Shown here: piece after piece, positions 1 through 64,000 of the stretch
How the letters are laid out: every line of letters starts with the position of its first letter
How positions within the stretch are numbered: position 1 is the stretch's first letter
Source of the DNA: Cloeon dipterum
Lineage: Eukaryota; Arthropoda; Insecta; Ephemeroptera; Baetidae
Reading direction: 5' to 3'
Length of the DNA: 64,000 nucleotides
Assembly (NCBI RefSeq): GCF_949628265.1
Contig: NC_088789.1
Span: 30,435,883 to 30,499,882 of the forward strand
The notes under the pieces: generated by a model
Told to the model about the DNA's origin: nothing
The model's database searches: none
The model's input: the letters and a program-made list of their open reading frames with translations, nothing else
Position numbers and translations under genes: made by a program

Positions 1-85
1 TCAGACCGACTACCTGAACCTGAATGAAAGAAGGAAGGTTGCAGGTGGCTAAGCTATTGAAGCGCCACCCTTAGGAGAGGCAACA
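1..85 (-). promoter_or_regulatory. Conserved upstream block of a fourth ZAD zinc-finger gene (off left edge)
   Basis: Read on the minus strand, this edge carries the block found just before the ATG of the three ZAD zinc-finger genes on +: a 'cctaagggtggc' start, then 'agccacctgcaaccttcc', then 'attcaggttcaggtagtc' and 'gtctga'. In the other copies the ATG follows within about 10 bases. I infer a fourth, divergently oriented paralog whose coding sequence begins just left of the window. Conservation of this block across copies suggests core promoter and 5' UTR. Confidence 0.75.
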
Positions 86-776
86 CACCCTTGAATTCGC
101 TTAGTGGGGGAAAGTTTGAAATTTGAAATATATAATGGACTTAAAAAAGACTTTGTTACAGATTATAGAGTAAAAATTCACGTCTTTACAAGAATCGAAA
201 ACAAAAAGAGCATTTTTTTTAAGTTGTAAAAATGGTTTTCTCTCATCCGGTTTCAAAACACGCTTCAAACTCAGATATTTCGGAGGCCAAGTAGTGTGCT
301 ATACCCGAGGTGCCGAATCTGGGAATGACAATAAGAAGTGGATTAGAGCTGCGCAATGGCGGAAACGATATTAGCAGCTCAGGCAGAGTGCATGCAAAAT
401 TGACTGGCAAAGCGGCGCGGGGAGAGGCCCGAGTAAAGCGTCGGAGCAGTAACTCTTGTGTATTTCGCCTACAAAGCGCAAGAACAATAGCCGCGTCTTG
501 ATGCCGGTCAGCAGCAAACATCATCAATTGCCGCGTCAGCGCTCATTAAAGCAAGCGAACGGGCGCGTGTGATTTATGGTTGCCATTCCCGCTGGAAAAT
601 CGGGTTGTAAATCTAGAATCAGACAAATTTTCATTTAAATTGATAAAATCACGTTTCAATTGGTTCTGGACGCTTTTTTTTTAAATAATTTGCCAAAAAA
701 GAGTTTGTCTAACTTTTTGGACATTCTTATTTATGCAAATTATTCAATTAGATCCCCAGAAAGATATGCATATAAT
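86..776. other. Intergenic, no gene seen
   Basis: Spacer between the divergent zinc-finger promoter and the hAT-like element. Short overlapping ORFs on both strands near 243-527 show no recognisable domain and no splice context. Nothing else stands out. Confidence 0.6.
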
Positions 777-2569
777 CAGGCCCGGACTGGCACCAAATTT
801 GTTACCGGGGACTTTTGATTTTCGCGGCCCACCGAGCCACCGCGGCCCACTACCTCCCCCCCCCCCCGAACTTTTATAATTTTCAATTGAAATAAAAGGC
901 AGCTACATCGATGGATAGAGAACAGGGTTGGAAAAGACCGGCATTTAAAAAAAAGCGGTGCAGTGGTAAAATTTTTTTTCGATTTTTTACCATTTTCTTG
1001 CAGACCATGTTTGAATCTCAGTTTTCACTAATTTTCTAATTATTTGCTCATGACCTCGACTTCAAAAATTTTTAGAGAACTTTTTGGAGAAATTGAAGCA
1101 GCAAATGGCAATTTAAAAGAAAAATGCGTACAGTAGAGGAAACTTTGACCACTTGTCGACCAAAAATCTTATATTTTCACAAGGGTAAAATGGAATGAAT
1201 TCATTTCTTGATTTTTTTGCGCAAGAAAAGGTATCAAAAGCGATCGTGCGCTTCTCGTACTCACTGTGATGCCGCTCGCTTCAGTCTCAACTGAGAACGA
1301 GTATTTCGATCTAACAGTTGAGTAAGAGAAGCGTCCGGCCGCCTCTGTTACTCACTGTGAGACCCAAAGTTGCATTATTAATTTGAGAACAGCATTTTGA
1401 TACTCACAGTGAAAAAATTTTCTGTGAGTGAACCATTAGACGAAACTAGTAGAGCAGGATATTTCTGTTCTGTAGAAATGCGGAAAAATATAAAGCTCGC
1501 TATTCACCGAGGAAGCTGCCATTCATGTCAACTGATTTTTAATTGTACGGATTATTTAGTTGTGCAGTTTAAATATATATCATCTGAAATGGATGGAGTG
1601 ACGTCAAATGGATTAATAATCGACCTATTCTGGCCTAATTATTTTGGATAACTGGGAAAACTTGACAGTTGAATAAGGTTGCGTTGTTAAAATCTGTGTT
1701 GCTCAAAATTCACTCTTGTCAGAGGTTCAGAGCAATAATTATTTTTGTCAGATTAATATTACCTTTTTTCCCTTTTGAACAAATCAGTTTGACATTAATT
1801 TTTTTCTTGATAATTTTTTAAATATTTGACTTCTAAATAAAATTAGAAACGTATACTAGAGCCCTCACAACAGCCAGCCTGGCAAAATCTTGGCAGCCGC
1901 TTTGGTTTTAGCTTGCCAGGCACGCCTGCCGCCGATCAATAGTTCGAAAATGGAAAAAAGAAGTTTTAGCTCCTTCGGCCGTTTGTTGGCCTATTTTCAT
2001 CAAAAAATCTAATTAAAACGCAGCCCAAATAATGCATTCAATAATTTCCGCACTAGTTTCAAACACGCATAGCGAATTTTTCACTCTCGAAGTGGGGGCC
2101 ACCGATTCCTAGTACCTGATCAAGCTCTCGGTTTAATTTCTATTCCTGTGTGCAAAAACGAAAAAAAAGGAGATGATAGTTTTTCCCGTTTGCTCACTCC
2201 CCAACAGAAATATGATAAAATAAATTTAATGAGAGGAGCGGGCCGGACGGCCAAAGCAATGGGCAGGTGGGCATGCAAAAAACGTAACAAAAATGAAACC
2301 TTATTTTTTCGATTTTTTTTTAAGATTTTTCCTATGATTTTGAAATTATTTTAGCTAAAACAATGAATTGAATAATAAGAGCGTGTGTTGCCTCCAGCCC
2401 CAGTCCCAACACGGGAAAGCCACTAAAAAAATATGGGCCGCGACAGCCACAAACGTGGGCCGCTTGACAGTCTTGGAAATATTGGGCGGTCCGGGCGGTC
2501 CGGGCGGCCCACTAGGGCCGCGGCCCACCGGGGTTTCGCCCGGTGCGCCCGATTACCAGTCCGGGCCTG
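777..2569. mobile_element. Non-autonomous hAT-like DNA transposon
   Basis: The ends are inverted: 'caggcccggactgg' at 777 and its complement ending at 2569, followed inward on both sides by 'gcggcccac' blocks. An 8-bp direct duplication, 'catataat', flanks it at 769-776 and 2570-2577. CAG-type terminal repeats with an 8-bp target duplication are the signature of the hAT superfamily. The 1.8 kb interior has no transposase ORF, so the copy would need help from elsewhere. Part of the interior (about 1240-1440) is a stretch rich in 'actcacNgtgag' palindromes that resembles the fold-back element at 61.5 kb and may be a nested insertion. Confidence 0.85.
1240..1445. repeat. Palindrome-rich repeat related to the 61.5-kb fold-back element
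   Basis: This stretch repeats 'tactcactgtgag'-type palindromes and shares 'gcgtccggccgcctctg' plus the following 'tactcac-gtgagac' with the fold-back element at 61.48-62.16 kb. The terminal repeats of that element are not recognisable here, so this looks like an internal fragment lying inside the hAT-like element. Confidence 0.6.
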
Positions 2570-2577
2570 CATATAAT

Positions 2578-4340
2578 GCATTTGTCGATTTGGGATGCAC
2601 TTATTTATTAAAAATATTATGATAGCACGTCAAACCCTTCAGCTGGTCAGAGGAAGTCGAATCGAGTCCAATGATGAGTAGTTTCTGCAATTATGATGGT
2701 AAAAACCCGAGATTATGAGTTGCAAATTGAATAAAATGCAAAATTTGCGTTATATTTTGACATTTTGGACTCTTTGCACCTCCAAATGTCTGGTTCTAAA
2801 CATTTCAATAGCCAAAACTACCCACCGATAGACCCGTATGAACCTGCCCTGAGCATCTAAAGGGTTCAAGGGGTGAATAAACTCACCTAATTTCATCCTC
2901 TCTGCTGCAATTTTGATATTAAGCGATCACTGTTCCTCGCGCCGCTCACTGTTGCATTTTTAATGCTGTATGGAATCTTAGGGGCGAAGAGCAAACATCA
3001 TTTAACCTTTTAGCTACTCAGAACTAATCGAGACGAGTATAATGGTGGGTAGTTTTTAAAATTCAGATCCTTAGATCCCGAGATATTGAGAAGCGAAATT
3101 TCGAAAAATGCAAAGCAAGGGCATTTATTTTAACTTTTCATAACTTTTTGCAAATCCTTGTCTGGGGTTTTAACTATCAGAAATGTGAAAATCTACATCT
3201 CTTTAGACTTTCTTTCGACCTCCTATGATGCCTAGAAGGCGTTTAGCCGTGATAATTTATTGTGTTTTTCATAATTAAATTTGGAGCCTTGAAAATGAAG
3301 ACGAGCTGCGCAAAATTGAGAACTGATCCTGTATTAAATATGTATACATGAGCCAATATTTAGGTAAAATCCTTTAAAGATGCATCTTCAGCATTCAGTC
3401 GGCGATAATAATGAAAGAGGCCGCGTCGGCAGCATTTGTAGGCTCGTGCTGAAATGAGCCACAAATTAAACGTTTCGTGCCCATAACCGCCCACTTTAGA
3501 GCGTGCTTTTTACCCATGAAAAGAAAATTCACTGGGGTTGTTATTAAAATTTATTTTTTATTTTACAGAAAGGGTTGCTGCATCGGCGGGAGAAGGCCTA
3601 CGTATTTGATAATTAGAGAGCGCGAGAGAGATTGGCAAATTGGTTATCGGCAGCCAGGGTGCAGAGGCAATTCAATAGCCCTTCTTTCACTTTCTTCCGC
3701 GCAGCCACAGCAAACTCTCGACCGAGCGATTAATTAAAAAATGAAAACGTGCCCCCGCCGAATGGCGGGTCAACAAAAAGCTCACATTTACTTTTTCCCC
3801 GGCAATGTGGAAAGGCAAGCCGGAAAAAGGGGTGAGGAATCTTGGCCCTTTGGCTGGAAAAAGGGTTGCTTTCCACTTGTCATGCCGTGCATAATTTTCC
3901 GTTCTCTGGTTTTCCGTCAATCGGTTCACCCTGTGTTTTTCTGCTTTGCCACCCGCGTGCAAAGCGGCTCAAGAAACTGCGCCTTTCACGTGCAAGAACA
4001 CCCCCTGCCCACCCACCCGCCGTCAAGTCGATCTCAGTTTCATTCCCACCCGACATTTTTCTTCAAAGTAAATCGAATCGGCATTCACTTTGCAACTTTT
4101 GTTCTGTCCAACTTAATTAATTAATACAAACCACATTCAAGGCAAAATTGAATTATATGTAATCCGCCACAGTTCTAGACTTGATTTAACGGTTTTATTG
4201 GCTGCTGAACTAAAAAAATAGCTACAAATTTAATCACCGGATTTATTTTAAATGTGGCTTTCTATACAAGGAAAGTTTTGTAAAAGTAAACTGAAACATC
4301 AGCCACGTTATTTAAATCTAATTTTGACTTGACGTGTCAT
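2578..4340. other. Intergenic, no gene seen
   Basis: Low-complexity and AT-rich sequence between the hAT-like element and the first zinc-finger gene. Overlapping ORFs around 3741-4124 cover the same bases in several frames, lack any domain and have no clear splice partners. I see nothing I can support here. Confidence 0.55.
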
Positions 4341-4344
4341 ATCA

Positions 4345-4425
4345 TTTTAAGAGTGGTGCTGCAGTCGCTAAGCCACCTGGGACCTTCCATCTTATTTTAC
4401 TCAGGTTCAGGTAGTCTTGTCTGAG
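4345..4425 (+). promoter_or_regulatory. Conserved ZAD-gene upstream block, copy 1
   Basis: Block shared with 8215-8297, 11790-11875 and (reversed) 1-85. It has a 'agtggtgctgcagtcgctaa'-like start, 'gccacc', 'accttccatctt', and ends 'tcactcaggttcaggtagtc' (here 'ttactcag') just before the ATG. The invariant 'tcaggttcaggt' lies about 15-25 bases upstream of the start codon, so it probably marks the transcript start or 5' UTR. Confidence 0.6.
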
Positions 4426-5969
4426 ATGTCGTTGCAAAAGGAGCTTTGCCTGATCTGCGAACGTCCGAAGGCGGACGGCGCTGTCCTCGCTGTCCACGTG
4501 GACCAGGAGAAACTGCAGGAGTGGTTTCTTAACGTGTGTGGACACGAATTGGCCGAGGAACTCGAGGACGAGGACAAAATTTGTTACTTTTGCGCCTGGC
4601 ACGCCGAGTGAGTTTCTAAAAAGTATTCAAGGAATCTTCTTTTTTAAATGAGGAATTTTCCCTAATTTAGGTTTCAATGGAAAATCGATGGCATGTCGGA
4701 CGAGACTTTGGTTTGGTGGAATTTTGATTTGGATTTGGACGATGCAGCCAAGGAGCTGCGGAAACATTACTTTGGTAAGTATTTCGGCATACTTTTGGTT
4801 GGATGAAAAATCTGACATTTGTTTTGTCAACAGAGGGGAATGTGGAGCAGTGCTGGGTGCAGTTGGAGATTTTCGAAATTCCTGATGATGAAAAGGAGGA
4901 CATGGAAGAAGAAGAAAAGAATGGCAAAAAATGTTTCTACTGTGGTAAACGGTATAAATTCTCCCAGCATTTGACACGTCATGTGAAGAAAACACACAAA
5001 GATGCTATCAGATGTGAAAACCGTCAATGTGCTACTTATTTCCTCACAATCGAGGAAAGGGAAAAACACAACGAGGAGGTGCATGAAAAACCGGAAGAAC
5101 AGAAAATGTTCAAATGTGATTTTTGTAGCAAGGAATTCAAAGGAAATGATAATTATTGCCAACACGTTCGTCACGTCCATCGAGAATATCCAGTCAAGTG
5201 CGCTTTTCATGGCTGCGTCTCGTTTTTCAAAACTAAAATCGAAATGAGGGCTCACTTTGACTCTGTTCATAAAACTGCTGAGGCTAAAATGATTGATTGT
5301 GAATATTGCGAGTACAAAACAAAATATAATCGTGATCTACAAAGACATGTTGCTAGAAAACACAGAACAGAAAAGCCATTCAAGTGTACCAAATGCGGGG
5401 AAATGTTCTCCACAAAGGTTGGTTTGGCAAGCCATATGAACTTGAAGCATGAATTCAAACGCTGCAACATTTGTGCATTAGACGTTCCTGTCCGTTATTA
5501 CGGTAGACACATTAGAAAGCTGACATGTGCTCGCTGTAAAAACGAGTTTCAATGTTCAGGTTTGTACCAATCACACCTGTCAAAGTGCAGAGAAACTTTG
5601 TTCAAATGTTCCAAATGTCCAAAGAGCTTCCAATGGTCTTATTTGCTTGTTTACCACATGAAAAGAAAACATGGAAATCGCGAATGGGGTGGTTTGGAGC
5701 ACAAAGCTCTCGGACTCAAATGTGAACCCTGCAAAAGGTACTACAAAAGTGCGAATATGTTGAAACTGCATTCTAACAGGATGCACAACCAAGCCAAATT
5801 GAAACACTGTGCCCACTGCCCAAAGAGTTTCTATTCCACTCCTAATTTGAAAAACCACCTCGCAGTGAAACACAATTTGCTAGCACTCGAATTTGAATGT
5901 GATGAGTGCAAAAAGCAATACTTTTCTAAAGGTTCCCTCTATATACATATGAAGCATAAACACATTTAA
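4426..5969 (+). CDS. ZAD-C2H2 zinc-finger protein 1 (3 exons, 473 aa)
   Basis: Probable nuclear DNA-binding regulator of the insect ZAD-C2H2 class. Exons 4426-4607, 4671-4774 and 4834-5969 join in frame over GT-AG introns of 63 and 59 bp. The start is the ATG in 'gagatgtcgttgc', matching both paralogs. The N-terminus is a ZAD with Cys8/Cys11 (CLIC) and Cys53/Cys56 (CYFC). A conserved acidic segment follows (DDAAKELRKHYF, then VEQCWVQLE at about 99-107), and about eleven C2H2 or C2HC fingers from residue 129 to the end. One unit near 'CSGLYQSHLSKC' ends in Cys rather than His. AATAAA lies at 6057. It is the longest member of the array, with about three more C-terminal fingers than its neighbours. 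The ZAD and the fingers are seen directly. DNA-binding targets, and ZAD homodimerisation known for the family, are inferred. Confidence 0.92.
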
Positions 5970-6069
5970 AAGTCATGTTTGAATGTTTAAATTTTGTGGT
6001 TAGTAGCTCACATTTAATACCAGACAACAATTGAAAAATGTGCGGTTTTGGTCCTAAATAAATTACAAT

Positions 6070-8150
6070 GGTTTCGGTATAAAAAATTCTAGTTAATTTT
6101 TAAATCCCTCTCCGAAAGCGAAATAAAAAAGAAATGAACAATAAATTAACTGCACTTGATTTCATCAGTTTTCCTCAATTTTGCAAATAAACTTTTTTAT
6201 GTGTTATTATTATTAGTACATAAAAAATATTCCTATTTTCTCGCAAAATTGCAACAGAAAATTTATCTAAATATTTAGCCTTCCTGTTTTTCAGAGAAAT
6301 AACCACGCATTGTTTAAATTATTATCAATAAAATTAAAAGACCTAGGTGCTCAACAATTTAAGAGCCACGTACGCGTTTGATTATGTAAAATGAAGAATA
6401 GTTCATCCCCATTCAAAAAAGTAGGCTTAAAATTATTGAACTTTTATTGTATTTTCCTGAATTTCTTTTCAAACTAAAATTATATATACATATTAAAAAA
6501 GACATTTAATTTTTTCCATTGCTTATATGCAAACAGAGTGAAAAGGAAAATGTGCAAGTAAAACGTCGGCACAAAAAATCGTCGAATCGTACACGCTAAA
6601 ACTTTCGCCAAAAATAATCTTTGAGTTCCTTATGGGAAATATTTATATTATGCCGGTCTTGAAGGGGCTCTTTAGGTGCGAATAACAATAATCTTTCGGC
6701 TTTGACAATTGCAGTGCCCGTGATGGTCCATTTTGGCCGCATTTTGCACTGTAATTTGCATTTTTTATAAATCGAGAAATTTACAGTGAACCTCTGCTTA
6801 TGCGTGCTTGTGCGTTGCAATAAATATTTGCACGCAAACACCAATCATCAATCTCAAGGACGACTTGCGCCGCATCAGTACCTTTTCAGCCCTTTGAGCT
6901 AAATATTCGCCAGAGCACCCCAATGAGATTGATGCATGGTGCAGCAAAAAAGCTCCACGCGGCATCAAGACTTTCTGTTTTGCAAAGAAAACTCGGCCGG
7001 TGCGTAAATCAACGGATTATTAATAGGGATGTGCAAAAATATTCGATTTGGCAAAAGAAATAAAATCAATTTTATTATAGTTGGAAATTTAATGGCATAT
7101 AATCGGTTTTATATGTGGCTTCCTGTTCCCATAGGCAAAAAAATTGATAATCGGTTTCATATTTTAACCTTTTCTCCCTTTTCTTAACGTTTGGTAAACA
7201 TTTTTTTATATTGGAAAAAAAAGATTTGTTAAATATTTATAAAATGTTGTCGAAAACCATTTTTTTTAACAATCTTGGCTCCTATGGGTGATTCTGCTCG
7301 TCCGGCTATTTTGCTTGTCTTCTTTTGGCTCGTGTTTGTGATTCGCGGCTGCGGTTTCCAGTCCATTAGTATTTCACCCGCTGGAAGATCTGGCACAAAC
7401 CGTTGCTGAGGACCGCCGTGCAGTAGTTGCACTAATTAAGGGTCAGTATGCAACCCGCGGAGCTGCCCTGTAGTGCTGCTTGCAGCTGTTGTGCATATCG
7501 CCGGAAATAGGGAGAAATGTGAACGCTTGCGAAAAGCTACTGATAATTTTTTGGCAATTTAACAGAGTCTCCGTCGATCTCGAAGCTTGGTTTTGCCAAA
7601 GAGCACTCACGTATCGAACTAAACCACAAATAAATTTCTCACGTCAAGAAATCCAATTCAGACGGCGAAAGAGGCGAGAGGGGAATTAATTCCGTTTCCC
7701 ACTGATTGGTTTAATATTTAATTCCGTGCTGACAAAATAATAAATAGAACGATTTTTGCAGAATTACTGCAAAAAAATTTCCGAGAGAAAAAAGAGTTGC
7801 CAACGGATAATAAATATCTGGAAATGAGCAACGGGGAAAAATGAAATATACCAATTACCAAAAAATTAGTATAGTTCGCAGCTTCGTAAATATCAGCGGC
7901 CGGGCAAATTCTTACGCGTGTTATTTAATTCAACCGAGCTGCTCGAGTGTATAAGAATAAATTCAAGCAAGCAGTTAATTGCACAATTTATGTGGTGATC
8001 AATCAAAATAAAAAGAAGGCTGCGACTCATTTTGGAGGGAATACGTTGCATACAGAATATCCACCCTCTCCATTTCATATCTTAATCAATAATTAGTTAA
8101 CACTAATTAGAGTTAATTAGAGTTCATTAGAGTTAACACTAATTAAAGTT
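6070..8150. other. Intergenic; partial tandem-duplication segment
   Basis: No gene seen. The stretch at about 7320-7500 ('ttccagtccattagtatttc' and 'atgcaacccgcggagctg') and at 7930-7990 ('gagctgctcgagtgtataag', 'cacaattt') is repeated upstream of the next zinc-finger gene (about 11380-11610). The duplicated unit therefore extends well upstream of each gene. The rest is AT-rich with no recognised feature. Confidence 0.6.
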
Positions 8151-8214
8151 AAAATATTTCCTCGTTGCTGTAAATGGCGCTAAAAGAGTTCAAATTTTTG
8201 AAATTTTATTTTAT

Positions 8215-8297
8215 CCCTTAAGGTGGCACTGTGATTGCTTGACAGCCACCTTCAACCTTCCATCTTATTTCACTCAGGTTCAGGTAGTCTATTAGAA
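8215..8297 (+). promoter_or_regulatory. Conserved ZAD-gene upstream block, copy 2
   Basis: Same block as at 4345 and 11790: 'ttaaggtggcactgtgattg', 'gccaccttcaaccttcc' and 'ttcactcaggttcaggtagt', ending directly before the ATG. A further upstream match ('atggcgctaaaag' at about 8174 and 11755) shows that homology with copy 3 extends beyond the core. Confidence 0.6.
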
Positions 8298-9575
8298 ATG
8301 TCGTTTCAAAAAACACTGTGCCTCATTTGCGAGCGTCCGACGGCGGATGGCAGTGTCCTCGCTGTCCACGTGGACAAGGACAAATTGCAGACTTGGTTTC
8401 TCAACGTCTGCGGACACGAGTTGGCAGATGAAGTCAAGGACGACGACCTGATTTGCTACTTTTGCACCTGGGAAGCCGAGTGAGTCTTAAATGGAATGCA
8501 GGAATTTCTCGTTGTTATTTGAACAATTTTTTTCTTTAGGTTTCTCTGGAAGTTCGATGAAATGCAAGACGATGATTTAATTTGGTGGCCCAGGAATTCA
8601 GATTATTCGGACGATGCTGCGAAGGAGCTAAAGAAATATTATTTTGGTAAAATTCATACTTTATGGCAGCTCGAAGATTTTGGTTAATTTATATTTTTTT
8701 CTTTTTAAGAAGGGAAATTGGAGCAGTGTTGGGTGCAGTTGGAGAAAATTGATGTGCCGTTAAAGGCTGACGGCGAAGAAAGACGATTTGATGAAGCTGA
8801 CATACGGCCGAGGCGATGGAAATGCATCTACTGCGGGAGAAGATTTAAATATACTAATCACTTGTCAGGACATGTGAAGAAAATGCACAAGGAAGCCATC
8901 AGATGTGAAAATCACCAATGTGCTACCTATTTCCACTCTCTTGAAGAAAAAGAAGAACACACCAAAAATGTCCACGAAGAATCGAAGGAACGAAAAACAT
9001 TCAATTGCAGTTTTTGTGGGAAGCAATTCGAGGGAGCATCAAACTACAACTTGCATGTTCGCCGTGCTCACAAAGATTATCCGGTAAAATGCTCACATAA
9101 GGGTTGCTTGTCATTCTTCAAAACAAAAATTGAAATGAAAACACACTTTGACTCTGCTCACGGGAAAGATGAAATTACAAGAAAATTTAAATGCAATGAT
9201 TGCGATTACAAGGCAATGCTAAAATCCAATTTGGAACAACACATAGCTAACAAGCACTTGCCAAAATTTATGAAATGCAAAAATTGTGAAAAAATGTACT
9301 CGACTGAATCTAGATTAAGGAGACATGTTAATCGAGTCCACAATTTCAAGGTTTGTGCATATTGCAAATTGAATGTGTCGATCGATTACATGAAAAATTT
9401 TCACCAGAAAATTAAAAGGTGCTGCCACTGCAAAATCAAACTCGAATGTTCAGGTTTGTATCAATCGCATTTGAAGACATGCAGAAAGAGAATATTTAAA
9501 TGTGACGAGTGCTCAAAATCATTCAAATATAAACGTAACCTGACACGTCACATGAGACAATATCACAAACGGTGA
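8298..9575 (+). CDS. ZAD-C2H2 zinc-finger protein 2 (3 exons, 384 aa)
   Basis: Tandem paralog of the gene at 4426. Exons 8298-8479, 8540-8646 and 8710-9575 join in frame, with exon 1 the same length (182 nt) as in both paralogs. The ZAD cysteines are CLIC near residue 8 and CYFC near 53. The segment with LIWWPRN, DDAAKELKKYYF and LEQCWVQLE is shared with its neighbours. About eight C2H2-type units run from residue 135 to the C-terminus. The seventh is atypical: after CAYC it runs into a CCHC and CSGLYQSHLKTC pattern. The protein stops where copy 1 continues for about three more fingers. AATAAA lies at 9681. The role is inferred to be sequence-specific DNA binding with ZAD dimerisation; no target can be read from the sequence. 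Confidence 0.92.
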
Positions 9576-9689
9576 GAGAGATACACAGCACACAAAGACT
9601 CAGATTCAAATGCATTGTGTTTAAAACCCTTTATTATTTTGTAATTTGTTTACTATCTTTTATATTCAACTCTTCAGAGCAATAAAAAG

Positions 9690-11780
9690 AATAAATACCG
9701 TTGTAAGAGAAGAACCATTTTTTTAAAATATCCATTTGAGTCAAATATAAAAAATACATAATATAATTTTCAATATCTCTCTGCTTTATTATGCAATTCA
9801 TTCATTTTTTAATTATGTTTGAAGTTTGAAATGCAGTATCTAAAACTTATTTAAAGTTATATGAGTGAAATATTAAATTGATTTCCAACTGGTTATAACA
9901 TAGGTCAAAGGTTATGAAATAAACTTCCAAATCTCATAATTAATTTGCTTTATTTTTATATCTGACTTCTTTCTTCCTAGCACAGGGATGGAAATTTTAA
10001 TGTATCGTATCACTTTAAAAATAGTGTCAGGTAATTCCAGGGTTCGCATACCCTGTATGAAGGGTGATTATTTTGCTGACGGGGCAGCTTTCGCCTCAAA
10101 GGGTGCGCCCCTGAATCTGAAAGATTCTCGCTCTTTCGTCGAAGTCTTGTCTGGCCGGTTTGGCACCTTTAAGAAAAAACGAGGTCAGTTTGCCGCAGGT
10201 GCTTGTCAGGGAATCGCGTTTTGCAAACTCGGGCTCCTGATGGGTTTTACTACGCACACAGTGCATCGCCTTTGCTTCGAGCTCTGCTTGTTTTTTTATG
10301 TTTTTCTGCGTCGTCGAATGCCAGGTTGCAGGTTCGAAATATAAGTCATCGCAAAAGCTTCAACATTGTCAAGAAAGAGATTCTGTTCACGCGCGACAAA
10401 GCTGAGCCGCTTCCGCGCGCAATACTGACACCGAACAGCTGCTGCGATTCCACGGCCACGGACTCAAGGCGCGCTCGTCACCGAGGGTGCATGACTGTAA
10501 AATGCAATCACGCGCGTGAAATAGTGAAACATCCACTTTTTTGTGAATATATATAAATGCAGTTCATTTTAATTCAACTTTAAAAAAATAATCATTCCTG
10601 CTTTTTCTACAATATCATTTATTAAAATGTATTATAAAAGGATTATATTCTTTAAGCAAATTAATTAAAAAGCCAAATTTGCCGAGGAGGCACGCTTGAA
10701 AAATGGCTGAGCACTTGTTTCAAAATATTAGTTGTTCAAGTTCACATTAACCTATTTTGAGAAACAATAAATAAAAATGACAAAATATTCCAAATCGAGA
10801 TCAATGAATAGAAATAGCAAGAAGCACATTGTCGAGTAAACGTTACGCTCCCTCTCCGCTTCATTTAGCTAATAGAATTTCAGGGAGCTGACGAAAACAC
10901 CTCGTTGTTCGCGTTAATTCTGCGAGTTTGAGGGTGGCAAAGCAACAAGGAATCACTTTTACGCAACAGCTGCTCTTCTGTGTAAAAACTTGGACAAGCT
11001 GACAACCACGACACGTGGTAATTTGATTATTTCAATCTAATATTATTTCTCCTTCTCTCACAATTCATCGGGATTCCGAAATTAGCGTAAAAAATTAACA
11101 ACCGTAAGTGTTTAAAAATCAAGCAAGATTTGCGTTATATGAAAAATCGCTGTTTAACAAAACAACTATTTTTCTAGACGACGCTGCATTTAATTGTCCA
11201 CGAGTCAATCAGTCTCGTAAAGCGTCAACCCTGAAATCATGTGCTGATCCTCCGGTAAAACATTTTTCGGTACTCCAAAGAGTCGCTCAGCAGGTTACGA
11301 ACGATTCTCTCGATATCTCGACGACGCGATGAAGACCAGCCGGTAATTTTGCACAACTTTTTTCGGTCCTCGTTTGCGAACCGGTGTCACGGCTGCAGTC
11401 TTCCAGTCCGTTGGTATTTCATCCGCCGGAAGATGGGGCACTTTTTCAGCCGTTCTCTCGTCGCCGTCCAGATGCGCTGCTGCAGAAGCTGCGCCAATTC
11501 AGCCCGCGTACATGCAACCCGCGGTGCTGTTAGGTCGTGCGGTTGCCTGCTGTGAGCTGCTCGAGAATATAAGAAATTGGAGCAGTTATAAATGCACAAT
11601 TTTTGTTCAGATCTCAGAGAACGAATCAAACGAGACGTGTGGGTTATTTTGAAAAAATAAACGTTCAATACAGATTTTGCTCCTTCTCAGATTCATATCT
11701 TTGCAACAAATAATTTATTTAGCCCTAAAAAGTGATATTATTCTTGTCTTTAGATGGCGCTAAAAGCGTTCTAATTTTTC
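9690..11780. other. Intergenic; duplicated upstream sequence
   Basis: No supported gene. Two overlapping ORFs of about 118 codons at 9988-10556 have no domain, no conserved partner in the other array units and no splice context. From about 11380 to 11610 the sequence repeats motifs found at 7320-7500 and 7930-7990, namely 'ttccagtccgttggtatttc', 'atgcaacccgcgg' and 'gagctgctcgagaatataag'. It is the upstream part of the duplicated zinc-finger unit. Confidence 0.55.
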
Positions 11781-11789
11781 CAATTTTAT

Positions 11790-11875
11790 TTCTTTCCTTA
11801 GAGCAGCGCTGTAATCGCTTTGAAGCCACCTGCAACCTTCAATCTTTTCACTCAGGTTCAGGTGGTCAGTCTGAA
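11790..11875 (+). promoter_or_regulatory. Conserved ZAD-gene upstream block, copy 3
   Basis: Third + strand copy of the block: 'gcgctgtaatcgctttgaag', 'ccacctgcaaccttc' and 'ttcactcaggttcaggtggt', ending at 'ctgaa' before the ATG. The 'gtctgaa' end is the form also seen at the left window edge on the minus strand. Confidence 0.6.
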
Positions 11876-13168
11876 ATGTCGATTCAAAAGCCGCTGTGCT
11901 TGATTTGCGAGCGTCCAACGGCGGACGGCGCTGTCCTCGCTGTCCACGTGGACAAGGAGAAACTGCAGAATTGGTTTCTCTACGTCTGCAAATATGAATT
12001 GGCCGATGAAATCCAAGACGAGGACAAAGTTTGCTACTTTTGCATCTGGGACGCCGAGTGAGTTCATTTGAATTCATGAATATTTAATTTTTATTAGAGA
12101 AATTTATCCCCTATTTAGGTTCCTCTGGAAATTCAATGGAATGTCAGACGAGGCTTTTGTTTGGTGGCCAAGGATTTCGGATTATTCGGACGATGCAGCG
12201 AAGGAGCTGCGGAATTACTATTTTGGTAAAAATCACGCCTTTATAGAAGCAATTTCTGTTAAATTTTGTATTCGTATAAAGAGGGGAAATTGGATCAATG
12301 TTGGGTGCAGTTGGAGATTATTGAGCAGCCGCTAAGTGATGGCGAAGAGAGACGAAATGTTGAAGCTGAAACACGGTCGAGGCGATGGACATGCATCTAT
12401 TGCGGGAAAATATTTAAATATGCTCGAAATTTGTCTCAACATATGAAGAACATGCACAAAGAAGCCATCAGATGTGAAAATCGCAATTGTCCTACTTATT
12501 TCCACACGCTTGAAGAAAAAGAAGAGCACGCCAAGAATGTCCACGAGAATTCGAAGGAACGAGAAAAATTCAAGTGCAGCTTTTATGGGAAGGAATTTGA
12601 GGGACCATCTAACTACAAAAGTCATGTTCACCGTGTTCACAAAGAGTTTCCTGTAAATTGCTCTCTTCGTGGTTGTCTTACATTTTTCAAAACGGAAATC
12701 GAAATGAAAACTCACTTTGATTCTGCTCACGGGATAGATGTCAAGGCAAGAATGTTCAAATGCAATGATTGCGATTACAAAGCAATGAAAAAATCTAATT
12801 TGGAAGAACACATAGCTAGCAAGCACTTGCCCAAATATATTAAATGCAGAAATTGTGAAAAAATGTACTCGACAGAATTTAGTCTAGAGAGACATATTAA
12901 TCAAGTTCACAAGTTCAAGGTCTGTAGATTTTGCAAATCAGCTGTTACTAACGATTACATGAAACGTTTACACCTGAATGTTAAAAAGTGTTCTCACTGC
13001 AAGATCAAATTTGAATGTCGTGGTTTGTACCAAACGCACTTGAAGTCATGCAGAAAGAGAAAATTTAAATGTGACAAGTGCTCAAAATCATACATCTTCA
13101 AATGCAACTTGGCCCGTCACATGAGAAAAATACACAAACAGTATAAATGGGAGACTATGAACACATAA
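11876..13168 (+). CDS. ZAD-C2H2 zinc-finger protein 3 (3 exons, 391 aa)
   Basis: Third member of the tandem array. Exons 11876-12057, 12119-12225 and 12282-13168 keep the reading frame; the last intron ends in AAG. The ZAD shows CLIC and CYFC pairs, then FVWWPRIS, DDAAKELRNYYF and LDQCWVQLE, then about eight finger units. The third finger has a degenerate zinc site: its expected second Cys is Tyr (FKCSFYGKEF), while copies 1 and 2 have CDFC and CSFC. That finger probably does not fold normally. AATAAA at 13255 is close behind the stop. Copies 2 and 3 resemble each other more than copy 1, suggesting a later duplication. The function is inferred as a transcriptional regulator. Confidence 0.92.
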
Positions 13169-13634
13169 GAACAATCTCTGATTCAATTGCATTGCGTGTT
13201 CACAACCTTTCTTTGTATAATGTTCATTTTGTTTGATATATATCTCTTCAGCGTAATAAAAAGGAAAATAATAGTTTTAGAGACGAATCATTTATTTAAA
13301 TTACCGGTTTAGCAGCGGGGGCCAGATTCGTGCGACGTGCAGGTATGGCGTCCGGTGGAGTATGGTGCGAAATACGGTCACGTGAAAATGCGCGAAAAGA
13401 AGCAAGTTTTGGTCAATATTGTGACGCATAATTTGCATTACTTGTACTAATTATGTCATTGGGTTCGTAAAAACAAACTCTTTTGACACTCGCATGACAG
13501 TCCAAAGAGAGCTTTTTGTTTCCTACATTCAGACGCCATCTTAGATCTGCGCAGTGGGAACCAATTTTATCGCACATCTGTCCCCCACTGTTATTTTATA
13601 GTTCTTTCGCCGCGAGTTGAGCAGCAGTGGGATT

Positions 13635-14035
13635 TTATTCCAAATATTTCTCGGGGTAAGTGGCATTTGCCGAGGGATGGTTCGGATGCCATTCCACAAG
13701 AGTAGCGACGAAAATTGACGAAGGTATTTTTTGGCGGAATTCGTAATAATATTTTCTTATTTTACATCTTGTTAAAGTACTCCCAATTTCCTGATTACTG
13801 ACAATCAAACGCCCCTCTGCTTGCTTAAGGAAGGTGTAGTAGGACTGGCAGTCATCGACATACATATTTACAGACGGGAATTAAAAGCCCCTCCTCCAAT
13901 GACGTCACTATAGCTGCTCAATGCATTTAGCACAGCAGAACTTCCCGCCACGTTGTTTTTCTGGCAGTACGGGACGTGTCATTGGAGGAGGGGCTTTTAA
14001 TGCCCGTCGGTAAATATATGATGTCGGTGTCATAC
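13635..14035. repeat. Duplicated segment with a fold-back at its end
   Basis: The stretch from 'ccaaatatttctcggggtaa' to about 13870 recurs at 18420-18690 (+) and about 20540-20740 (reversed). At 13861-14021 a fold-back has arms reading 'aaaagcccctcctccaatga' and 'tcattggaggaggggctttt', about 45-50 bases each with a 65-base loop. This looks like a MITE or a fragment of one. Confidence 0.7.
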
Positions 14036-14426
14036 TTATATCGTCCTCATCTCGCTTTCCAGATAAGAGCTCTATGGTCCTGTTGAAGAGGAATGTCTAT
14101 TTCCAAATAAATGGCTTTTTAACTTTAAATTTACTATAATGCTCCCAATAAATGATTTGAAATACATATTTTTTGAACGCATTGGAATTTCGCTGTCGTC
14201 TGCTCAGAAAATTCACGTTTTAAAAAAATGCAAATTAAAAATTTAATTTATAAAAGTTGTTTAAAAAAATCGAGATCTTTAGGAAAAAAGGAAAATACTT
14301 ATCATATTTCCTTTTGAGCTATGCATTTATCCAATCTTTGATTCTGCGCTTTAACTTCACAATTTTACAGGTGTTGATTTCAGAAAAATAAGTCAAATTC
14401 GCTGCTATTTTTTTATTCCGAGACAC

Positions 14427-16320
14427 TTATTTTGTACAATGAAAAATGCGGGATTTATGGAATTTATTCATTCGATGATGTGCGATATGGAACAATTCCA
14501 CTTTCTTGCTTGTAATAAACGATTTGAGATACTTCTTGACCTCATGGGAAGCCAATTTGAGCACTGATTTTTCTCCAACGGACAATTCTCGGGGATAGGC
14601 CCCCTTTCTCACGACAAGCCATTTGCACACTTCTTTGTCAAAGTTTTCAACAGCAATGTGAAAAGTGGTTTTACCTCCATCTCCCCTTTGCTTGATCATT
14701 TTTTTGTCTTTGGCGTCCACGAATTTGGCACTCTGTAACTTGCGGTTAATTACGCAGAAGTGAAGAAGGTTGTTCCCTTTCCATTTCACGTTCAAATCGG
14801 CACCGAGTTCGAGCAAAGCCTCTGCAACCTTGTCGGGTTGTCTTTCGTTGAGCATGGCAGAATGAAGCGGAGTGAAGAAGTTTTTGTCGATTTGGTTCAC
14901 GTATTCCAGAAAGTCCTTTCCAAATGTTTTGATGAAGTCTTTTCCATTGATCATGTTCTGAGTAGCGTAATGGAGGAAGTTGCTAAGGGTAACTCTGTTA
15001 ATGCCGTAGAGGTCTTGGCCCTCGTCAATCAGCCACCGGCACATTTCGACGCTTCCAAACTGCGCTGCGAGATGGAGAATTGTCAGTCCGTCTTCATTGA
15101 TCTCATTGATGAGCTCTCCGTCCATCTCGTGCACGAATTTCGCAGCTTCTAGTCTGTTGCGTGACACACAATACTGCAACAAGTTTTTGCCTTCTGTTCT
15201 GATTTTTGTGTCAGCAACTCTCTTGAATAACTCTTCAATTTCTTTTGCACAGAATGAACCTTGTCCTAATTTAAGAAGAAAGGCCGATCTATAGGCATTG
15301 CTTTGCTGAGCAGCGGTGAATTCGAACTTTGAGAATAAGTATTGAAGAATCTTACTCGCTTCGTTTTTGCGGTTGACAGCAACGTCAATCAGAATATGGT
15401 TTTTCCAGTCTTCATCCTCAAACTTGTTGACGTCGATTTCGACTTCTTCCAGCAACCACTTGCACATCTCCAGATCTGCATAATGGCAAGCTGCTTCAAG
15501 GATGGCAAAACGATCATATGGGCTTTCCCACAACTTCTCTTGATCCTTCAAATCTTTGTACAATTGTTTTGCGAACTTCAAGTTATTTCGCATGATGCAA
15601 AAATGTAGAAGACTACCAAAAGTTGTTTTTCTACCACTGCGTTTCTCCGAGGAAGAATATAATCGCAATGCAGACCTGTAATTCCCAGCTTGGACGGCAT
15701 AATTGACTGCTGTGTTACGATAAGCGTCTTCTGCATCCAAATGGCACACTTTTCGATGTAAGAAGAATTCGATCAGACGATCTCCGTGGGCCTCGTTCAT
15801 GGCGGCGTAGTGCAGAGGAGTGGCGCCAAAAATGCTGCATTTTTCGTTGAAGTCAGCGCCCTGCTCCAAGAGGCGCCAACAGACGTCAACATCGGACACC
15901 CTTGCCGCGAAATGGAGAGCGGGTAAGTCCCCTTTGTTCTTCTCGACAAATCTCAGCTTGGTCGTGATCCACTTTTCGTATTGCTCGTCCAATTTCATTA
16001 ACTTCTCCTGTTGAATTTTTTGTTTTCTCCGAAGTTGTCGTTTTCCTGAAACATTTGACATATTTAAAATGCATGTCTTTTATATTGGCTAGGTGTCTCA
16101 GCCGCGTAGTTTTGAATGCGCCCAGCAGCCATTTTTTCCAGCTATACTGCCAAAAGTCCCAGAAGGCCGGGAATCTTTTCAATTTTTCAACATTTAAACG
16201 GCTGATGGCTGGTCACGTGATCAAAACTTTGCTGGCTTCGTATATTGGCTACAAAAATCTTTACTCACTGCGTGTGCTGCAAGAATCTGGAATATCCTCT
16301 TCCCCCGAAATGTTGTTCAT
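14427..16320 (-). CDS. AnkA: ankyrin-repeat protein (2 exons, 556 aa)
   Basis: Exon 1 is 16269-16320 (ATG AAC AAC, 52 nt, donor GTGAGT) and exon 2 is 14427-16045; they join in frame. The start is chosen because AnkB has the same short exon with the same phase, although exon 2 also opens with a potential ATG of its own. After a basic, coiled-coil-like stretch the protein is almost entirely ankyrin repeats: PALHFAARVSDVDVC, GATPLHYAAMNEAHG, TILHLAAQFGSVEMC, TPLHSAML and GKTTFHIAVENFDKEVC. Between the N- and C-terminal arrays lies a diverged middle region. No kinase, death, DNA-binding or catalytic domain is visible, so it is probably an intracellular binding scaffold. AATAAA (reverse) is at 14412-14417. 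AnkB at 36 kb is an inverted near-twin, and a fragment of this 3' end recurs at 18.9 kb. Confidence 0.9.
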
Positions 16321-16329
16321 TTTGTTGTT

Positions 16330-17150
16330 TTCTCAACTGGGAACAAAAAGAATCGGATTAATATATTAATACACAATTTTGTTATGTTGTAGCATTTAGA
16401 GCCAAAAAATAACACGGTCAGTGATTTTTCAAATTACGACATCGAAATAAACCCAGCTGTATCAACTACGGTTCCGAAAAATTCCGCTTTTTTATCTTAT
16501 GTAACACCATCCTATTTTATTTTGGGGGTTATATCAGACTGAATGGGTTTATAGGGTTTTTATTAGATTAGCTTTTGTTAAATGCAACGTGGTCAGGATA
16601 CTTATCTAGCTTCATAATTATTCAGGAATGAGCCTTTTATCTAGATTTACGTTGCAACCTTAGCTCACCCAGGCAGTAATTCAGGCCGCACTAGTCTGAC
16701 GGTGGCTATTTTTTGCTCTGATGTTTACAGTCCGGAATTAGAAATTGCAAATAAAAATCGATACTAGAAAATAATAATTTTCCTCTTCAATTACCTTTGC
16801 TTAGTGATTTGTTCACTTACGAAATAAAGTGAAAATACTGAAAATATTAAAGCCTTGGGACCTATTAGGAAATTTAGTCTGGGAAATAAAGCCGGGTCAG
16901 TTAAAAAACGAAAGGGCAAAATTCGGAACCTCTAAGAAATCTTTCGACGTATTAGAAACTTAAACTGCTACATTTAAAATCTAAATCAGAATACATATTT
17001 TTACTCCTATGAACGCCTTCATGCTCGATTAGAATGTATTAACTGTTCTCCATATTTTATTTTAACGAAATTAGTATTTTTTAATTGGAAACTCCATATA
17101 ATTGAAAGAAGAACGCATGTACTGACGATAAAATATAATATATAAACTGG
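16330..17150. repeat. Upstream arm of the AnkA/AnkB inverted duplication
   Basis: The reverse complement matches 34.98-35.99 kb. Examples are 'cgattctttttgttcccagt' before AnkA versus 'cgattctttttgtttccagt' before AnkB, the 'tctagataaa..ctgaataatt' block, and 'cagtttatat' at the inner end. No gene seen. The duplication therefore covers the ankyrin gene plus its upstream kilobase. Confidence 0.75.
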
Positions 17151-17159
17151 CCATTCCGG

Positions 17160-17910
17160 GCCTGTTTTAATTTTTTGGTCCAGTCCGTGCCTGAGACGCT
17201 CGCATGCAAAAAGCAGCGGAGCCAATAGGGGAGAAAAAATGAACAAAATACACATGCCGCGAAGGAAGGAAGGACGAAAATACAAATGTGTTTAGAAATA
17301 ATTACAATTTCTAGAGCTGCCTTGAGATCTCACAATCAGAGAATAATTAAAATCCTTACCGCAATTAAAGTGTCAGGGGAGCAAAAAGGGTCTTCGTTTT
17401 ATAGAATAAATTCGGAATAATAAAACGAGGATTTAGAGGGACGAAAAGAGGGTTGGGATAAAGCTTCCTGGCTCATTAATTAGATTTCAGACCAATTATT
17501 GTCAAGATAAATGTTTAAAATGCGATTTAGTAAGAGACTTACGGAGAACTGAAGCTGCAACAGGCGAGAAAATGCGGTGAGAGTATGATTGAGGGCTGAC
17601 GCGTGCACTGCTCGACGCTCTGGCTGACAATGAGAAGGAGAAGAACTTTGCTGCAGCTGCAACAAGCGAACAGAGGACCACATACAGGTTGAAAAGGTGA
17701 ATGACCTGGCAGGTGCAAGCCCATGATAACAAAGAACATTCCAATAAAAGGCAAAGGTGTGGGAAAGAAGCTGGCTTAGAAAAGCAGAGAGAAAAATTAT
17801 TTTGCCGTCACAAAGGCTTCCGCAGAGCAACATTCTTATTTATTTACGAATTTTATTTGTACGTCGACCAGAAAAAACGCTTTTTCTCGCTCTTAATTTT
17901 TGTAATCCAG
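17160..17910 (-). repeat. About 1.1-kb dispersed promoter-like repeat, copy 1 (partial)
   Basis: Related copies lie at 19.0-20.09 (-), 21.16-21.54 (+) and 31.75-32.84 (+). Shared landmarks, read in the + copy orientation, are 'gttccgtggaagc', 'gacggcaaaatcattttt', 'cctgttgcagcttcagttct', 'ccgtaagtctctta' and 'tttttctccccc'. The 'cttcagttct|ccgtaagt' stretch looks like an initiator followed by a splice donor, so the unit may derive from a gene's promoter and first exon. Overlapping ORFs here are not convincing. Confidence 0.7.
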
Positions 17911-18419
17911 TGATTTTTAAATAAATGCAATCGGTTTGTGTCAAATAAATAGCGAGAGCATCGACCTACACAGAAGCGCACGCGTTTTCCTTTTAATTCG
18001 CTCCGACCGATTTTTTAATATTTTCCTTCCATGGCATTTTCCAATACATGATGTCTCCTTTCGCGTAATTCGTATACAGTTAAACGCCAGTATAGAACCA
18101 ATAATTATACTTTTTAAAAGTTCAAATATAATAAGGGGATGAAGAGAATATAAAATTAGTATTGAGTTTTACTTTAATTGTTTATAGACCTTGACCAAAG
18201 AGAATTATTTCCATCAAGCACATAATTGATTTGTAAATCTACAGCTTCTCTCTCTTAAATGATGAGTCAAGGTACAATACCAAGATTTGTTAATTTGTGT
18301 AGTGATTATTGGCATACTTGTAAAATGAGAAAATATTACGATTTTTTTCATTATTTTTTTTAATTCCTGCGTTGGTGGTGCCGCGTATTTAGCAGTTGGA
18401 TTTTTTGGATGCGTTCCAG

Positions 18420-19020
18420 ATTTATTCCAAATATTTCTCGGGGTAAGTGGCATTTGTCGAGGGATGATTTGGATGCCATTCCAAGAGCAGCGACAAAAAT
18501 TGATGCAGATTTTATGGCGAAATTCAAAACATTTTCTCATTTTACATCTTTTATTGTTAAAGTACTACCACTTTCCTGAAAATCAAGTGCCTCTCTGCGT
18601 GCTTAAGGACGGGCACATGTAGCACTGGCAGACACAGACATATCTATAGACGGTAATAATAATTGTTAAAATCCCTCCTACTATGACGTCACTGCTCAGT
18701 GTGACTAAGAAATTTGTTATCATCTGCTAAGAAATGGCAGATTTTTTAATAATGAAAAGTACCAATATATGTAATAAAAATTTGTTTAAAAAAATCAATG
18801 ATCTTCAAAGAAAGCGGCGCTTCACAACAGGAAAGAAATAAAAATAATTTCCGAAATTTAGTAGAAACGTAAACTTTACAAGATGTGGATTTATGAAGAA
18901 AGTTTGATTTGCTGCTATTTTTTATTCCGATAGAGTGTTATTTTGTATATTGAAAAATGCGGACTTTATTCATTCAAAGAAGCGATGCATGAAAAAATTT
19001 TACTTTGCTGCTTGTAATAA
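18420..19020 (-). pseudogene. Fragment of the AnkA 3' end plus downstream duplicate
   Basis: This 600-base segment is collinear with 13650-14515: the same 'ccaaatatttctcggggtaa' start, the same 'gtttaaaaaaatc' middle and the same 'gctgctattttttattccga' polyadenylation region. It ends inside the last codons of the ankyrin gene ('cttgctgcttgtaataaa' versus 'tttcttgcttgtaataaa'). Only the final 15-20 codons of the gene are represented and they no longer encode an ankyrin repeat. It is a truncated segmental duplicate, not a gene. Confidence 0.75.
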
Positions 19021-20090
19021 AAACCTGAGCGCCTGAGACGCTCGCATACCAAGCAGCGAAGCCAAAATAACGGGGGAGAAAAATGAACAAGGTACACATT
19101 CCGCGCATGGAAGGAAAGGTTAAAAATACAAATGTTTTTAGAAAAAATTACAATTTTCAATGCTACCTTCAGATCTCCCAATTAGAGAATAATTATTATA
19201 TTTTATGTGGCAGTGAAATTGTCGAGGTCATATAATAGGTCTGCTTTTTATAGATAAGCAATTCGGATACGAGGATTTTGTGGGACAGAAAGCGGATTGA
19301 GATAAAATTTACTGACTTATTGATTAGATTTCATAACAATTATAATCAATATAAATATTTAAATGCGATTTTGTAAGAGACTTACGGAGAACTGGAGCTG
19401 CAACAGGCGAGAAAATGTGGTGAGAATGAATAACAGAGAGGGATGACGCGCTTACTGCTCGACGCTCTGACTGACAATGAGAAGAACTTAGCTGTGCTGC
19501 TGACTCACAGGGCTGAAAAGGTGAATGACCTGGCAGCTGCAAACAAACAAGGTGTGAGTGGGAGTGGTTTGGGAAAGAAGCAGGCTTACAAAAGCGGGGA
19601 GAAAAATCGAGCAACTAATTTTGCCGTCACAAAGGCTTCCACGGAGCAAACATTCCTAATTATTTACGCATTTTATTTGCGTCGCAATTAAAATTCAATA
19701 ATTTATAATACGATTTTTTCGACGCGAATGTGCCTAAAAAAATTAGTTCAACCAACTGACGGAGGGAAATTATTTTCTGAAACTGCCAATTTATTAGTTC
19801 GCAATTTCAGGTACTCATAGGGTTGCAATTAAAATGTGTTTTGATAATTAAGTTGCGGATGACGACAGCAGCCTGAGGGAAGCAAGCAGCCTTTTTAAAA
19901 TGTATAAAACTCTACTTCGTTCTGCATGATAGTGCAACAAATATGTGGAAGATAAAAAGAAATACATGCGCGCTCTCTGCTCTCTTTTGCTATAATGACA
20001 AATAAGGAATTAAGCGGCCCTATATTTAAAAAATACTTGAAGACAGAAACTACTACTTATAGTGCGCCTACATGGTAATTTTAACTAAAA
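19020..20090 (-). repeat. About 1.1-kb dispersed promoter-like repeat, copy 2 (longest - strand copy)
   Basis: The reverse complement matches 31.75-32.84 along most of its length. This includes the outer part ('cttgaagacagaaact', 'ctgcatgatagtgcaacaaa', 'aaaactctacttcgttctgc'), which is missing from copy 1, and the inner part ('gagacgctcgcat', 'gggggagaaaaatgaacaag'). No ORF is conserved among all copies, which argues for a non-coding repeat or a transposon without coding capacity. Confidence 0.7.
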
Positions 20091-20536
20091 TTTTCAGCCA
20101 GCCGCAGCCATCAGAAAATTGATAATAAAAACACTACCATTTTAAGCCTGCTTTTATTGCTGCGGAGAGAATTGTTATTGTTATTTTAAATTGAAAAAGA
20201 AAAACCGATGGTTCATTTAAATCCTGTCCGGTCCTTTTCCGGTTTTAATTTCGGTCGGATTCAAATTTCCACTTTCAGGCTTCTGTCTTGATATAGGCTC
20301 TATTTGACTGATAAAAATAAGTTATTAATTCGTGAAACCTAATTCGCACCATCTTAAAAAAACAATATTCGTAAAAAATTCAACTCTGTAACGTGATTTT
20401 TGTTAGTGCCTTGAGCCGCGCCGGTAGCCAGCAGCCGCGCGCCTATTACTAGGCAAGCCGCCGCAGCCGCGAGATTTTGGCGGCTAAAAGCCGGTTTAGC
20501 CAGCAGCCAACAAAAAATTGGCGGCTCAGACCTTAA

Positions 20537-20745
20537 CTGTCAGTCCTTAAGCACACAGAGAGGCGCTGGATTTTCAGGAAAGTGGTAGTAGTACTATAAC
20601 AAGATGTAAAAAATGAGAAAATGTTTCGAATTCCGCCATAAAATCTCCGTCAATTTTCGTCGTTGCTTTTGGAATGGCATTCGAATCATCCCTCTCGGCA
20701 GATGCCAAATACCCCGAGAAATAAATATTTGGAATAAATCCCGAA
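20537..20745 (-). repeat. Third copy of the 13.65-kb segment (inverted)
   Basis: The reverse complement carries 'ccaaatatttatttctcggg', 'gatgccattccaaaagcaac', 'acatcttg' and 'gtgcttaaggac', matching 13.65-13.87 and 18.42-18.62. It ends before any ankyrin-gene sequence. Confidence 0.7.
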
Positions 20746-21159
20746 CGATTCCAAAAATCCGACTGCTCAGAGAGAGAAAGAAGCTTAGATTTAAATATCA
20801 ATAATGTGCTTAATGGAAATAATAGACCATGTTTAATCCAGGCTAGAAAATATATAAAAGCAAAACGCAATTTTATAATTATCTATTACTTTCTTGAATA
20901 TCTTTGAACCTTTGAAAAGTCTTATTCTTGGTTGAGGACTGGCTTTTAACTATAATTACAAAACATGTTTAGAATAATGCCACAAAAAATTTTTGTCCAA
21001 AACATAAAAAAGTCGGTCGTACCCCGAAATAAAAGGAAAACGAATGTTATTTCTCTATTATTTTGTTCAATTTTTATTAATAAAATTAATTTGACACAAA
21101 ATATAAGAAAAAATAAATAAATAAGGGTGAATTAATTTAAAAATGTAAGGGTTACAATT

Positions 21160-21545
21160 ATGAGCGAGGAAAACCATTTTTCTGGTCGACGTACAAATTA
21201 AATTCGTAAATAAAAAAGAATGTTGCTCCGTGGAAGCCTTTGTGACGGCAAAATCATTTTTTCTCTCCGCTTTTGTAAGCCAGCTTCTTTCCCACACCCT
21301 TGCCGTTTATTGGAATGTTCTTTGTTATCTTGAGCTTTGCACCTGCCAGGTCATTCACCTTTTAAACCGCAGTGCAATGACGATCACCTCTGTGTGTTCC
21401 TCTGCTCGCAATTGATTCTCATTGTCAGTCAAAGCGTCGAGCATTGCACACGTCAGCCCTCAATTACTCTCACCAAATTTTTTTCGCCTGTTGCAGCATC
21501 AGTTCTCCGTAAGTTTCTTTCTAAATCGCATCGACGAGTCTAACG
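21160..21545 (+). repeat. About 1.1-kb dispersed promoter-like repeat, copy 3 (truncated)
   Basis: Matches copy 1 most closely ('ttttctggtcgacgtacaaa' is shared only with copy 1) and ends soon after the 'ctccgtaagt' donor-like site. It then passes into 'gtctaacggtggg...ctgatgttt', which resembles the stretch near 16.7 kb. It lies about 300 bases upstream of PREP. Confidence 0.7.
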
Positions 21546-21850
21546 GTGGGTAATTGTTGCAATCCTGATGTTTGCAACCAAAAAAATAAGGAACCAAAAA
21601 AATTCGAAAAATTTCACAAAAACTAATATTAACACCACCTTGAATGAAATATACATTTCCAGCATTTTTTGCTTCGGCCCATGATTATTTATATTTCACG
21701 CTCACGACGAGTCAGTTCGTCAGTTGACATTCATTCGGCTTGCCGCTGGCTTTGTTAATTGCTGCACGCCGAAATTCAACTAAGGTTTTTCGAAGCTCCG
21801 TTTTTCACCGCAGCAGGTGGACGACACGTACGTAGAATCGTGTTGCGAGC

Positions 21851-24800
21851 ATGGCCTTCAACTACCTGTACCCGGTTGCCAGGAGAGACGAGAGTGTCGA
21901 GGACGATTACCACGGGACCAAGGTCACCGACCCCTACCGTTGGCTCGAGGATCCCGACTCGCCCGAGCGCAAGGAGTTCGTGGAGAAGCAGAACGCCATT
22001 ACCCAGCCGTACCTGGAAAATTTCAATGACAGGGAGGAAATCGAGAGCCGCCTCACGCAGCTCTGGAGCATTCCAAGATACATGTGTTCCTCGCGCCATG
22101 GCGACCGCTACTTCTTCCAAAACACCGGCTACCAGAGTCAGAGGTAATTTTGCTGGTGACCGATTAAGTAGCAGTAAGTATAGCTTTAACATCAATTTTT
22201 ATAATTCTGAATTTTTTCAGCGTGATGTACGTGCAGGATGATTTATACAGCGAGGCTGACGTGTTTTTTGACCCGAATGCTGAGCTGTTCGAGGATGGCA
22301 CAGTGGCACTGACTGGAACTAAGTTTTCCGAGGACGGCAAAACAATGTGCTACAGCATGAACAAAAGCGGCTCAGACTGGAAAAACATCCACTTTAGAGA
22401 CACTGAAACAGGCAACGAACAAAATGCTGAATGAGTACACAATTATGTTTTTTATTAATCTTTAAATTCAGGGCGTGATTATCCGGAGGTGCTCAAAAAG
22501 GTCAAGTTTTCTCTGATGGAGTGGTCGCAAGACAGTAAAGGAATTTTCTATGGCGTAATATATTTTATTTTTAAGAAAATCAGTCCTTCTCACGTTTATT
22601 TATTACATCAGATGTATCCGGAACAGCAGGGAAAAGCAGACGGCTCCGAGACGGAGGTGATCAAGAACCAAAAGCTGTACTACCATAGGCTGGACACCCC
22701 ACAGTCGGAGGACGTTTTGGTCGTCGAGTTCCCCGACGAGCCGCGTTTCATAATGTATGCATGATTAATCGTTTTATTGATGTTAGTTGTTTATTTTTTA
22801 AATTATTCTCAGAGGTGGCTTTGTGAGCCACTGCGGCAATTACCTGATCGTCTGTCCGACGAGGGATAGCAAGGATCATTTGGTGTTCTTTGCTGAGATC
22901 GGCTCTCTGCCTGATGGACCTCGAGGACTGCTGCCTCTCACCCAGATCGTGCACAAAATGGAGTCTCGCTATGAGGTTAGTCTTTATTAAAGGATAAAAA
23001 ATGGCCTACAAACGGGTGGTTCGCGCCAACCCTTTGGGCAACTGTCCGTTTGCCGTCGAGGACGAAAAATTGACTGAAAGAGTTAAAACCACCGTGTGGC
23101 CTGAGGATGGTCGATGACAGGCAAGGGTGAAAAATCGCCAAATGTGCTACAAGGAAGCATAAAATATCGGCCAAGGAGCCGTTCTCAGGTCACGGAACCC
23201 TGGAAAATTTCGGTCTTTATAGAGTCCTCCAAATTAAAGCCCATATTCAAATACTTATTGGGCCGGAGTTTTAATAATTTCTAACTCATTGCCAGACCTC
23301 GAAACCCTCTACCCTACAAAGGGTTTCTAATTAAATAAAGTTTTTAAGTGGGGTGGGTAATTTTCATTTTAATTTGATATAAATTAATTTTTCCAGTACG
23401 TGACAAACGTGGGTTCCAAGTGCATCTTCCGGACCAACAAGGACGCACCCAACTACCGTTTGGTCAGCATCGACCTGGAAAATCCGAGCGTGGACGAGTG
23501 GAAGACCCTGGTGGCTGAGCACCCAAAGGACGTGCTCGACTGGGCCGTCCTTTCAAACAAAGACAAACTCGTCGTTTGCTACATCCACGACGTCATGGTT
23601 CGTTTGACCTTAGTTTATTTTATTTTTAAAAGATATGTAAATTAATAACGTTTAATTCAGAGCGTTCTGCAAATCCGAGATTTAGCCACCGGGAATCTGA
23701 TCACGCAGCTGCCCCTGGAGCTCGGCACGGTGTCCGACGTGTCTGCGAATAGGAAGTACCCGGAATTATTTTTCGAGTTCTGTTCGTTCCTCACGCCGGA
23801 AGAGATTTACATGTGTGACCTGTCAAAGCCGATCATTAAGCCTGTGGTAAGGAGTTATTTTGTGATCAATAACTTTGAAAAAAAATTGTTGAATTTCAGC
23901 TGTACAAAAAAGTCGAGATGAAGGACTTCGACGCCTCGTTGTACATGATGGAGCAGGTGTTCTTCTCGAGCAAGGACGGCACCAAGGTGCCCATGTTCAT
24001 CGTGCGCAAAAAGGACTTCAAGAAGGACGGCAACAGTCCATGCTTGCTGTACGGATACGGTGGCTACGGCACCAGCGTGCAGCCCAATTTCCACGCCATA
24101 AGGCTGGTCTTCGTGCAGCATTTCAATGGAGTCTACGTCGTTGCCAACATCAGGGGCGGAGGGTGAGTACATTTCTTTTCAATTGACCAGTTGCATTGCA
24201 TAAACCCTTAGTTATTGAAGCCGCCAACAAATGGCGCAACCACAAACTTTCTTAAAAATTTTGTTTTAAGCGGTTTTAAGGCACTTCCGCTGCGATTTCA
24301 GATTCAATCTAGCTATTTTGCTTTTTTTAAATTAATTTGCTAATTTTTGAAGTGCTGAAAACCAAAATCGGTTCAGCCATTCGCCGTAGAAACGTTGGAA
24401 AAGATTTTTTATTTCAAAAAATTGTTTCTCATGATTCTACGGCGATTGGCTGAACCGATTTTGGTTTTCAGCACGTCAAAAATTAGGAAAATAATTGAAG
24501 AATGCACAGTAGCTAGATTGAGTCTGAAATCGCAGCGGAAGTGCCTTAAAATCGAAAGTCTACGGTGGCACCGCATCTGTTGGTGGCTTCGAACACTTAG
24601 GGTTTATGCAACTGGTGAATTTACAAGTAATCATTACGAAATTTACGGACAGACCATCAGTTGCGAGAAAGGAGAAATAAAAAGAATTTCAGAGATTTCC
24701 AAATACTATAAATAAGTTTTCTCTACGAAATCAAAGCAATGTCAAATTTCCTGTCACTCAAACACTCCAAGAATTGGTTTTCGATATAATCTTCTCGCCG

Positions 24801-26293
24801 CGGGCTCTCCTTTATGCAGGTAGCAGATTCCTTAAATGGTCCTACGAAGATGCAGCATCAAATATTTAAATAATCCTCTATTCACAAACGTCAGCTATAT
24901 CTCTTGGTCAAGAGTTTTTAGTTCTTGATCAGGAAAGACAAGAAGTGTCACCTAAAACTTTGGAGCTTACATGATGATTGCAATTAATCACGATTCCGAT
25001 TTATATTTTTGCCTAACTTTATTGGAAATAAAATTAAACCGATCTAGCGCAAGGGGATCCTAGATTTTTCCGCCAAAACAAATATGAACGTATAATGCGC
25101 ATGCGTCAGAGCTGGCTGGATTGGACATTCGTTCAGGCAGCCTCTCTGCAAATGAGTAATCTAAAATCAACAATTGTTTGTTTTCAGAGAGTACGGAAAG
25201 TCGTGGCACAACGCTGGCCGAGTGTTGAACAAGCAGAACGGTCTGGACGACTTCCAGGCCGCGGCCGAGTACCTGATCTCGGAGGGCTACACGAGCAGCG
25301 CCCGCCTGGCGATCCATGGCGGCTCGATCGGTGGCCTGCTGGTGGCGGCGTGCATCAACCAGCGGCCGGAGCTCTTCGGCGCCGCCATCGTACAGGGCGG
25401 CGTGCTCGACATGCTGCGCTTCCACAAGTTCACCATCGGCTACGCGTGGGTGTCCGAGTTCGGCAGCCCGGACGACCCTGATCACTTCCGCAACCTGCTG
25501 GACATCTCGCCGCTGCACAATATCAAGGTGCCGGACGAAGACGCTCCGAGGAATCCGCTCGAACGGCCCAGTCCCAGGCAGTATCCGGCCACGCTGCTGC
25601 TCACCGCTGACCACGACGACCGCGTCGTGCCCCTCCACTCTCTCAAGTTCATCGCCCAGCTGCAACACACCCTGCGCGACTACCCTGCCCAGGTGAGTGT
25701 CATTCGGGGCGGGAAATTTTCGGATCCTGAGCAGAAATATAAGCTCTGTTATATGAGAATCAGGTTTTTTTCGGGACAGGAATTAACCAGTTGTATAAAC
25801 CCTCCAACAGATGTCGCCACCTTATACTTTAAATTCAAGGCAATTCCGCTGCAATTTCAGACTCAATCCTGCCACTAAGCATTCTTTACTTCATATATTT
25901 TCTTTTGACAAGCTGAAAACCAAAATCTATATGTAAGCCGACAGCTTTTAATTCGGTTATTTTGTTTTTGCATCTATTCCAGACGAATCCGCTGCTCATC
26001 AAGGTAGAGACCAATGCTGGACATGGTCTCGGCAAACCCATTGCCAAAGAGGTGAGATTCAAATATTCTTTTTTGTTTGAGACTATAATTGTTAGCCGAT
26101 TCACCAATTGGAGAGGAGTGTATGCGAAGATGAAAACAGATTGCACCACGGTTCATACTATTTTAACTGCGATTTTAGATTAATTGCAGCTTCAAGGTTC
26201 TGAAATTCAAAAATTATCCTGTTTCAGATTAAAGTGGAAACGGACATTCTCTCGTTCATCGGGCATTCTCTGAAAATCCAGCGCGTCTTCTGA
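21851..26293 (+). CDS. PREP: Prolyl endopeptidase (prolyl oligopeptidase), 11 exons, 720 aa
   Basis: Cytosolic serine peptidase of family S9A that cuts short peptides after proline. Exons: 21851-22143, 22221-22411, 22472-22554, 22612-22754, 22813-22975, 23397-23597, 23661-23846, 23900-24162, 25188-25692, 25983-26051, 26228-26293; all join in frame. The N-terminus ([27 protein letters not shown]) and beta-propeller region match the family. The peptidase end shows YGYGGYG, ANIRGGGEYG, the nucleophile motif GGSIGG (Ser554), ADHDDRVVP with the Asp, and AGHGLGKP (His690). Vertebrate enzymes have about 710 residues; the extra length is mostly a 10-residue insert near 627-639. Two oddities: GGSIGG replaces the usual GGSNGG, and intron 2 appears to start with GC. 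TCAGT at 21712 is a candidate initiator; AATAAA is at 26344. Introns 8 and 9 hold MITEs. Confidence 0.95.
24187..24616. mobile_element. Fold-back MITE in PREP intron 8
   Basis: Arms of about 185 bases face each other around a loop near 24.38-24.43. The outer ends read 'ccagttgcattgcataaacc' and 'ggtttatgcaactgg', and the inner arms read 'gctgaaaaccaaaatcggtt' and its complement. Related copies lie at 25.79-25.92 (one arm), 41.227-41.450 (fold-back) and about 41.99-42.1 (one arm). There is no coding capacity. Confidence 0.8.
25065..25165. repeat. Fragment of the 39.4-kb fold-back element in PREP intron 8
   Basis: The stretch 'ccgccaaaacaaatatgaac' through 'gcgcatgcgtcagagctggc' and 'ctctctgcaaatgag' matches one half of the element at 39378-39783. 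The other arm is absent. Confidence 0.7.
25790..25925. repeat. Single-arm MITE copy in PREP intron 9
   Basis: Carries 'accagttgtataaaccctcc', 'aacagatgtcgccacc', 'ggcaattccgctgcaatttc' and 'gctgaaaaccaaaat', in the same order as one arm of the intron 8 fold-back. Confidence 0.7.
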
Positions 26294-26349
26294 GTTACAA
26301 AATGACCTTCTTTTGTTAATTATGTATGATAAAACATGTAGGAAATAAA

Positions 26350-28370
26350 AGGAATTGAGTTCAATTAATAAGACTGCTATGCTGATTTAGCGCACAATTC
26401 CCCTACCGAAAGCACAATAATAACGTTTATAAACATTTGGATGCGGTACACATTCATTTATTGCTAAGTTAGTCGGCTGCTTGGCGCCGCGGTTGCGCCG
26501 GCTGCCGCCCTCTGCTGCTCCAACGCAAGCAGCTTTTCTTAGCCCGGCTCTGCACACGTCCTGAAGAAATTTCCTGTCATAGAAAATATTATTAACTAAA
26601 CGAGATCTATTTTTGAGTCCTTGAAAAGGGCCGATTCTTGATTCCGCTGTAATGCATGATCATAAGTCTGCTTAGCATAACCGAAACCGAACCCATGCAG
26701 ACGAGAGGAAACACGAAACTGATGAATTTTTAGATGAACGGCGATTACAGGGGTAGCACGGCTGCAGGGAGCAGCAAACCGTCACCATCCAATAATAAGC
26801 GTCGTGAAAATTGCCAGCCCCAGCCGGTCCTGCACGCCGCCACTTTAAGTCTCGCGGCTGATTGTGCGAGACCTCTTTGAAATTTTGCCAATTTCTCTCC
26901 TTTCCGTCGCTTGAAAACTTTTCTTGGCAGATTTGGATTCCTCTTCTTGTCGAGATCTATCCAACAGTGAATGACGCTTTTAAGAAACTCTTTGCTGTGA
27001 AATAAAAAATAAGATTTTAAGTACAGGGTGACATTAAATTTGTAACCATTTGAAAAGCATTATCGCTTTGCACAGACTATAAAGTGGAATGATACTGGGC
27101 AACAATTGAAAATTATTTAAATTGTTGGACGCCTTAAACAATTGACCGATAAACAATTTGTTCAACAATTTACAATAATCAAAAGGACCTTCCTACAATA
27201 ACAATAACAATTCAAATTTTGCCAATTTTCTAAAAAATTTACAGTGCTTGAACATATTTTCTTGGCATATTCCGATTCCTCTCGTCGAGATCTGTTCAAC
27301 GGTGTATGCCACTTATTGGGCAAACTCTTGGTTTTGAAATTAAATGGGATTTCAAGTAAGGAGACAGCCATTGCCATTTGAAAAGCACGCTAACTTTCCA
27401 GCCAATTTTCTTAAAAAATTACAGCGTTCCTTAGGTCAATTTAGGCTTTAACTGAATCCTAAGGGATGAGTTTATGCATTGGCAACAAGCATTTTCCAGG
27501 CTTTTCCAGCATCATTTCCTCTTTAAAAAATACATTACCATAAAATAGATTAATTTGTGTGTGAATCCCCTTATGGTACGAACAATAGTAGAAATATGAA
27601 AAACACTTTATATTCAATAATATTGTTTGCTTAATAAAAAATGATTCCTAATGGTACCACAAGGGATTTCAATTAAATTGTTAAACACTCTAATTGCATT
27701 ATTCACGGTACAATGAAATTTCATTGAGGAACACAATATATTTACTCTCGAAAGTCCTCATTATCTTTCTTGAACCAATAATATTTTCAATAGAGGATAT
27801 TTTCTCCATTGTAAAGTGAAGTGAATCTATTATTGTTTCCTCCCAAACCCTCAGCCATGTTTTCCATTGGGCGAAACCCCCACTTTGCCACTTTATAATC
27901 GTGTACCATATATAACTCTTGGATTACTTGAGAGTTAATTTTCCACGCGTTAACAACCGTCAAGTGTGGGAGACGTCCGCAGACTTTTATTGCTCTCGAG
28001 TTTGGCAGAGTGAGTGGTGAGAAACTTATAGTTCACTGAGCTTATTATTTCCTCTTTTAAATTCAAGAGAAGAGATAAATCCTTGAAACGCTTGGTCAGT
28101 GCGTTCATTGCCTCACACCCCACGTACTCTTAAATTCTTCTTTACTTCTGCGAGACTCCAGCATATTTTTATATTCCAAAAATGCTTCTTTCCCTGACAG
28201 TGCGCAGACATAAGCTTTCTGCCAGCTGTCTCGCTCAGGTCTTCCCTTTGTTGTTCCTGTAATTTTATTATTAATTTATTTTCACCCAATTCCCTAATTT
28301 TTAACAATAAAATATTCTGTTATCTTTTGTCTCATTTTGCAGCATTTTATCAAGCAGTATTAGCCTTCCA
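26350..28370. other. Intergenic; two copies of a short dispersed repeat
   Basis: No gene seen. About 26880-27060 and 27220-27420 are diverged copies of one repeat ('ttttgccaatttct', 'attcctct..cgtcgagatct', 'aaactctt..tgaaat'), and a third copy lies reversed near 60480-60660. The rest is AT-rich. The last few hundred bases are probably promoter and 5' UTR of the KIX-like gene, with an acceptor-like 'ttttgcag' at 28335-28342. Confidence 0.55.
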
Positions 28371-28373
28371 ATA

Positions 28374-28838
28374 ATGGCGGAGGGACAACAGCAAGACCCA
28401 GTAAATGAACCTGATTCTCCTAACCAAGAAGTGAAGGATTGGCAAAAATTGGTTTCCTCAGAATTCCGAAATACCCAAGTTTTAAAGTTTCTGTAAGCAA
28501 AGTATAATACATTTGAGTAGATTTATCACTAATAAAACTATCTTCTGCGATTCGACAGAACTCAAGCTATGCGTTTCCTGATGATGAACTATATGTTGCA
28601 TATGGTTTATTCGGCAACTACATCAGAAATATTGAAAAGGGAATTTTTGAAACGGCGATTAGTGAGGTGAGTACTCTTTTCCTCAGAGACATTTTATGAA
28701 TAATAATACTATTTTTTCCAGACACATTATTACGATCTGATTGAAGATAAGATTCGCTTTTTCGGATCGAGAAGAAATGAAAGAAGGTCAAGACGAAAAA
28801 ATATAGGCTTTTCCAGATTTGAGAAAAGAAGGTGCTAA
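28374..28838 (+). CDS. Stand-alone KIX-like domain protein (3 exons, 111 aa)
   Basis: Exons 28374-28492, 28567-28666 and 28722-28838 join in frame. The acceptor at 28566 (CAAG) was preferred to the one at 28558 because only it keeps the frame. After a polar, acidic 20-residue start, nearly the whole protein resembles the KIX domain of CBP/p300: KDWQKLVSSEF (CBP has KGWHEHVTQDL), LKFLYAFPDDELY, GNYIRNIEKGIFETAIS (CBP: NLVAYAKKVEGDMYESANS), THYYDLIEDKI (CBP: DEYYHLLAEKI), then an Arg-rich tail. KIX binds short activator helices such as those of CREB and MYB. No acetyltransferase, bromodomain or TAZ finger is present, so the product could act as a free KIX decoy or adaptor. An AATAAA-like signal lies near 28909. 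Similarity is judged by eye; function is inferred. Confidence 0.75.
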
Positions 28839-28919
28839 ATTTATAGAGGAGTTAAATTGCCATTAATTTTTTTATAATTATTATTTCCTGTTGATGAGAG
28901 GAAATTTTAATAAAAATGG

Positions 28920-29486
28920 ATTGGTAAAGAAGGGTTGATTTTCCAAATTCATTGCTTATTTTTTATTTATCCATAACTAAGCGTTTGTTTGATAATTATT
29001 TTTATTTAGGCTTTAAAAATTTAATCTGAAAAGGAGAGAAACTTTTTTGTCTTGCTTGTCGTCAATTAATCAATAGCTCTAATTTTCTCTTCATAAAATA
29101 TTTTTACTGTTGCGACGACGATATTTACAGACTTCGTACTGTAAATAAATTCATTTATCTTCCAAGGGGGTTATGAAGATGAAGTAGCGCGCTCGCCCAA
29201 ATAAAGCATGCGACTGCATTTTCTTCAACTATCGGAACACAAATATGAAGCAATATAGTAACGACAAAATTCCATTATTTACTTCGATCTATTTTAACAA
29301 TGAAATTCAAGAAAGGCAAACACAAAATTCTGCTATTTTCTGGAATTTATGCCGCTTGTCGATATGTTATGCCTATTTTTCTTCTCCTGCAAGTGGCCAA
29401 GCGACAGTATATAGCCACCCAAGTCGGGTCAATCAACCCTTAAGCCACCAACGTTGCCAAAATTCTGGTTTTCTTCTGCATAGCTT
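28920..29486. other. Intergenic, no gene seen
   Basis: AT-rich spacer between the KIX-like gene and the left member of the large inverted pair. The 95-codon ORF at 29245-29532 runs into the transposon end and has no domain. Confidence 0.5.
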
Positions 29487-29488
29487 TA

Positions 29489-31665
29489 CCCGCATAAAAA
29501 AATATAACCCAGGAATATCCAGAATAATCTAAGATTAATCGAAATTTACCGGAAAAAATTAATCCAAAAAAATGATCCAGGATTAATCCTGTATTAATTG
29601 AGATTAATCTATGAATGTTTAAGATCAATCTAGAGATTAATCTAAAAAAATATCCTCAGATTATTCTTTAGATCATTCTGAGATTAATCTAAAAAATTAA
29701 TTTCTAGAATTTTCCTGGAATTAATTCAGATTAACCTTAAAATGTTCTAAAGTCAATCTAGAGATTAATCTACAAGAATATCCCTAGAATAATCCCAAAG
29801 GGGAAATTTGAATATAGTTAATAGAATATCCCCAGATTATTCTATGGATCATTCTGAGATTAATTCAAAATATTTTTTTAATGTTCCTAGAATATTCTTT
29901 AAAAAACTCTAAAAGAGAAGAACTTAGATATTTTTCTTACAATTAAAAACACAAAATTAAATATGAAACATAATTTAATCAAGAAAATTAACTGCCATAT
30001 TGTTAAATATTTTGAAATCGCGTTATCACAAAAAATATTTTTCTGAGAAATATTTTATAATCAAGTCGATGGATTAAATTTTAATATTAAAACCCAAACC
30101 TTTTTCATTATCTGATACAAAATTATGATGCCTTTATTTTTCAAAGAATCTGCCCGGATTAAAAAGGGTAAAAATCATAAATGCGATTGAATAAATTAAT
30201 TTCTTAACACAAAGAGTCTTATTTAATGCTACCGACAAACGGGCAAATATGAAAATAATGGTCAGAAGGACAAAAAAGGGTTAAAAGGGCGATTTTAGTT
30301 TGCGCGTGGTAGCGGCGGCTGCACATGCATGCACGCACTTGCATGGAATGCCTGCCGCCTGCCTCTGGAGCGGGGGGGGGGGGGGGGGGGGGCGACGGGC
30401 GGTGGCAGCAGGACTGGCGAGCAGCAGCAGCAAGAGACTTACAAAATCCTGCTTCGCTCTCTTTGTCTAACGCGTCAACGGTCAACCGCCGTTCAAAGTT
30501 AAAGTTAATAACGGACGCAGGACGCCGGACGCCGCCAGTAAGGGACAACACGGACGTCCCGCGGACTTGGACGGATGGCTTGGATCTGGCGGTTAACAGG
30601 GTAAGTCCCATTTTATAGATTAGCGTCCAAAGAAATTAGAAGAGATCGCGCAACTTTGAATCCAACGGTTTTATTGTAAAATTACACTTTTCGCCGCTAC
30701 TTGTACGGTTTTCGCCACCAATATTTTGATATGGGATCTTCTACAGTCCTTAATGTTCTTAATTAGAACCCTATAAATAAGTTTGGGTGGCGGAAACTGT
30801 AAATCGGTGATGAAAGATGTAATTTTTCCATGTAAATCGCAGTCGCATTTTTTGTTCGCTTACGAGAATTTTTATTACACATTCCGATTCAATTGGCTTC
30901 GCATGGAAAATGGAAAAATATTATGCATGAACTTGACATGCTTCTACCTTCCATTTTCCAAGCACAGCTAATTGAAAAAAGCTTTTATTTATTTATTTTC
31001 TACGAGTCGCTCCCTTTTTTTAGCTTCAAGCCGTCCGCAGCTGTTTTGCACGACGGGAAAAGATACAATCGTTTAAGTTCTGCAGTTTGGGCTTCAAGAT
31101 TGGCGGTGCTGGCATCGAATGAGAGAAAATTTTGTACCTGATATGATTAAAAACAAATAAATTTTAAAAATTTAACTGAATAAGTTTGTAATTATTTAAA
31201 TAATTCCCAATTATATCGCACTAATAGTGTAATAACAGATTTTTTAAATATTCTAGGAACAATCTGAGGGTAATTTTAAGAATAATTTATGGATAATTTT
31301 TGTCACACTTTATGTTAACCTTAAAATAATATTAGAATCACCTAAGAACATTCTTAGATTATCCTGAAAGAATAATCCAAAGTTAAGATTTGATACGCTA
31401 AATATTAATCCCAGATCAATCCAAAGATTAATCCATAAGTATATTCTGAGAATGTTCTAGGATCATTCTTTAGAGCTTTTTGAAACAAACCCCGGCAGAG
31501 TAATCCTGGAACATTCTAAGGATATTCTCTTAAATTAATCTACAGATTAATCCAGTATCATGAAAAACCGTATCATAAGTTCATATATAATTAAATTTTT
31601 AGATTAATCCTGGGCGAAGTCGGTATATTCTTAGAACATTCTCAGGTGATATTTTTTTATGCGGG
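29489..31665. mobile_element. 2.2-kb terminal-inverted-repeat element, left member of inverted pair
   Basis: The ends read 'cccgcataaaaaaatat' and its complement, with TA on both sides (29487-29488 and 31666-31667). Both subterminal regions are packed with 'agattaatct'-type palindromes. The GC-rich centre has a 20-plus G run near 30372 and a 'gttaacagg|gtaagt' donor-like site near 30601. No transposase is present. A near-copy lies in the opposite orientation at 32839-34974. Together they form arms of about 2.1 kb around a 1.17-kb spacer and could produce a long hairpin RNA. Confidence 0.85.
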
Positions 31666-31749
31666 TAGATCATCCCGCGCGAAAAAGTTGAATTCCTGGG
31701 AATTTCTTATCAATTTTGATTCCAAATCGCTTGAAACATTTAATTGATT

Positions 31750-32838
31750 ACTAAAGGCGCACTACAAGTATATAGGAGTTTCTGTCTTCAAGTAAATGTA
31801 ATTTTAAAATATAGGGCCTTTTAATTCCTTATTTGATATAAACAAAAGAGAGCAGAGTATTCTTTTTGATCTTCCGCATTTTTGTTGCACTATCATGCAG
31901 AACTTTAAGTAGAGTTTTATACATTTTAAATAGGCTCGTAGCTTCTCTAAGGGTGTTGTCGTCATCCGCACCTTATAATTATCAAATCACATTTTAATTG
32001 CGACCCTGGGTGCCTGGGTACCTGAAATTGTGAATTAATAAGTTTTCAGTACCAGAAATTATAATTTCTCTTCGTCAAGTTGGTTGAATTATAATTATTT
32101 TAGGCACGATCGCGTCAAAAAAAACGTGTAACCAAATTTCGGTGAATTTTTATTGCAATCCAGATAAAATTCGTAAATAAATAAGAATGTTGTTCCGTGG
32201 AAGCTTTAGTGACGGCAAAATCATTTTTCTCTCTACATTAGTAAGCCGGCTTCATTCCCAAACCACCCCCACACACCCGCGGTTTGGAATGTTCTTTGCA
32301 GCTGCCAGGTCCCTCACCTTTTCAACCCTGTGAGCCAGCAGCACAGCCAAGTTCTTCTCATTATCAATCAGAGCGCCGAGCAGTAAGCGCGTCAGCCTTC
32401 TATAACAGACCACATTTTCTCGTCTGTTGCAGCTTCAGTTCTCCGTAAGTCTCTTATACTAAATCGCTTTTTAAATATCTATATTGAGAATAACTGTTAT
32501 GAAATCTAATCAATCAGTCAGTAAGTTTTATCTCAACCCGCTTTCCGTCCTACTAAATCCTTTGTGCTATGAATTCGATTTTTTTTCTATAAAGAGTAGA
32601 CCTTTACCTTGACACTTTAATTGAGTCAAAAATAACATTTATTCTCTGACAGTGAGATCTCAATGCAGCACTAAAAATTGTAATTCTTTCTAAAAACATT
32701 TGTCTTTTTAATCTTTCCTTGCATGCGCGCCATGTGTACCTTGTTCATTTTTTCTCCCCCATTATTGGCTCTGCTGCTTGGTATGCGTGCGTCGCAAGCA
32801 CGGACTGGACCAAAAAATTCAAACAGGCACGGAGTGGC
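31750..32838 (+). repeat. About 1.1-kb dispersed promoter-like repeat, copy 4 (in the hairpin spacer)
   Basis: Fullest + strand copy: the 'gtttctgtcttcaagt' outer part, 'gttgcactatcatgcagaac', 'gttccgtggaagctttagtg', the 'ttgcagcttcagttct' and 'ccgtaagtctctta' site, and a 'cggactggaccaaaaaattc' right end. It abuts the right-hand 2.1-kb element directly. Beyond that element, from 34975, the sequence continues with the next part of the same duplicated segment. Confidence 0.7.
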
Positions 32839-34974
32839 CCCCGCATAAAAAAATATCACCTGAGAATGTTCTAAGAATATACCGACTTCGCCCAGGATTA
32901 ATCTAAAAAATTAATTATATATGAACTTATGATACGGTTTTTCGTGATACTGGATTAATCTGTAGATTAATTTATGAGAATATTCTAAGAATGTTCCAGG
33001 ATTATTCTGCCGGGCTTTGTTTCAAAAAGCTCTAAAGAATGATCTTAGAACATTCTCAGAATATACTTATGGATTAATCTTTGGATTGATCTAGGATTCA
33101 TATTTAGCGTATCAAATCTTAACTTTGTATTATTCTTTGAGGACAATCTTAGAATGTTCTTAGGTGATTCTAATATCATTTTAAGGTTAACATAGATTGT
33201 GACAAAAATTATCCCTAAATTATTCTTAAAATTACCCTCAGATTGTTCCTAGAATATTTCAAAATCTGTCATTACTATTACTGCGATATAATTGGGAATT
33301 ATTTAAATAATTACAAACTTATTCAGTTGAATTTTTAAAATTTATTTGTTTTTAATCATATCAGGTACACAATTTTCTCTCATTCGATGCCAGCACCGCC
33401 AATCTTGAAGCCCAAACTGCAGAACTTAAACGATTGTATCTTTTCCCGTCGTGCAAAACAGCTGCGGACGGCTTGAAGCTAAAAAAAGGGAGCGACTCGT
33501 AGAAAAAAATAAATAAAAGCTTTTTTCAATTAGCTGTGCTTGGAAAATGGAAGGTAGAAGTATGTCAAGTTCATGCATAATATTTTTCCATTTTCCATGC
33601 GAAGCCAATTGAATCAGAATGTGTAATAAAAATTCTCGTAAGCGTACAAAAAAGGCACCGCGATTTACATGGAAAAATTACATTTTTCCTCACCGATTTA
33701 CAGTTTCCGCCACCCAAACTTATTTATGGGGTTCTAATTAAGAACATTAAGGACTGGAGAGGATCCCATATCAAAATATTGGTGGCAAAAACCGTACAAG
33801 TAGCGGCGAAAAGTGTAATTTTACAATAAAACCGTTGGATTTCAAAGTTGCGCGATCTGTTCTAATTTCTTAGGACGCTAATCTATAAAATGGGACTTAC
33901 CCTGTTGACCGCAAGATCCAGGCCATCCGTCCGAGTCCGCGGGACGTCCGTGTTGTCCCTTACTGGCGGCGTCCGGCGTCCTGCGTCCGTTAATAACTTT
34001 AACTTTGAACGGCGGTTGACCGTTGACGCGTTAGACAAAGAGAGCGAGGCAGGATTTTGTAAGTCTCTTGCTGCTGCCACCGCCCGTCGCCGCTCCCCCG
34101 CTCCACAACAGAGGCAGCAGCAGCAGGCATTCCATGCAAGTGCGTGCATGCATGTGCAGCCGCCGCTACCACGCGCACACTAAAATCGCCCTTTTAACCC
34201 TTTTTTGTACTTCTGACCTTTTATTCAAATTTGCACGTTTGTCGGTAGCATTAATTAAGACTCCTTGTGTTAAGAAATTATATTATTCAATCGAATTTAT
34301 GATTTTTTACCTTTTTTAATCTGGGCAGCTTCTTTGAAAAAAGGCATCATAATTTTGTATTAGATAATGCGAAAAAGGTTTAGGTTTTATTATTAAAATT
34401 TAATTATCGACTTAATTAAAAAATATTTCCCAGAAAAATATTTTTGTGATATTATTTAACAAGATGGCAGTTAATTTTCTTGATTAAATTATGTTTCATA
34501 TTTAATTTTGTGTTTTTAATTGTAAGAAAAATATCTAAGTTCTTCTCTTTTCGGGTTTTTAAAGAATATTCTAGGAAAATTAAAAAAATATTTTGAATTA
34601 ATCTCAGAATGATCCATAGAATAATCTGGGGATAATCTATTAACTTATATTCAAATTTCCCCTTTGGGATTATTCCAGGGATATTCTTGTAAATTAATCT
34701 CTAGATTGACTTTAAAACATTTTAAGGTTAATCTGGATTCATTCTTAGAAAATTCCAAAAATTATTTTTTTGGATTAATCTCAGAATGATCTAAAGAATA
34801 ATCTGAGAATATTTTTTTAGATTAATCTCTAGATTGATCTTAAACATTCATAGATTAATCTCAATTAATACAGGATTAATCCTGGATCATTTTTTTGGAT
34901 TAATTTTTTCGGGTAAATTTTGATTAATCTAAGATTATTCCGGATATTCCTGGGTTATATTTTTTTATGCGGGG
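32839..34974. mobile_element. 2.1-kb terminal-inverted-repeat element, right member of inverted pair
   Basis: The ends read 'ccccgcataaaaaaatat' and its complement. The element is an inverted near-copy of 29489-31665, but its G run is interrupted and its centre differs by small gaps. The homologous sequence in the other duplication arm lacks the element: 'ggaatggc|cagttt' there (read in reverse at 17149/17150) against 'ggagtggc' and 'cagttt' here. That marks the exact insertion point and shows no obvious target duplication. Confidence 0.85.
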
Positions 34975-36000
34975 CAGTTTATATTGTAAAGTCAGTAAAT
35001 ATTTTAATATAATCTCATCCAATTCAAGGGGTATCCCAACTAAAAATACTGATTTAATTACAATATAATAGAGAAAATTGTTTTTTTATTCTTATGGATC
35101 AGAGGCTGTCAAGCGAGTAAAAGTAATATGTTTCTCCATTATATGTTGGCATTTATTTTTCTAATACGTTGAAAGATTGATTTGAGGATCCAAATTTTGC
35201 ACACTCGGCTTTTAACTCACCCGGGTTTTTTCTCAGGCTAAAAAACCAATAAGACCCACTCTGTTTTACTCAAGGCTTCAATATTTAAAGTATATTATCC
35301 TTTATTGCTTAACTGAGCTAATATCTAAGCATATAGGGATCAGTCATAAGGAAAAAGAATAAAAATTGACTTCGTCGTGAGATTAAGGTCGTGACCGAAA
35401 TGCTTCATTGAAAGATTGAGCGCTTAGTATGCAACTTCATTATGATGAATTTTTCAATATTTATATTACTTTTTGAAACTCAAATTTCGTTATGTTTTTG
35501 CTCGGACTATCTGTAACTTTCAGAATTCTAAAAACTAACCAGCGTAAGCAGTCATAGACTACTATGCGGCCTGAATTAATGCCAGGATACGTGAAGGTTT
35601 TGCGACGTTAATCTAGATAAATGGCAAATTCCTGAATAATTATCAAGCTAGATAAGTCCTGACCAAGTTGCATTTGACAAAATCTAATCTGAAACTCCCC
35701 ATAAAAAATTAAAGATACCGAAATTGTCCCCAATAAAACCCAGGAGGGTGTTGTAAAAGGTTAAATAGCCCGGGTGTTTCCTAACCCTGATATATTAGTG
35801 GGATCTTTTGGATATCGTAATGATCGTACTTTGAGAACTCTATTAAAGTGTCTTTATTTTGTAGCTCTTAACACTTTAAGATTCCCTTAATTGGCAAGAT
35901 CATTAGAATATTGTTTCTGAACAAAATGAGACGTGATAAATATCGTTTGAAATCTTAAAATTGTTTATTAATTCGATTCTTTTTGTTTCCAGTTGAGGAA
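34975..36000 (+). repeat. Upstream arm of the AnkA/AnkB inverted duplication, AnkB side
   Basis: Matches the reverse complement of 16.33-17.15 kb in blocks: 'cagtttatat', 'gcggcctgaatt', 'tctagataaatgg', 'ctgaataattat', 'gataagtcctgaccaagttg', and 'cgattctttttgtttccagt' just before exon 1. No gene seen. Confidence 0.7.
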
Positions 36001-36008
36001 AACTCAAA

Positions 36009-37942
36009 ATGAACAACGTGAAAGTGAAAGAGTATATTCCCGATTCTTCCAGCATAAGGAGTGAGTATAGATTTTTATAGCCGATATACACGGAAGTCTC
36101 GAAGCCAGCAAACTTTTGTTTACGTGGTCAGCCATCAGCTATTTAACTGTTGAAAAACGGATGTCGCAGGGAAGAAATATATTTTCATCCTTCTGGGACG
36201 TTTGGCAGAGTATATAATAGCTTGAAAAGATAAAAGAACAAATTTGATTTATTAATTTTTTCAAATTTCTCAGCCGGAACAGTAGGAATAAAATTTGACA
36301 ATGGCTGGGCATTCAAATTAACGCGGCTGAGACACCAATGCAAAAGATAAATAGTTTAAATTGGTCAAATATTTCAGGAAAACGACAACTAGAGAGAGAG
36401 CAAAAAATTAAGCAGGAGAAGAAAATGAAATTGGATGAGCAGAACGAAAAAATGATAAAGAAAAAGCTGAGATTAGTTGAAGAGAACAAAGGTGAGATAC
36501 CCGCTCTCCATTTCGCGGCAAGGGTGTCCGATGTTGATGTTTGTCGGCGCCTCGTGGATCAGGGCGCCGACGTCAACGAAAAATTCAGCGATTTTGGCGC
36601 TACACCCCTGCACTACGCCGCCATGAACGCAGCCCACGGAGAAAGTATAATAGACTACCTCGTGGAAAAAGGGTTAGCCATTGATGAAGAAGATGCTCAT
36701 CGTGAGAAAGCAATCGATTATGCCGTCCAAGCTGGAAATTACAGGCCTGCACTGAAACTACATAATCACTCTCAGAGACAGAATGGTGGAAAAGCAAAAA
36801 TCAATAAATGGCTACATTTTTGCATCGTGCAAAATCTGTTGATGTTCGCGAAAATAGTTTATAACAATTACAAGGGTCAAGAGAGATTGTGGGAACACCC
36901 ATATGATCGTTTTGCCATCCTTGAAACAGCGTGCCAGTTTGGAAATCTGGAGATGTGCAAGTGGTTGCTGGAAGAAGTCAAAATCGACGTCAACCGCTTT
37001 GAAGAGACTGATTGGAAAGAACATATTCTTATTGACGCTGCCGTCAACCGTAAAAATGAAGCGAGTAAGATTCTTCATTACTTGTTCTCAAGGTTCGAAT
37101 TCACCGTTGCTCAGCAAAGAAATGCCTATAGATCGGCTTTCCTTCATCAATTAGGACACTACTCATTCTGTGCAAAAGAAATTGAAGAGTTGTTCCAGAG
37201 AGTTGCGGACACAAAAATGAAAATAGAAGACAAAAATTTGTTGCAGTATTGTGTGTCGCGCAACAATTTAAACGCTGCGAAATTCGTGCATGCAAAAGAT
37301 GGCCACCTCATAAATGAGATCTGTGAAGATGGAGGGACCATTCTCCACCTCGCAGCGCAGTTTGGAAGCGTCGAAATGTGTTGGTGGCTGATTAATCAGG
37401 GTCAAGACATCAACATCTTAAGCAACAAAACTTTTGACAGCTTCCTCCATTACGCTGCGCTAAACTTCATCAATGGAGAAGACATCATCAAGGAATTCGG
37501 AAAGAACGTTCTAGGCGGATACGTGAACCAAATCAACACAAACTTCTTCACTCCCCTTCATTTTGCCATGTTCAACAGAAGACAACACGTTGAGGTTGCA
37601 GAGGCTTTGCTTGAACTCGGTGCCGATTTGAACGTGAAATGGAAAGGGAACAACCTTCTTCACTTCTGCATCGTTGCTGGCAAGTTGGAATGTGCCAAAT
37701 TCGTGGACGCGAAAGACAAAAATCTGATCAAGAAAAGGGGAGAGGGAGGAAAAACCACTCTGCACATTGCTGTTGACTACTTTAACGAAGAAATCTGCGA
37801 ATGGCTTGTGGTGATAAAGGGGGCCAATCCCAGAGAATTGTCTGTTGGACAAAAATCAGTGCTGGAATTGACATCCCGTGAGGAGGTCAAGAAGTGTCTT
37901 CAATCGTTGATTAACAGGCAGGGAAGTGAAATTGTTTCATGA
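36009..37942 (+). CDS. AnkB: ankyrin-repeat protein (2 exons, 538 aa)
   Basis: Inverted twin of AnkA. Exon 1 is 36009-36060 (MNNVKVKEYIPDSSSIR) and exon 2 is 36378-37942, joined in phase 1 as in AnkA. An in-frame ATG at 36338 could also start a shorter protein. The order is basic N-terminus, repeats (PALHFAARVSDVDVCRRLV, GATPLHYAAMNAAHG), diverged middle, then C-terminal repeats (TILHLAAQFGSVEMC, SFLHYAALNFING, TPLHFAMF, GADLNVKWKGNNLLHFC, GKTTLHIAVDYFNEEIC). The coding similarity to AnkA is high throughout, while the tail differs: AnkB ends shortly after the last repeat and AnkA has a further basic tail. AATAAA lies at 38001. No catalytic domain is seen; it is probably a protein-binding scaffold. 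Confidence 0.9.
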
Positions 37943-38009
37943 ATAAATTCTTGGAATGAATAAGGTCCGCAATTTTCAATATACAAAATAACTTTATCGG
38001 AATAAAAAG

Positions 38010-38755
38010 ATGACAGCATAAATTAAACTTTTTCTTAAATCAACACCAGTATAATTGTTGAGTTTGCTTTTCTACTGAGCGCGCAGAATCAAAGATTGGA
38101 TGGATGCGTATGGCCCTTATTTCCTACTGTTTTTCCTGTTATGAAGTTCATTCATTGATTGTTCTAAAAGAATAACTTTAACATGCGGGCGTCCTGCTTT
38201 TTTAAAAAAAAAGAGCAAGCAGATCAGCAAATGGCAGTATAATAATTTTTCAACCGTACCTGCACCATTTAGGCAGTAAGAATTTCTGTTTTGACTGCTG
38301 ATCTCCAAGCTGGTTACGCCCACTTAATGCTTCTTGATTGTGAGAAATCATATGATCATTGCTTACGTCACTCGCTTTAAGTGAGCGTCACGCGATGTGG
38401 TCACGTGGTTCTTGCAGGCATGTCAAGTGGGCGTAACTCCTTAAGATCAGAAATATCAGAATTATCAATAACAAAATCTGATGTTTACTAATAACTTTTT
38501 ACTGCTGACCGTGTTCCTCACTTTGCAGTCGGAATTTGTTTATATTTTTGGCCATCAGTGAAGGTAAGCTATGATGATGTTTGTTTTTTACTATTCAATG
38601 ATGATTTCATCGTAATTTAATCCTTATTCTCCGCTGCTGAGTAATAAGCATCGACTTTCATAAATAAAATAATATTTCGATATGAGTCTTAAGTTTATTT
38701 CTAGATATACAAGTAGTGAATATGAATTACTATAGTTTACAATTTAAAAAGGTTG
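38010..38755. other. Intergenic with a weak inverted repeat
   Basis: Between two convergent ankyrin genes. About 38296-38455 holds an imperfect fold-back ('gctgatctccaagctggtta' and 'cgcccactta' against 'caagtgggcgtaactcctta' and 'agatcag'), perhaps an old MITE. No gene seen. Confidence 0.5.
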
Positions 38756-38820
38756 TTATTTATTGCTGAAATATACTCTCTGACGCGAATTAAAAAAGGA
38801 TCACATCTTTGGAGGGACAG

Positions 38821-40828
38821 CTATACGTTGAGCAACCACTCTAACATGTGATAGTTTTGATACTCTTCAGCGATATGCAGACCCGTTTCCTTGTTCTTGC
38901 CCAGTCCTTCAATCTGTTTAGCGTCCTTAGCGTAAATAAACTTTGCACTAGAGAGCACATTGTTGCCCAAACAGTAGAGCAGCAGGTTGCACATCTTTAA
39001 TTTCACGTCCAGGTCGGCGCCCATCTCGATTAGCGCCTCTGCCGCTTTCAGGTTTCTCGATTTCAGGGCCTTATGCAGTGGCGTTTCTTCCAATTTGTCT
39101 CGCCTGTTCAGGTCTTCACGCAGTCGTTGGCCGAAATGCCGAATGATTTTCCCTCCTTGGTCGTGGTTGTAAGCGGCGCAGTGCAAAAAGGTGGACTCCA
39201 TCTTCGGGTTGATGGCGCTGAGGTCTTGGCCCTCCTTGATCAGCCACTCGCACATCCTGACGCTGGAAAACTCGGCAGCCAAGTGCAGCGTCGTTTCTCC
39301 GTCCTCTGTCATCAAATCCATCTGCGTTCTGTCCTTCTCATGCACGAACCTGAGGGTTTTTTATAAGGTTAAGGGTCATTTAAAGACTTCTTTGACGAAG
39401 TTTCTGAGCACACCAATCGATTCCTGAAGGTCGTATTTAGTTAAATGGATATTTTTCCGACCAAAACGTGCAGCGCGACGTGCGAACTTTTTTCCCGCCA
39501 AAACAATATGAACGAATATGCGATAAGTGCGCATGCGTCAGAGCTGGCTGGATCTGACAAAGAATTCATTTGTACAGGTGGTCTCTCTGCAAGTGCTCAC
39601 TGCTCAAACCAGCGCTCACGCATGCGCAGTTCTCGCGTTTACGTTCATATTGTTTTGGCGGGAAAAATAGTTCGCACGGCGCGCTGCACTTTTTGGCCGC
39701 GAAAAATATCTACTCTATTTAATTCGACCCTCAGGAATCGATTGGTGAGCTCAGAACCTTCGTAAAAGACAGTCTTTAAGGTTTCTTACTGAAATATCGG
39801 AAAAATCAAATTTATGGTGCAGAAAATCATTGTTTCATGCACGTCATACATTCAATTTCACCTATCATAAAAAATCACCAACCTGGCGCCCGCTAAGGAA
39901 TTTTCCACGACGCAAAAATGCAGAGGAGCTTGTTCATCAGCCACAAGTTTGATGTCGGCACCGTGGTCCAACAGGGTTGTCGCCATCTTGATGTTTCCCT
40001 GTATCAGGGATTCGCCCAGTAATAGTGCCAGGTTTTCAGTTGTCAGGGTAAATCTGAAGGATTTGAGAAGGTAGCGGGTGATTCTTCTGCCGTGTCTCTT
40101 ATTCCGCGTGGCTTTGAGGACGGCATCTAACTTCCAGCCGTCGTCCTTGGCCAGTTCTTCGCCGCAGATGCTGAGGAACCACTGCAAGGTTGGCAGGTCC
40201 GTGTACATGGCTGCCTCGATTAGCAGTTTCTCGTCGAATCGATCACTTCCTTTCTTTTTCACCACTGAATTGTCTTTTTCAAAAGCGAATTTCAATAATT
40301 CCAGGCCTTCGCAAATGCAGTGAAGCAGGAGGCTGCCCGGGTATTCGTAAAATTTGAATAGTTTCATCGCAAAATAGATGTTTTTGTTCCTAAAAGCGTG
40401 TGTGACTGCGTCAGTTTCTTCGTAATTCTTCTTTTGGGCATCGGCTCCGTGGCTTACTAAAAATATTTCGATCAATTGCAGTCCGTGGACAGCGTTCTCA
40501 GCAGCAAAATGAAAGACATTGGCACCGCTTTTAGCTTCGGTTACGCCGCCGTAATGGCCTGCCTGCACAAGATATTCGCAAACTTCTTCATCGCCAACTT
40601 TTGCCGCGAAAAGAAGAATTGGAATATCGCCTGCTCTATTCTTTTCTAAAAATTTTATTTTTTCTTCAAGCGTTTCCCTTGGGTTGCATTCCATCCTTGG
40701 AATTTTCTCTGACATATCTATACAAAAGGAACACTTCGATTTTGGGAATTTCTTCTATTTAAATTGTACTTACGGTGGTTGATTTTTTCAATCTTTCTTT
40801 TCAGAGGCTCCCTTTTGTAATAATTCAT
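38821..40828 (-). CDS. AnkC: ankyrin-repeat protein (3 exons, 472 aa)
   Basis: Exons 40774-40828 (MNYYKREPLKRKIEKINH), 39883-40717 and 38821-39349 join in frame. The start was extended upstream from the internal MSEK because the short first exon has a clean GTAAGT donor and correct phase, as in the sister genes. The joined A-R-F-V-H-E-K-D across intron 2 matches the AKFVH motif of AnkA and AnkB. Repeats include IPILLFAAKVGDEEVCEYL, NVFHFAAENAVHG, TTLHLAAEFSSVRMCEWL, TFLHCAAYNHDQG, TPLHKALKSRNLKAAEALI and TGLHIAEEY. It is shorter than AnkA because part of the middle region is absent. Intron 2 (533 bp) carries a fold-back MITE. A reverse AATAAA lies at 38759. It is probably a scaffold; no enzyme domain is visible. 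Confidence 0.88.
39378..39783. mobile_element. Fold-back MITE in AnkC intron 2
   Basis: Arms of about 125 bases: 'gagcacaccaatcgattcct' and 'cccgccaaaacaatatgaac' on the left, with complements 'gttcatattgttttggcggg' and 'aggaatcgattggtgagctc' on the right. The centre carries 'gcgcatgcgtcagagctggc'. A one-arm relative is in PREP intron 8. It fills most of the intron. Confidence 0.8.
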
Positions 40829-41226
40829 TCTATAGGGGATTCAGGTTCTGGCTCTGCAGGAAACATAAAATGTGAATTTTCTTAAATCAATCGACCAAAC
40901 AGTTACAATTAAAAAATATACAAACCTTGAAAATTGAGGAAAAGCCTCGAACCACTTAAAACTTTAATGTGAAAGAGCCGTTTCAACAGCAACCCCTTGT
41001 CTAAAAATTGTGACGAATCTGTACGCGTCTCTGCTTCCTCCAGGCACTCATGTAAACCGCTGTCACCTTTGCCTTCTCAAAAAGGAAACGTCTTGAATTT
41101 TTAGTTGGCGGTGAATTGTTGGAATTGCTTAGCCTGTTGTGGAGCTAAATTCCTAAAATCGCTGTCATATATCGAAAGCAAAGATTTATTTGATGGAAAT
41201 AAGGACATATTTACATAAATAATACG

Positions 41227-41450
41227 CACCAGTTGTGTTCGAAGCCGACAACAGATGGCGCCACCGTATACTCAAATAATAATTTTAATCTTCTATGGAA
41301 TTGTTTCTTTATAAGTTCTGAAAACCATAATATCAGTCCTACCATTCGCCGTAGAAACGTTAGACAATTAAAATTAAATTTATTACTATAGTATACGGTG
41401 GCGCCATCTGTTGGCGGTTTCAAACACTTAAAGGGCTTGTACAACTGATG
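41227..41450. mobile_element. Fold-back MITE, 'atggcgcca' family
   Basis: Ends 'caccagttgtgttcgaagcc' and complement-like 'ggtttcaaacact..gtacaactgatg'. Inner arms carry 'caacagatggcgccaccgta' and 'tacggtggcgccatctgttg'. Related to the fold-back in PREP intron 8. A one-arm relative lies near 41990-42110 ('gttcgaagctgcgaattgat', 'ggcgccactgtt'). Confidence 0.8.
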
Positions 41451-41469
41451 AATTGCCTTTACTTGCAAA

Positions 41470-42310
41470 AGGTTCAAAAGTTTCAAAATAGAAGTATTTA
41501 AATTTTTGAATTTCCCGCCCTTGCTTCCGCCATCGATATTGCTCTCAAATACGGCTGAATCGCCTGATCTATAGGAGGAAGTCGAGTGGTCCGGTGAGCA
41601 GAGTCAGCAGTAGCAGTAGCCCTGAGTCCCGAGCAACCGCGTGCAGCAGCGCAGCAGGTAAAAAGATGCGTCGCACTCTTGATCGTCGGAATTAACAATA
41701 ATTCTGAATTTATCTCATCAGATTGCTTTCCTAGAATCTTGGTTTAAACGCCGCAAATCTCACTTTATCATATTTTTATCTCAAGCAGGGGTGAATTGAA
41801 GGGTGAATCGGTCCCACAAGACACTTTAGATTCTGATATTAGGACCGCTATATATGAGGGCTGGAAAGGGTCACTTTTTATATATTTACTTTCGCTCATT
41901 TTAGCTTGGAAGGTTTATTTCTTACTTGTCTTATTTTATTGTAATGGTGTAAATCTTTAAAAATTTGTAATGCACAGGGATTAATTTGTTAATAATTCAG
42001 GAGTTGGGAAATTTTAATTGTTCGAAGCTGCGAATTGATGGCGCCACTGTTAAACATACAAAATTTATTGAATTTAAACCGCAATTTCAGTTGAATTCTT
42101 GCAAAAAATATAATTATTTTGACGGTGTCAAAATTAAAATTATATTTAGCAGTCAATCTTTTTTTAACTGTTGTCTTTTGTAAAAATACTTCAAGAGGTT
42201 ATAAATCCTCCATTGTCAAAATACTGTCAACCGTTTTCCTAGATTTGTATCCTTTCTTTTCCAGAATTTTTTGAATTCTCTCGACGCTACCCTTCAAACT
42301 GGAAAGAGAT
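41470..42310. other. Intergenic and possible 5' UTR
   Basis: Between AnkC and AnkD. A 'gcgcagcag|gtaaaaag' donor-like site near 41659 could close a non-coding first exon. A 64-codon minus-strand ORF (42199-42393) overlaps the AnkD 5' region; it has no domain I recognise and is discussed under findings. Confidence 0.4.
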
Positions 42311-42454
42311 AAATCGATGGACTCGCAGCAGATGTACCAAAAGGAGAGCAGTGAGTTTTTTAAATTCCTTTCATTGACGCATTTTTCTAACATTCCAATA
42401 TTCCTTACATTGTAGAAAAACGACCTCTTGAAAATTAAAAATAATATTCTTCAA

Positions 42455-43843
42455 ATGGAGTTCCCCACGACGGCATCTTTGGAAGAAAAGGAGGAATTCG
42501 TCAAGAAAAACAGAGGTGAAACTCCGATGCTGCTTTTCGCTTCCAAAGTGGGTGATTTGGAAATTTGCCGCTATTTCGTGGGAAGAGGGGCCAATGTCGT
42601 CGGCACCGTGGACGAAAAAGGCTCCAACGTCTTCCACTACGCCGCCAGGAACGCCACGCACGGCTTGGCACTGCTCGAATACTTCGCGAGCCTCGGAGGA
42701 GACATCCAAAGAAAAAATAAGGATGAGGAGGAAGCAGTCATTATTGCCGTTAAGGAGGGAAACTTCGACTTCGCCTTCACACTGTTCAGCTTAAGATTGC
42801 TGAATATGAGCTTCCTATCACACTGCATCAGCAATGCGATCGGACTGGACAAATTGAAGTCTTTATACGAGAAAAACACGTCCACGGGCCACGTGGACAA
42901 CAAAATCGACTTTAAATCTCTGATTCCCGTAACGGCAGCGTACGGGGACTTGGACATCATGAAGTGGGTCATCGAGATCTGCAGAAGCAGCTTGGAATAT
43001 CATATAGATGTGAGAAACGAAACGCTCCTTCACGGTATAATGGCATGCGGCGACAACATGAAGCACGGCGAGCAAATCGCTATTTTTTTAATCGAAAAGT
43101 ACAGTCTGAAATTATTTACGAAGGATTTGGAGTCTTGTCTGAAATGCGCATTTTCGAAAGGAAACATCCCCGTGGCAGATTTTCTGATGAAGAAGCATGG
43201 TGCTTTAATATTGGATAGAGAATTGTTTCTTATAGAACTCATCTGCGATGAAAACGTGAAGGCCGAGAGCATTGGAGATTTCCTCAACCTGGTCAAGAAG
43301 AAGGTGGATGAGCTCCTCGTCTCTCCTCTCCACTTTGCTTCTCAGTATTCGAGGCCTGAAGTGTGCGAATGGATGGTCCGTCAGGGTTTGGACGTGGCCG
43401 CTGTCGTGAAAGACTCGTTGTGCACGGTTCTCCACTTTGCTGTTTTGAATGAGTCGCACGGATTGGCGCACATTCGGTTCTTTGCCCAGAAAATGTCCGC
43501 GAATGACGTGAATCGAAAGGATTCGCTAGGCCAAACGGCGCTTCACATTGCCCTTGGCAATGCAAGACTGGACGCTGCCGAGGAACTGATCAAATACGGC
43601 GCCGATTTAAACGTCGATTTTAATGGATGCAATCTGCTGCTTTATTGCGTGGGCAAAAACCAGTTCCCCAGCGCCAAGTTTGTATACGGAAAGAAGAAAG
43701 GCCTGGTCGAAGGACTAGGACGAGAAGGAAAGATCGCTTTGCACATCGCCACCGAGTTCAAAAACAAGCCCATGATCCAGTGGCTGAGAAATATCACCCC
43801 GACCTTGACGCTGAGACACAAACTCGCGACATTATTTTATTAA
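42455..43843 (+). CDS. AnkD: ankyrin-repeat protein (about 462 aa, start uncertain)
   Basis: One long exon. The ATG at 42455 (MEFPTTASLEEKEEFVKKN) is the first in frame and aligns with the start region of AnkE's repeat part. A short upstream exon like those of the sister genes exists at 42317-42350 (MDSQQMYQKES, donor GTGAGT). Joining it to the acceptor at 42415 gives a frame that stops after a few codons, although that frame (KRPLE) resembles the KRQLE start of AnkA and AnkB. Either a different acceptor is used or the N-terminus has shifted. Repeats include TPMLLFASKVGDLEIC, NVFHYAARNATHG, SPLHFASQYSRPEVCEWM, TVLHFAVLNESHG, TALHIALGNARLDAAEELI and IALHIATEF. AATAAA lies at 43909. It is probably a scaffold protein. 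Confidence 0.85.
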   Translation: MEFPTTASLEEKEEFVKKNRGETPMLLFASKVGDLEICRYFVGRGANVVGTVDEKGSNVFHYAARNATHGLALLEYFASLGGDIQRKNKDEEEAVIIAVKEGNFDFAFTLFSLRLLNMSFLSHCISNAIGLDKLKSLYEKNTSTGHVDNKIDFKSLIPVTAAYGDLDIMKWVIEICRSSLEYHIDVRNETLLHGIMACGDNMKHGEQIAIFLIEKYSLKLFTKDLESCLKCAFSKGNIPVADFLMKKHGALILDRELFLIELICDENVKAESIGDFLNLVKKKVDELLVSPLHFASQYSRPEVCEWMVRQGLDVAAVVKDSLCTVLHFAVLNESHGLAHIRFFAQKMSANDVNRKDSLGQTALHIALGNARLDAAEELIKYGADLNVDFNGCNLLLYCVGKNQFPSAKFVYGKKKGLVEGLGREGKIALHIATEFKNKPMIQWLRNITPTLTLRHKLATLFY

Positions 43844-43919
43844 TTTTGACTCTGTCAATATTCCACCACCTTCAGAATTCACTGTGATTTTTACACTTAA
43901 ATTTCTTAAATAAATGATC

Positions 43920-44385
43920 CTGTGAATTTGTTCAGGGATTGTATGTATCTTTGATTTCAGTTCATTTTTAAAAACTGGGAGGTAAAAGAAATCGAAATAA
44001 TTTTATATACTTGCCTTTGCACTCGCAAATTTTATTCAGTTGGGGCTTGACATCTGCGAGTATTTTGAGCTTCTTTGCCAAGAAGTAGTCTCTTCCAGGG
44101 TAGAGCAGTGCGTTTTGAGGGTTTCGAGGCTTTTCAGGAGTCGATTAATTTATACCAGGGCAGTCAACAATCCGCAGCAGAAATTTTGTGATCGCACGAG
44201 AAATGAAGAAGCTAGAGGGGATGGTTAATAGGAACATATGGATCAGAGAGGATTGGAGAGTCTATTTTTAATAGTTATGAAAGCTTTTTTATCATACGTT
44301 TCGAATTATTTTTAGACTTTGTTGTGAAAACACGAATCATATATGGAAATAAAAGAGTCTAAATAGGATCATTTTCAACGCCGCA
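43920..44385. other. Spacer between convergent AnkD and AnkE
   Basis: No supported gene. A 62-codon ORF at 44040-44228 lacks a domain and splice context. Reverse AATAAA signals for AnkE lie at 44388 and 44396. Confidence 0.5.
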
Positions 44386-44408
44386 AATTTATTCATTTAT
44401 TCTCAAAT

Positions 44409-45822
44409 TCAAACGTGACCAATTTTGACATCAACAAAACGTTTCTTGGATGCGTTTCGAATTTCTTTTGACATTTGTACGGATTGAAAATAATCTTTGA
44501 CTTCTTGTCTGGCCGCGAAATCCAGCACGGACCTTCCGTCCGAGGTCAGGGCCTCAGGGTCAGCCCCTTGGCTCAGCAGCCACCGACACATGTCCAGGTC
44601 AGCACGCTCCGCGGCCAGATGCAGGACGTATTTCCCATCTTGCCCCATTTCTTTCATCAGATCCTTGTTTCTCGAGTGAACGAGCTTCGCACTTTCCAGA
44701 TTGTTCTTCTCCACACAAAAGTGCAGGTAGTTTATTTTGTTCATCTTCTTGTCGAAATTCAACTCAAACAACGCCTCTGCTGCGTGTATGAATTTCAGTT
44801 CGAGTGCGACTTGCAGCAAATTTTTGCCTTTTCCAAAATTCTCGATATGACTCGATAATATCCTGCTCAACTCGCGTATCTTTTCCTTATAGCCCTTGCC
44901 TCTATAGATTTGCCTCGCAGTTTTCGGATCGATGTCCACTTCCAGGATGGCGCCGTGTATTAGCAAAGCATTGGCGACGCCTCTGTTTTCCATCGCTATG
45001 GCGTGGCTGTAGGGTGTGTGGTGGAAAAACAAGCTCTTCTTCTCTACGTCGATTTTGTAATTTTCCAGCAGGAAGTGTGCGATTTTCTCTCCGTGCTTCA
45101 AGTTGCTGGCGACGTCGAACAAAATCTCTTCCTTCCAGTTTGAGGTTTGGTCACTGTCCAGGTCCACGTCGGCCAGGCATTCTTTGAAAAGCCACTGGCA
45201 CAATTTCTGGTCAGCACGCCGCACCGCTCTGATTAGGAGGTTTTCAGTCTTAGCTTTAGACAGCGATGCGTCCTTCTCGAACACGAATTTGCAGAAATAT
45301 AAAGCATTCTTATCGATGCACCAGTCCAGAATATTCCCGTTGAAATTGATTTTCTGCTTCAGAAGCTCGAACAATTTGAGAGAAACCTCGAAATTTCTCA
45401 TCTTAAGGGCGCGCGCGAGTGGCAATTTTCCATTTTTGGCCTTTTTGTCGATTTTGGTGCCGTGTTCGTGGAATAATTCCACGAGTTTCGATCCAGAGGG
45501 GTTCATGCCAACGTAGTGAAAGGCGTTGGCGCCATTTCTGTCTAAAATTTTGGAAACGTCAGCGCCATCTGCGATGAGCTGCCGGCAAACCTCCTCATCT
45601 GCGTATTTTGCCGCGAAAAGAATTCGAGGAATTTTCCCCCTGTTCTTTTCTATGAAATTCAGTTTTTCATCCAAGCGAGTTAACTCGTTGAATTCCAATC
45701 TTTTCTCACTCTCTGAGTCGGGAGCTTGAACTGCAGAAAAATAGAATTCAAGAATTTGTCAACAAAAGAAAATATTTCAAACATTTACCAGCACGTTTTG
45801 GGTTTTTCTTGGTGGATTCCAT
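44409..45822 (-). CDS. AnkE: ankyrin-repeat protein (2 exons, 451 aa)
   Basis: Exon 1 is 45789-45822 (MESTKKNPKRA, 34 nt) and exon 2 is 44409-45730, joined in phase 1; the same 34-nt first exon length occurs in AnkF. The body starts with NELTRLDEKLNFIEKNRGKIPRILFAAKYADEEVC, split here as NELTRLDEKLNF and IPRILFAAKYADEEVC. Later repeats are NAFHYVGMNPSG, TPYSHAIAMENRGVANALL and YVLHLAAERADLDMCRWLL, then SVLDFAARQEVKDYF at the C-terminus. The closing block 'ADPEALTSDGRSVLDFA' is the counterpart of the last block in AnkF. The middle is diverged, with a helix-rich stretch around residues 150-300. No extra domain is seen. It is convergent with AnkD and divergent from AnkF. Confidence 0.9.
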
Positions 45823-45829
45823 TCTCTAT

Positions 45830-47247
45830 TCAACAGGAGCAGATTCTTTAGATTCCAGTGCACAAATCTCGAGCTGTTCTATTGTGACATTTTTCCATGA
45901 ATAGCAATGAATGATAATTATTTTACTCACTTAATTCAATCTTTCTTTCAACTAGCCAAAATCAAAGCAGAATCTGCGGCAGGAAATTAAAAACGTTAAC
46001 AAAATAACTAAAATTTTAATCGTGAATACTCACAAAATTATTAAACGTTTAACCGACGGAGAGTAACGATTAAATAGGGTCTGCTTTGGCTTAACTTGCT
46101 CTTTTCTCCTCAACTCAGCGGTAAAGACTGAGCTTCTCAGGAGTAGAACTTGTAAAATTGGAAGGGATTTGGGAGCAATCTAGGGCCGGACTGGCCTATC
46201 AGGTGTTGCGGGCACGGGAAAATCTTGCTGTTGCTCACAGATGGCGTCATCATTAATTTTCGAAATTTAGGGTTTTCCATTTTGAAAACAGATAGATTAA
46301 TCCTAAAAGTTTTTCATGAAGAAACATCCTGTTTTCTAAGATTCGTAAATTTATATATTCTAAATTTTGGACTGTTTATTCGCAGTTTCTGGCACTTAGC
46401 AATGATTTATTTCCTATGTTGCTGTCTTTCTTTCATCACAAATCTTTTACGCAGCTGCATTCCAAATGGCGTTTAAAAATTAAACTCGAGAGAACAAAAT
46501 TTATTTGTACCAATAAAATGAACTAATTTCATGAGAGGATTATTTTTTTAATACTGATCTTCTTTAATCTTGAAAACGTTTTTCGCCAACCACTTTTGAA
46601 GGAACGAGAAAAGGGAATTTCGGTCTAGAAGTTAAATGCTTAAAGCAGCTCTGGGAAAATGCCATCAATCATAAACAGCCCCTTTTAAATATCTCCCTGC
46701 TATTGGCCTTGAAAAGACGGCTGCAACTTTTCCCCTCGATGCTCAAAAAGTTCATTGCCTCCTCCGAGAAAAGGAGAAAAAGCCGAGAGCTGCTGCTCAT
46801 GCTCATTCAGCTTCGAGAGGGAGAAATAGGAGCACGGCGCTCGGCAGCAAACCCAGCTGCTGCACCAAGAATAAATAATCCTCTTTCCCCAAAACCACAC
46901 ATTTCTCGTCAACGGTGAGTTATTTTTTCTGTCTATCCTCAAAAAATCTGTTATATTTTGATAATTTTTTAATAATGCCTAAGCCATATTACTTTGGTGG
47001 TTATTTTTTTGAATCTATATCCACAAGAATGCCGGTAGCTAAACAGGGAACTGCATTAGTGATTCACTGCTTAGCTTTTTGATGGAGACAGCAGCGCCAC
47101 AGCGACAGCCGGTGGAACCAACAAGACTGTCTTGTCGCTTTACTCCCTTTCGTTTTGATTGCCGGCATTCTTGCGGCACTTTTTGACCGGAGAAAAAGAA
47201 ATGTGAAGCTACGAATTTTGAAAATTAAAATCAATTCGTGTTTGCAG
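45830..47247. other. Divergent promoter region of AnkE and AnkF
   Basis: AnkE and AnkF face away from each other here. A candidate non-coding first exon of AnkF ends at 46914 ('cgtcaacg|gtgagt') after a purine-rich 'cagcttcgagagggagaaat'. The next exon begins at 47248 after 'gtttgcag' and holds the AnkF start codon. The stretch near 46185 begins 'agggccggactggcc', like a hAT end, but no partner end was found. Confidence 0.5.
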
Positions 47248-47281
47248 CTCCTGGGGAAGAGGAAATTGGTTTGAGCGGAAA

Positions 47282-50200
47282 ATGTCGTCAAAGAAAAGGG
47301 AAACTTCCGCCATCAGTGAGTTTATAATTATATTTTATGTAAAATTAGATTATAAATCAATTGGCTGTTAAATAACAGCTAATTCTCAGTATCTCTTTTA
47401 CCTCTAAAATTAATACAATTTTTTAACTCAAACACCCAGACAAACGGAAGATAGCAGATTCACCAGATTCACGTATTAAAGAAAAGCAACCTCGGGTGAG
47501 CGAAGAAGTCATAAAAGAAAGCTTCCTGCAGCACAGACTGGCCTTCATCAATGACTGGAGAGGCGATATCCCGGAACTGCACTTCGCCGCGCAGTTCGCC
47601 GACCTGGAGGTGTGCCAGTTCCTGGTGAAGGGGGGCGCCAACGTCAGCGACAAGTGTGGAAATGGCAAAACTCCTCTCCACTATGCCATAAAAAACAAAA
47701 CGTGTTCCTTTCCAATCGTCGAATTCCTCGCGTCCAAGATAGTGAAAGAGAGGTGCGATTACTGGCGTTCCCTCATTTTCATCGCACTCGATGATCAGAA
47801 CTACCGCACGGCCGAGCTTCTATCGAAACTGTTTGATGAGGAGAATGAGTACAACCTGCTCCGATTTTGCATCAAGGAGAACAACCTGAATTATGCCAAG
47901 TCCGTTCACGACTTCTACCCTGATTTAATGGAAATGAGGGACGGATATGGCAATGATATGATTCTGTTCGCGGCGAAGCATGCTGGAAAGGAGATGTTCC
48001 GATGGTTGCTGGAAGAAGCAGATCCTTCCTCTGATATGTGAGTTGTGAACCCTGATGACTGTGTAGTTATTTTGCTATTGCTGAAACTCAGGAAATTTAC
48101 TACTCTCTCATTTGCGACCAGCACTTTGTTGACACTTTTCTAGATTGAGACCAAAAAACATGAACTTATCGGGGTTTTCTTACGTTTCCACTGATTTTCT
48201 GCTTGCCATGACCGAGTGATTCGGCCGCCTAGCTTTTATTAGACAATAAACAATAAATTAACAATTTAAAATATGAAATTACGGTGCTTCTTGTAACGTG
48301 TGTTAAGTGGTGACCCACTCATACTAGTAGCTTACAAAAGTTTTAGAATATACCATTGAAGTTTTTATCTTCCACATACATCACTTCAATTGTCTGATGT
48401 CCTAAGGTCATTTTGCTGAATAACAAGAATTAAATAATATGAACATGTTCTCTCTTAGGTGGAAGAAATTCGTCCTGCACAACGCAGCCGTCAACATGGA
48501 GCACGGTGCCGAAATTATCTCCTTCCTGAGCTCCAAAAATATCCAACTGAACTACAATGCAAAGAACAAAGTGGGAAAACGGCCCGTGATGTACGCCCTG
48601 GAACTGGAAAACATCGGTGCCGCGGAGGAACTGGTCGAGCGAGGCGCTGAAATCGAATTTGACTGGAAGGATCAACCCTTACTCAACTACCTAGTGGGCA
48701 TTGCTAAGGTCAAGAGTGTGGAGTTCATCTGTGAGAAAATTTACAGGGAAGGTAGCATGGGTGTAGATTTTGGCGCCATTCACGTTGCGGCAGGGGTAGC
48801 CACGCTTGACCAGTTCAGAAATCTTGTAGAGGCATTGGGCGTCGAATGTCTGAGGAAAAGAACCAGAGTGTACGATCGCACGGTCCTGGATTGCGCTGCC
48901 AATAACCACGAGCACGGAATCGAAATCATCAAATACATTTTGGAAAAGGATATGCAATTTCAACTCTTGAGATTGGTAAGAGCATTCTTTTTAGTAGATA
49001 GAATCGTTTTAACTTATTAATGAATAGAGGAGCCCTCTTAAGGGTCCCCTGTACTACGCCCTGGGGGATGAAAACATTTGCATAGCGGATTATTTGAGAA
49101 GTAAAGGTGCCAAAAAAATCGACACGAATTGCGTTGATGACCTTCTTGACAAGCTGATGCGCGAGGGAGAAATGAGCACTCTGTATTATATTTTTGACAA
49201 TAATCTGGTTGACGCGGAAGTGTATCAACTCATCCACGCGGCGGCCAAATTCGCCAGCCGTAGCAGGTTCAGAGCAATTGTTAATTCAGGGAGAAGCAAT
49301 CCGAGGATAGTGACAGGACGGAAGAATACAGTCTTGCATTACGCTGCAGAAAACCGTACTCACGGGGCAAAAATCATCAAATTCTTACTACGTCTGGACA
49401 AAAAACATTTCCTGTCAATTGTGAGTATAGGTTGATATTCCGACTTGAGAAATAAAATGTCAAATTTTTCTCCTAGCGAGACGATACGAATGAACTTGGA
49501 GAAACCGCACTTCACTCTGCTCTCGCCTGTGGAAACATAAATGTGGTGAAATTTTTGCGAAGGGAAATGCGCGCCAATTTCACGGTTATGAAGGAAAACT
49601 GCAATTTTTTGCAACACTGCGTGAAATTCGGATATGTGAAGAGCGCGAAAATTGTCTACGAAGTGGACAAACAATTGATGAAGAAAGTTGACGAGGATGG
49701 AAGAAACATGATGCATTTGGCCGCTCAACACGCTTTTCTTGGATTGTTCCTGTGGGTTTCTCAACAATGCAGCGGCAAAAAATACAAAATCAGGTAAAAT
49801 ACGTCGTTCATGCTGCGGAAAAAAGTTCAATCTCCAACTTGCTACTTTGTATTCACGAGACGCGCAAATATGGCGTCTGGTATGGCACGGCGGGAAAGTT
49901 ACAAACGTAAATTAAAATCGGCTTGGAAAATTTATCATTAAAATAAAGAACTTTTGAAAAATAGTATCAATTTTTGGAGATCGGACATTCTCACGAATCT
50001 AGGTAGTCATTTTAATTGGAATTCATTCTCCGTAGTGTCAACAAGAAAACGCTTGCTACGACTTTGCACTACGCCGCGTTGAACAAGTTTTATGGAAGGG
50101 AAATCATCAAACACATTCACAAATCAATGGGCGTGGCAGTCGACCTCTTCGACGCGAATAATGAAACTCCGCTACATTACGCACTCAGAGCTGAACTCCT

Positions 50201-50561
50201 GACGGGCGTGGCCCACGAGCTGCTTCAGTGCGACGCAAACATCAGGCTGAAGGGGAAAAGAGGGATGAATTATCTCCACTTCTGCGTCGTCGAGGACAAA
50301 CTGAACAGTGCCAAGTTTCTTCTCTCGAAGGAAAAGACTCTGTTGAGGGAAAAGACAGAGGACGGCAGAAACGCGCTCCACCTTGCTGCTGAGTTCGCAA
50401 GCCGCAAAATGTGTGATTGGCTTATCGACCAGGGTCTTGACCCCAATGAACTGACCGCCGATGGAAAATCTGTGCTTCACTTTGCTCGAGATGAAGATCT
50501 GAAGGAATACTTTTGTTCCTTGTTGGTAAAAGATGTTCGCTCTACGGAAGACAATGCTTAA
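47282..50561 (+). CDS. AnkF: ankyrin-repeat protein (6 exons, 794 aa)
   Basis: Exons 47282-47315, 47440-48037, 48459-48975, 49028-49420, 49477-49793 and 50036-50561 join in frame, for 2385 coding bases. Exon 6 was placed at the acceptor 'ctccgtag' because the earlier 'aatctag' would give an immediate stop. It is the largest and most intron-rich of the six ankyrin genes. Repeats run through the whole protein: IPELHFAAQFADLEVCQFL, TPLHYAIKNKTCS, KKFVLHNAAVNMEHG, RPVMYALELENIGAAEEL, VLHYAAENRTHG, TALHSALACGNINVVKFL, NMMHLAAQHAFLG, TTLHYAALNKFYG, TPLHYALRAELL, NALHLAAEFASRKMCDWL. The C-terminus 'GKSVLHFARDEDLKEYF' matches the closing block of AnkE. No catalytic domain or membrane segment is visible. 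It is probably an elongated binding scaffold. Confidence 0.88.
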
Positions 50562-52680
50562 TAGATTCTCCAGGAACAAAAAAATCTTATAATTGTGGGT
50601 CAATTAAAGCGTGAAATAGATTTTTTGAAACATGATACAATGAAAGAATATTTTTATTAACATGCGTACCACTATAACACGATGTGCAACTCTGGATTCT
50701 GGATGCTCACGGCGAGGCGCAGTAAAGAAAATAACCCTACGAGAAAAAACACGAGTTGACACGAGTTTTTGGTGACCCCCTCAAATATTTTTTTAGTTAT
50801 TTTTCCCGGGTTATTTGAGGCCCCCTTTATCAATATTGACTGGAAATTTTGATTTATTTCGTTATTTTAAAAATTCTGGATCACGAGATAATCACGTGAT
50901 AAACACGTGTTTCCGGTTACGAGTTAAAAATTAAAATGCTTGTTAATTGTTTCAATTGCATTTCAACTATGTTATTTTGCAGTTTTGTTCCTTAATTTAA
51001 TGATTTTAAGGGTAAATAGTTAAATTTAGCTACTCGCGTATTTCAACTTGAGTTGAACTCGTGTTTAACCCGGGTGTTTAAACACGTGTCACAGATCACA
51101 TGATTAACACGTGTTCAACTCGAGTTAAAATACATCAGTTGCTAAATTTAATATTTACTTATAATTTATAAAAATTTGCCCATTTTATTTAAAGAATGGG
51201 CACAAGTTTTCACAATTCTTCGAAAATACGTGGTCAATTAAACTCGTGTCGGAGATCACGTGTTTAATACGTGTCTATCCCGAGTTACGTTTTATGAGTA
51301 GATCGGATTAATAATTTGCTCTCCAAATAATTTTAAAAAGAAAAAAACTGCACGAGAGTTAGTAATGACACTATGGTATATAAAATTCTTTATATAATAA
51401 TTGTATTTTTTTCCAATTTAGCCATAGCTAATTTAATGAGTGTTAAAATTAATAGAAATATTCATCAGAGGGATAAATATATCACTGTCGTGGAATTTTG
51501 AATTTAAAAAATAAAAAATTTTAAAATATAATTTTAGCCCATGTTAAATATCTGTTATTTATTTTTCTAATCATTTTCCGACACATGTCCATCAATGGGG
51601 AGGTATAGGCGGGGTAGTGGTTGGTTTATATATACTTGAAATAATTATTAAATTATGATATATAAAATATTTTTTTGCATAATTTTCCATCACACGTGTA
51701 AATTGTTTGGTTTTGACAAAGAGCACGAATCAAAAGTCAACAACATGAAATCGGGAATATTTTCGATATCAGTCTGAATAAATTAAATAAATATTATATA
51801 CACATAGCTAGAGATCTAGGTCGGGGATTGGAAAAAGAGCGCTTTGAATTGTGGTAAAAATTAACGTGTTCTGCTTTAACATTTTTATTGAATAATTTCA
51901 AAAATCTTAAAATCATAAATGACGTGTGTTATTAACGAGAAAAATCACCTGTGGGCCGTATTTTATCTTTGACGATGATATTTTCTGTATCACATTGATA
52001 AAATTCTAAGAGCTGTAGATTTTTACACTAATTTAAGCAAATTTGCAAGTTCTCTGAAATTCGTGGGGCGCGCAAGCAAATATGCTGAACAAAAATAAAA
52101 AAAAAATATTGAGCCCAGCACTCGCGGCTTTCGCGCTACTTTAAAAAGGTTTACAATTTCTTATTTCTTGGAGATAAATAAATCGATTTTTATTTTTTAC
52201 ACACTCATAATGGGGGAAAAGGAATATATGTTTTGAGTTCATCAAGATTTACGAGCAATTTTAATAATGAAATTAAAACTTCCGATCATTAATTGTGTAA
52301 AGCATGGATAAATAAGTTAAATTTCTATTTTTAATATTTAATTAATAACCGGTTTCAAAAGAAATGATTTCATAATTATAATCGCAGCTGGTTACGATTG
52401 GCTCTACTGGTTGCTGCCCCGCCCACATCGAGCAACCGGTTAAGCAGCAGCTGGATGATAATATTTTGTTCTTCATCGCACTATTCTGTCGCAATTCGAA
52501 TAAAAAATGGCCTTACAATTAGACATTCGAAAATCCATTTTGTATTGTAAATTCTTTCAATTTATTCAGAAAATAAGCCGTTTTCATCTAAAATTTTGCG
52601 AAATTCTTTCATTCGAGTTTGGGGAAGTACCGGTTTTGCAGTGCGCAGACGCACTCATTCGTCAACGGCAAGCGCACCAG
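50562..52680. other. Intergenic, AT-rich; contains a CACGTG-rich MITE
   Basis: No gene seen. Besides the element at 50735-51301 the sequence is AT-rich without long ORFs. The last 300 bases, outside the P-like element, are GC-richer near 52.62-52.69. Confidence 0.5.
50735..51301. mobile_element. CACGTG-rich MITE, longer copy
   Basis: Starts 'ccctacgagaaaaaacacga', the same terminal sequence as the element at 63074-63309. The right end is a diverged complement ('gagttacgttttatgagtag'). The interior repeats 'aacacgtgt' and 'atcacgtg' palindromes, about half a dozen in 570 bases. No coding capacity. Confidence 0.7.
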
Positions 52681-52689
52681 CCGGCCAGC

Positions 52690-53020
52690 CAACACTGGCC
52701 AACACTAGAGTCCTTATATATGAGAGTCAAGCAGATAGATGTACGAACTGCGCATGCCCGACTTTGCGTCAAACAGATTTTTATTCCCTATCTCTCCCCA
52801 TGTTAATTGAGCTAGCGCCGGCGGCTCTGGACATAAATTGCTGATACAGCCCCCTCGTTTGTTGGTATCAATCGAAAGGCGATGAGTTGATCTACAAAAT
52901 GAGTCCGGTACCATAACGCTAAGTGTACCTAGTCTTAAGAAATCGACCCTCCAACAAGGGCCTTTTTGAAGCCATGCCAACCCCGCCGCCACTCTCTCCT
53001 GTCCTCTGATTGGTCGACAA
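52690..53020. repeat. Left inverted repeat of the P-like element
   Basis: On the minus strand it contains a CCAAT-type 'accaatcag', 'gcgctagctcaattaacatg', and a TATA-like 'catatataagg', in an order that would fire leftward, out of the element. It is the counterpart of 58500-58860. Confidence 0.75.
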
Positions 53021-53475
53021 AACTCACAGATGATGTGTTGGATGTAAATAAACAACTCGCTTCTGATGCTTGACTGACGCTACGCTTCTTTTCGTTCGTA
53101 AGATTCAACTTTTGATCAGGTAAATATCGCTCACACCTCTCAATTTATGGAAATAATAAATATTTTTAATAGAGAATTCAGACAAAATGTTGTTTTCACT
53201 TCAAAGAGAGAGTAAAATAGGACTTTTTATTGAACAAAAATTCATAGCAAACTAGCTCCATTTTTTTTAATTATACTTACTATGGGGCTTATTATGCACT
53301 TATTTGAATCCATTTGGCATGCTATTAGTAGAAGGACCCCTCAGCCACAATTTAATCGTTACAGGAAGAACTTGTCTGAGTTTTAATTTATTAATAAATA
53401 CATATAGTTACAGCACTGAGGTGCCTCATCAAATAAATATAAGAAATAGTTGTTTATCTCAAATCTTTCTGCTAG

Positions 53476-53789
53476 AACATCCCAAATAAAATGGATTCGC
53501 CTGACGATGCCTGCGCAAATGCTGAATTTTTGCTACAAATCCTCGATGAAGTGATACTTCCCATATTGATGGCCAATGATTCGTGTCCTAAGTATGCTGA
53601 TTTGTTTAACACCGCAATTTGTCTCTCAATAAATTTTTTCTAGGACTTTGTGCTATATTTGTGGCTGCTTGCAAACGTCGGCGAAGCCAAATGAAAGTTA
53701 AGTGAAAACTAGAGTCGTAAGCGGATTTATATCCCTACGCCTGATTTGCCCTGCCATCCTCAACCCAAAGCAGTTCAATACCATATCTG
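53476..53789 (+). pseudogene. p120-RasGAP (RASA1-like) GAP-domain fragment inside the transposon
   Basis: Two exons with normal splice sites: 53476-53591 and 53644-53789. Exon A encodes ACANAEFLLQILDEVILPIL and DSCPK. Exon B encodes TLCYICGCLQTSAKPNES, an in-frame TAA, then VKTRVVSGFISLRLICPAIL and NPKQFNTISG, ending on a GTGAGT donor. This matches the RASA1 GAP domain (human has LRYIYGCLQKS and TRVVSGFVFLRLICPAILNP). The next expected exon (DSPSP-type) was not found. The N- and C-terminal parts (SH2, SH3, PH, C2, the rest of GAP) are absent. It is therefore a captured or stranded gene piece. The in-frame stop and missing exons make a working GAP unlikely; a short regulatory transcript cannot be excluded. 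Confidence 0.8.
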
Positions 53790-54247
53790 GTGAGTTATTT
53801 CCAATGTTGTCAATTTGAATTATGTATGGTTTAGAATTTTATTTTAAACTCTCTTCATAGCATGGTTAGTAACCTTATTTTTTACGTTATAATTATTTCT
53901 TTTAAATTTTAACTTCTTGTTTTGGTTAATAAGTTATATATTTGCAGATGCAAAACGTTCTTAATTGCAAGTCTCAGTAATTATGATTAAATAAAGCTTC
54001 AAAAGATGTGAGTGGAATGCAATAATTATCACATTTTTTCCAATTCCAGATCTTTTATAGTAATAATGAATATTTTTAGTGTAGAATTAATTGTAAGTAA
54101 GACAAAATAGCGTTTCATTTTTAAAGAGTTAGTAAAAAGTGATTTTTTATTAAACAAAAATTCAAAACAAAGTACGTACAAACTACGTACATAATATGTC
54201 GATAACATACAAATTGTTACTGTCAAAATCCTTCAAAATTATTGTTA
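53790..54247. other. Spacer inside the P-like element
   Basis: AT-rich. A 'tatatttgcag' acceptor-like site at about 53947 follows the RasGAP exons, but the downstream frame stops after a few codons with no RasGAP similarity. The transposase 3' end lies just beyond. Confidence 0.5.
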
Positions 54248-57200
54248 TTACTTCTTGCCAGTGGTTGTAGTTGACACATAGCGGTGTCCACCTGCTGTGG
54301 AACTCCCTGCTGATACAGCGGGAGCCTTGTTCTTTCTCTTCACCTCTCTTGTAGTCTGGGCACTGTGAATTTTAACTCTGAAAGAGAGAAATCTCCTCAT
54401 GAGTTTTTGATCAATGCTGTGGCATGGCTTAAAGCATTGAAATTCTTGCATGCTGCTTTCCATGATGTTCTGAACTAAGGTCTCTAAGGTTTGCAGGTCT
54501 GGCAAAGTGCTGCAGCGAGCTGAAGCTGTCCGAAAGATTTTCTCGGCGTACTCAAACCAGTGGTACAGCTCCCTTGACACGTAAGTCAGCAGTCCTTCTT
54601 CGTACTCCCTTGACTTGGTATATTCAGTGAAATCTGCATCTATGGCCTCAACTATCAAGTCGTCAGTGCAATCATTGCACACAATTTGATTTCCCTTAAA
54701 TATAAAAATTAGTAATATCTAAAGATGAATTTCTATAAAATTTTACCATGACTGAGTCGAGAATGTAGCCACATACGTAATACAAGACGTTTTTGTCTTT
54801 GTGTGTGAGATCAGGCAGAGAAGTTGGCCAGTCGGATTTGAAACTGTTCAAGTGTTCAGTTGATATTGTCGCTTGCTGGGGACCTAAAAAAATGTTATTG
54901 GTATCCAAATCAATTAGAGACATATTCTTACGATGTTTTAAGAACTCAATGACACTTCCAAAATTTTCATCTGCAAATTTTTCTGTAAGATCGTGCTCAT
55001 AGTTGGATGCGCAAATGGTTTTTGAGTATTGGGAAAGAATGATGTTCTTAAGGGCTGATTTCCATTGAAAAGCATTTGGAACTGGGTTCCTTGATCGAAT
55101 AACTGAAAACAGATTTTCAATGCAGTTTGATGAAAATCTACTTCCATAAACAAAGTCCATCTCTTTGCTTTCAAGAAGTCTGGTTGCGATGGTAATGAAC
55201 CCATGGGTTGCGACTAGGGTACCTCGCTGCCAAGGTTTCCAGCTTTTTCCCACTGAAATACCTGAAATGATTGATTCATGAATATTTTAAAAAATTATTA
55301 TTATAAATTTTGTTTAGTGCTTTAAATTAATAATTAATAATTAATACTTTTTGCATACCTCTTGTAATTTCGATGTATTCTCGAAGTGAGTTTACTGCAG
55401 AATCAAATTTTCCTCTGTTTTTGAAGCTGAGGGCAGTTCCGTGGCTCGAAACTAGGATCTTGAACCATGAGGCAAAGCGTCTAATCCACCACGCAGTAGT
55501 CATCATGCCTGAATTTTTACGTTCTTTGGCCATCAGCTCAAGCGCAGCAGCAGTAGATTCATTCAAGACCCACACAGTATTGGTAACTCTCATTTTCTGA
55601 AAAGTATTTGGGTTCAATACAGCCTTGGCTAACTGAGGTGCTGCTTTCAGGTCATCATCCCTCTCCATTTCTGCTACCTGTACGATGTGCCTGCGTTAAA
55701 CATTATAAAGGACTTGGCTCAAAAAATAAGGTTGAATAAATTTCTTACGAGTACAAAACTTTATTAGTGGGCAGCCCATATTTGCGCACAATGGACTCGG
55801 AAAGGGTGAATTCTTTGTTGTTCGCCAAAGAGGATTTGCAATTTTTGGCGACGTGTGGAACGTCAGGGAGGATGGCCAGTTTCCTTTCTGGATCAGCTGG
55901 GTGGATGCATTCAAAGTTAATCTCACCTTCCCTACAATTTTAAGATCAAATTTATTAAATTGATTTAAAATTCTTAAATTCTGTGGCCTCTAAAACCTTT
56001 TTGCATCAATGTCATAGAATTTCCAAAGGTGTAGATTAGTGGCACACATGTCAGTCACATATGCCATGATCTTGCCACTAGTTTTTTCCTCGACCGCTTT
56101 TATGAGCTCTTCATTAACAAGCCTCACGGCACCGCCATTAACTGATTCTGGCGTCAAGTGATAAGCAAGGGGTTGTTTGATTCTCTTTCTCACACCAGCA
56201 AGCATCCAAGCCATGCCTTAAACCAATTAAGAAAATGTGTTAACTGCCATATAAGGTTTATTCATGATTAATTAATCATGATTATTCATGATTAATTAAT
56301 CATGATTATTCATGATTAATTAATCATGAATTAACCTTACCTTTACTTGCAGCCCCAGAATGTAAGGCCAGAGTAGATTCACCAATTGTAGTTTTGCTTG
56401 AGGGATCGTATTGGTGTCCTTTGCTAATTGACATCTCGTCGTTGAACAGAACTAGAAGCTTATTGCTCGGATGAGTTTCGAGCTCAAGGCGGCGCCTCAA
56501 GATCTCTATTGAGCCTTGGTCTACACCTGGAGAGAAACTAAATCCCTGTGTGCGAGTCTGCAAGCAACGGATGGAAGGTGACGGGTGCCCTTCTGCAAGA
56601 TAGTGTTGATATCCTGTGCTGCCGTAAGCAAACCTCCGTTGGATGCCCTTCAGGATGTCAGAATCGCTCCATTTTTTAACTCTGTGCTTTTTTTCCCCAG
56701 TCACATCTTTCTCTGTTGAAGCAGCAATAATTATTAGGCAACTATATAACCCTCTAACAATAAGTGATTTTTAATGCATCCCCAAATTTGTATAAATTTT
56801 GTTAATATTTAAGTTCATGTTTTTGTATAACATTCGTGTTAAAATCTTGACGAAACTCCATGTATGACAAATGGTTACATAACCAATGGCTACACCAAAA
56901 ATTTAATGCAGAATTTTAATCTTTACAAATTTAGTAGCTATTTTACTAAATTAGACTCACTCAAAATATTGACGCCTGTGGTTGAATAAATCTTGCACAG
57001 ATTTTCTTCCAGTTTCCTAGATTCCTGAAGCTCTTTTTCCAGAGCCTGGATCTTGTTTAACATTTCTTGCTTTTCCACCATCATTTTCCAATTGTTTGTA
57101 GCGTCCTCTGATACTCCATTCCAGTTGATTGCAAACACTTCGCCCACCGGTAAATTTTTTAAATTTACTGACTCCTCTCTCTCCTTTACTAATACATCCT

Positions 57201-58080
57201 GGCTCAGATTGAAAGCACAAGAAGGTTCCGTCACTTCACCTTTTTTTAATTTTAAAAAGTAATTTGTTAAATAATTGTTAGTAAATTTTATGATTACCAG
57301 TCAAGATAGAGAGTGACCATTGATCAGGGTGATGGTGGATTTTTCTCTCTATCGATTTTTCAGAATCAGGCATGGAAAATTCATTTAAGTCATGGTCTGG
57401 AACTTCAATCACTGGCTTTTTCTCAATGTGGCGTCTTTTTGTGCTTTTGTCACTGTTTAGGGCTGACGACGACCTTCGAGCTGCCCTTAACGCACGACTC
57501 TCCATTTGCATTGATTTAAACCCAGGGATAACCTTATTCCCGTCTAAGTGGGCCGCCAGGGGAATTACTCCTGGCTTGAGCACTCTTTTTCCTCCTTTAG
57601 TTGCGATCCAGTCAGTTGGTTCAAAGTGAAGCTAAAAGAATTATGAATTTTTTAACTGTTAATTACGTCCTGGTGCCAGTAAAATTGCGCGTAGCTCAAC
57701 AAACACTCCAATTTTAATTGTTGACGGATATTTTGCCCTTTTGCATCAAAGAAAATTGATTGTTGCTGTTGAGATAATAATGCGTAATTTTACCAGCACC
57801 AAGACGATTTTTTTCTTGTGCATATGCATAAGCTATTATTTATTTAATAAATATATTAATTGACACACTGATTTTTTATTAGTTTTGTGCTTTTCAAAAG
57901 TTTCAAGTTTTTTCTTTAAGTAAAAGACAATAAACTCACACCACAGGCATAACTGTTTCTTGTGGGCACCCACCCTCCACCTCTTTTAGATCTTGAGGCC
58001 CACAAAGAGCAGAGAGAGGGTTGCTTAATTGGAAAGTGAGCGCCATCCCTCACCTTTCGACTGCAGCCGTAAAAAGAGCA
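54248..58080 (-). CDS. P-element/THAP9-like transposase (at least 9 recognised coding exons)
   Basis: Exons in order: 57940-58080, 57298-57631, 56961-57239, 56341-56712, 55997-56216, 55749-55931, 55359-55690, 54747-55261, 54248-54694. All join in frame, about 829 residues from the first THAP Cys. A still earlier exon with the ATG is expected and was not identified. The first two exons make a THAP (C2CH) finger: CSFYGC, HFPIKQPSLCSLWASRSKR, then CGLHFEPTDW across the junction. A Leu/Glu-rich coiled-coil follows in exon 3. The RNase H-like core shows VLFNDEMSI (first Asp), VTDMCATNLHLW (second Asp) and CIENLFSVIRSRNPVPNAFQW (third acidic residue). Near the C-terminus CGYILDSVM and CNDC pairs match P-type transposases. 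It looks whole and may be active or recently so. Confidence 0.85.
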
Positions 58081-58499
58081 CTGAATGTTTGATTGCTTTG
58101 GGAATAAAACTTTTTATTTAGCTTTTGATTGAGATTATGACAATATTACCATTTTTACAGGAACTTAAATTGCAGTCAATTTGAAACTTATATTTCCTCT
58201 CATGCAAGATCATTTGGCGCAATTGAACTTAGGTGAATATAAACAAAGAACATGTTCAATCTTGTTCGCCACGCATGTTTTCCGCCGAAAAATTCAAATT
58301 TCAGCCACTTAATTAAGACAGAATAAACCTCTTTAATATCTAATGTTTGTGGGATAATTAAGTAAAAATGCACTTAATGTAAATTGCGAACAAATAGCTT
58401 TATTTAATTCAGCCAACATAGTAAAGATAATTTATCAGCACAATTACTTTTGATAAAAATGTTCTAAAATCCGTCAGTCAGCCATTGGTGTCGGCATAC

Positions 58500-58860
58500 G
58501 TCTTTCCAACCAATCAGAAACCAGGAGAGAGCGACTGCGAGCGAGCGACAAACGAGCGGCACTCTCATGTGGTTTCAAAAGGCTCGTGTTTGATGGTCGA
58601 TTTCTTGAGACTGGGTCCATCTAGCGTTATTGTTCTGACTCATGTTATAGATCAACTCATCGCCTTTCGATTGATACCAATAAATGGGTGGGCAGCTTAA
58701 GTAAATTCTTTTTTACAGCCGCTGGCGCTACTTCAATTAACATGGGAAGAGATAGGGAATGAGCGCCAGCTTGACGCAAGGCAGGGGGCGTGTAAGGCGT
58801 GTTGTGACGGCGAGACTCTCATATATAAGGACTCTAGCCAACACCAACTCCAGCAGCAGC
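58500..58860. repeat. Right inverted repeat of the P-like element
   Basis: Carries 'aaccaatcag', 'gtcgatttcttgagactggg', 'tagatcaactcatcgccttt', 'cttcaattaacatgggaaga' and 'gactctcatatataaggact', ending 'ctctagccaacacc'. The TATA-like box at about 58822-58830 points rightward. A TCAGT follows at 58874, then a GTGAGT donor at 58974, so this arm may act as a promoter for rightward transcription. Confidence 0.75.
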
Positions 58861-59159
58861 AGCCGGCAACGGTCAGTGGTGCAGTTTTGTTTACCTGGTT
58901 TACCTGCGGAAATGGGACAATGTTGCCCTTCGTGACCTCTGAAGGGCGTACCATTGCCTACCGCTGCCATCTGAGTGAGTAGCCAGCGTGTGCGTCATGC
59001 TGGCCAAACGGAATCGGAAGGATTCTCGTCTCGCTCACAATCAAGCAAAGGTATGTACATACATACATACACATTATGTATGTAATAATTATGATAATTG
59101 TTGGCATTTTCATCCTTTCGCCAGATATTATTGCGGTCTTGATAATGTGTGGTACATAC

Positions 59160-59312
59160 ATATACATACATGTACATTTTAATGTATATATGGGAGACTC
59201 ACACTTTCCGCTCACTCACACTTCTCGTTTTTTGATGGGAAGAATCATTGTAATGCCCTATCCTAGCGAGAAGTGTGAGTGTTGGGCGAAAAATGTGAGT
59301 CCCCCATATGTA
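59160..59312. mobile_element. Small fold-back MITE
   Basis: Arms 'tgggagactcacactttccg' and 'ctcactcacacttctcg' on the left; 'cgagaagtgtgagtgttggg' and 'cgaaaaatgtgagtccccca' on the right. The loop contains 'tgatgggaagaatcattgta', which also appears in the next family member at 59840. Confidence 0.75.
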
Positions 59313-59514
59313 CCTGCATGCATGGATGTATTTATCGTATTTATGTGTATGTAGTCAGTTTATCATGCAGTGAAGTGACTTTCTGGCTGAATTTCAATTC
59401 TTTTAGATTATGCATGTATGTAATTAAGGATAAATTGCATTTACTTTTCGCAGCCGACTTACAGGTTTTGCTATCCATATTTTTATCTGGAATTCTCATG
59501 AGAAATGGCGAGAT

Positions 59515-59690
59515 GTGTATGTATGTAACCCTGCGGAAACTGTAACTTTTTCATTATGTGTTTATTATTATTGCACTTATTTCCGCTGCATTTTCGGAAT
59601 AAACCGAGGAATGGATATTATGGATAACGGCAAAACGCACAATATGTTATGGAAAAGTTACAGTTTATGTCGGGTTATGTACACATTACA
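59515..59690. mobile_element. Small fold-back MITE ('aactgtaactttt' family)
   Basis: Arms 'tgtatgtaaccctgcggaaa' plus 'ctgtaactttttcattatgt', and the complement of 'acaatatgttatggaaaagt' plus 'tacagtttatgtcgggttat'. Related 'ggcggaaactgtaaatcggt' sequence occurs inside the 2.2-kb elements near 30.79 and 33.70 kb. Confidence 0.7.
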
Positions 59691-59839
59691 CATTTCGCCA
59701 GTTCTCTTAAGAACCCCATATAGGTTTGGCGAAAACTGTAACTCGGCGGCGAAAACTAATTTTTCCATAATGCCATTAATGTTCTCTGCTCTCTGGCCTC
59801 TGGCTGTAATAATTAATGCACATCTTTTTCTTATTTTAT

Positions 59840-60050
59840 TGTGGACTCGCTCCTTCCGCTCACTTACCACTTCTAGGTCTTATGGGAAGAATCAATTTTA
59901 ATGTTAATACCTTGTCCAACCGAGAAGTTTAAGTCCTCCATACTAATGCATAGTTGAGAACTGACACTTTTCGGTTGGAACAGTGTGATTGATTCTTCCC
60001 ATCAGACCAAGAAATGTCAAGTAAGCGAAAAGCTTGAGTTCACCATAACA
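59840..60050. mobile_element. Small fold-back MITE, relative of 59160
   Basis: Arms 'ccgctcacttaccacttcta' and 'cttatgggaagaatcaattt' face 'gattgattcttcccatcaga' and 'ccaagaaatgtcaagtaagc'. The shared 'atgggaagaatca' core links it to 59160-59312. Confidence 0.7.
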
Positions 60051-60185
60051 TCAAACTTGTGAACTCGTGAACTGTGTGTTCAGTGTTGCATAATTCAAGT
60101 TTACAGAATATTCTGTTTTTTTTTCAGATTGAGAAATCGTGACACCAAGTAATATTGAGACGGCCACGGCCCCAACGGAGAGCCC

Positions 60186-61222
60186 ATGAGCCCGCTGCGG
60201 AATAAGGAAAAAATCAAGATTCAATATTTTTTTGCCCTGGCAGGTATGTATGCGAAATGTTTAAAATTATTTCCATATGAAATGATTCAATTGTGTTCAT
60301 ACACACTGTGCATCTTTGCATTATACATTTAATTGGGGAGAATTAACACTGCAAAATCATGCAACAATCGTTATTGTTGTCAATGCGCATAAACTCATCT
60401 CTCATTGTCAGCTCTTAGGATTCACTTGAAGCTAAAAGTTACCTAAGTAGCAGTGTAAATTTTTTAAAAAGTGGCTGCATAGTCAGCATGCTTTTCAAAT
60501 GGTTAGGCATCTGTCTCCTTTCTTGAAATCCGATTTTATTTCACAACAAAGAGTTTCCCAAAAAGGTTCCATGCGTTGTTGGGTGGGACAAATCTCGACT
60601 AGAGGAATCCAAATCCTTCAAGAGAATGCAGTCAAGTGGTGTAACTTTCTAAAAAAATTGAAAATTTAGAATTTTTACTGGCTAAGTCCTTATTTTGACT
60701 GTTGTATATTTTTAAAAAATTAATCACCCAATTGCATCCAAGTAATCAAAAAAATTTCAATCTCTTTTGAAACCTTTTTTTTAAACAAAAACCTTAAATG
60801 TTCTCTATTTATTTGATTTCCTAAGTCCTCCCATTATTAATTGAAATTGTTTAAATCCAAAAAGTACTTTCCTACACAGGTATGAAGGAAGACTTGGATA
60901 TAGGATTCAATTTTCAATTCCTTATTTAAATGCATTTGAAAAAATTATTAATTATAATTATATTTATTAACTGAAAATACGCAAAACAAATTGGACCTTT
61001 AAAACAAAATGCGTTCCAATTCAAATACTCAAAAAGGAACACAATACCAAAACCTTGAAATGATTAATTTGGCCTGGAATGGTTAGTAAAATATATCCTA
61101 CAAAACTGTTCTTCAAACCAAAAATTGAATTTGAAATATCCGTTGACATCGAATTGACTGATTCATTTGTTGACTTTTTAGAGTGGTGGTTAGGCGCAGG
61201 GTCGAAGAAGAAGGAGAAGTAG
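60186..61222 (+). CDS. Candidate two-exon small ORF (32 aa), weak
   Basis: Exon 60186-60243 follows a strong 'ttttttttcag' acceptor at 60118-60128 and ends with GTATGT. It joins in frame to 61182-61222 behind 'gactttttag'. The product would be MSPLRNKEKIKIQYFFALAE followed by WWLGAGSKKKEK: a basic start, a short hydrophobic stretch and a lysine-rich tail. A possible first non-coding exon runs from TCAGT at 58874 to the GTGAGT donor at 58974, downstream of the TATA box in the P-element arm. An alternative frame in the last exon (61183-61285) is acidic and ends at a GTGAGG site, but no start reaches it. I do not recognise the product. The splice sites support a transcript more than they support a protein. 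Confidence 0.3.
60480..60660 (-). repeat. Third copy of the 26.9/27.2-kb dispersed repeat
   Basis: The reverse complement carries 'attcctctagtcgagatttg', 'gggaaactctttgttgtgaa' and 'gacagatgcctaaccatttg', matching 27.22-27.40 and, less well, 26.88-27.06. Confidence 0.65.
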
Positions 61223-61475
61223 AATCAGCTGAAAAAGAACCAGCCTGTGAAGGATCACCTGATTCAGAGGCAGAGGAGGAGCAATGTGAGGAAAATTTTA
61301 ATTACGGCATGTTTAATCTTTACAATTTATATTTTGATAGATTTTCTGCTATCATCTTTATTTTTACGCTTAACAACAGTTGATCTCGCTTTATTTCATT
61401 TGGAAAATAGGAATTATTATTTTGAAAAAATTAATTTGCCTATTAATGCCACTATCTCATTATTTTGTTGAAAAA

Positions 61476-62163
61476 TCAACGATTGTAAGGTAAAGCAGCA
61501 TAATCTTTGGCTCACAATTAATCTGTCATAGACTTTACTCGGAGGGAAAATTCTTACGGTGAGAAGCATAATGCGGCTCTCAAATTGAGAACGCAACTTT
61601 GAGTCTCACCGTGAGTAGCAGAGAGGTGGTCTGGCGCTTTTGAATCTCACTGATATATCTCACAGTGAGGCCAAAAAGCGGTCTGCCTTCTCGTACTCAC
61701 GGTTAGAACTCGTTCGCTTCGGTATCGACTGAGCGCGAGCGTTTCGATCTCCCTGTGAGATCCAAAAGCGTCTGCTCGCCTCTGGTATTCACGGTGAGAT
61801 TTGTTCTCTTAAATTGATGGCGAAACTTTAAGTCTAACCGTGTATAACAAAAGCGAGACTGAACGCTTTTTTAAATTTCGCGGTGAGATCGAAACGTTCG
61901 CTGTCAGTCGAGACCGAAGCAAGCAAGCATTTGGGTTCTAACCGGGCGGATTATGAGAAGGCCGCTCTTTGATCTTACTCATAGATTGAAGCGAGGATCT
62001 CAGTGAGATCCAAATGCGTCCGGCCGCCTCTGCTACTCACGGTGAGACTCAAAAGTTGCGTTCTCAATTTGAGAGCCGCATTTTGCTTCTCACCGTTAGA
62101 ACTTTTCCCTCTGAGTTTTGTCTCTGTGGCAAAATATTATGCTGCTTTACCTTAAAATCGTTC
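61476..62163. mobile_element. Fold-back element with 'tctcacNgtgag' palindromes
   Basis: Terminal repeats 'taaggtaaagcagcataat' at the left and the complement at the right. The arms continue with 'gaagcataatgcggctctca' and 'aattgagaacgcaactttga'. The interior repeats 'tctcaccgtgag'-like palindromes separated by 'gcgtc..cgcctctg' and 'gtttcgatct' blocks. An internal fragment lies at 1240-1445. No transposase. Confidence 0.8.
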
Positions 62164-62234
62164 AGTTTCTTTCTCTTCTCTTGTTATTACACTGTTTGTT
62201 TTGTTTGCATTAAAGTGTATGAAGAAAGAGGTGG

Positions 62235-62795
62235 ATGGCAGTAGGCTTGGGTTGTAGCCCTACACACTATGCTTTTTTGCCCGATGCTGGCCATGTGATA
62301 ATGCCCTCGCGGGAACGCTTCTCAAAGCGCTCTCGCTGGGCCAAAAATTTCATCGGAACAAATGGAAAGCTGAAGATTTGAACTTTAGTATATATTATGT
62401 CGGAACAAAAATGGAAAATGGATAGATTTTAAGTAATTAGCGAATAAATTTCATGTTCTCTTTGACGAGATGATCCAGTAAGTTGACGTGGGCGAGCGCG
62501 CTCAAAGTGGGAGCGACCAAGCAACCAATCAGCGCGCTCGCCGTCGTCAAGTGACTGGATCTTCTCGCCGGAAAGAGCATGAAATGCATTAGTTAATTTC
62601 TCAAAATTTATTCATTTTTCGATTTTGGTTCTGATATTGTGTTCAAAATCATATCTTCAGCTTTCCATTGGTTCCAATGAATTTTTTGGCCCAGCGAGAG
62701 CGATTTGAGAAGCGATCCCGCGAGGGCATTTAACATGGCTAGCATAGGGATAAAAGCAGCGTAGGGCTACAGCCCAGCCCACTGCCTATCGCGCT
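62235..62795. mobile_element. 560-bp fold-back MITE
   Basis: Outer ends 'ggcagtaggcttgggttgta' and the complement of 'acagcccagcccactgcc'. Arms of about 240 bases include 'ccctcgcgggaacgcttctc', 'gctctcgctgggccaaaaa', 'ggaaagctgaagat' and, near the centre, 'tgatccagtaa..ttgacg' with complements. The centre carries 'gggcgagcgcgctc'. No coding capacity. Confidence 0.8.
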
Positions 62796-63073
62796 TCTTT
62801 ATTTATAACTTAAGTTTGCATGCCTATCACGTTATTGGCTAAACAAAATCTCTGACTGAGCAACAATTTAGTCTGTTTTGCTCTACGATGTGTTCAGACT
62901 CTGACTTAATGTTTATCTGAATTGATTTATGTACCATGTGGAAACAAGGAATTAAAATCTTCATCAAGTGTAGCATATATAATATGTTTGTTTCAATTAC
63001 TGTCCCATTTTTGTACCGCAACTAGCTCAAATTCAATTTAAAATACGTATATATAACCGCTAATCGCAAATTA

Positions 63074-63309
63074 CCCTACGAGAAAAATCACGTGTCTGAC
63101 ACGTGTAAAACCTGTGTTTTTGGGTACGGATACATCGTTACAAACAAGTGTTTAACACGTGTCAACACGTGAACTTGTGCGAAAAACACGTGTTTGGCAC
63201 GAACTTAGTGACGTGTCAGACAGGTGACAAACACGTGTTTGTAACTTGTGTACACGCACCCAAAATCACAGGTTTGACACAAGTCTGACTCGTGTTTTTT
63301 CTCGTAGGG
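63074..63309. mobile_element. CACGTG-rich MITE, short copy
   Basis: Inverted ends 'ccctacgagaaaaatcacgt' and 'cgtgttttttctcgtaggg'. In 236 bases there are at least five CACGTG palindromes, mostly as 'acacgtgt'. It belongs to the same family as 50735-51301. Confidence 0.8.
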
Positions 63310-63400
63310 AACAACCTAACATATATACTTCTCAATACGGAAAAGTTATTATTTATTGGTTTATAAGTTACAAAATCTTCTCTCAGCAGAACAAAACACA

Positions 63401-64000
63401 CTAAATGTTTTTAAAAACTCCTTGCTGAGCAGCACGAAGGACAAATTCTTTCACGACTTCACTTTGCAATAATTTGAACCCATCACTGTTCAAAACAGCA
63501 TTCAAGTTCTCCACGCAGAAATTGAAAACGAACTCTTTGATCTCCTAAAAAGAAAAAAGGGTAAAAACTAGAAATTTTTATTTTGAAAAGTTATTAGTAA
63601 CCTCGGAAGCCAGTTGAATTGCTTTTTCGTAAATCACCGCTGCGTTTTCCACACTCACGCCTCTTTTGATTATCTTCACGCACTCCTTTTGCAGATCAGT
63701 CATATGATAGAAGTGGGCCAAGGAGAAAAGCTCTTTATAAATTAAATATTTTAAAATAGAATCAATAAATTAACTTAAATTCTTTACCTAGAGCCAAATC
63801 TGGCTGTGGATCAACCTCGTTGGTGTAGAAGTATTTCAAGAAAGCGAAAAACGCGTCGTAGCTGTAATTCACGATGATTTGCTCCCTTTTAAACATAAGA
63901 TTTTGATTTAATTAAGAAGTTAAAATAACATACCTTTGGTTGCTCTCAATCCAATCACCTTGGAACATCGTCCTGAAGAAAACGCATCGCATTATCAGGA
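63401..64000 (-). CDS. RCC1-and-BTB (RCBTB-like) protein, 3' end, partial
   Basis: Exons 63401-63544, 63602-63732, 63788-63885 and 63934-64000 (open at the right edge) join in frame and end at TAG 63401. The visible part is the C-terminal half of a BTB/POZ domain plus a BACK-like tail: VFFRTMFQGDWIESNQ, VNYSYDAFFAFLKYFYTNEV, PQPDLALELFSLAHFYHM, ECVKIIKRGVSVENA, EIKEFVFNFCVENLNAVLNS, VVKEFVLRAAQQGVFKNI. The pattern 'LYTD..L..LA..Y....L...C..IIKRGI.VENA' and the final KEF..KA...G.FKN match RCBTB1/2. The expected RCC1 repeats would lie to the right, outside the window. Such proteins are thought to act as adaptors, for example for cullin-3 ligases. A reverse AATAAA lies near 63351. Confidence 0.85.

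What the first reader, a model, noticed from the sequence alone, without database searches (positions are those of the whole stretch)
28374..28838. A free-standing KIX-domain microprotein
A 111-residue, three-exon gene encodes little more than a KIX-like fold with the CBP hallmarks (Trp near the start, FP, YI..IEK.IFETA, YY.LIEDKI, basic tail). KIX is normally embedded in large coactivators (CBP/p300, Mediator MED15). A KIX-only protein could compete for activation domains as a natural dominant-negative regulator. I know of no described insect gene of this kind.
Basis: partly seen in the sequence, partly recalled or inferred. Interest (0 to 1): 0.75.

Follow-up and report, generated by a model that had tools for sequence, protein, structure and literature searches.

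The report
Stand-alone KIX-like mini-gene, possibly relic
A short split gene in a eukaryotic genome spells a diverged copy of the KIX docking domain of the gene activators CBP/p300, with no other part of those proteins detected nearby, but an awkward splice site leaves open whether it is a working decoy protein or a decaying fragment.

Summary
The observation largely holds. Exons 28374-28492, 28567-28666 and 28722-28838 (+) join to a 111-residue ORF. Pfam names it KIX (E=0.0013) and KIX_2 (E=0.012), both below curated cut-offs. Of 6 PDB sequences at E<=10, 5 are CBP/p300 KIX (best E=0.03). Among 127 blindly spliced ORF pairs from the window, only its exon 2-3 join hits CBP KIX, weakly; a reversed control gave 0 of 60.

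The exon 1-2 join needs a weak AAG acceptor 8 nt past a better CAG that reads out of frame. Codon usage is ambiguous. A strong acceptor 31 nt before the ATG suggests another 5' exon. No TAZ, bromodomain or HAT was detected nearby, by a scan that also missed these KIX exons. The fold core is kept; the CREB phosphoserine contacts are not. C. elegans has HAT-less CBP paralogues. Best reading: a CBP-derived KIX-only gene, either a phosphorylation-independent activation-domain binder or a pseudogene. Fold, expression, species and orthologues could not be tested.

The parts
28343..28492 (+). exon 1 as the splice signals suggest it: strong acceptor TTTTGTCTCATTTTGCAG ending at 28342, no in-frame stop before the ATG at 28374; codes residues 1-39 and two bases of codon 40, with the KIX helix 1 match (W23, V27, F31-R32, V36, K38)
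28493..28566 (+). intron 1 in the KIX-restoring reading: donor TCT|GTAAGC, acceptor AACTCAAG|C; a better CAG acceptor (exon start 28559) lies 8 nt upstream and goes out of frame
28567..28666 (+). exon 2: FP, linker and KIX helix 2 match (YI..IEK.IFETA)
   Evidence: single-sequence AlphaFold of the unspliced ORF piece 28517-28696 gives a long helix over the helix 2 match, mean pLDDT 72.6
28667..28721 (+). intron 2, 55 nt, GAG|GTGAGT to TTTTTTCCAG|A; its removal joins the KIX match without a gap
28722..28838 (+). exon 3: KIX helix 3 match (YYDLIEDKI) and basic tail (net charge +11 over residues 83-111), stop TAA at 28836-28838
   Evidence: unspliced ORF piece 28707-28835 predicted helical, mean pLDDT 74.3
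28909..28914 (+). AATAAA, a possible polyadenylation signal, about 70 nt after the stop
28182..28258 (+). possible further 5' exon (UTR, or coding from an ATG at 28182; donor CCT|GTAATT, 84-nt intron); speculative

Best explanation
A partial duplicate of a CBP/p300-type gene of which only the KIX domain is visible. If the 28567 acceptor is used, it makes a protein of roughly 13 kDa (estimate): a polar, acidic N-tail, a three-helix KIX domain and a basic tail. Shown: sequence homology to CBP KIX and conserved core residues; no other CBP domain detected nearby. Inferred: that it folds, enters the nucleus through its basic tail, and binds amphipathic activation domains without phosphorylation (the pSer133 contacts Tyr658 and Lys662 are replaced by Arg and Ser). 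Lacking a HAT, it would then compete with CBP for activators such as Myb- or MLL/trithorax-type proteins.
For: Pfam KIX and KIX_2 hits. PDB hits mostly CBP/p300 KIX. Shuffle and blind-splice controls. Kept relative to CBP: W591, V595, R600, V604, K606, Y631, E636, E641, A643, Y649, Y650, L652, K656, I657, and F for Y640, so the R600-aromatic core pair is possible; changed: Y658->R, K662->S (roles of R600, Y640, Y658 and K662 read in PMC3936767 section 5). Near-consensus donor and acceptor at intron 2 and AATAAA after the stop. HAT-less CBP paralogues affect promoters in C. elegans (passages of PMC10320766, and PMC10743222).
Against: The acceptor needed is poorer than the CAG 8 nt upstream (8 pyrimidines in the 17 nt before AAG, 11 before CAG). 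Codon usage is equalled or bettered by 46 of 424 intergenic windows, and the +1 offset frame scores slightly higher. Scores lie under Pfam's curated cut-offs. Helix 1 to FP is one residue short and FP to Tyr631 four residues short of CBP. L603->Q, A654->E and L664->R put polar or charged residues where CBP has hydrophobic ones; that these line the binding grooves is recalled, and it would speak against normal binding. No relative confirmed in viral contigs or genome contigs, collections that hold viruses and prokaryotes and so say little.
Confidence: 0.45

Rival explanations
1. A pseudogene: a partial CBP duplicate that has taken a frame-breaking indel at the start of exon 2. The canonical CAG acceptor continues the helix-1 motif (KFLTQAM, by eye like CBP KLVQAI) for a few residues, after which KIX similarity goes on in another frame. 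The in-frame AAG route is then a coincidence of reading.
For: Frame switch just after LTQAM in the CAG reading; CAG is the stronger acceptor; ambiguous codon usage; the CAG-spliced protein has no KIX hit in Pfam at E<=10; C. elegans cbp-2/cbp-3 had been classed as pseudogenes.
Against: Apart from that site the ORF is open through three exons and core residues are kept. Against CBP KIX the AAG reading of the N-terminal part aligns slightly better than the CAG reading (score 34 against 31; 20 against 43 of 1000 shuffles as good), a weak difference. Spacing W to FP is 19 against 20 in CBP.
Confidence: 0.35
2. A fragment of a larger gene: the strong acceptor ending at 28342 joins these exons to upstream coding exons, so the protein is not KIX-only.
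For: Acceptor with 14 of 17 pyrimidines just 5' of the ATG and no in-frame stop between them; a candidate short exon with an 84-nt intron. The six-frame Pfam scan missed the KIX exons too, so small exons of other domains could hide.
Against: No TAZ, bromodomain, HAT or other match above cut-off in six frames of 25900-30902 or in three + frames of 30900-36302; the upstream neighbour is a prolyl oligopeptidase. The 10 codons between acceptor and ATG score poorly as coding, so a 5'UTR exon fits better.
Confidence: 0.15
3. Chance resemblance of an intergenic reading to KIX.
For: Scores are below curated thresholds; other sequences gave presumably chance Pfam hits of similar size, such as NagA_C at E=0.028, Vfa1 at 0.024 and PRIMA1 at 0.0064; exon 1 alone is weak.
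Against: Two KIX models agree, 5 of 6 PDB hits are KIX, and the exon 2-3 join is the only hit among 127 blind splice models; 0 of 2000 shuffles reach the score.
Confidence: 0.05

Closest known systems
KIX domain of CBP/p300 (Pfam PF02172)
   Same: Trp591, Arg600, Val604, Lys606, Tyr631, Tyr649-Tyr650, Ile657 kept; phmmer alignment over residues 21-97, 19 of 62 gap-free columns identical; basic tail after helix 3 as in CBP
   Different: No TAZ, bromodomain or HAT detected around it (limited by unspliced reading); Tyr658 and Lys662, the CREB phosphoserine contacts, replaced; linker between helices 1 and 2 shorter
C. elegans CBP-2 and CBP-3 (passages of PMC10320766; of PMC10743222)
   Same: Truncated CBP paralogues without HAT; CBP-2 keeps KIX; pseudogene status disputed; RNAi of each affects promoters
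   Different: CBP-2 keeps the first zinc finger too. The two papers disagree on CBP-3 (zinc finger only, or KIX only). The three worm genes lie within 160 kb and align closely; this one is far diverged, and whether its genome has a full CBP could not be asked
MED15 KIX (Pfam PF16987 KIX_2; link to MED15 recalled)
   Same: Second Pfam match, over nearly the whole profile (3-80 of 83)
   Different: Weaker than PF02172; no MED15 chain among PDB hits at E<=10
Arabidopsis KIX8/KIX9 (listing; passages of PMC7160150)
   Same: KIX-named proteins that work in a repressor complex (with PPD and TOPLESS)
   Different: Plant proteins; said from recall to be corepressor adaptors with further regions, not read here

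Membership tests
KIX domain (CBP type, PF02172) | profile match above Pfam's curated cut-off | tested here: not met
   19.4 bits against 27; E=0.0013
KIX domain (CBP type, PF02172) | core residues: Trp591, Arg600 with aromatic 640, Tyr649/650 | tested here: met
   W, R, F, Y, Y at the aligned positions
KIX domain (CBP type, PF02172) | three-helix bundle | tested here: inconclusive
   only unspliced exon-2 and exon-3 ORF pieces were folded; both helical.
KIX domain (CBP type, PF02172) | pKID phosphoserine contacts Tyr658 and Lys662 | tested here: not met
   Arg85 and Ser89
CBP/p300 coactivator | TAZ, bromodomain and HAT with KIX in one gene | tested here: not met
   none found, an unspliced scan that also missed the KIX exons, so sensitivity is limited
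microprotein (single-domain competitor of a larger protein) | expressed small protein that binds the partners of the larger relative and inhibits it | not testable with these tools
   needs RNA-seq and binding assays

The most novel reading that the evidence does not exclude
A working animal KIX-only decoy that has lost the phosphoserine contacts and therefore binds activation domains without phosphorylation. Its production would be switched by an 8-nt tandem acceptor: the CAG route gives a KIX-less peptide, the AAG route the KIX protein.
Probability: 0.15. Interest if true: 0.7.

Novelty: new variant of a known kind. Interest (0 to 1): 0.42.

Why it matters
If expressed and under selection, it would be a natural inhibitor or adaptor made from the docking domain of CBP alone, and a small handle on which activators depend on KIX. 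If a pseudogene, it is a record of partial CBP duplication of the kind described in C. elegans.

Tried and rejected
Whole-genome search of the window's assembly: not held. Relatives in viral contigs (5 pattern matches) and genome contigs (116 pattern matches): none confirmed by tblastn. No PHROGs or NCBIfam family at E<=1, so no sign of a phage or prokaryotic origin. Other copies in the window: the next protein match after the locus itself is E=0.093, and DNA matches elsewhere are 14-24 nt. The KIX exons lie outside the 93% inverted repeat that starts at 29489. The alternative donor at 28479 with the CAG acceptor keeps the frame but drops part of helix 1 and scores worse (Pfam KIX E=0.0047; 171 of 1000 shuffles as good for its N-terminal part). 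Codon-usage test: ambiguous. I tried to confirm an arthropod origin through a zinc-finger-associated (ZAD) domain in the ORF at 11882-12058, and Pfam gave none, so the taxon stays open. The sigma-70/terminator scan is irrelevant to a eukaryote. Fold search was not used: isolated helices would match anything. Passages of PMC12897451 on crustacean CBP added nothing on KIX-only genes.

Full report
What was checked. The three exons at 28374-28492, 28567-28666 and 28722-28838 give a 111-residue ORF ending in TAA. Pfam returns two families at E<=10: KIX (E=0.0013, 19.4 bits, cut-off 27; best stretch profile 44-72 of 81) and KIX_2 (E=0.012, 15.9 bits, cut-off 25.6; profile 3-80 of 83). The alternative-donor reading and the exon 2-3 piece give the same two families, KIX at 0.0047 and 0.0024. 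For scale, presumably chance hits to other sequences reached E=0.0064 (PRIMA1) and 0.024 (Vfa1) and 0.028 (NagA_C). phmmer against the PDB returns 6 sequences at E<=10, 5 of them CBP or p300 KIX, best E=0.03, aligned over query residues 21-97; exons 2-3 alone give 5, of which 4 are CBP/p300, best E=0.3. The local alignment score to CBP KIX was reached by 0 of 2000 shuffles; for exons 2+3 by 1 of 2000, for exon 1 alone by 28 of 1000.

Blind control. I enumerated GTRAG...YAG introns joining two open stretches of at least 25 codons on both strands: 127 models. One, the exon 2-exon 3 join of this gene, hit CBP KIX, at E=2.5 for a database size of 177635 (below phmmer's inclusion threshold; about 0.002 by my scaling to 127). 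The reversed sequence gave 60 models and no hit. In an unspliced tblastn with CBP KIX the locus does not stand out (exon 3 at E=9, best elsewhere E=0.12 in a zinc-finger ORF). Taken together, homology to KIX is well supported but far diverged, and rests mainly on exons 2 and 3.

Surroundings. The upstream neighbour on the same strand is a prolyl oligopeptidase (pieces at 21836-22147, 23649-23918 and 25165-25875). Downstream are a 93% inverted repeat (29489-31665 against 32840-34973) and ankyrin-repeat ORFs (36299-37939, 42416-43840 and others). No TAZ, bromodomain or HAT profile appears in six frames of 25900-30902 nor in three + frames of 30900-36302; the only listed matches at E<=1 were SelK_SelG (0.33) and PRIMA1 (0.061), both below cut-off. 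That scan read the DNA unspliced and missed the KIX exons too, so small exons of other domains could have escaped.

Weak points. The exon 1-2 junction is the crux. The first acceptor after the pyrimidine stretch is ...ATTCGACAG (exon start 28559); it leads into LTQAMRFLMMNY..., out of the KIX frame, with a stop in exon 3. The KIX frame needs the AAG at 28564-28566, 8 nt further on and poorer in pyrimidines (8 against 11 of 17). The CAG continuation KFLTQAM resembles CBP KLVQAI by eye, which hints that the ancestral gene used CAG and later suffered an indel: the pseudogene reading, or a case where the acceptor has shifted. By alignment score against CBP the AAG reading is slightly better (34 against 31), so the matter is open. 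The CAG-spliced protein has no KIX hit. Codon usage, trained on 4319 codons of window ORFs, gives the CDS 0.016 bits per codon against an intergenic mean of -0.19 (sd 0.15), but 46 of 424 intergenic windows do as well and the +1 offset frame scores 0.043. A strong acceptor ends at 28342, with 31 nt between it and the ATG and no in-frame stop; a 5' UTR exon is the simple reading, a short coding exon from 28182 is possible. AATAAA lies about 70 nt after the stop.

Function. On the gap-free blocks of the phmmer alignment, 19 of 62 columns are identical to CBP KIX. Trp591, Val595, Arg600, Val604, Lys606, Tyr631, Glu636, Glu641, Ala643, Tyr649, Tyr650, Leu652, Lys656 and Ile657 are kept, Tyr640 is Phe, Leu653 is Ile; Leu603 is Gln, Ala654 is Glu, Tyr658 is Arg, Lys662 is Ser, Leu664 is Arg. 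According to the review PMC3936767 (outline, passages, and sections 5 and 8 read), Arg600-Tyr640 holds the fold, Tyr658 and Lys662 bind the CREB phosphoserine, and c-Myb binds without them. So, if made, the protein could fold and prefer phosphorylation-independent partners; this is inference, and the polar changes at 603, 654 and 664 speak against unaltered binding (their groove position is recalled). The unspliced exon-2 and exon-3 ORF pieces are predicted helical (mean pLDDT 72.6 and 74.3, single sequence), which is weak evidence only.

Comparison. HAT-less CBP paralogues exist in C. elegans: per passages of PMC10320766, CBP-2 has the first zinc finger and KIX, CBP-3 the zinc finger only; both had been called pseudogenes, yet RNAi of each changed promoter activity. 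PMC10743222 (passages) describes CBP-3 instead as KIX-only and probably a pseudogene. Arabidopsis KIX8/9 form a repressor complex with PPD and TOPLESS (passages of PMC7160150). Searches for KIX with microprotein, insect+duplication, stand-alone, arthropod paralogue, nejire+dominant negative, 'KIX domain-containing protein' and gene family expansion and for animal microproteins listed no insect KIX-only gene by title or abstract start. These are listings of open-access text only and no proof of absence.

Verdict. KIX-derived sequence: about 0.95. Working KIX-only protein: about 0.45. Pseudogene: about 0.35. Part of a somewhat larger gene: about 0.15. Chance: about 0.05.

Noticed in passing
29489-31665 and 32840-34973: Two arms of about 2.2 kb of an inverted repeat at 93% identity with about 1.2 kb between them, just downstream of the KIX exons; the spacer also matches 19031-20069 and 17149-17859.
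   Followed up: partly
14320-16126 (-) and 36304-38110 (+): Inverted duplicate of an ankyrin-repeat gene, about 80% identical in DNA, each copy with an ORF of about 550 codons; more ankyrin ORFs at 39861-48038.
   Followed up: partly
4350-5969, 8133-9730, 11719-13303: Three neighbouring C2H2 zinc-finger genes on the + strand, 70-78% identical in DNA over the aligned parts.
   Followed up: partly
54699-56770 (-): Transposase pieces in separate ORFs: TNP-like RNase H N-terminal part and GTP-binding insertion domain above Pfam cut-off, RNase H C-terminal part below it; P-element type by recall.
   Followed up: partly
61472-62168, 62213-62811, 39380-39779, 24171-24631: Several stretches of 0.4-0.7 kb that match their own reverse complement at 72-80%, perhaps fold-back elements; further, shorter ones at 51012, 56252, 59441, 59833 and 63074.
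   Followed up: no
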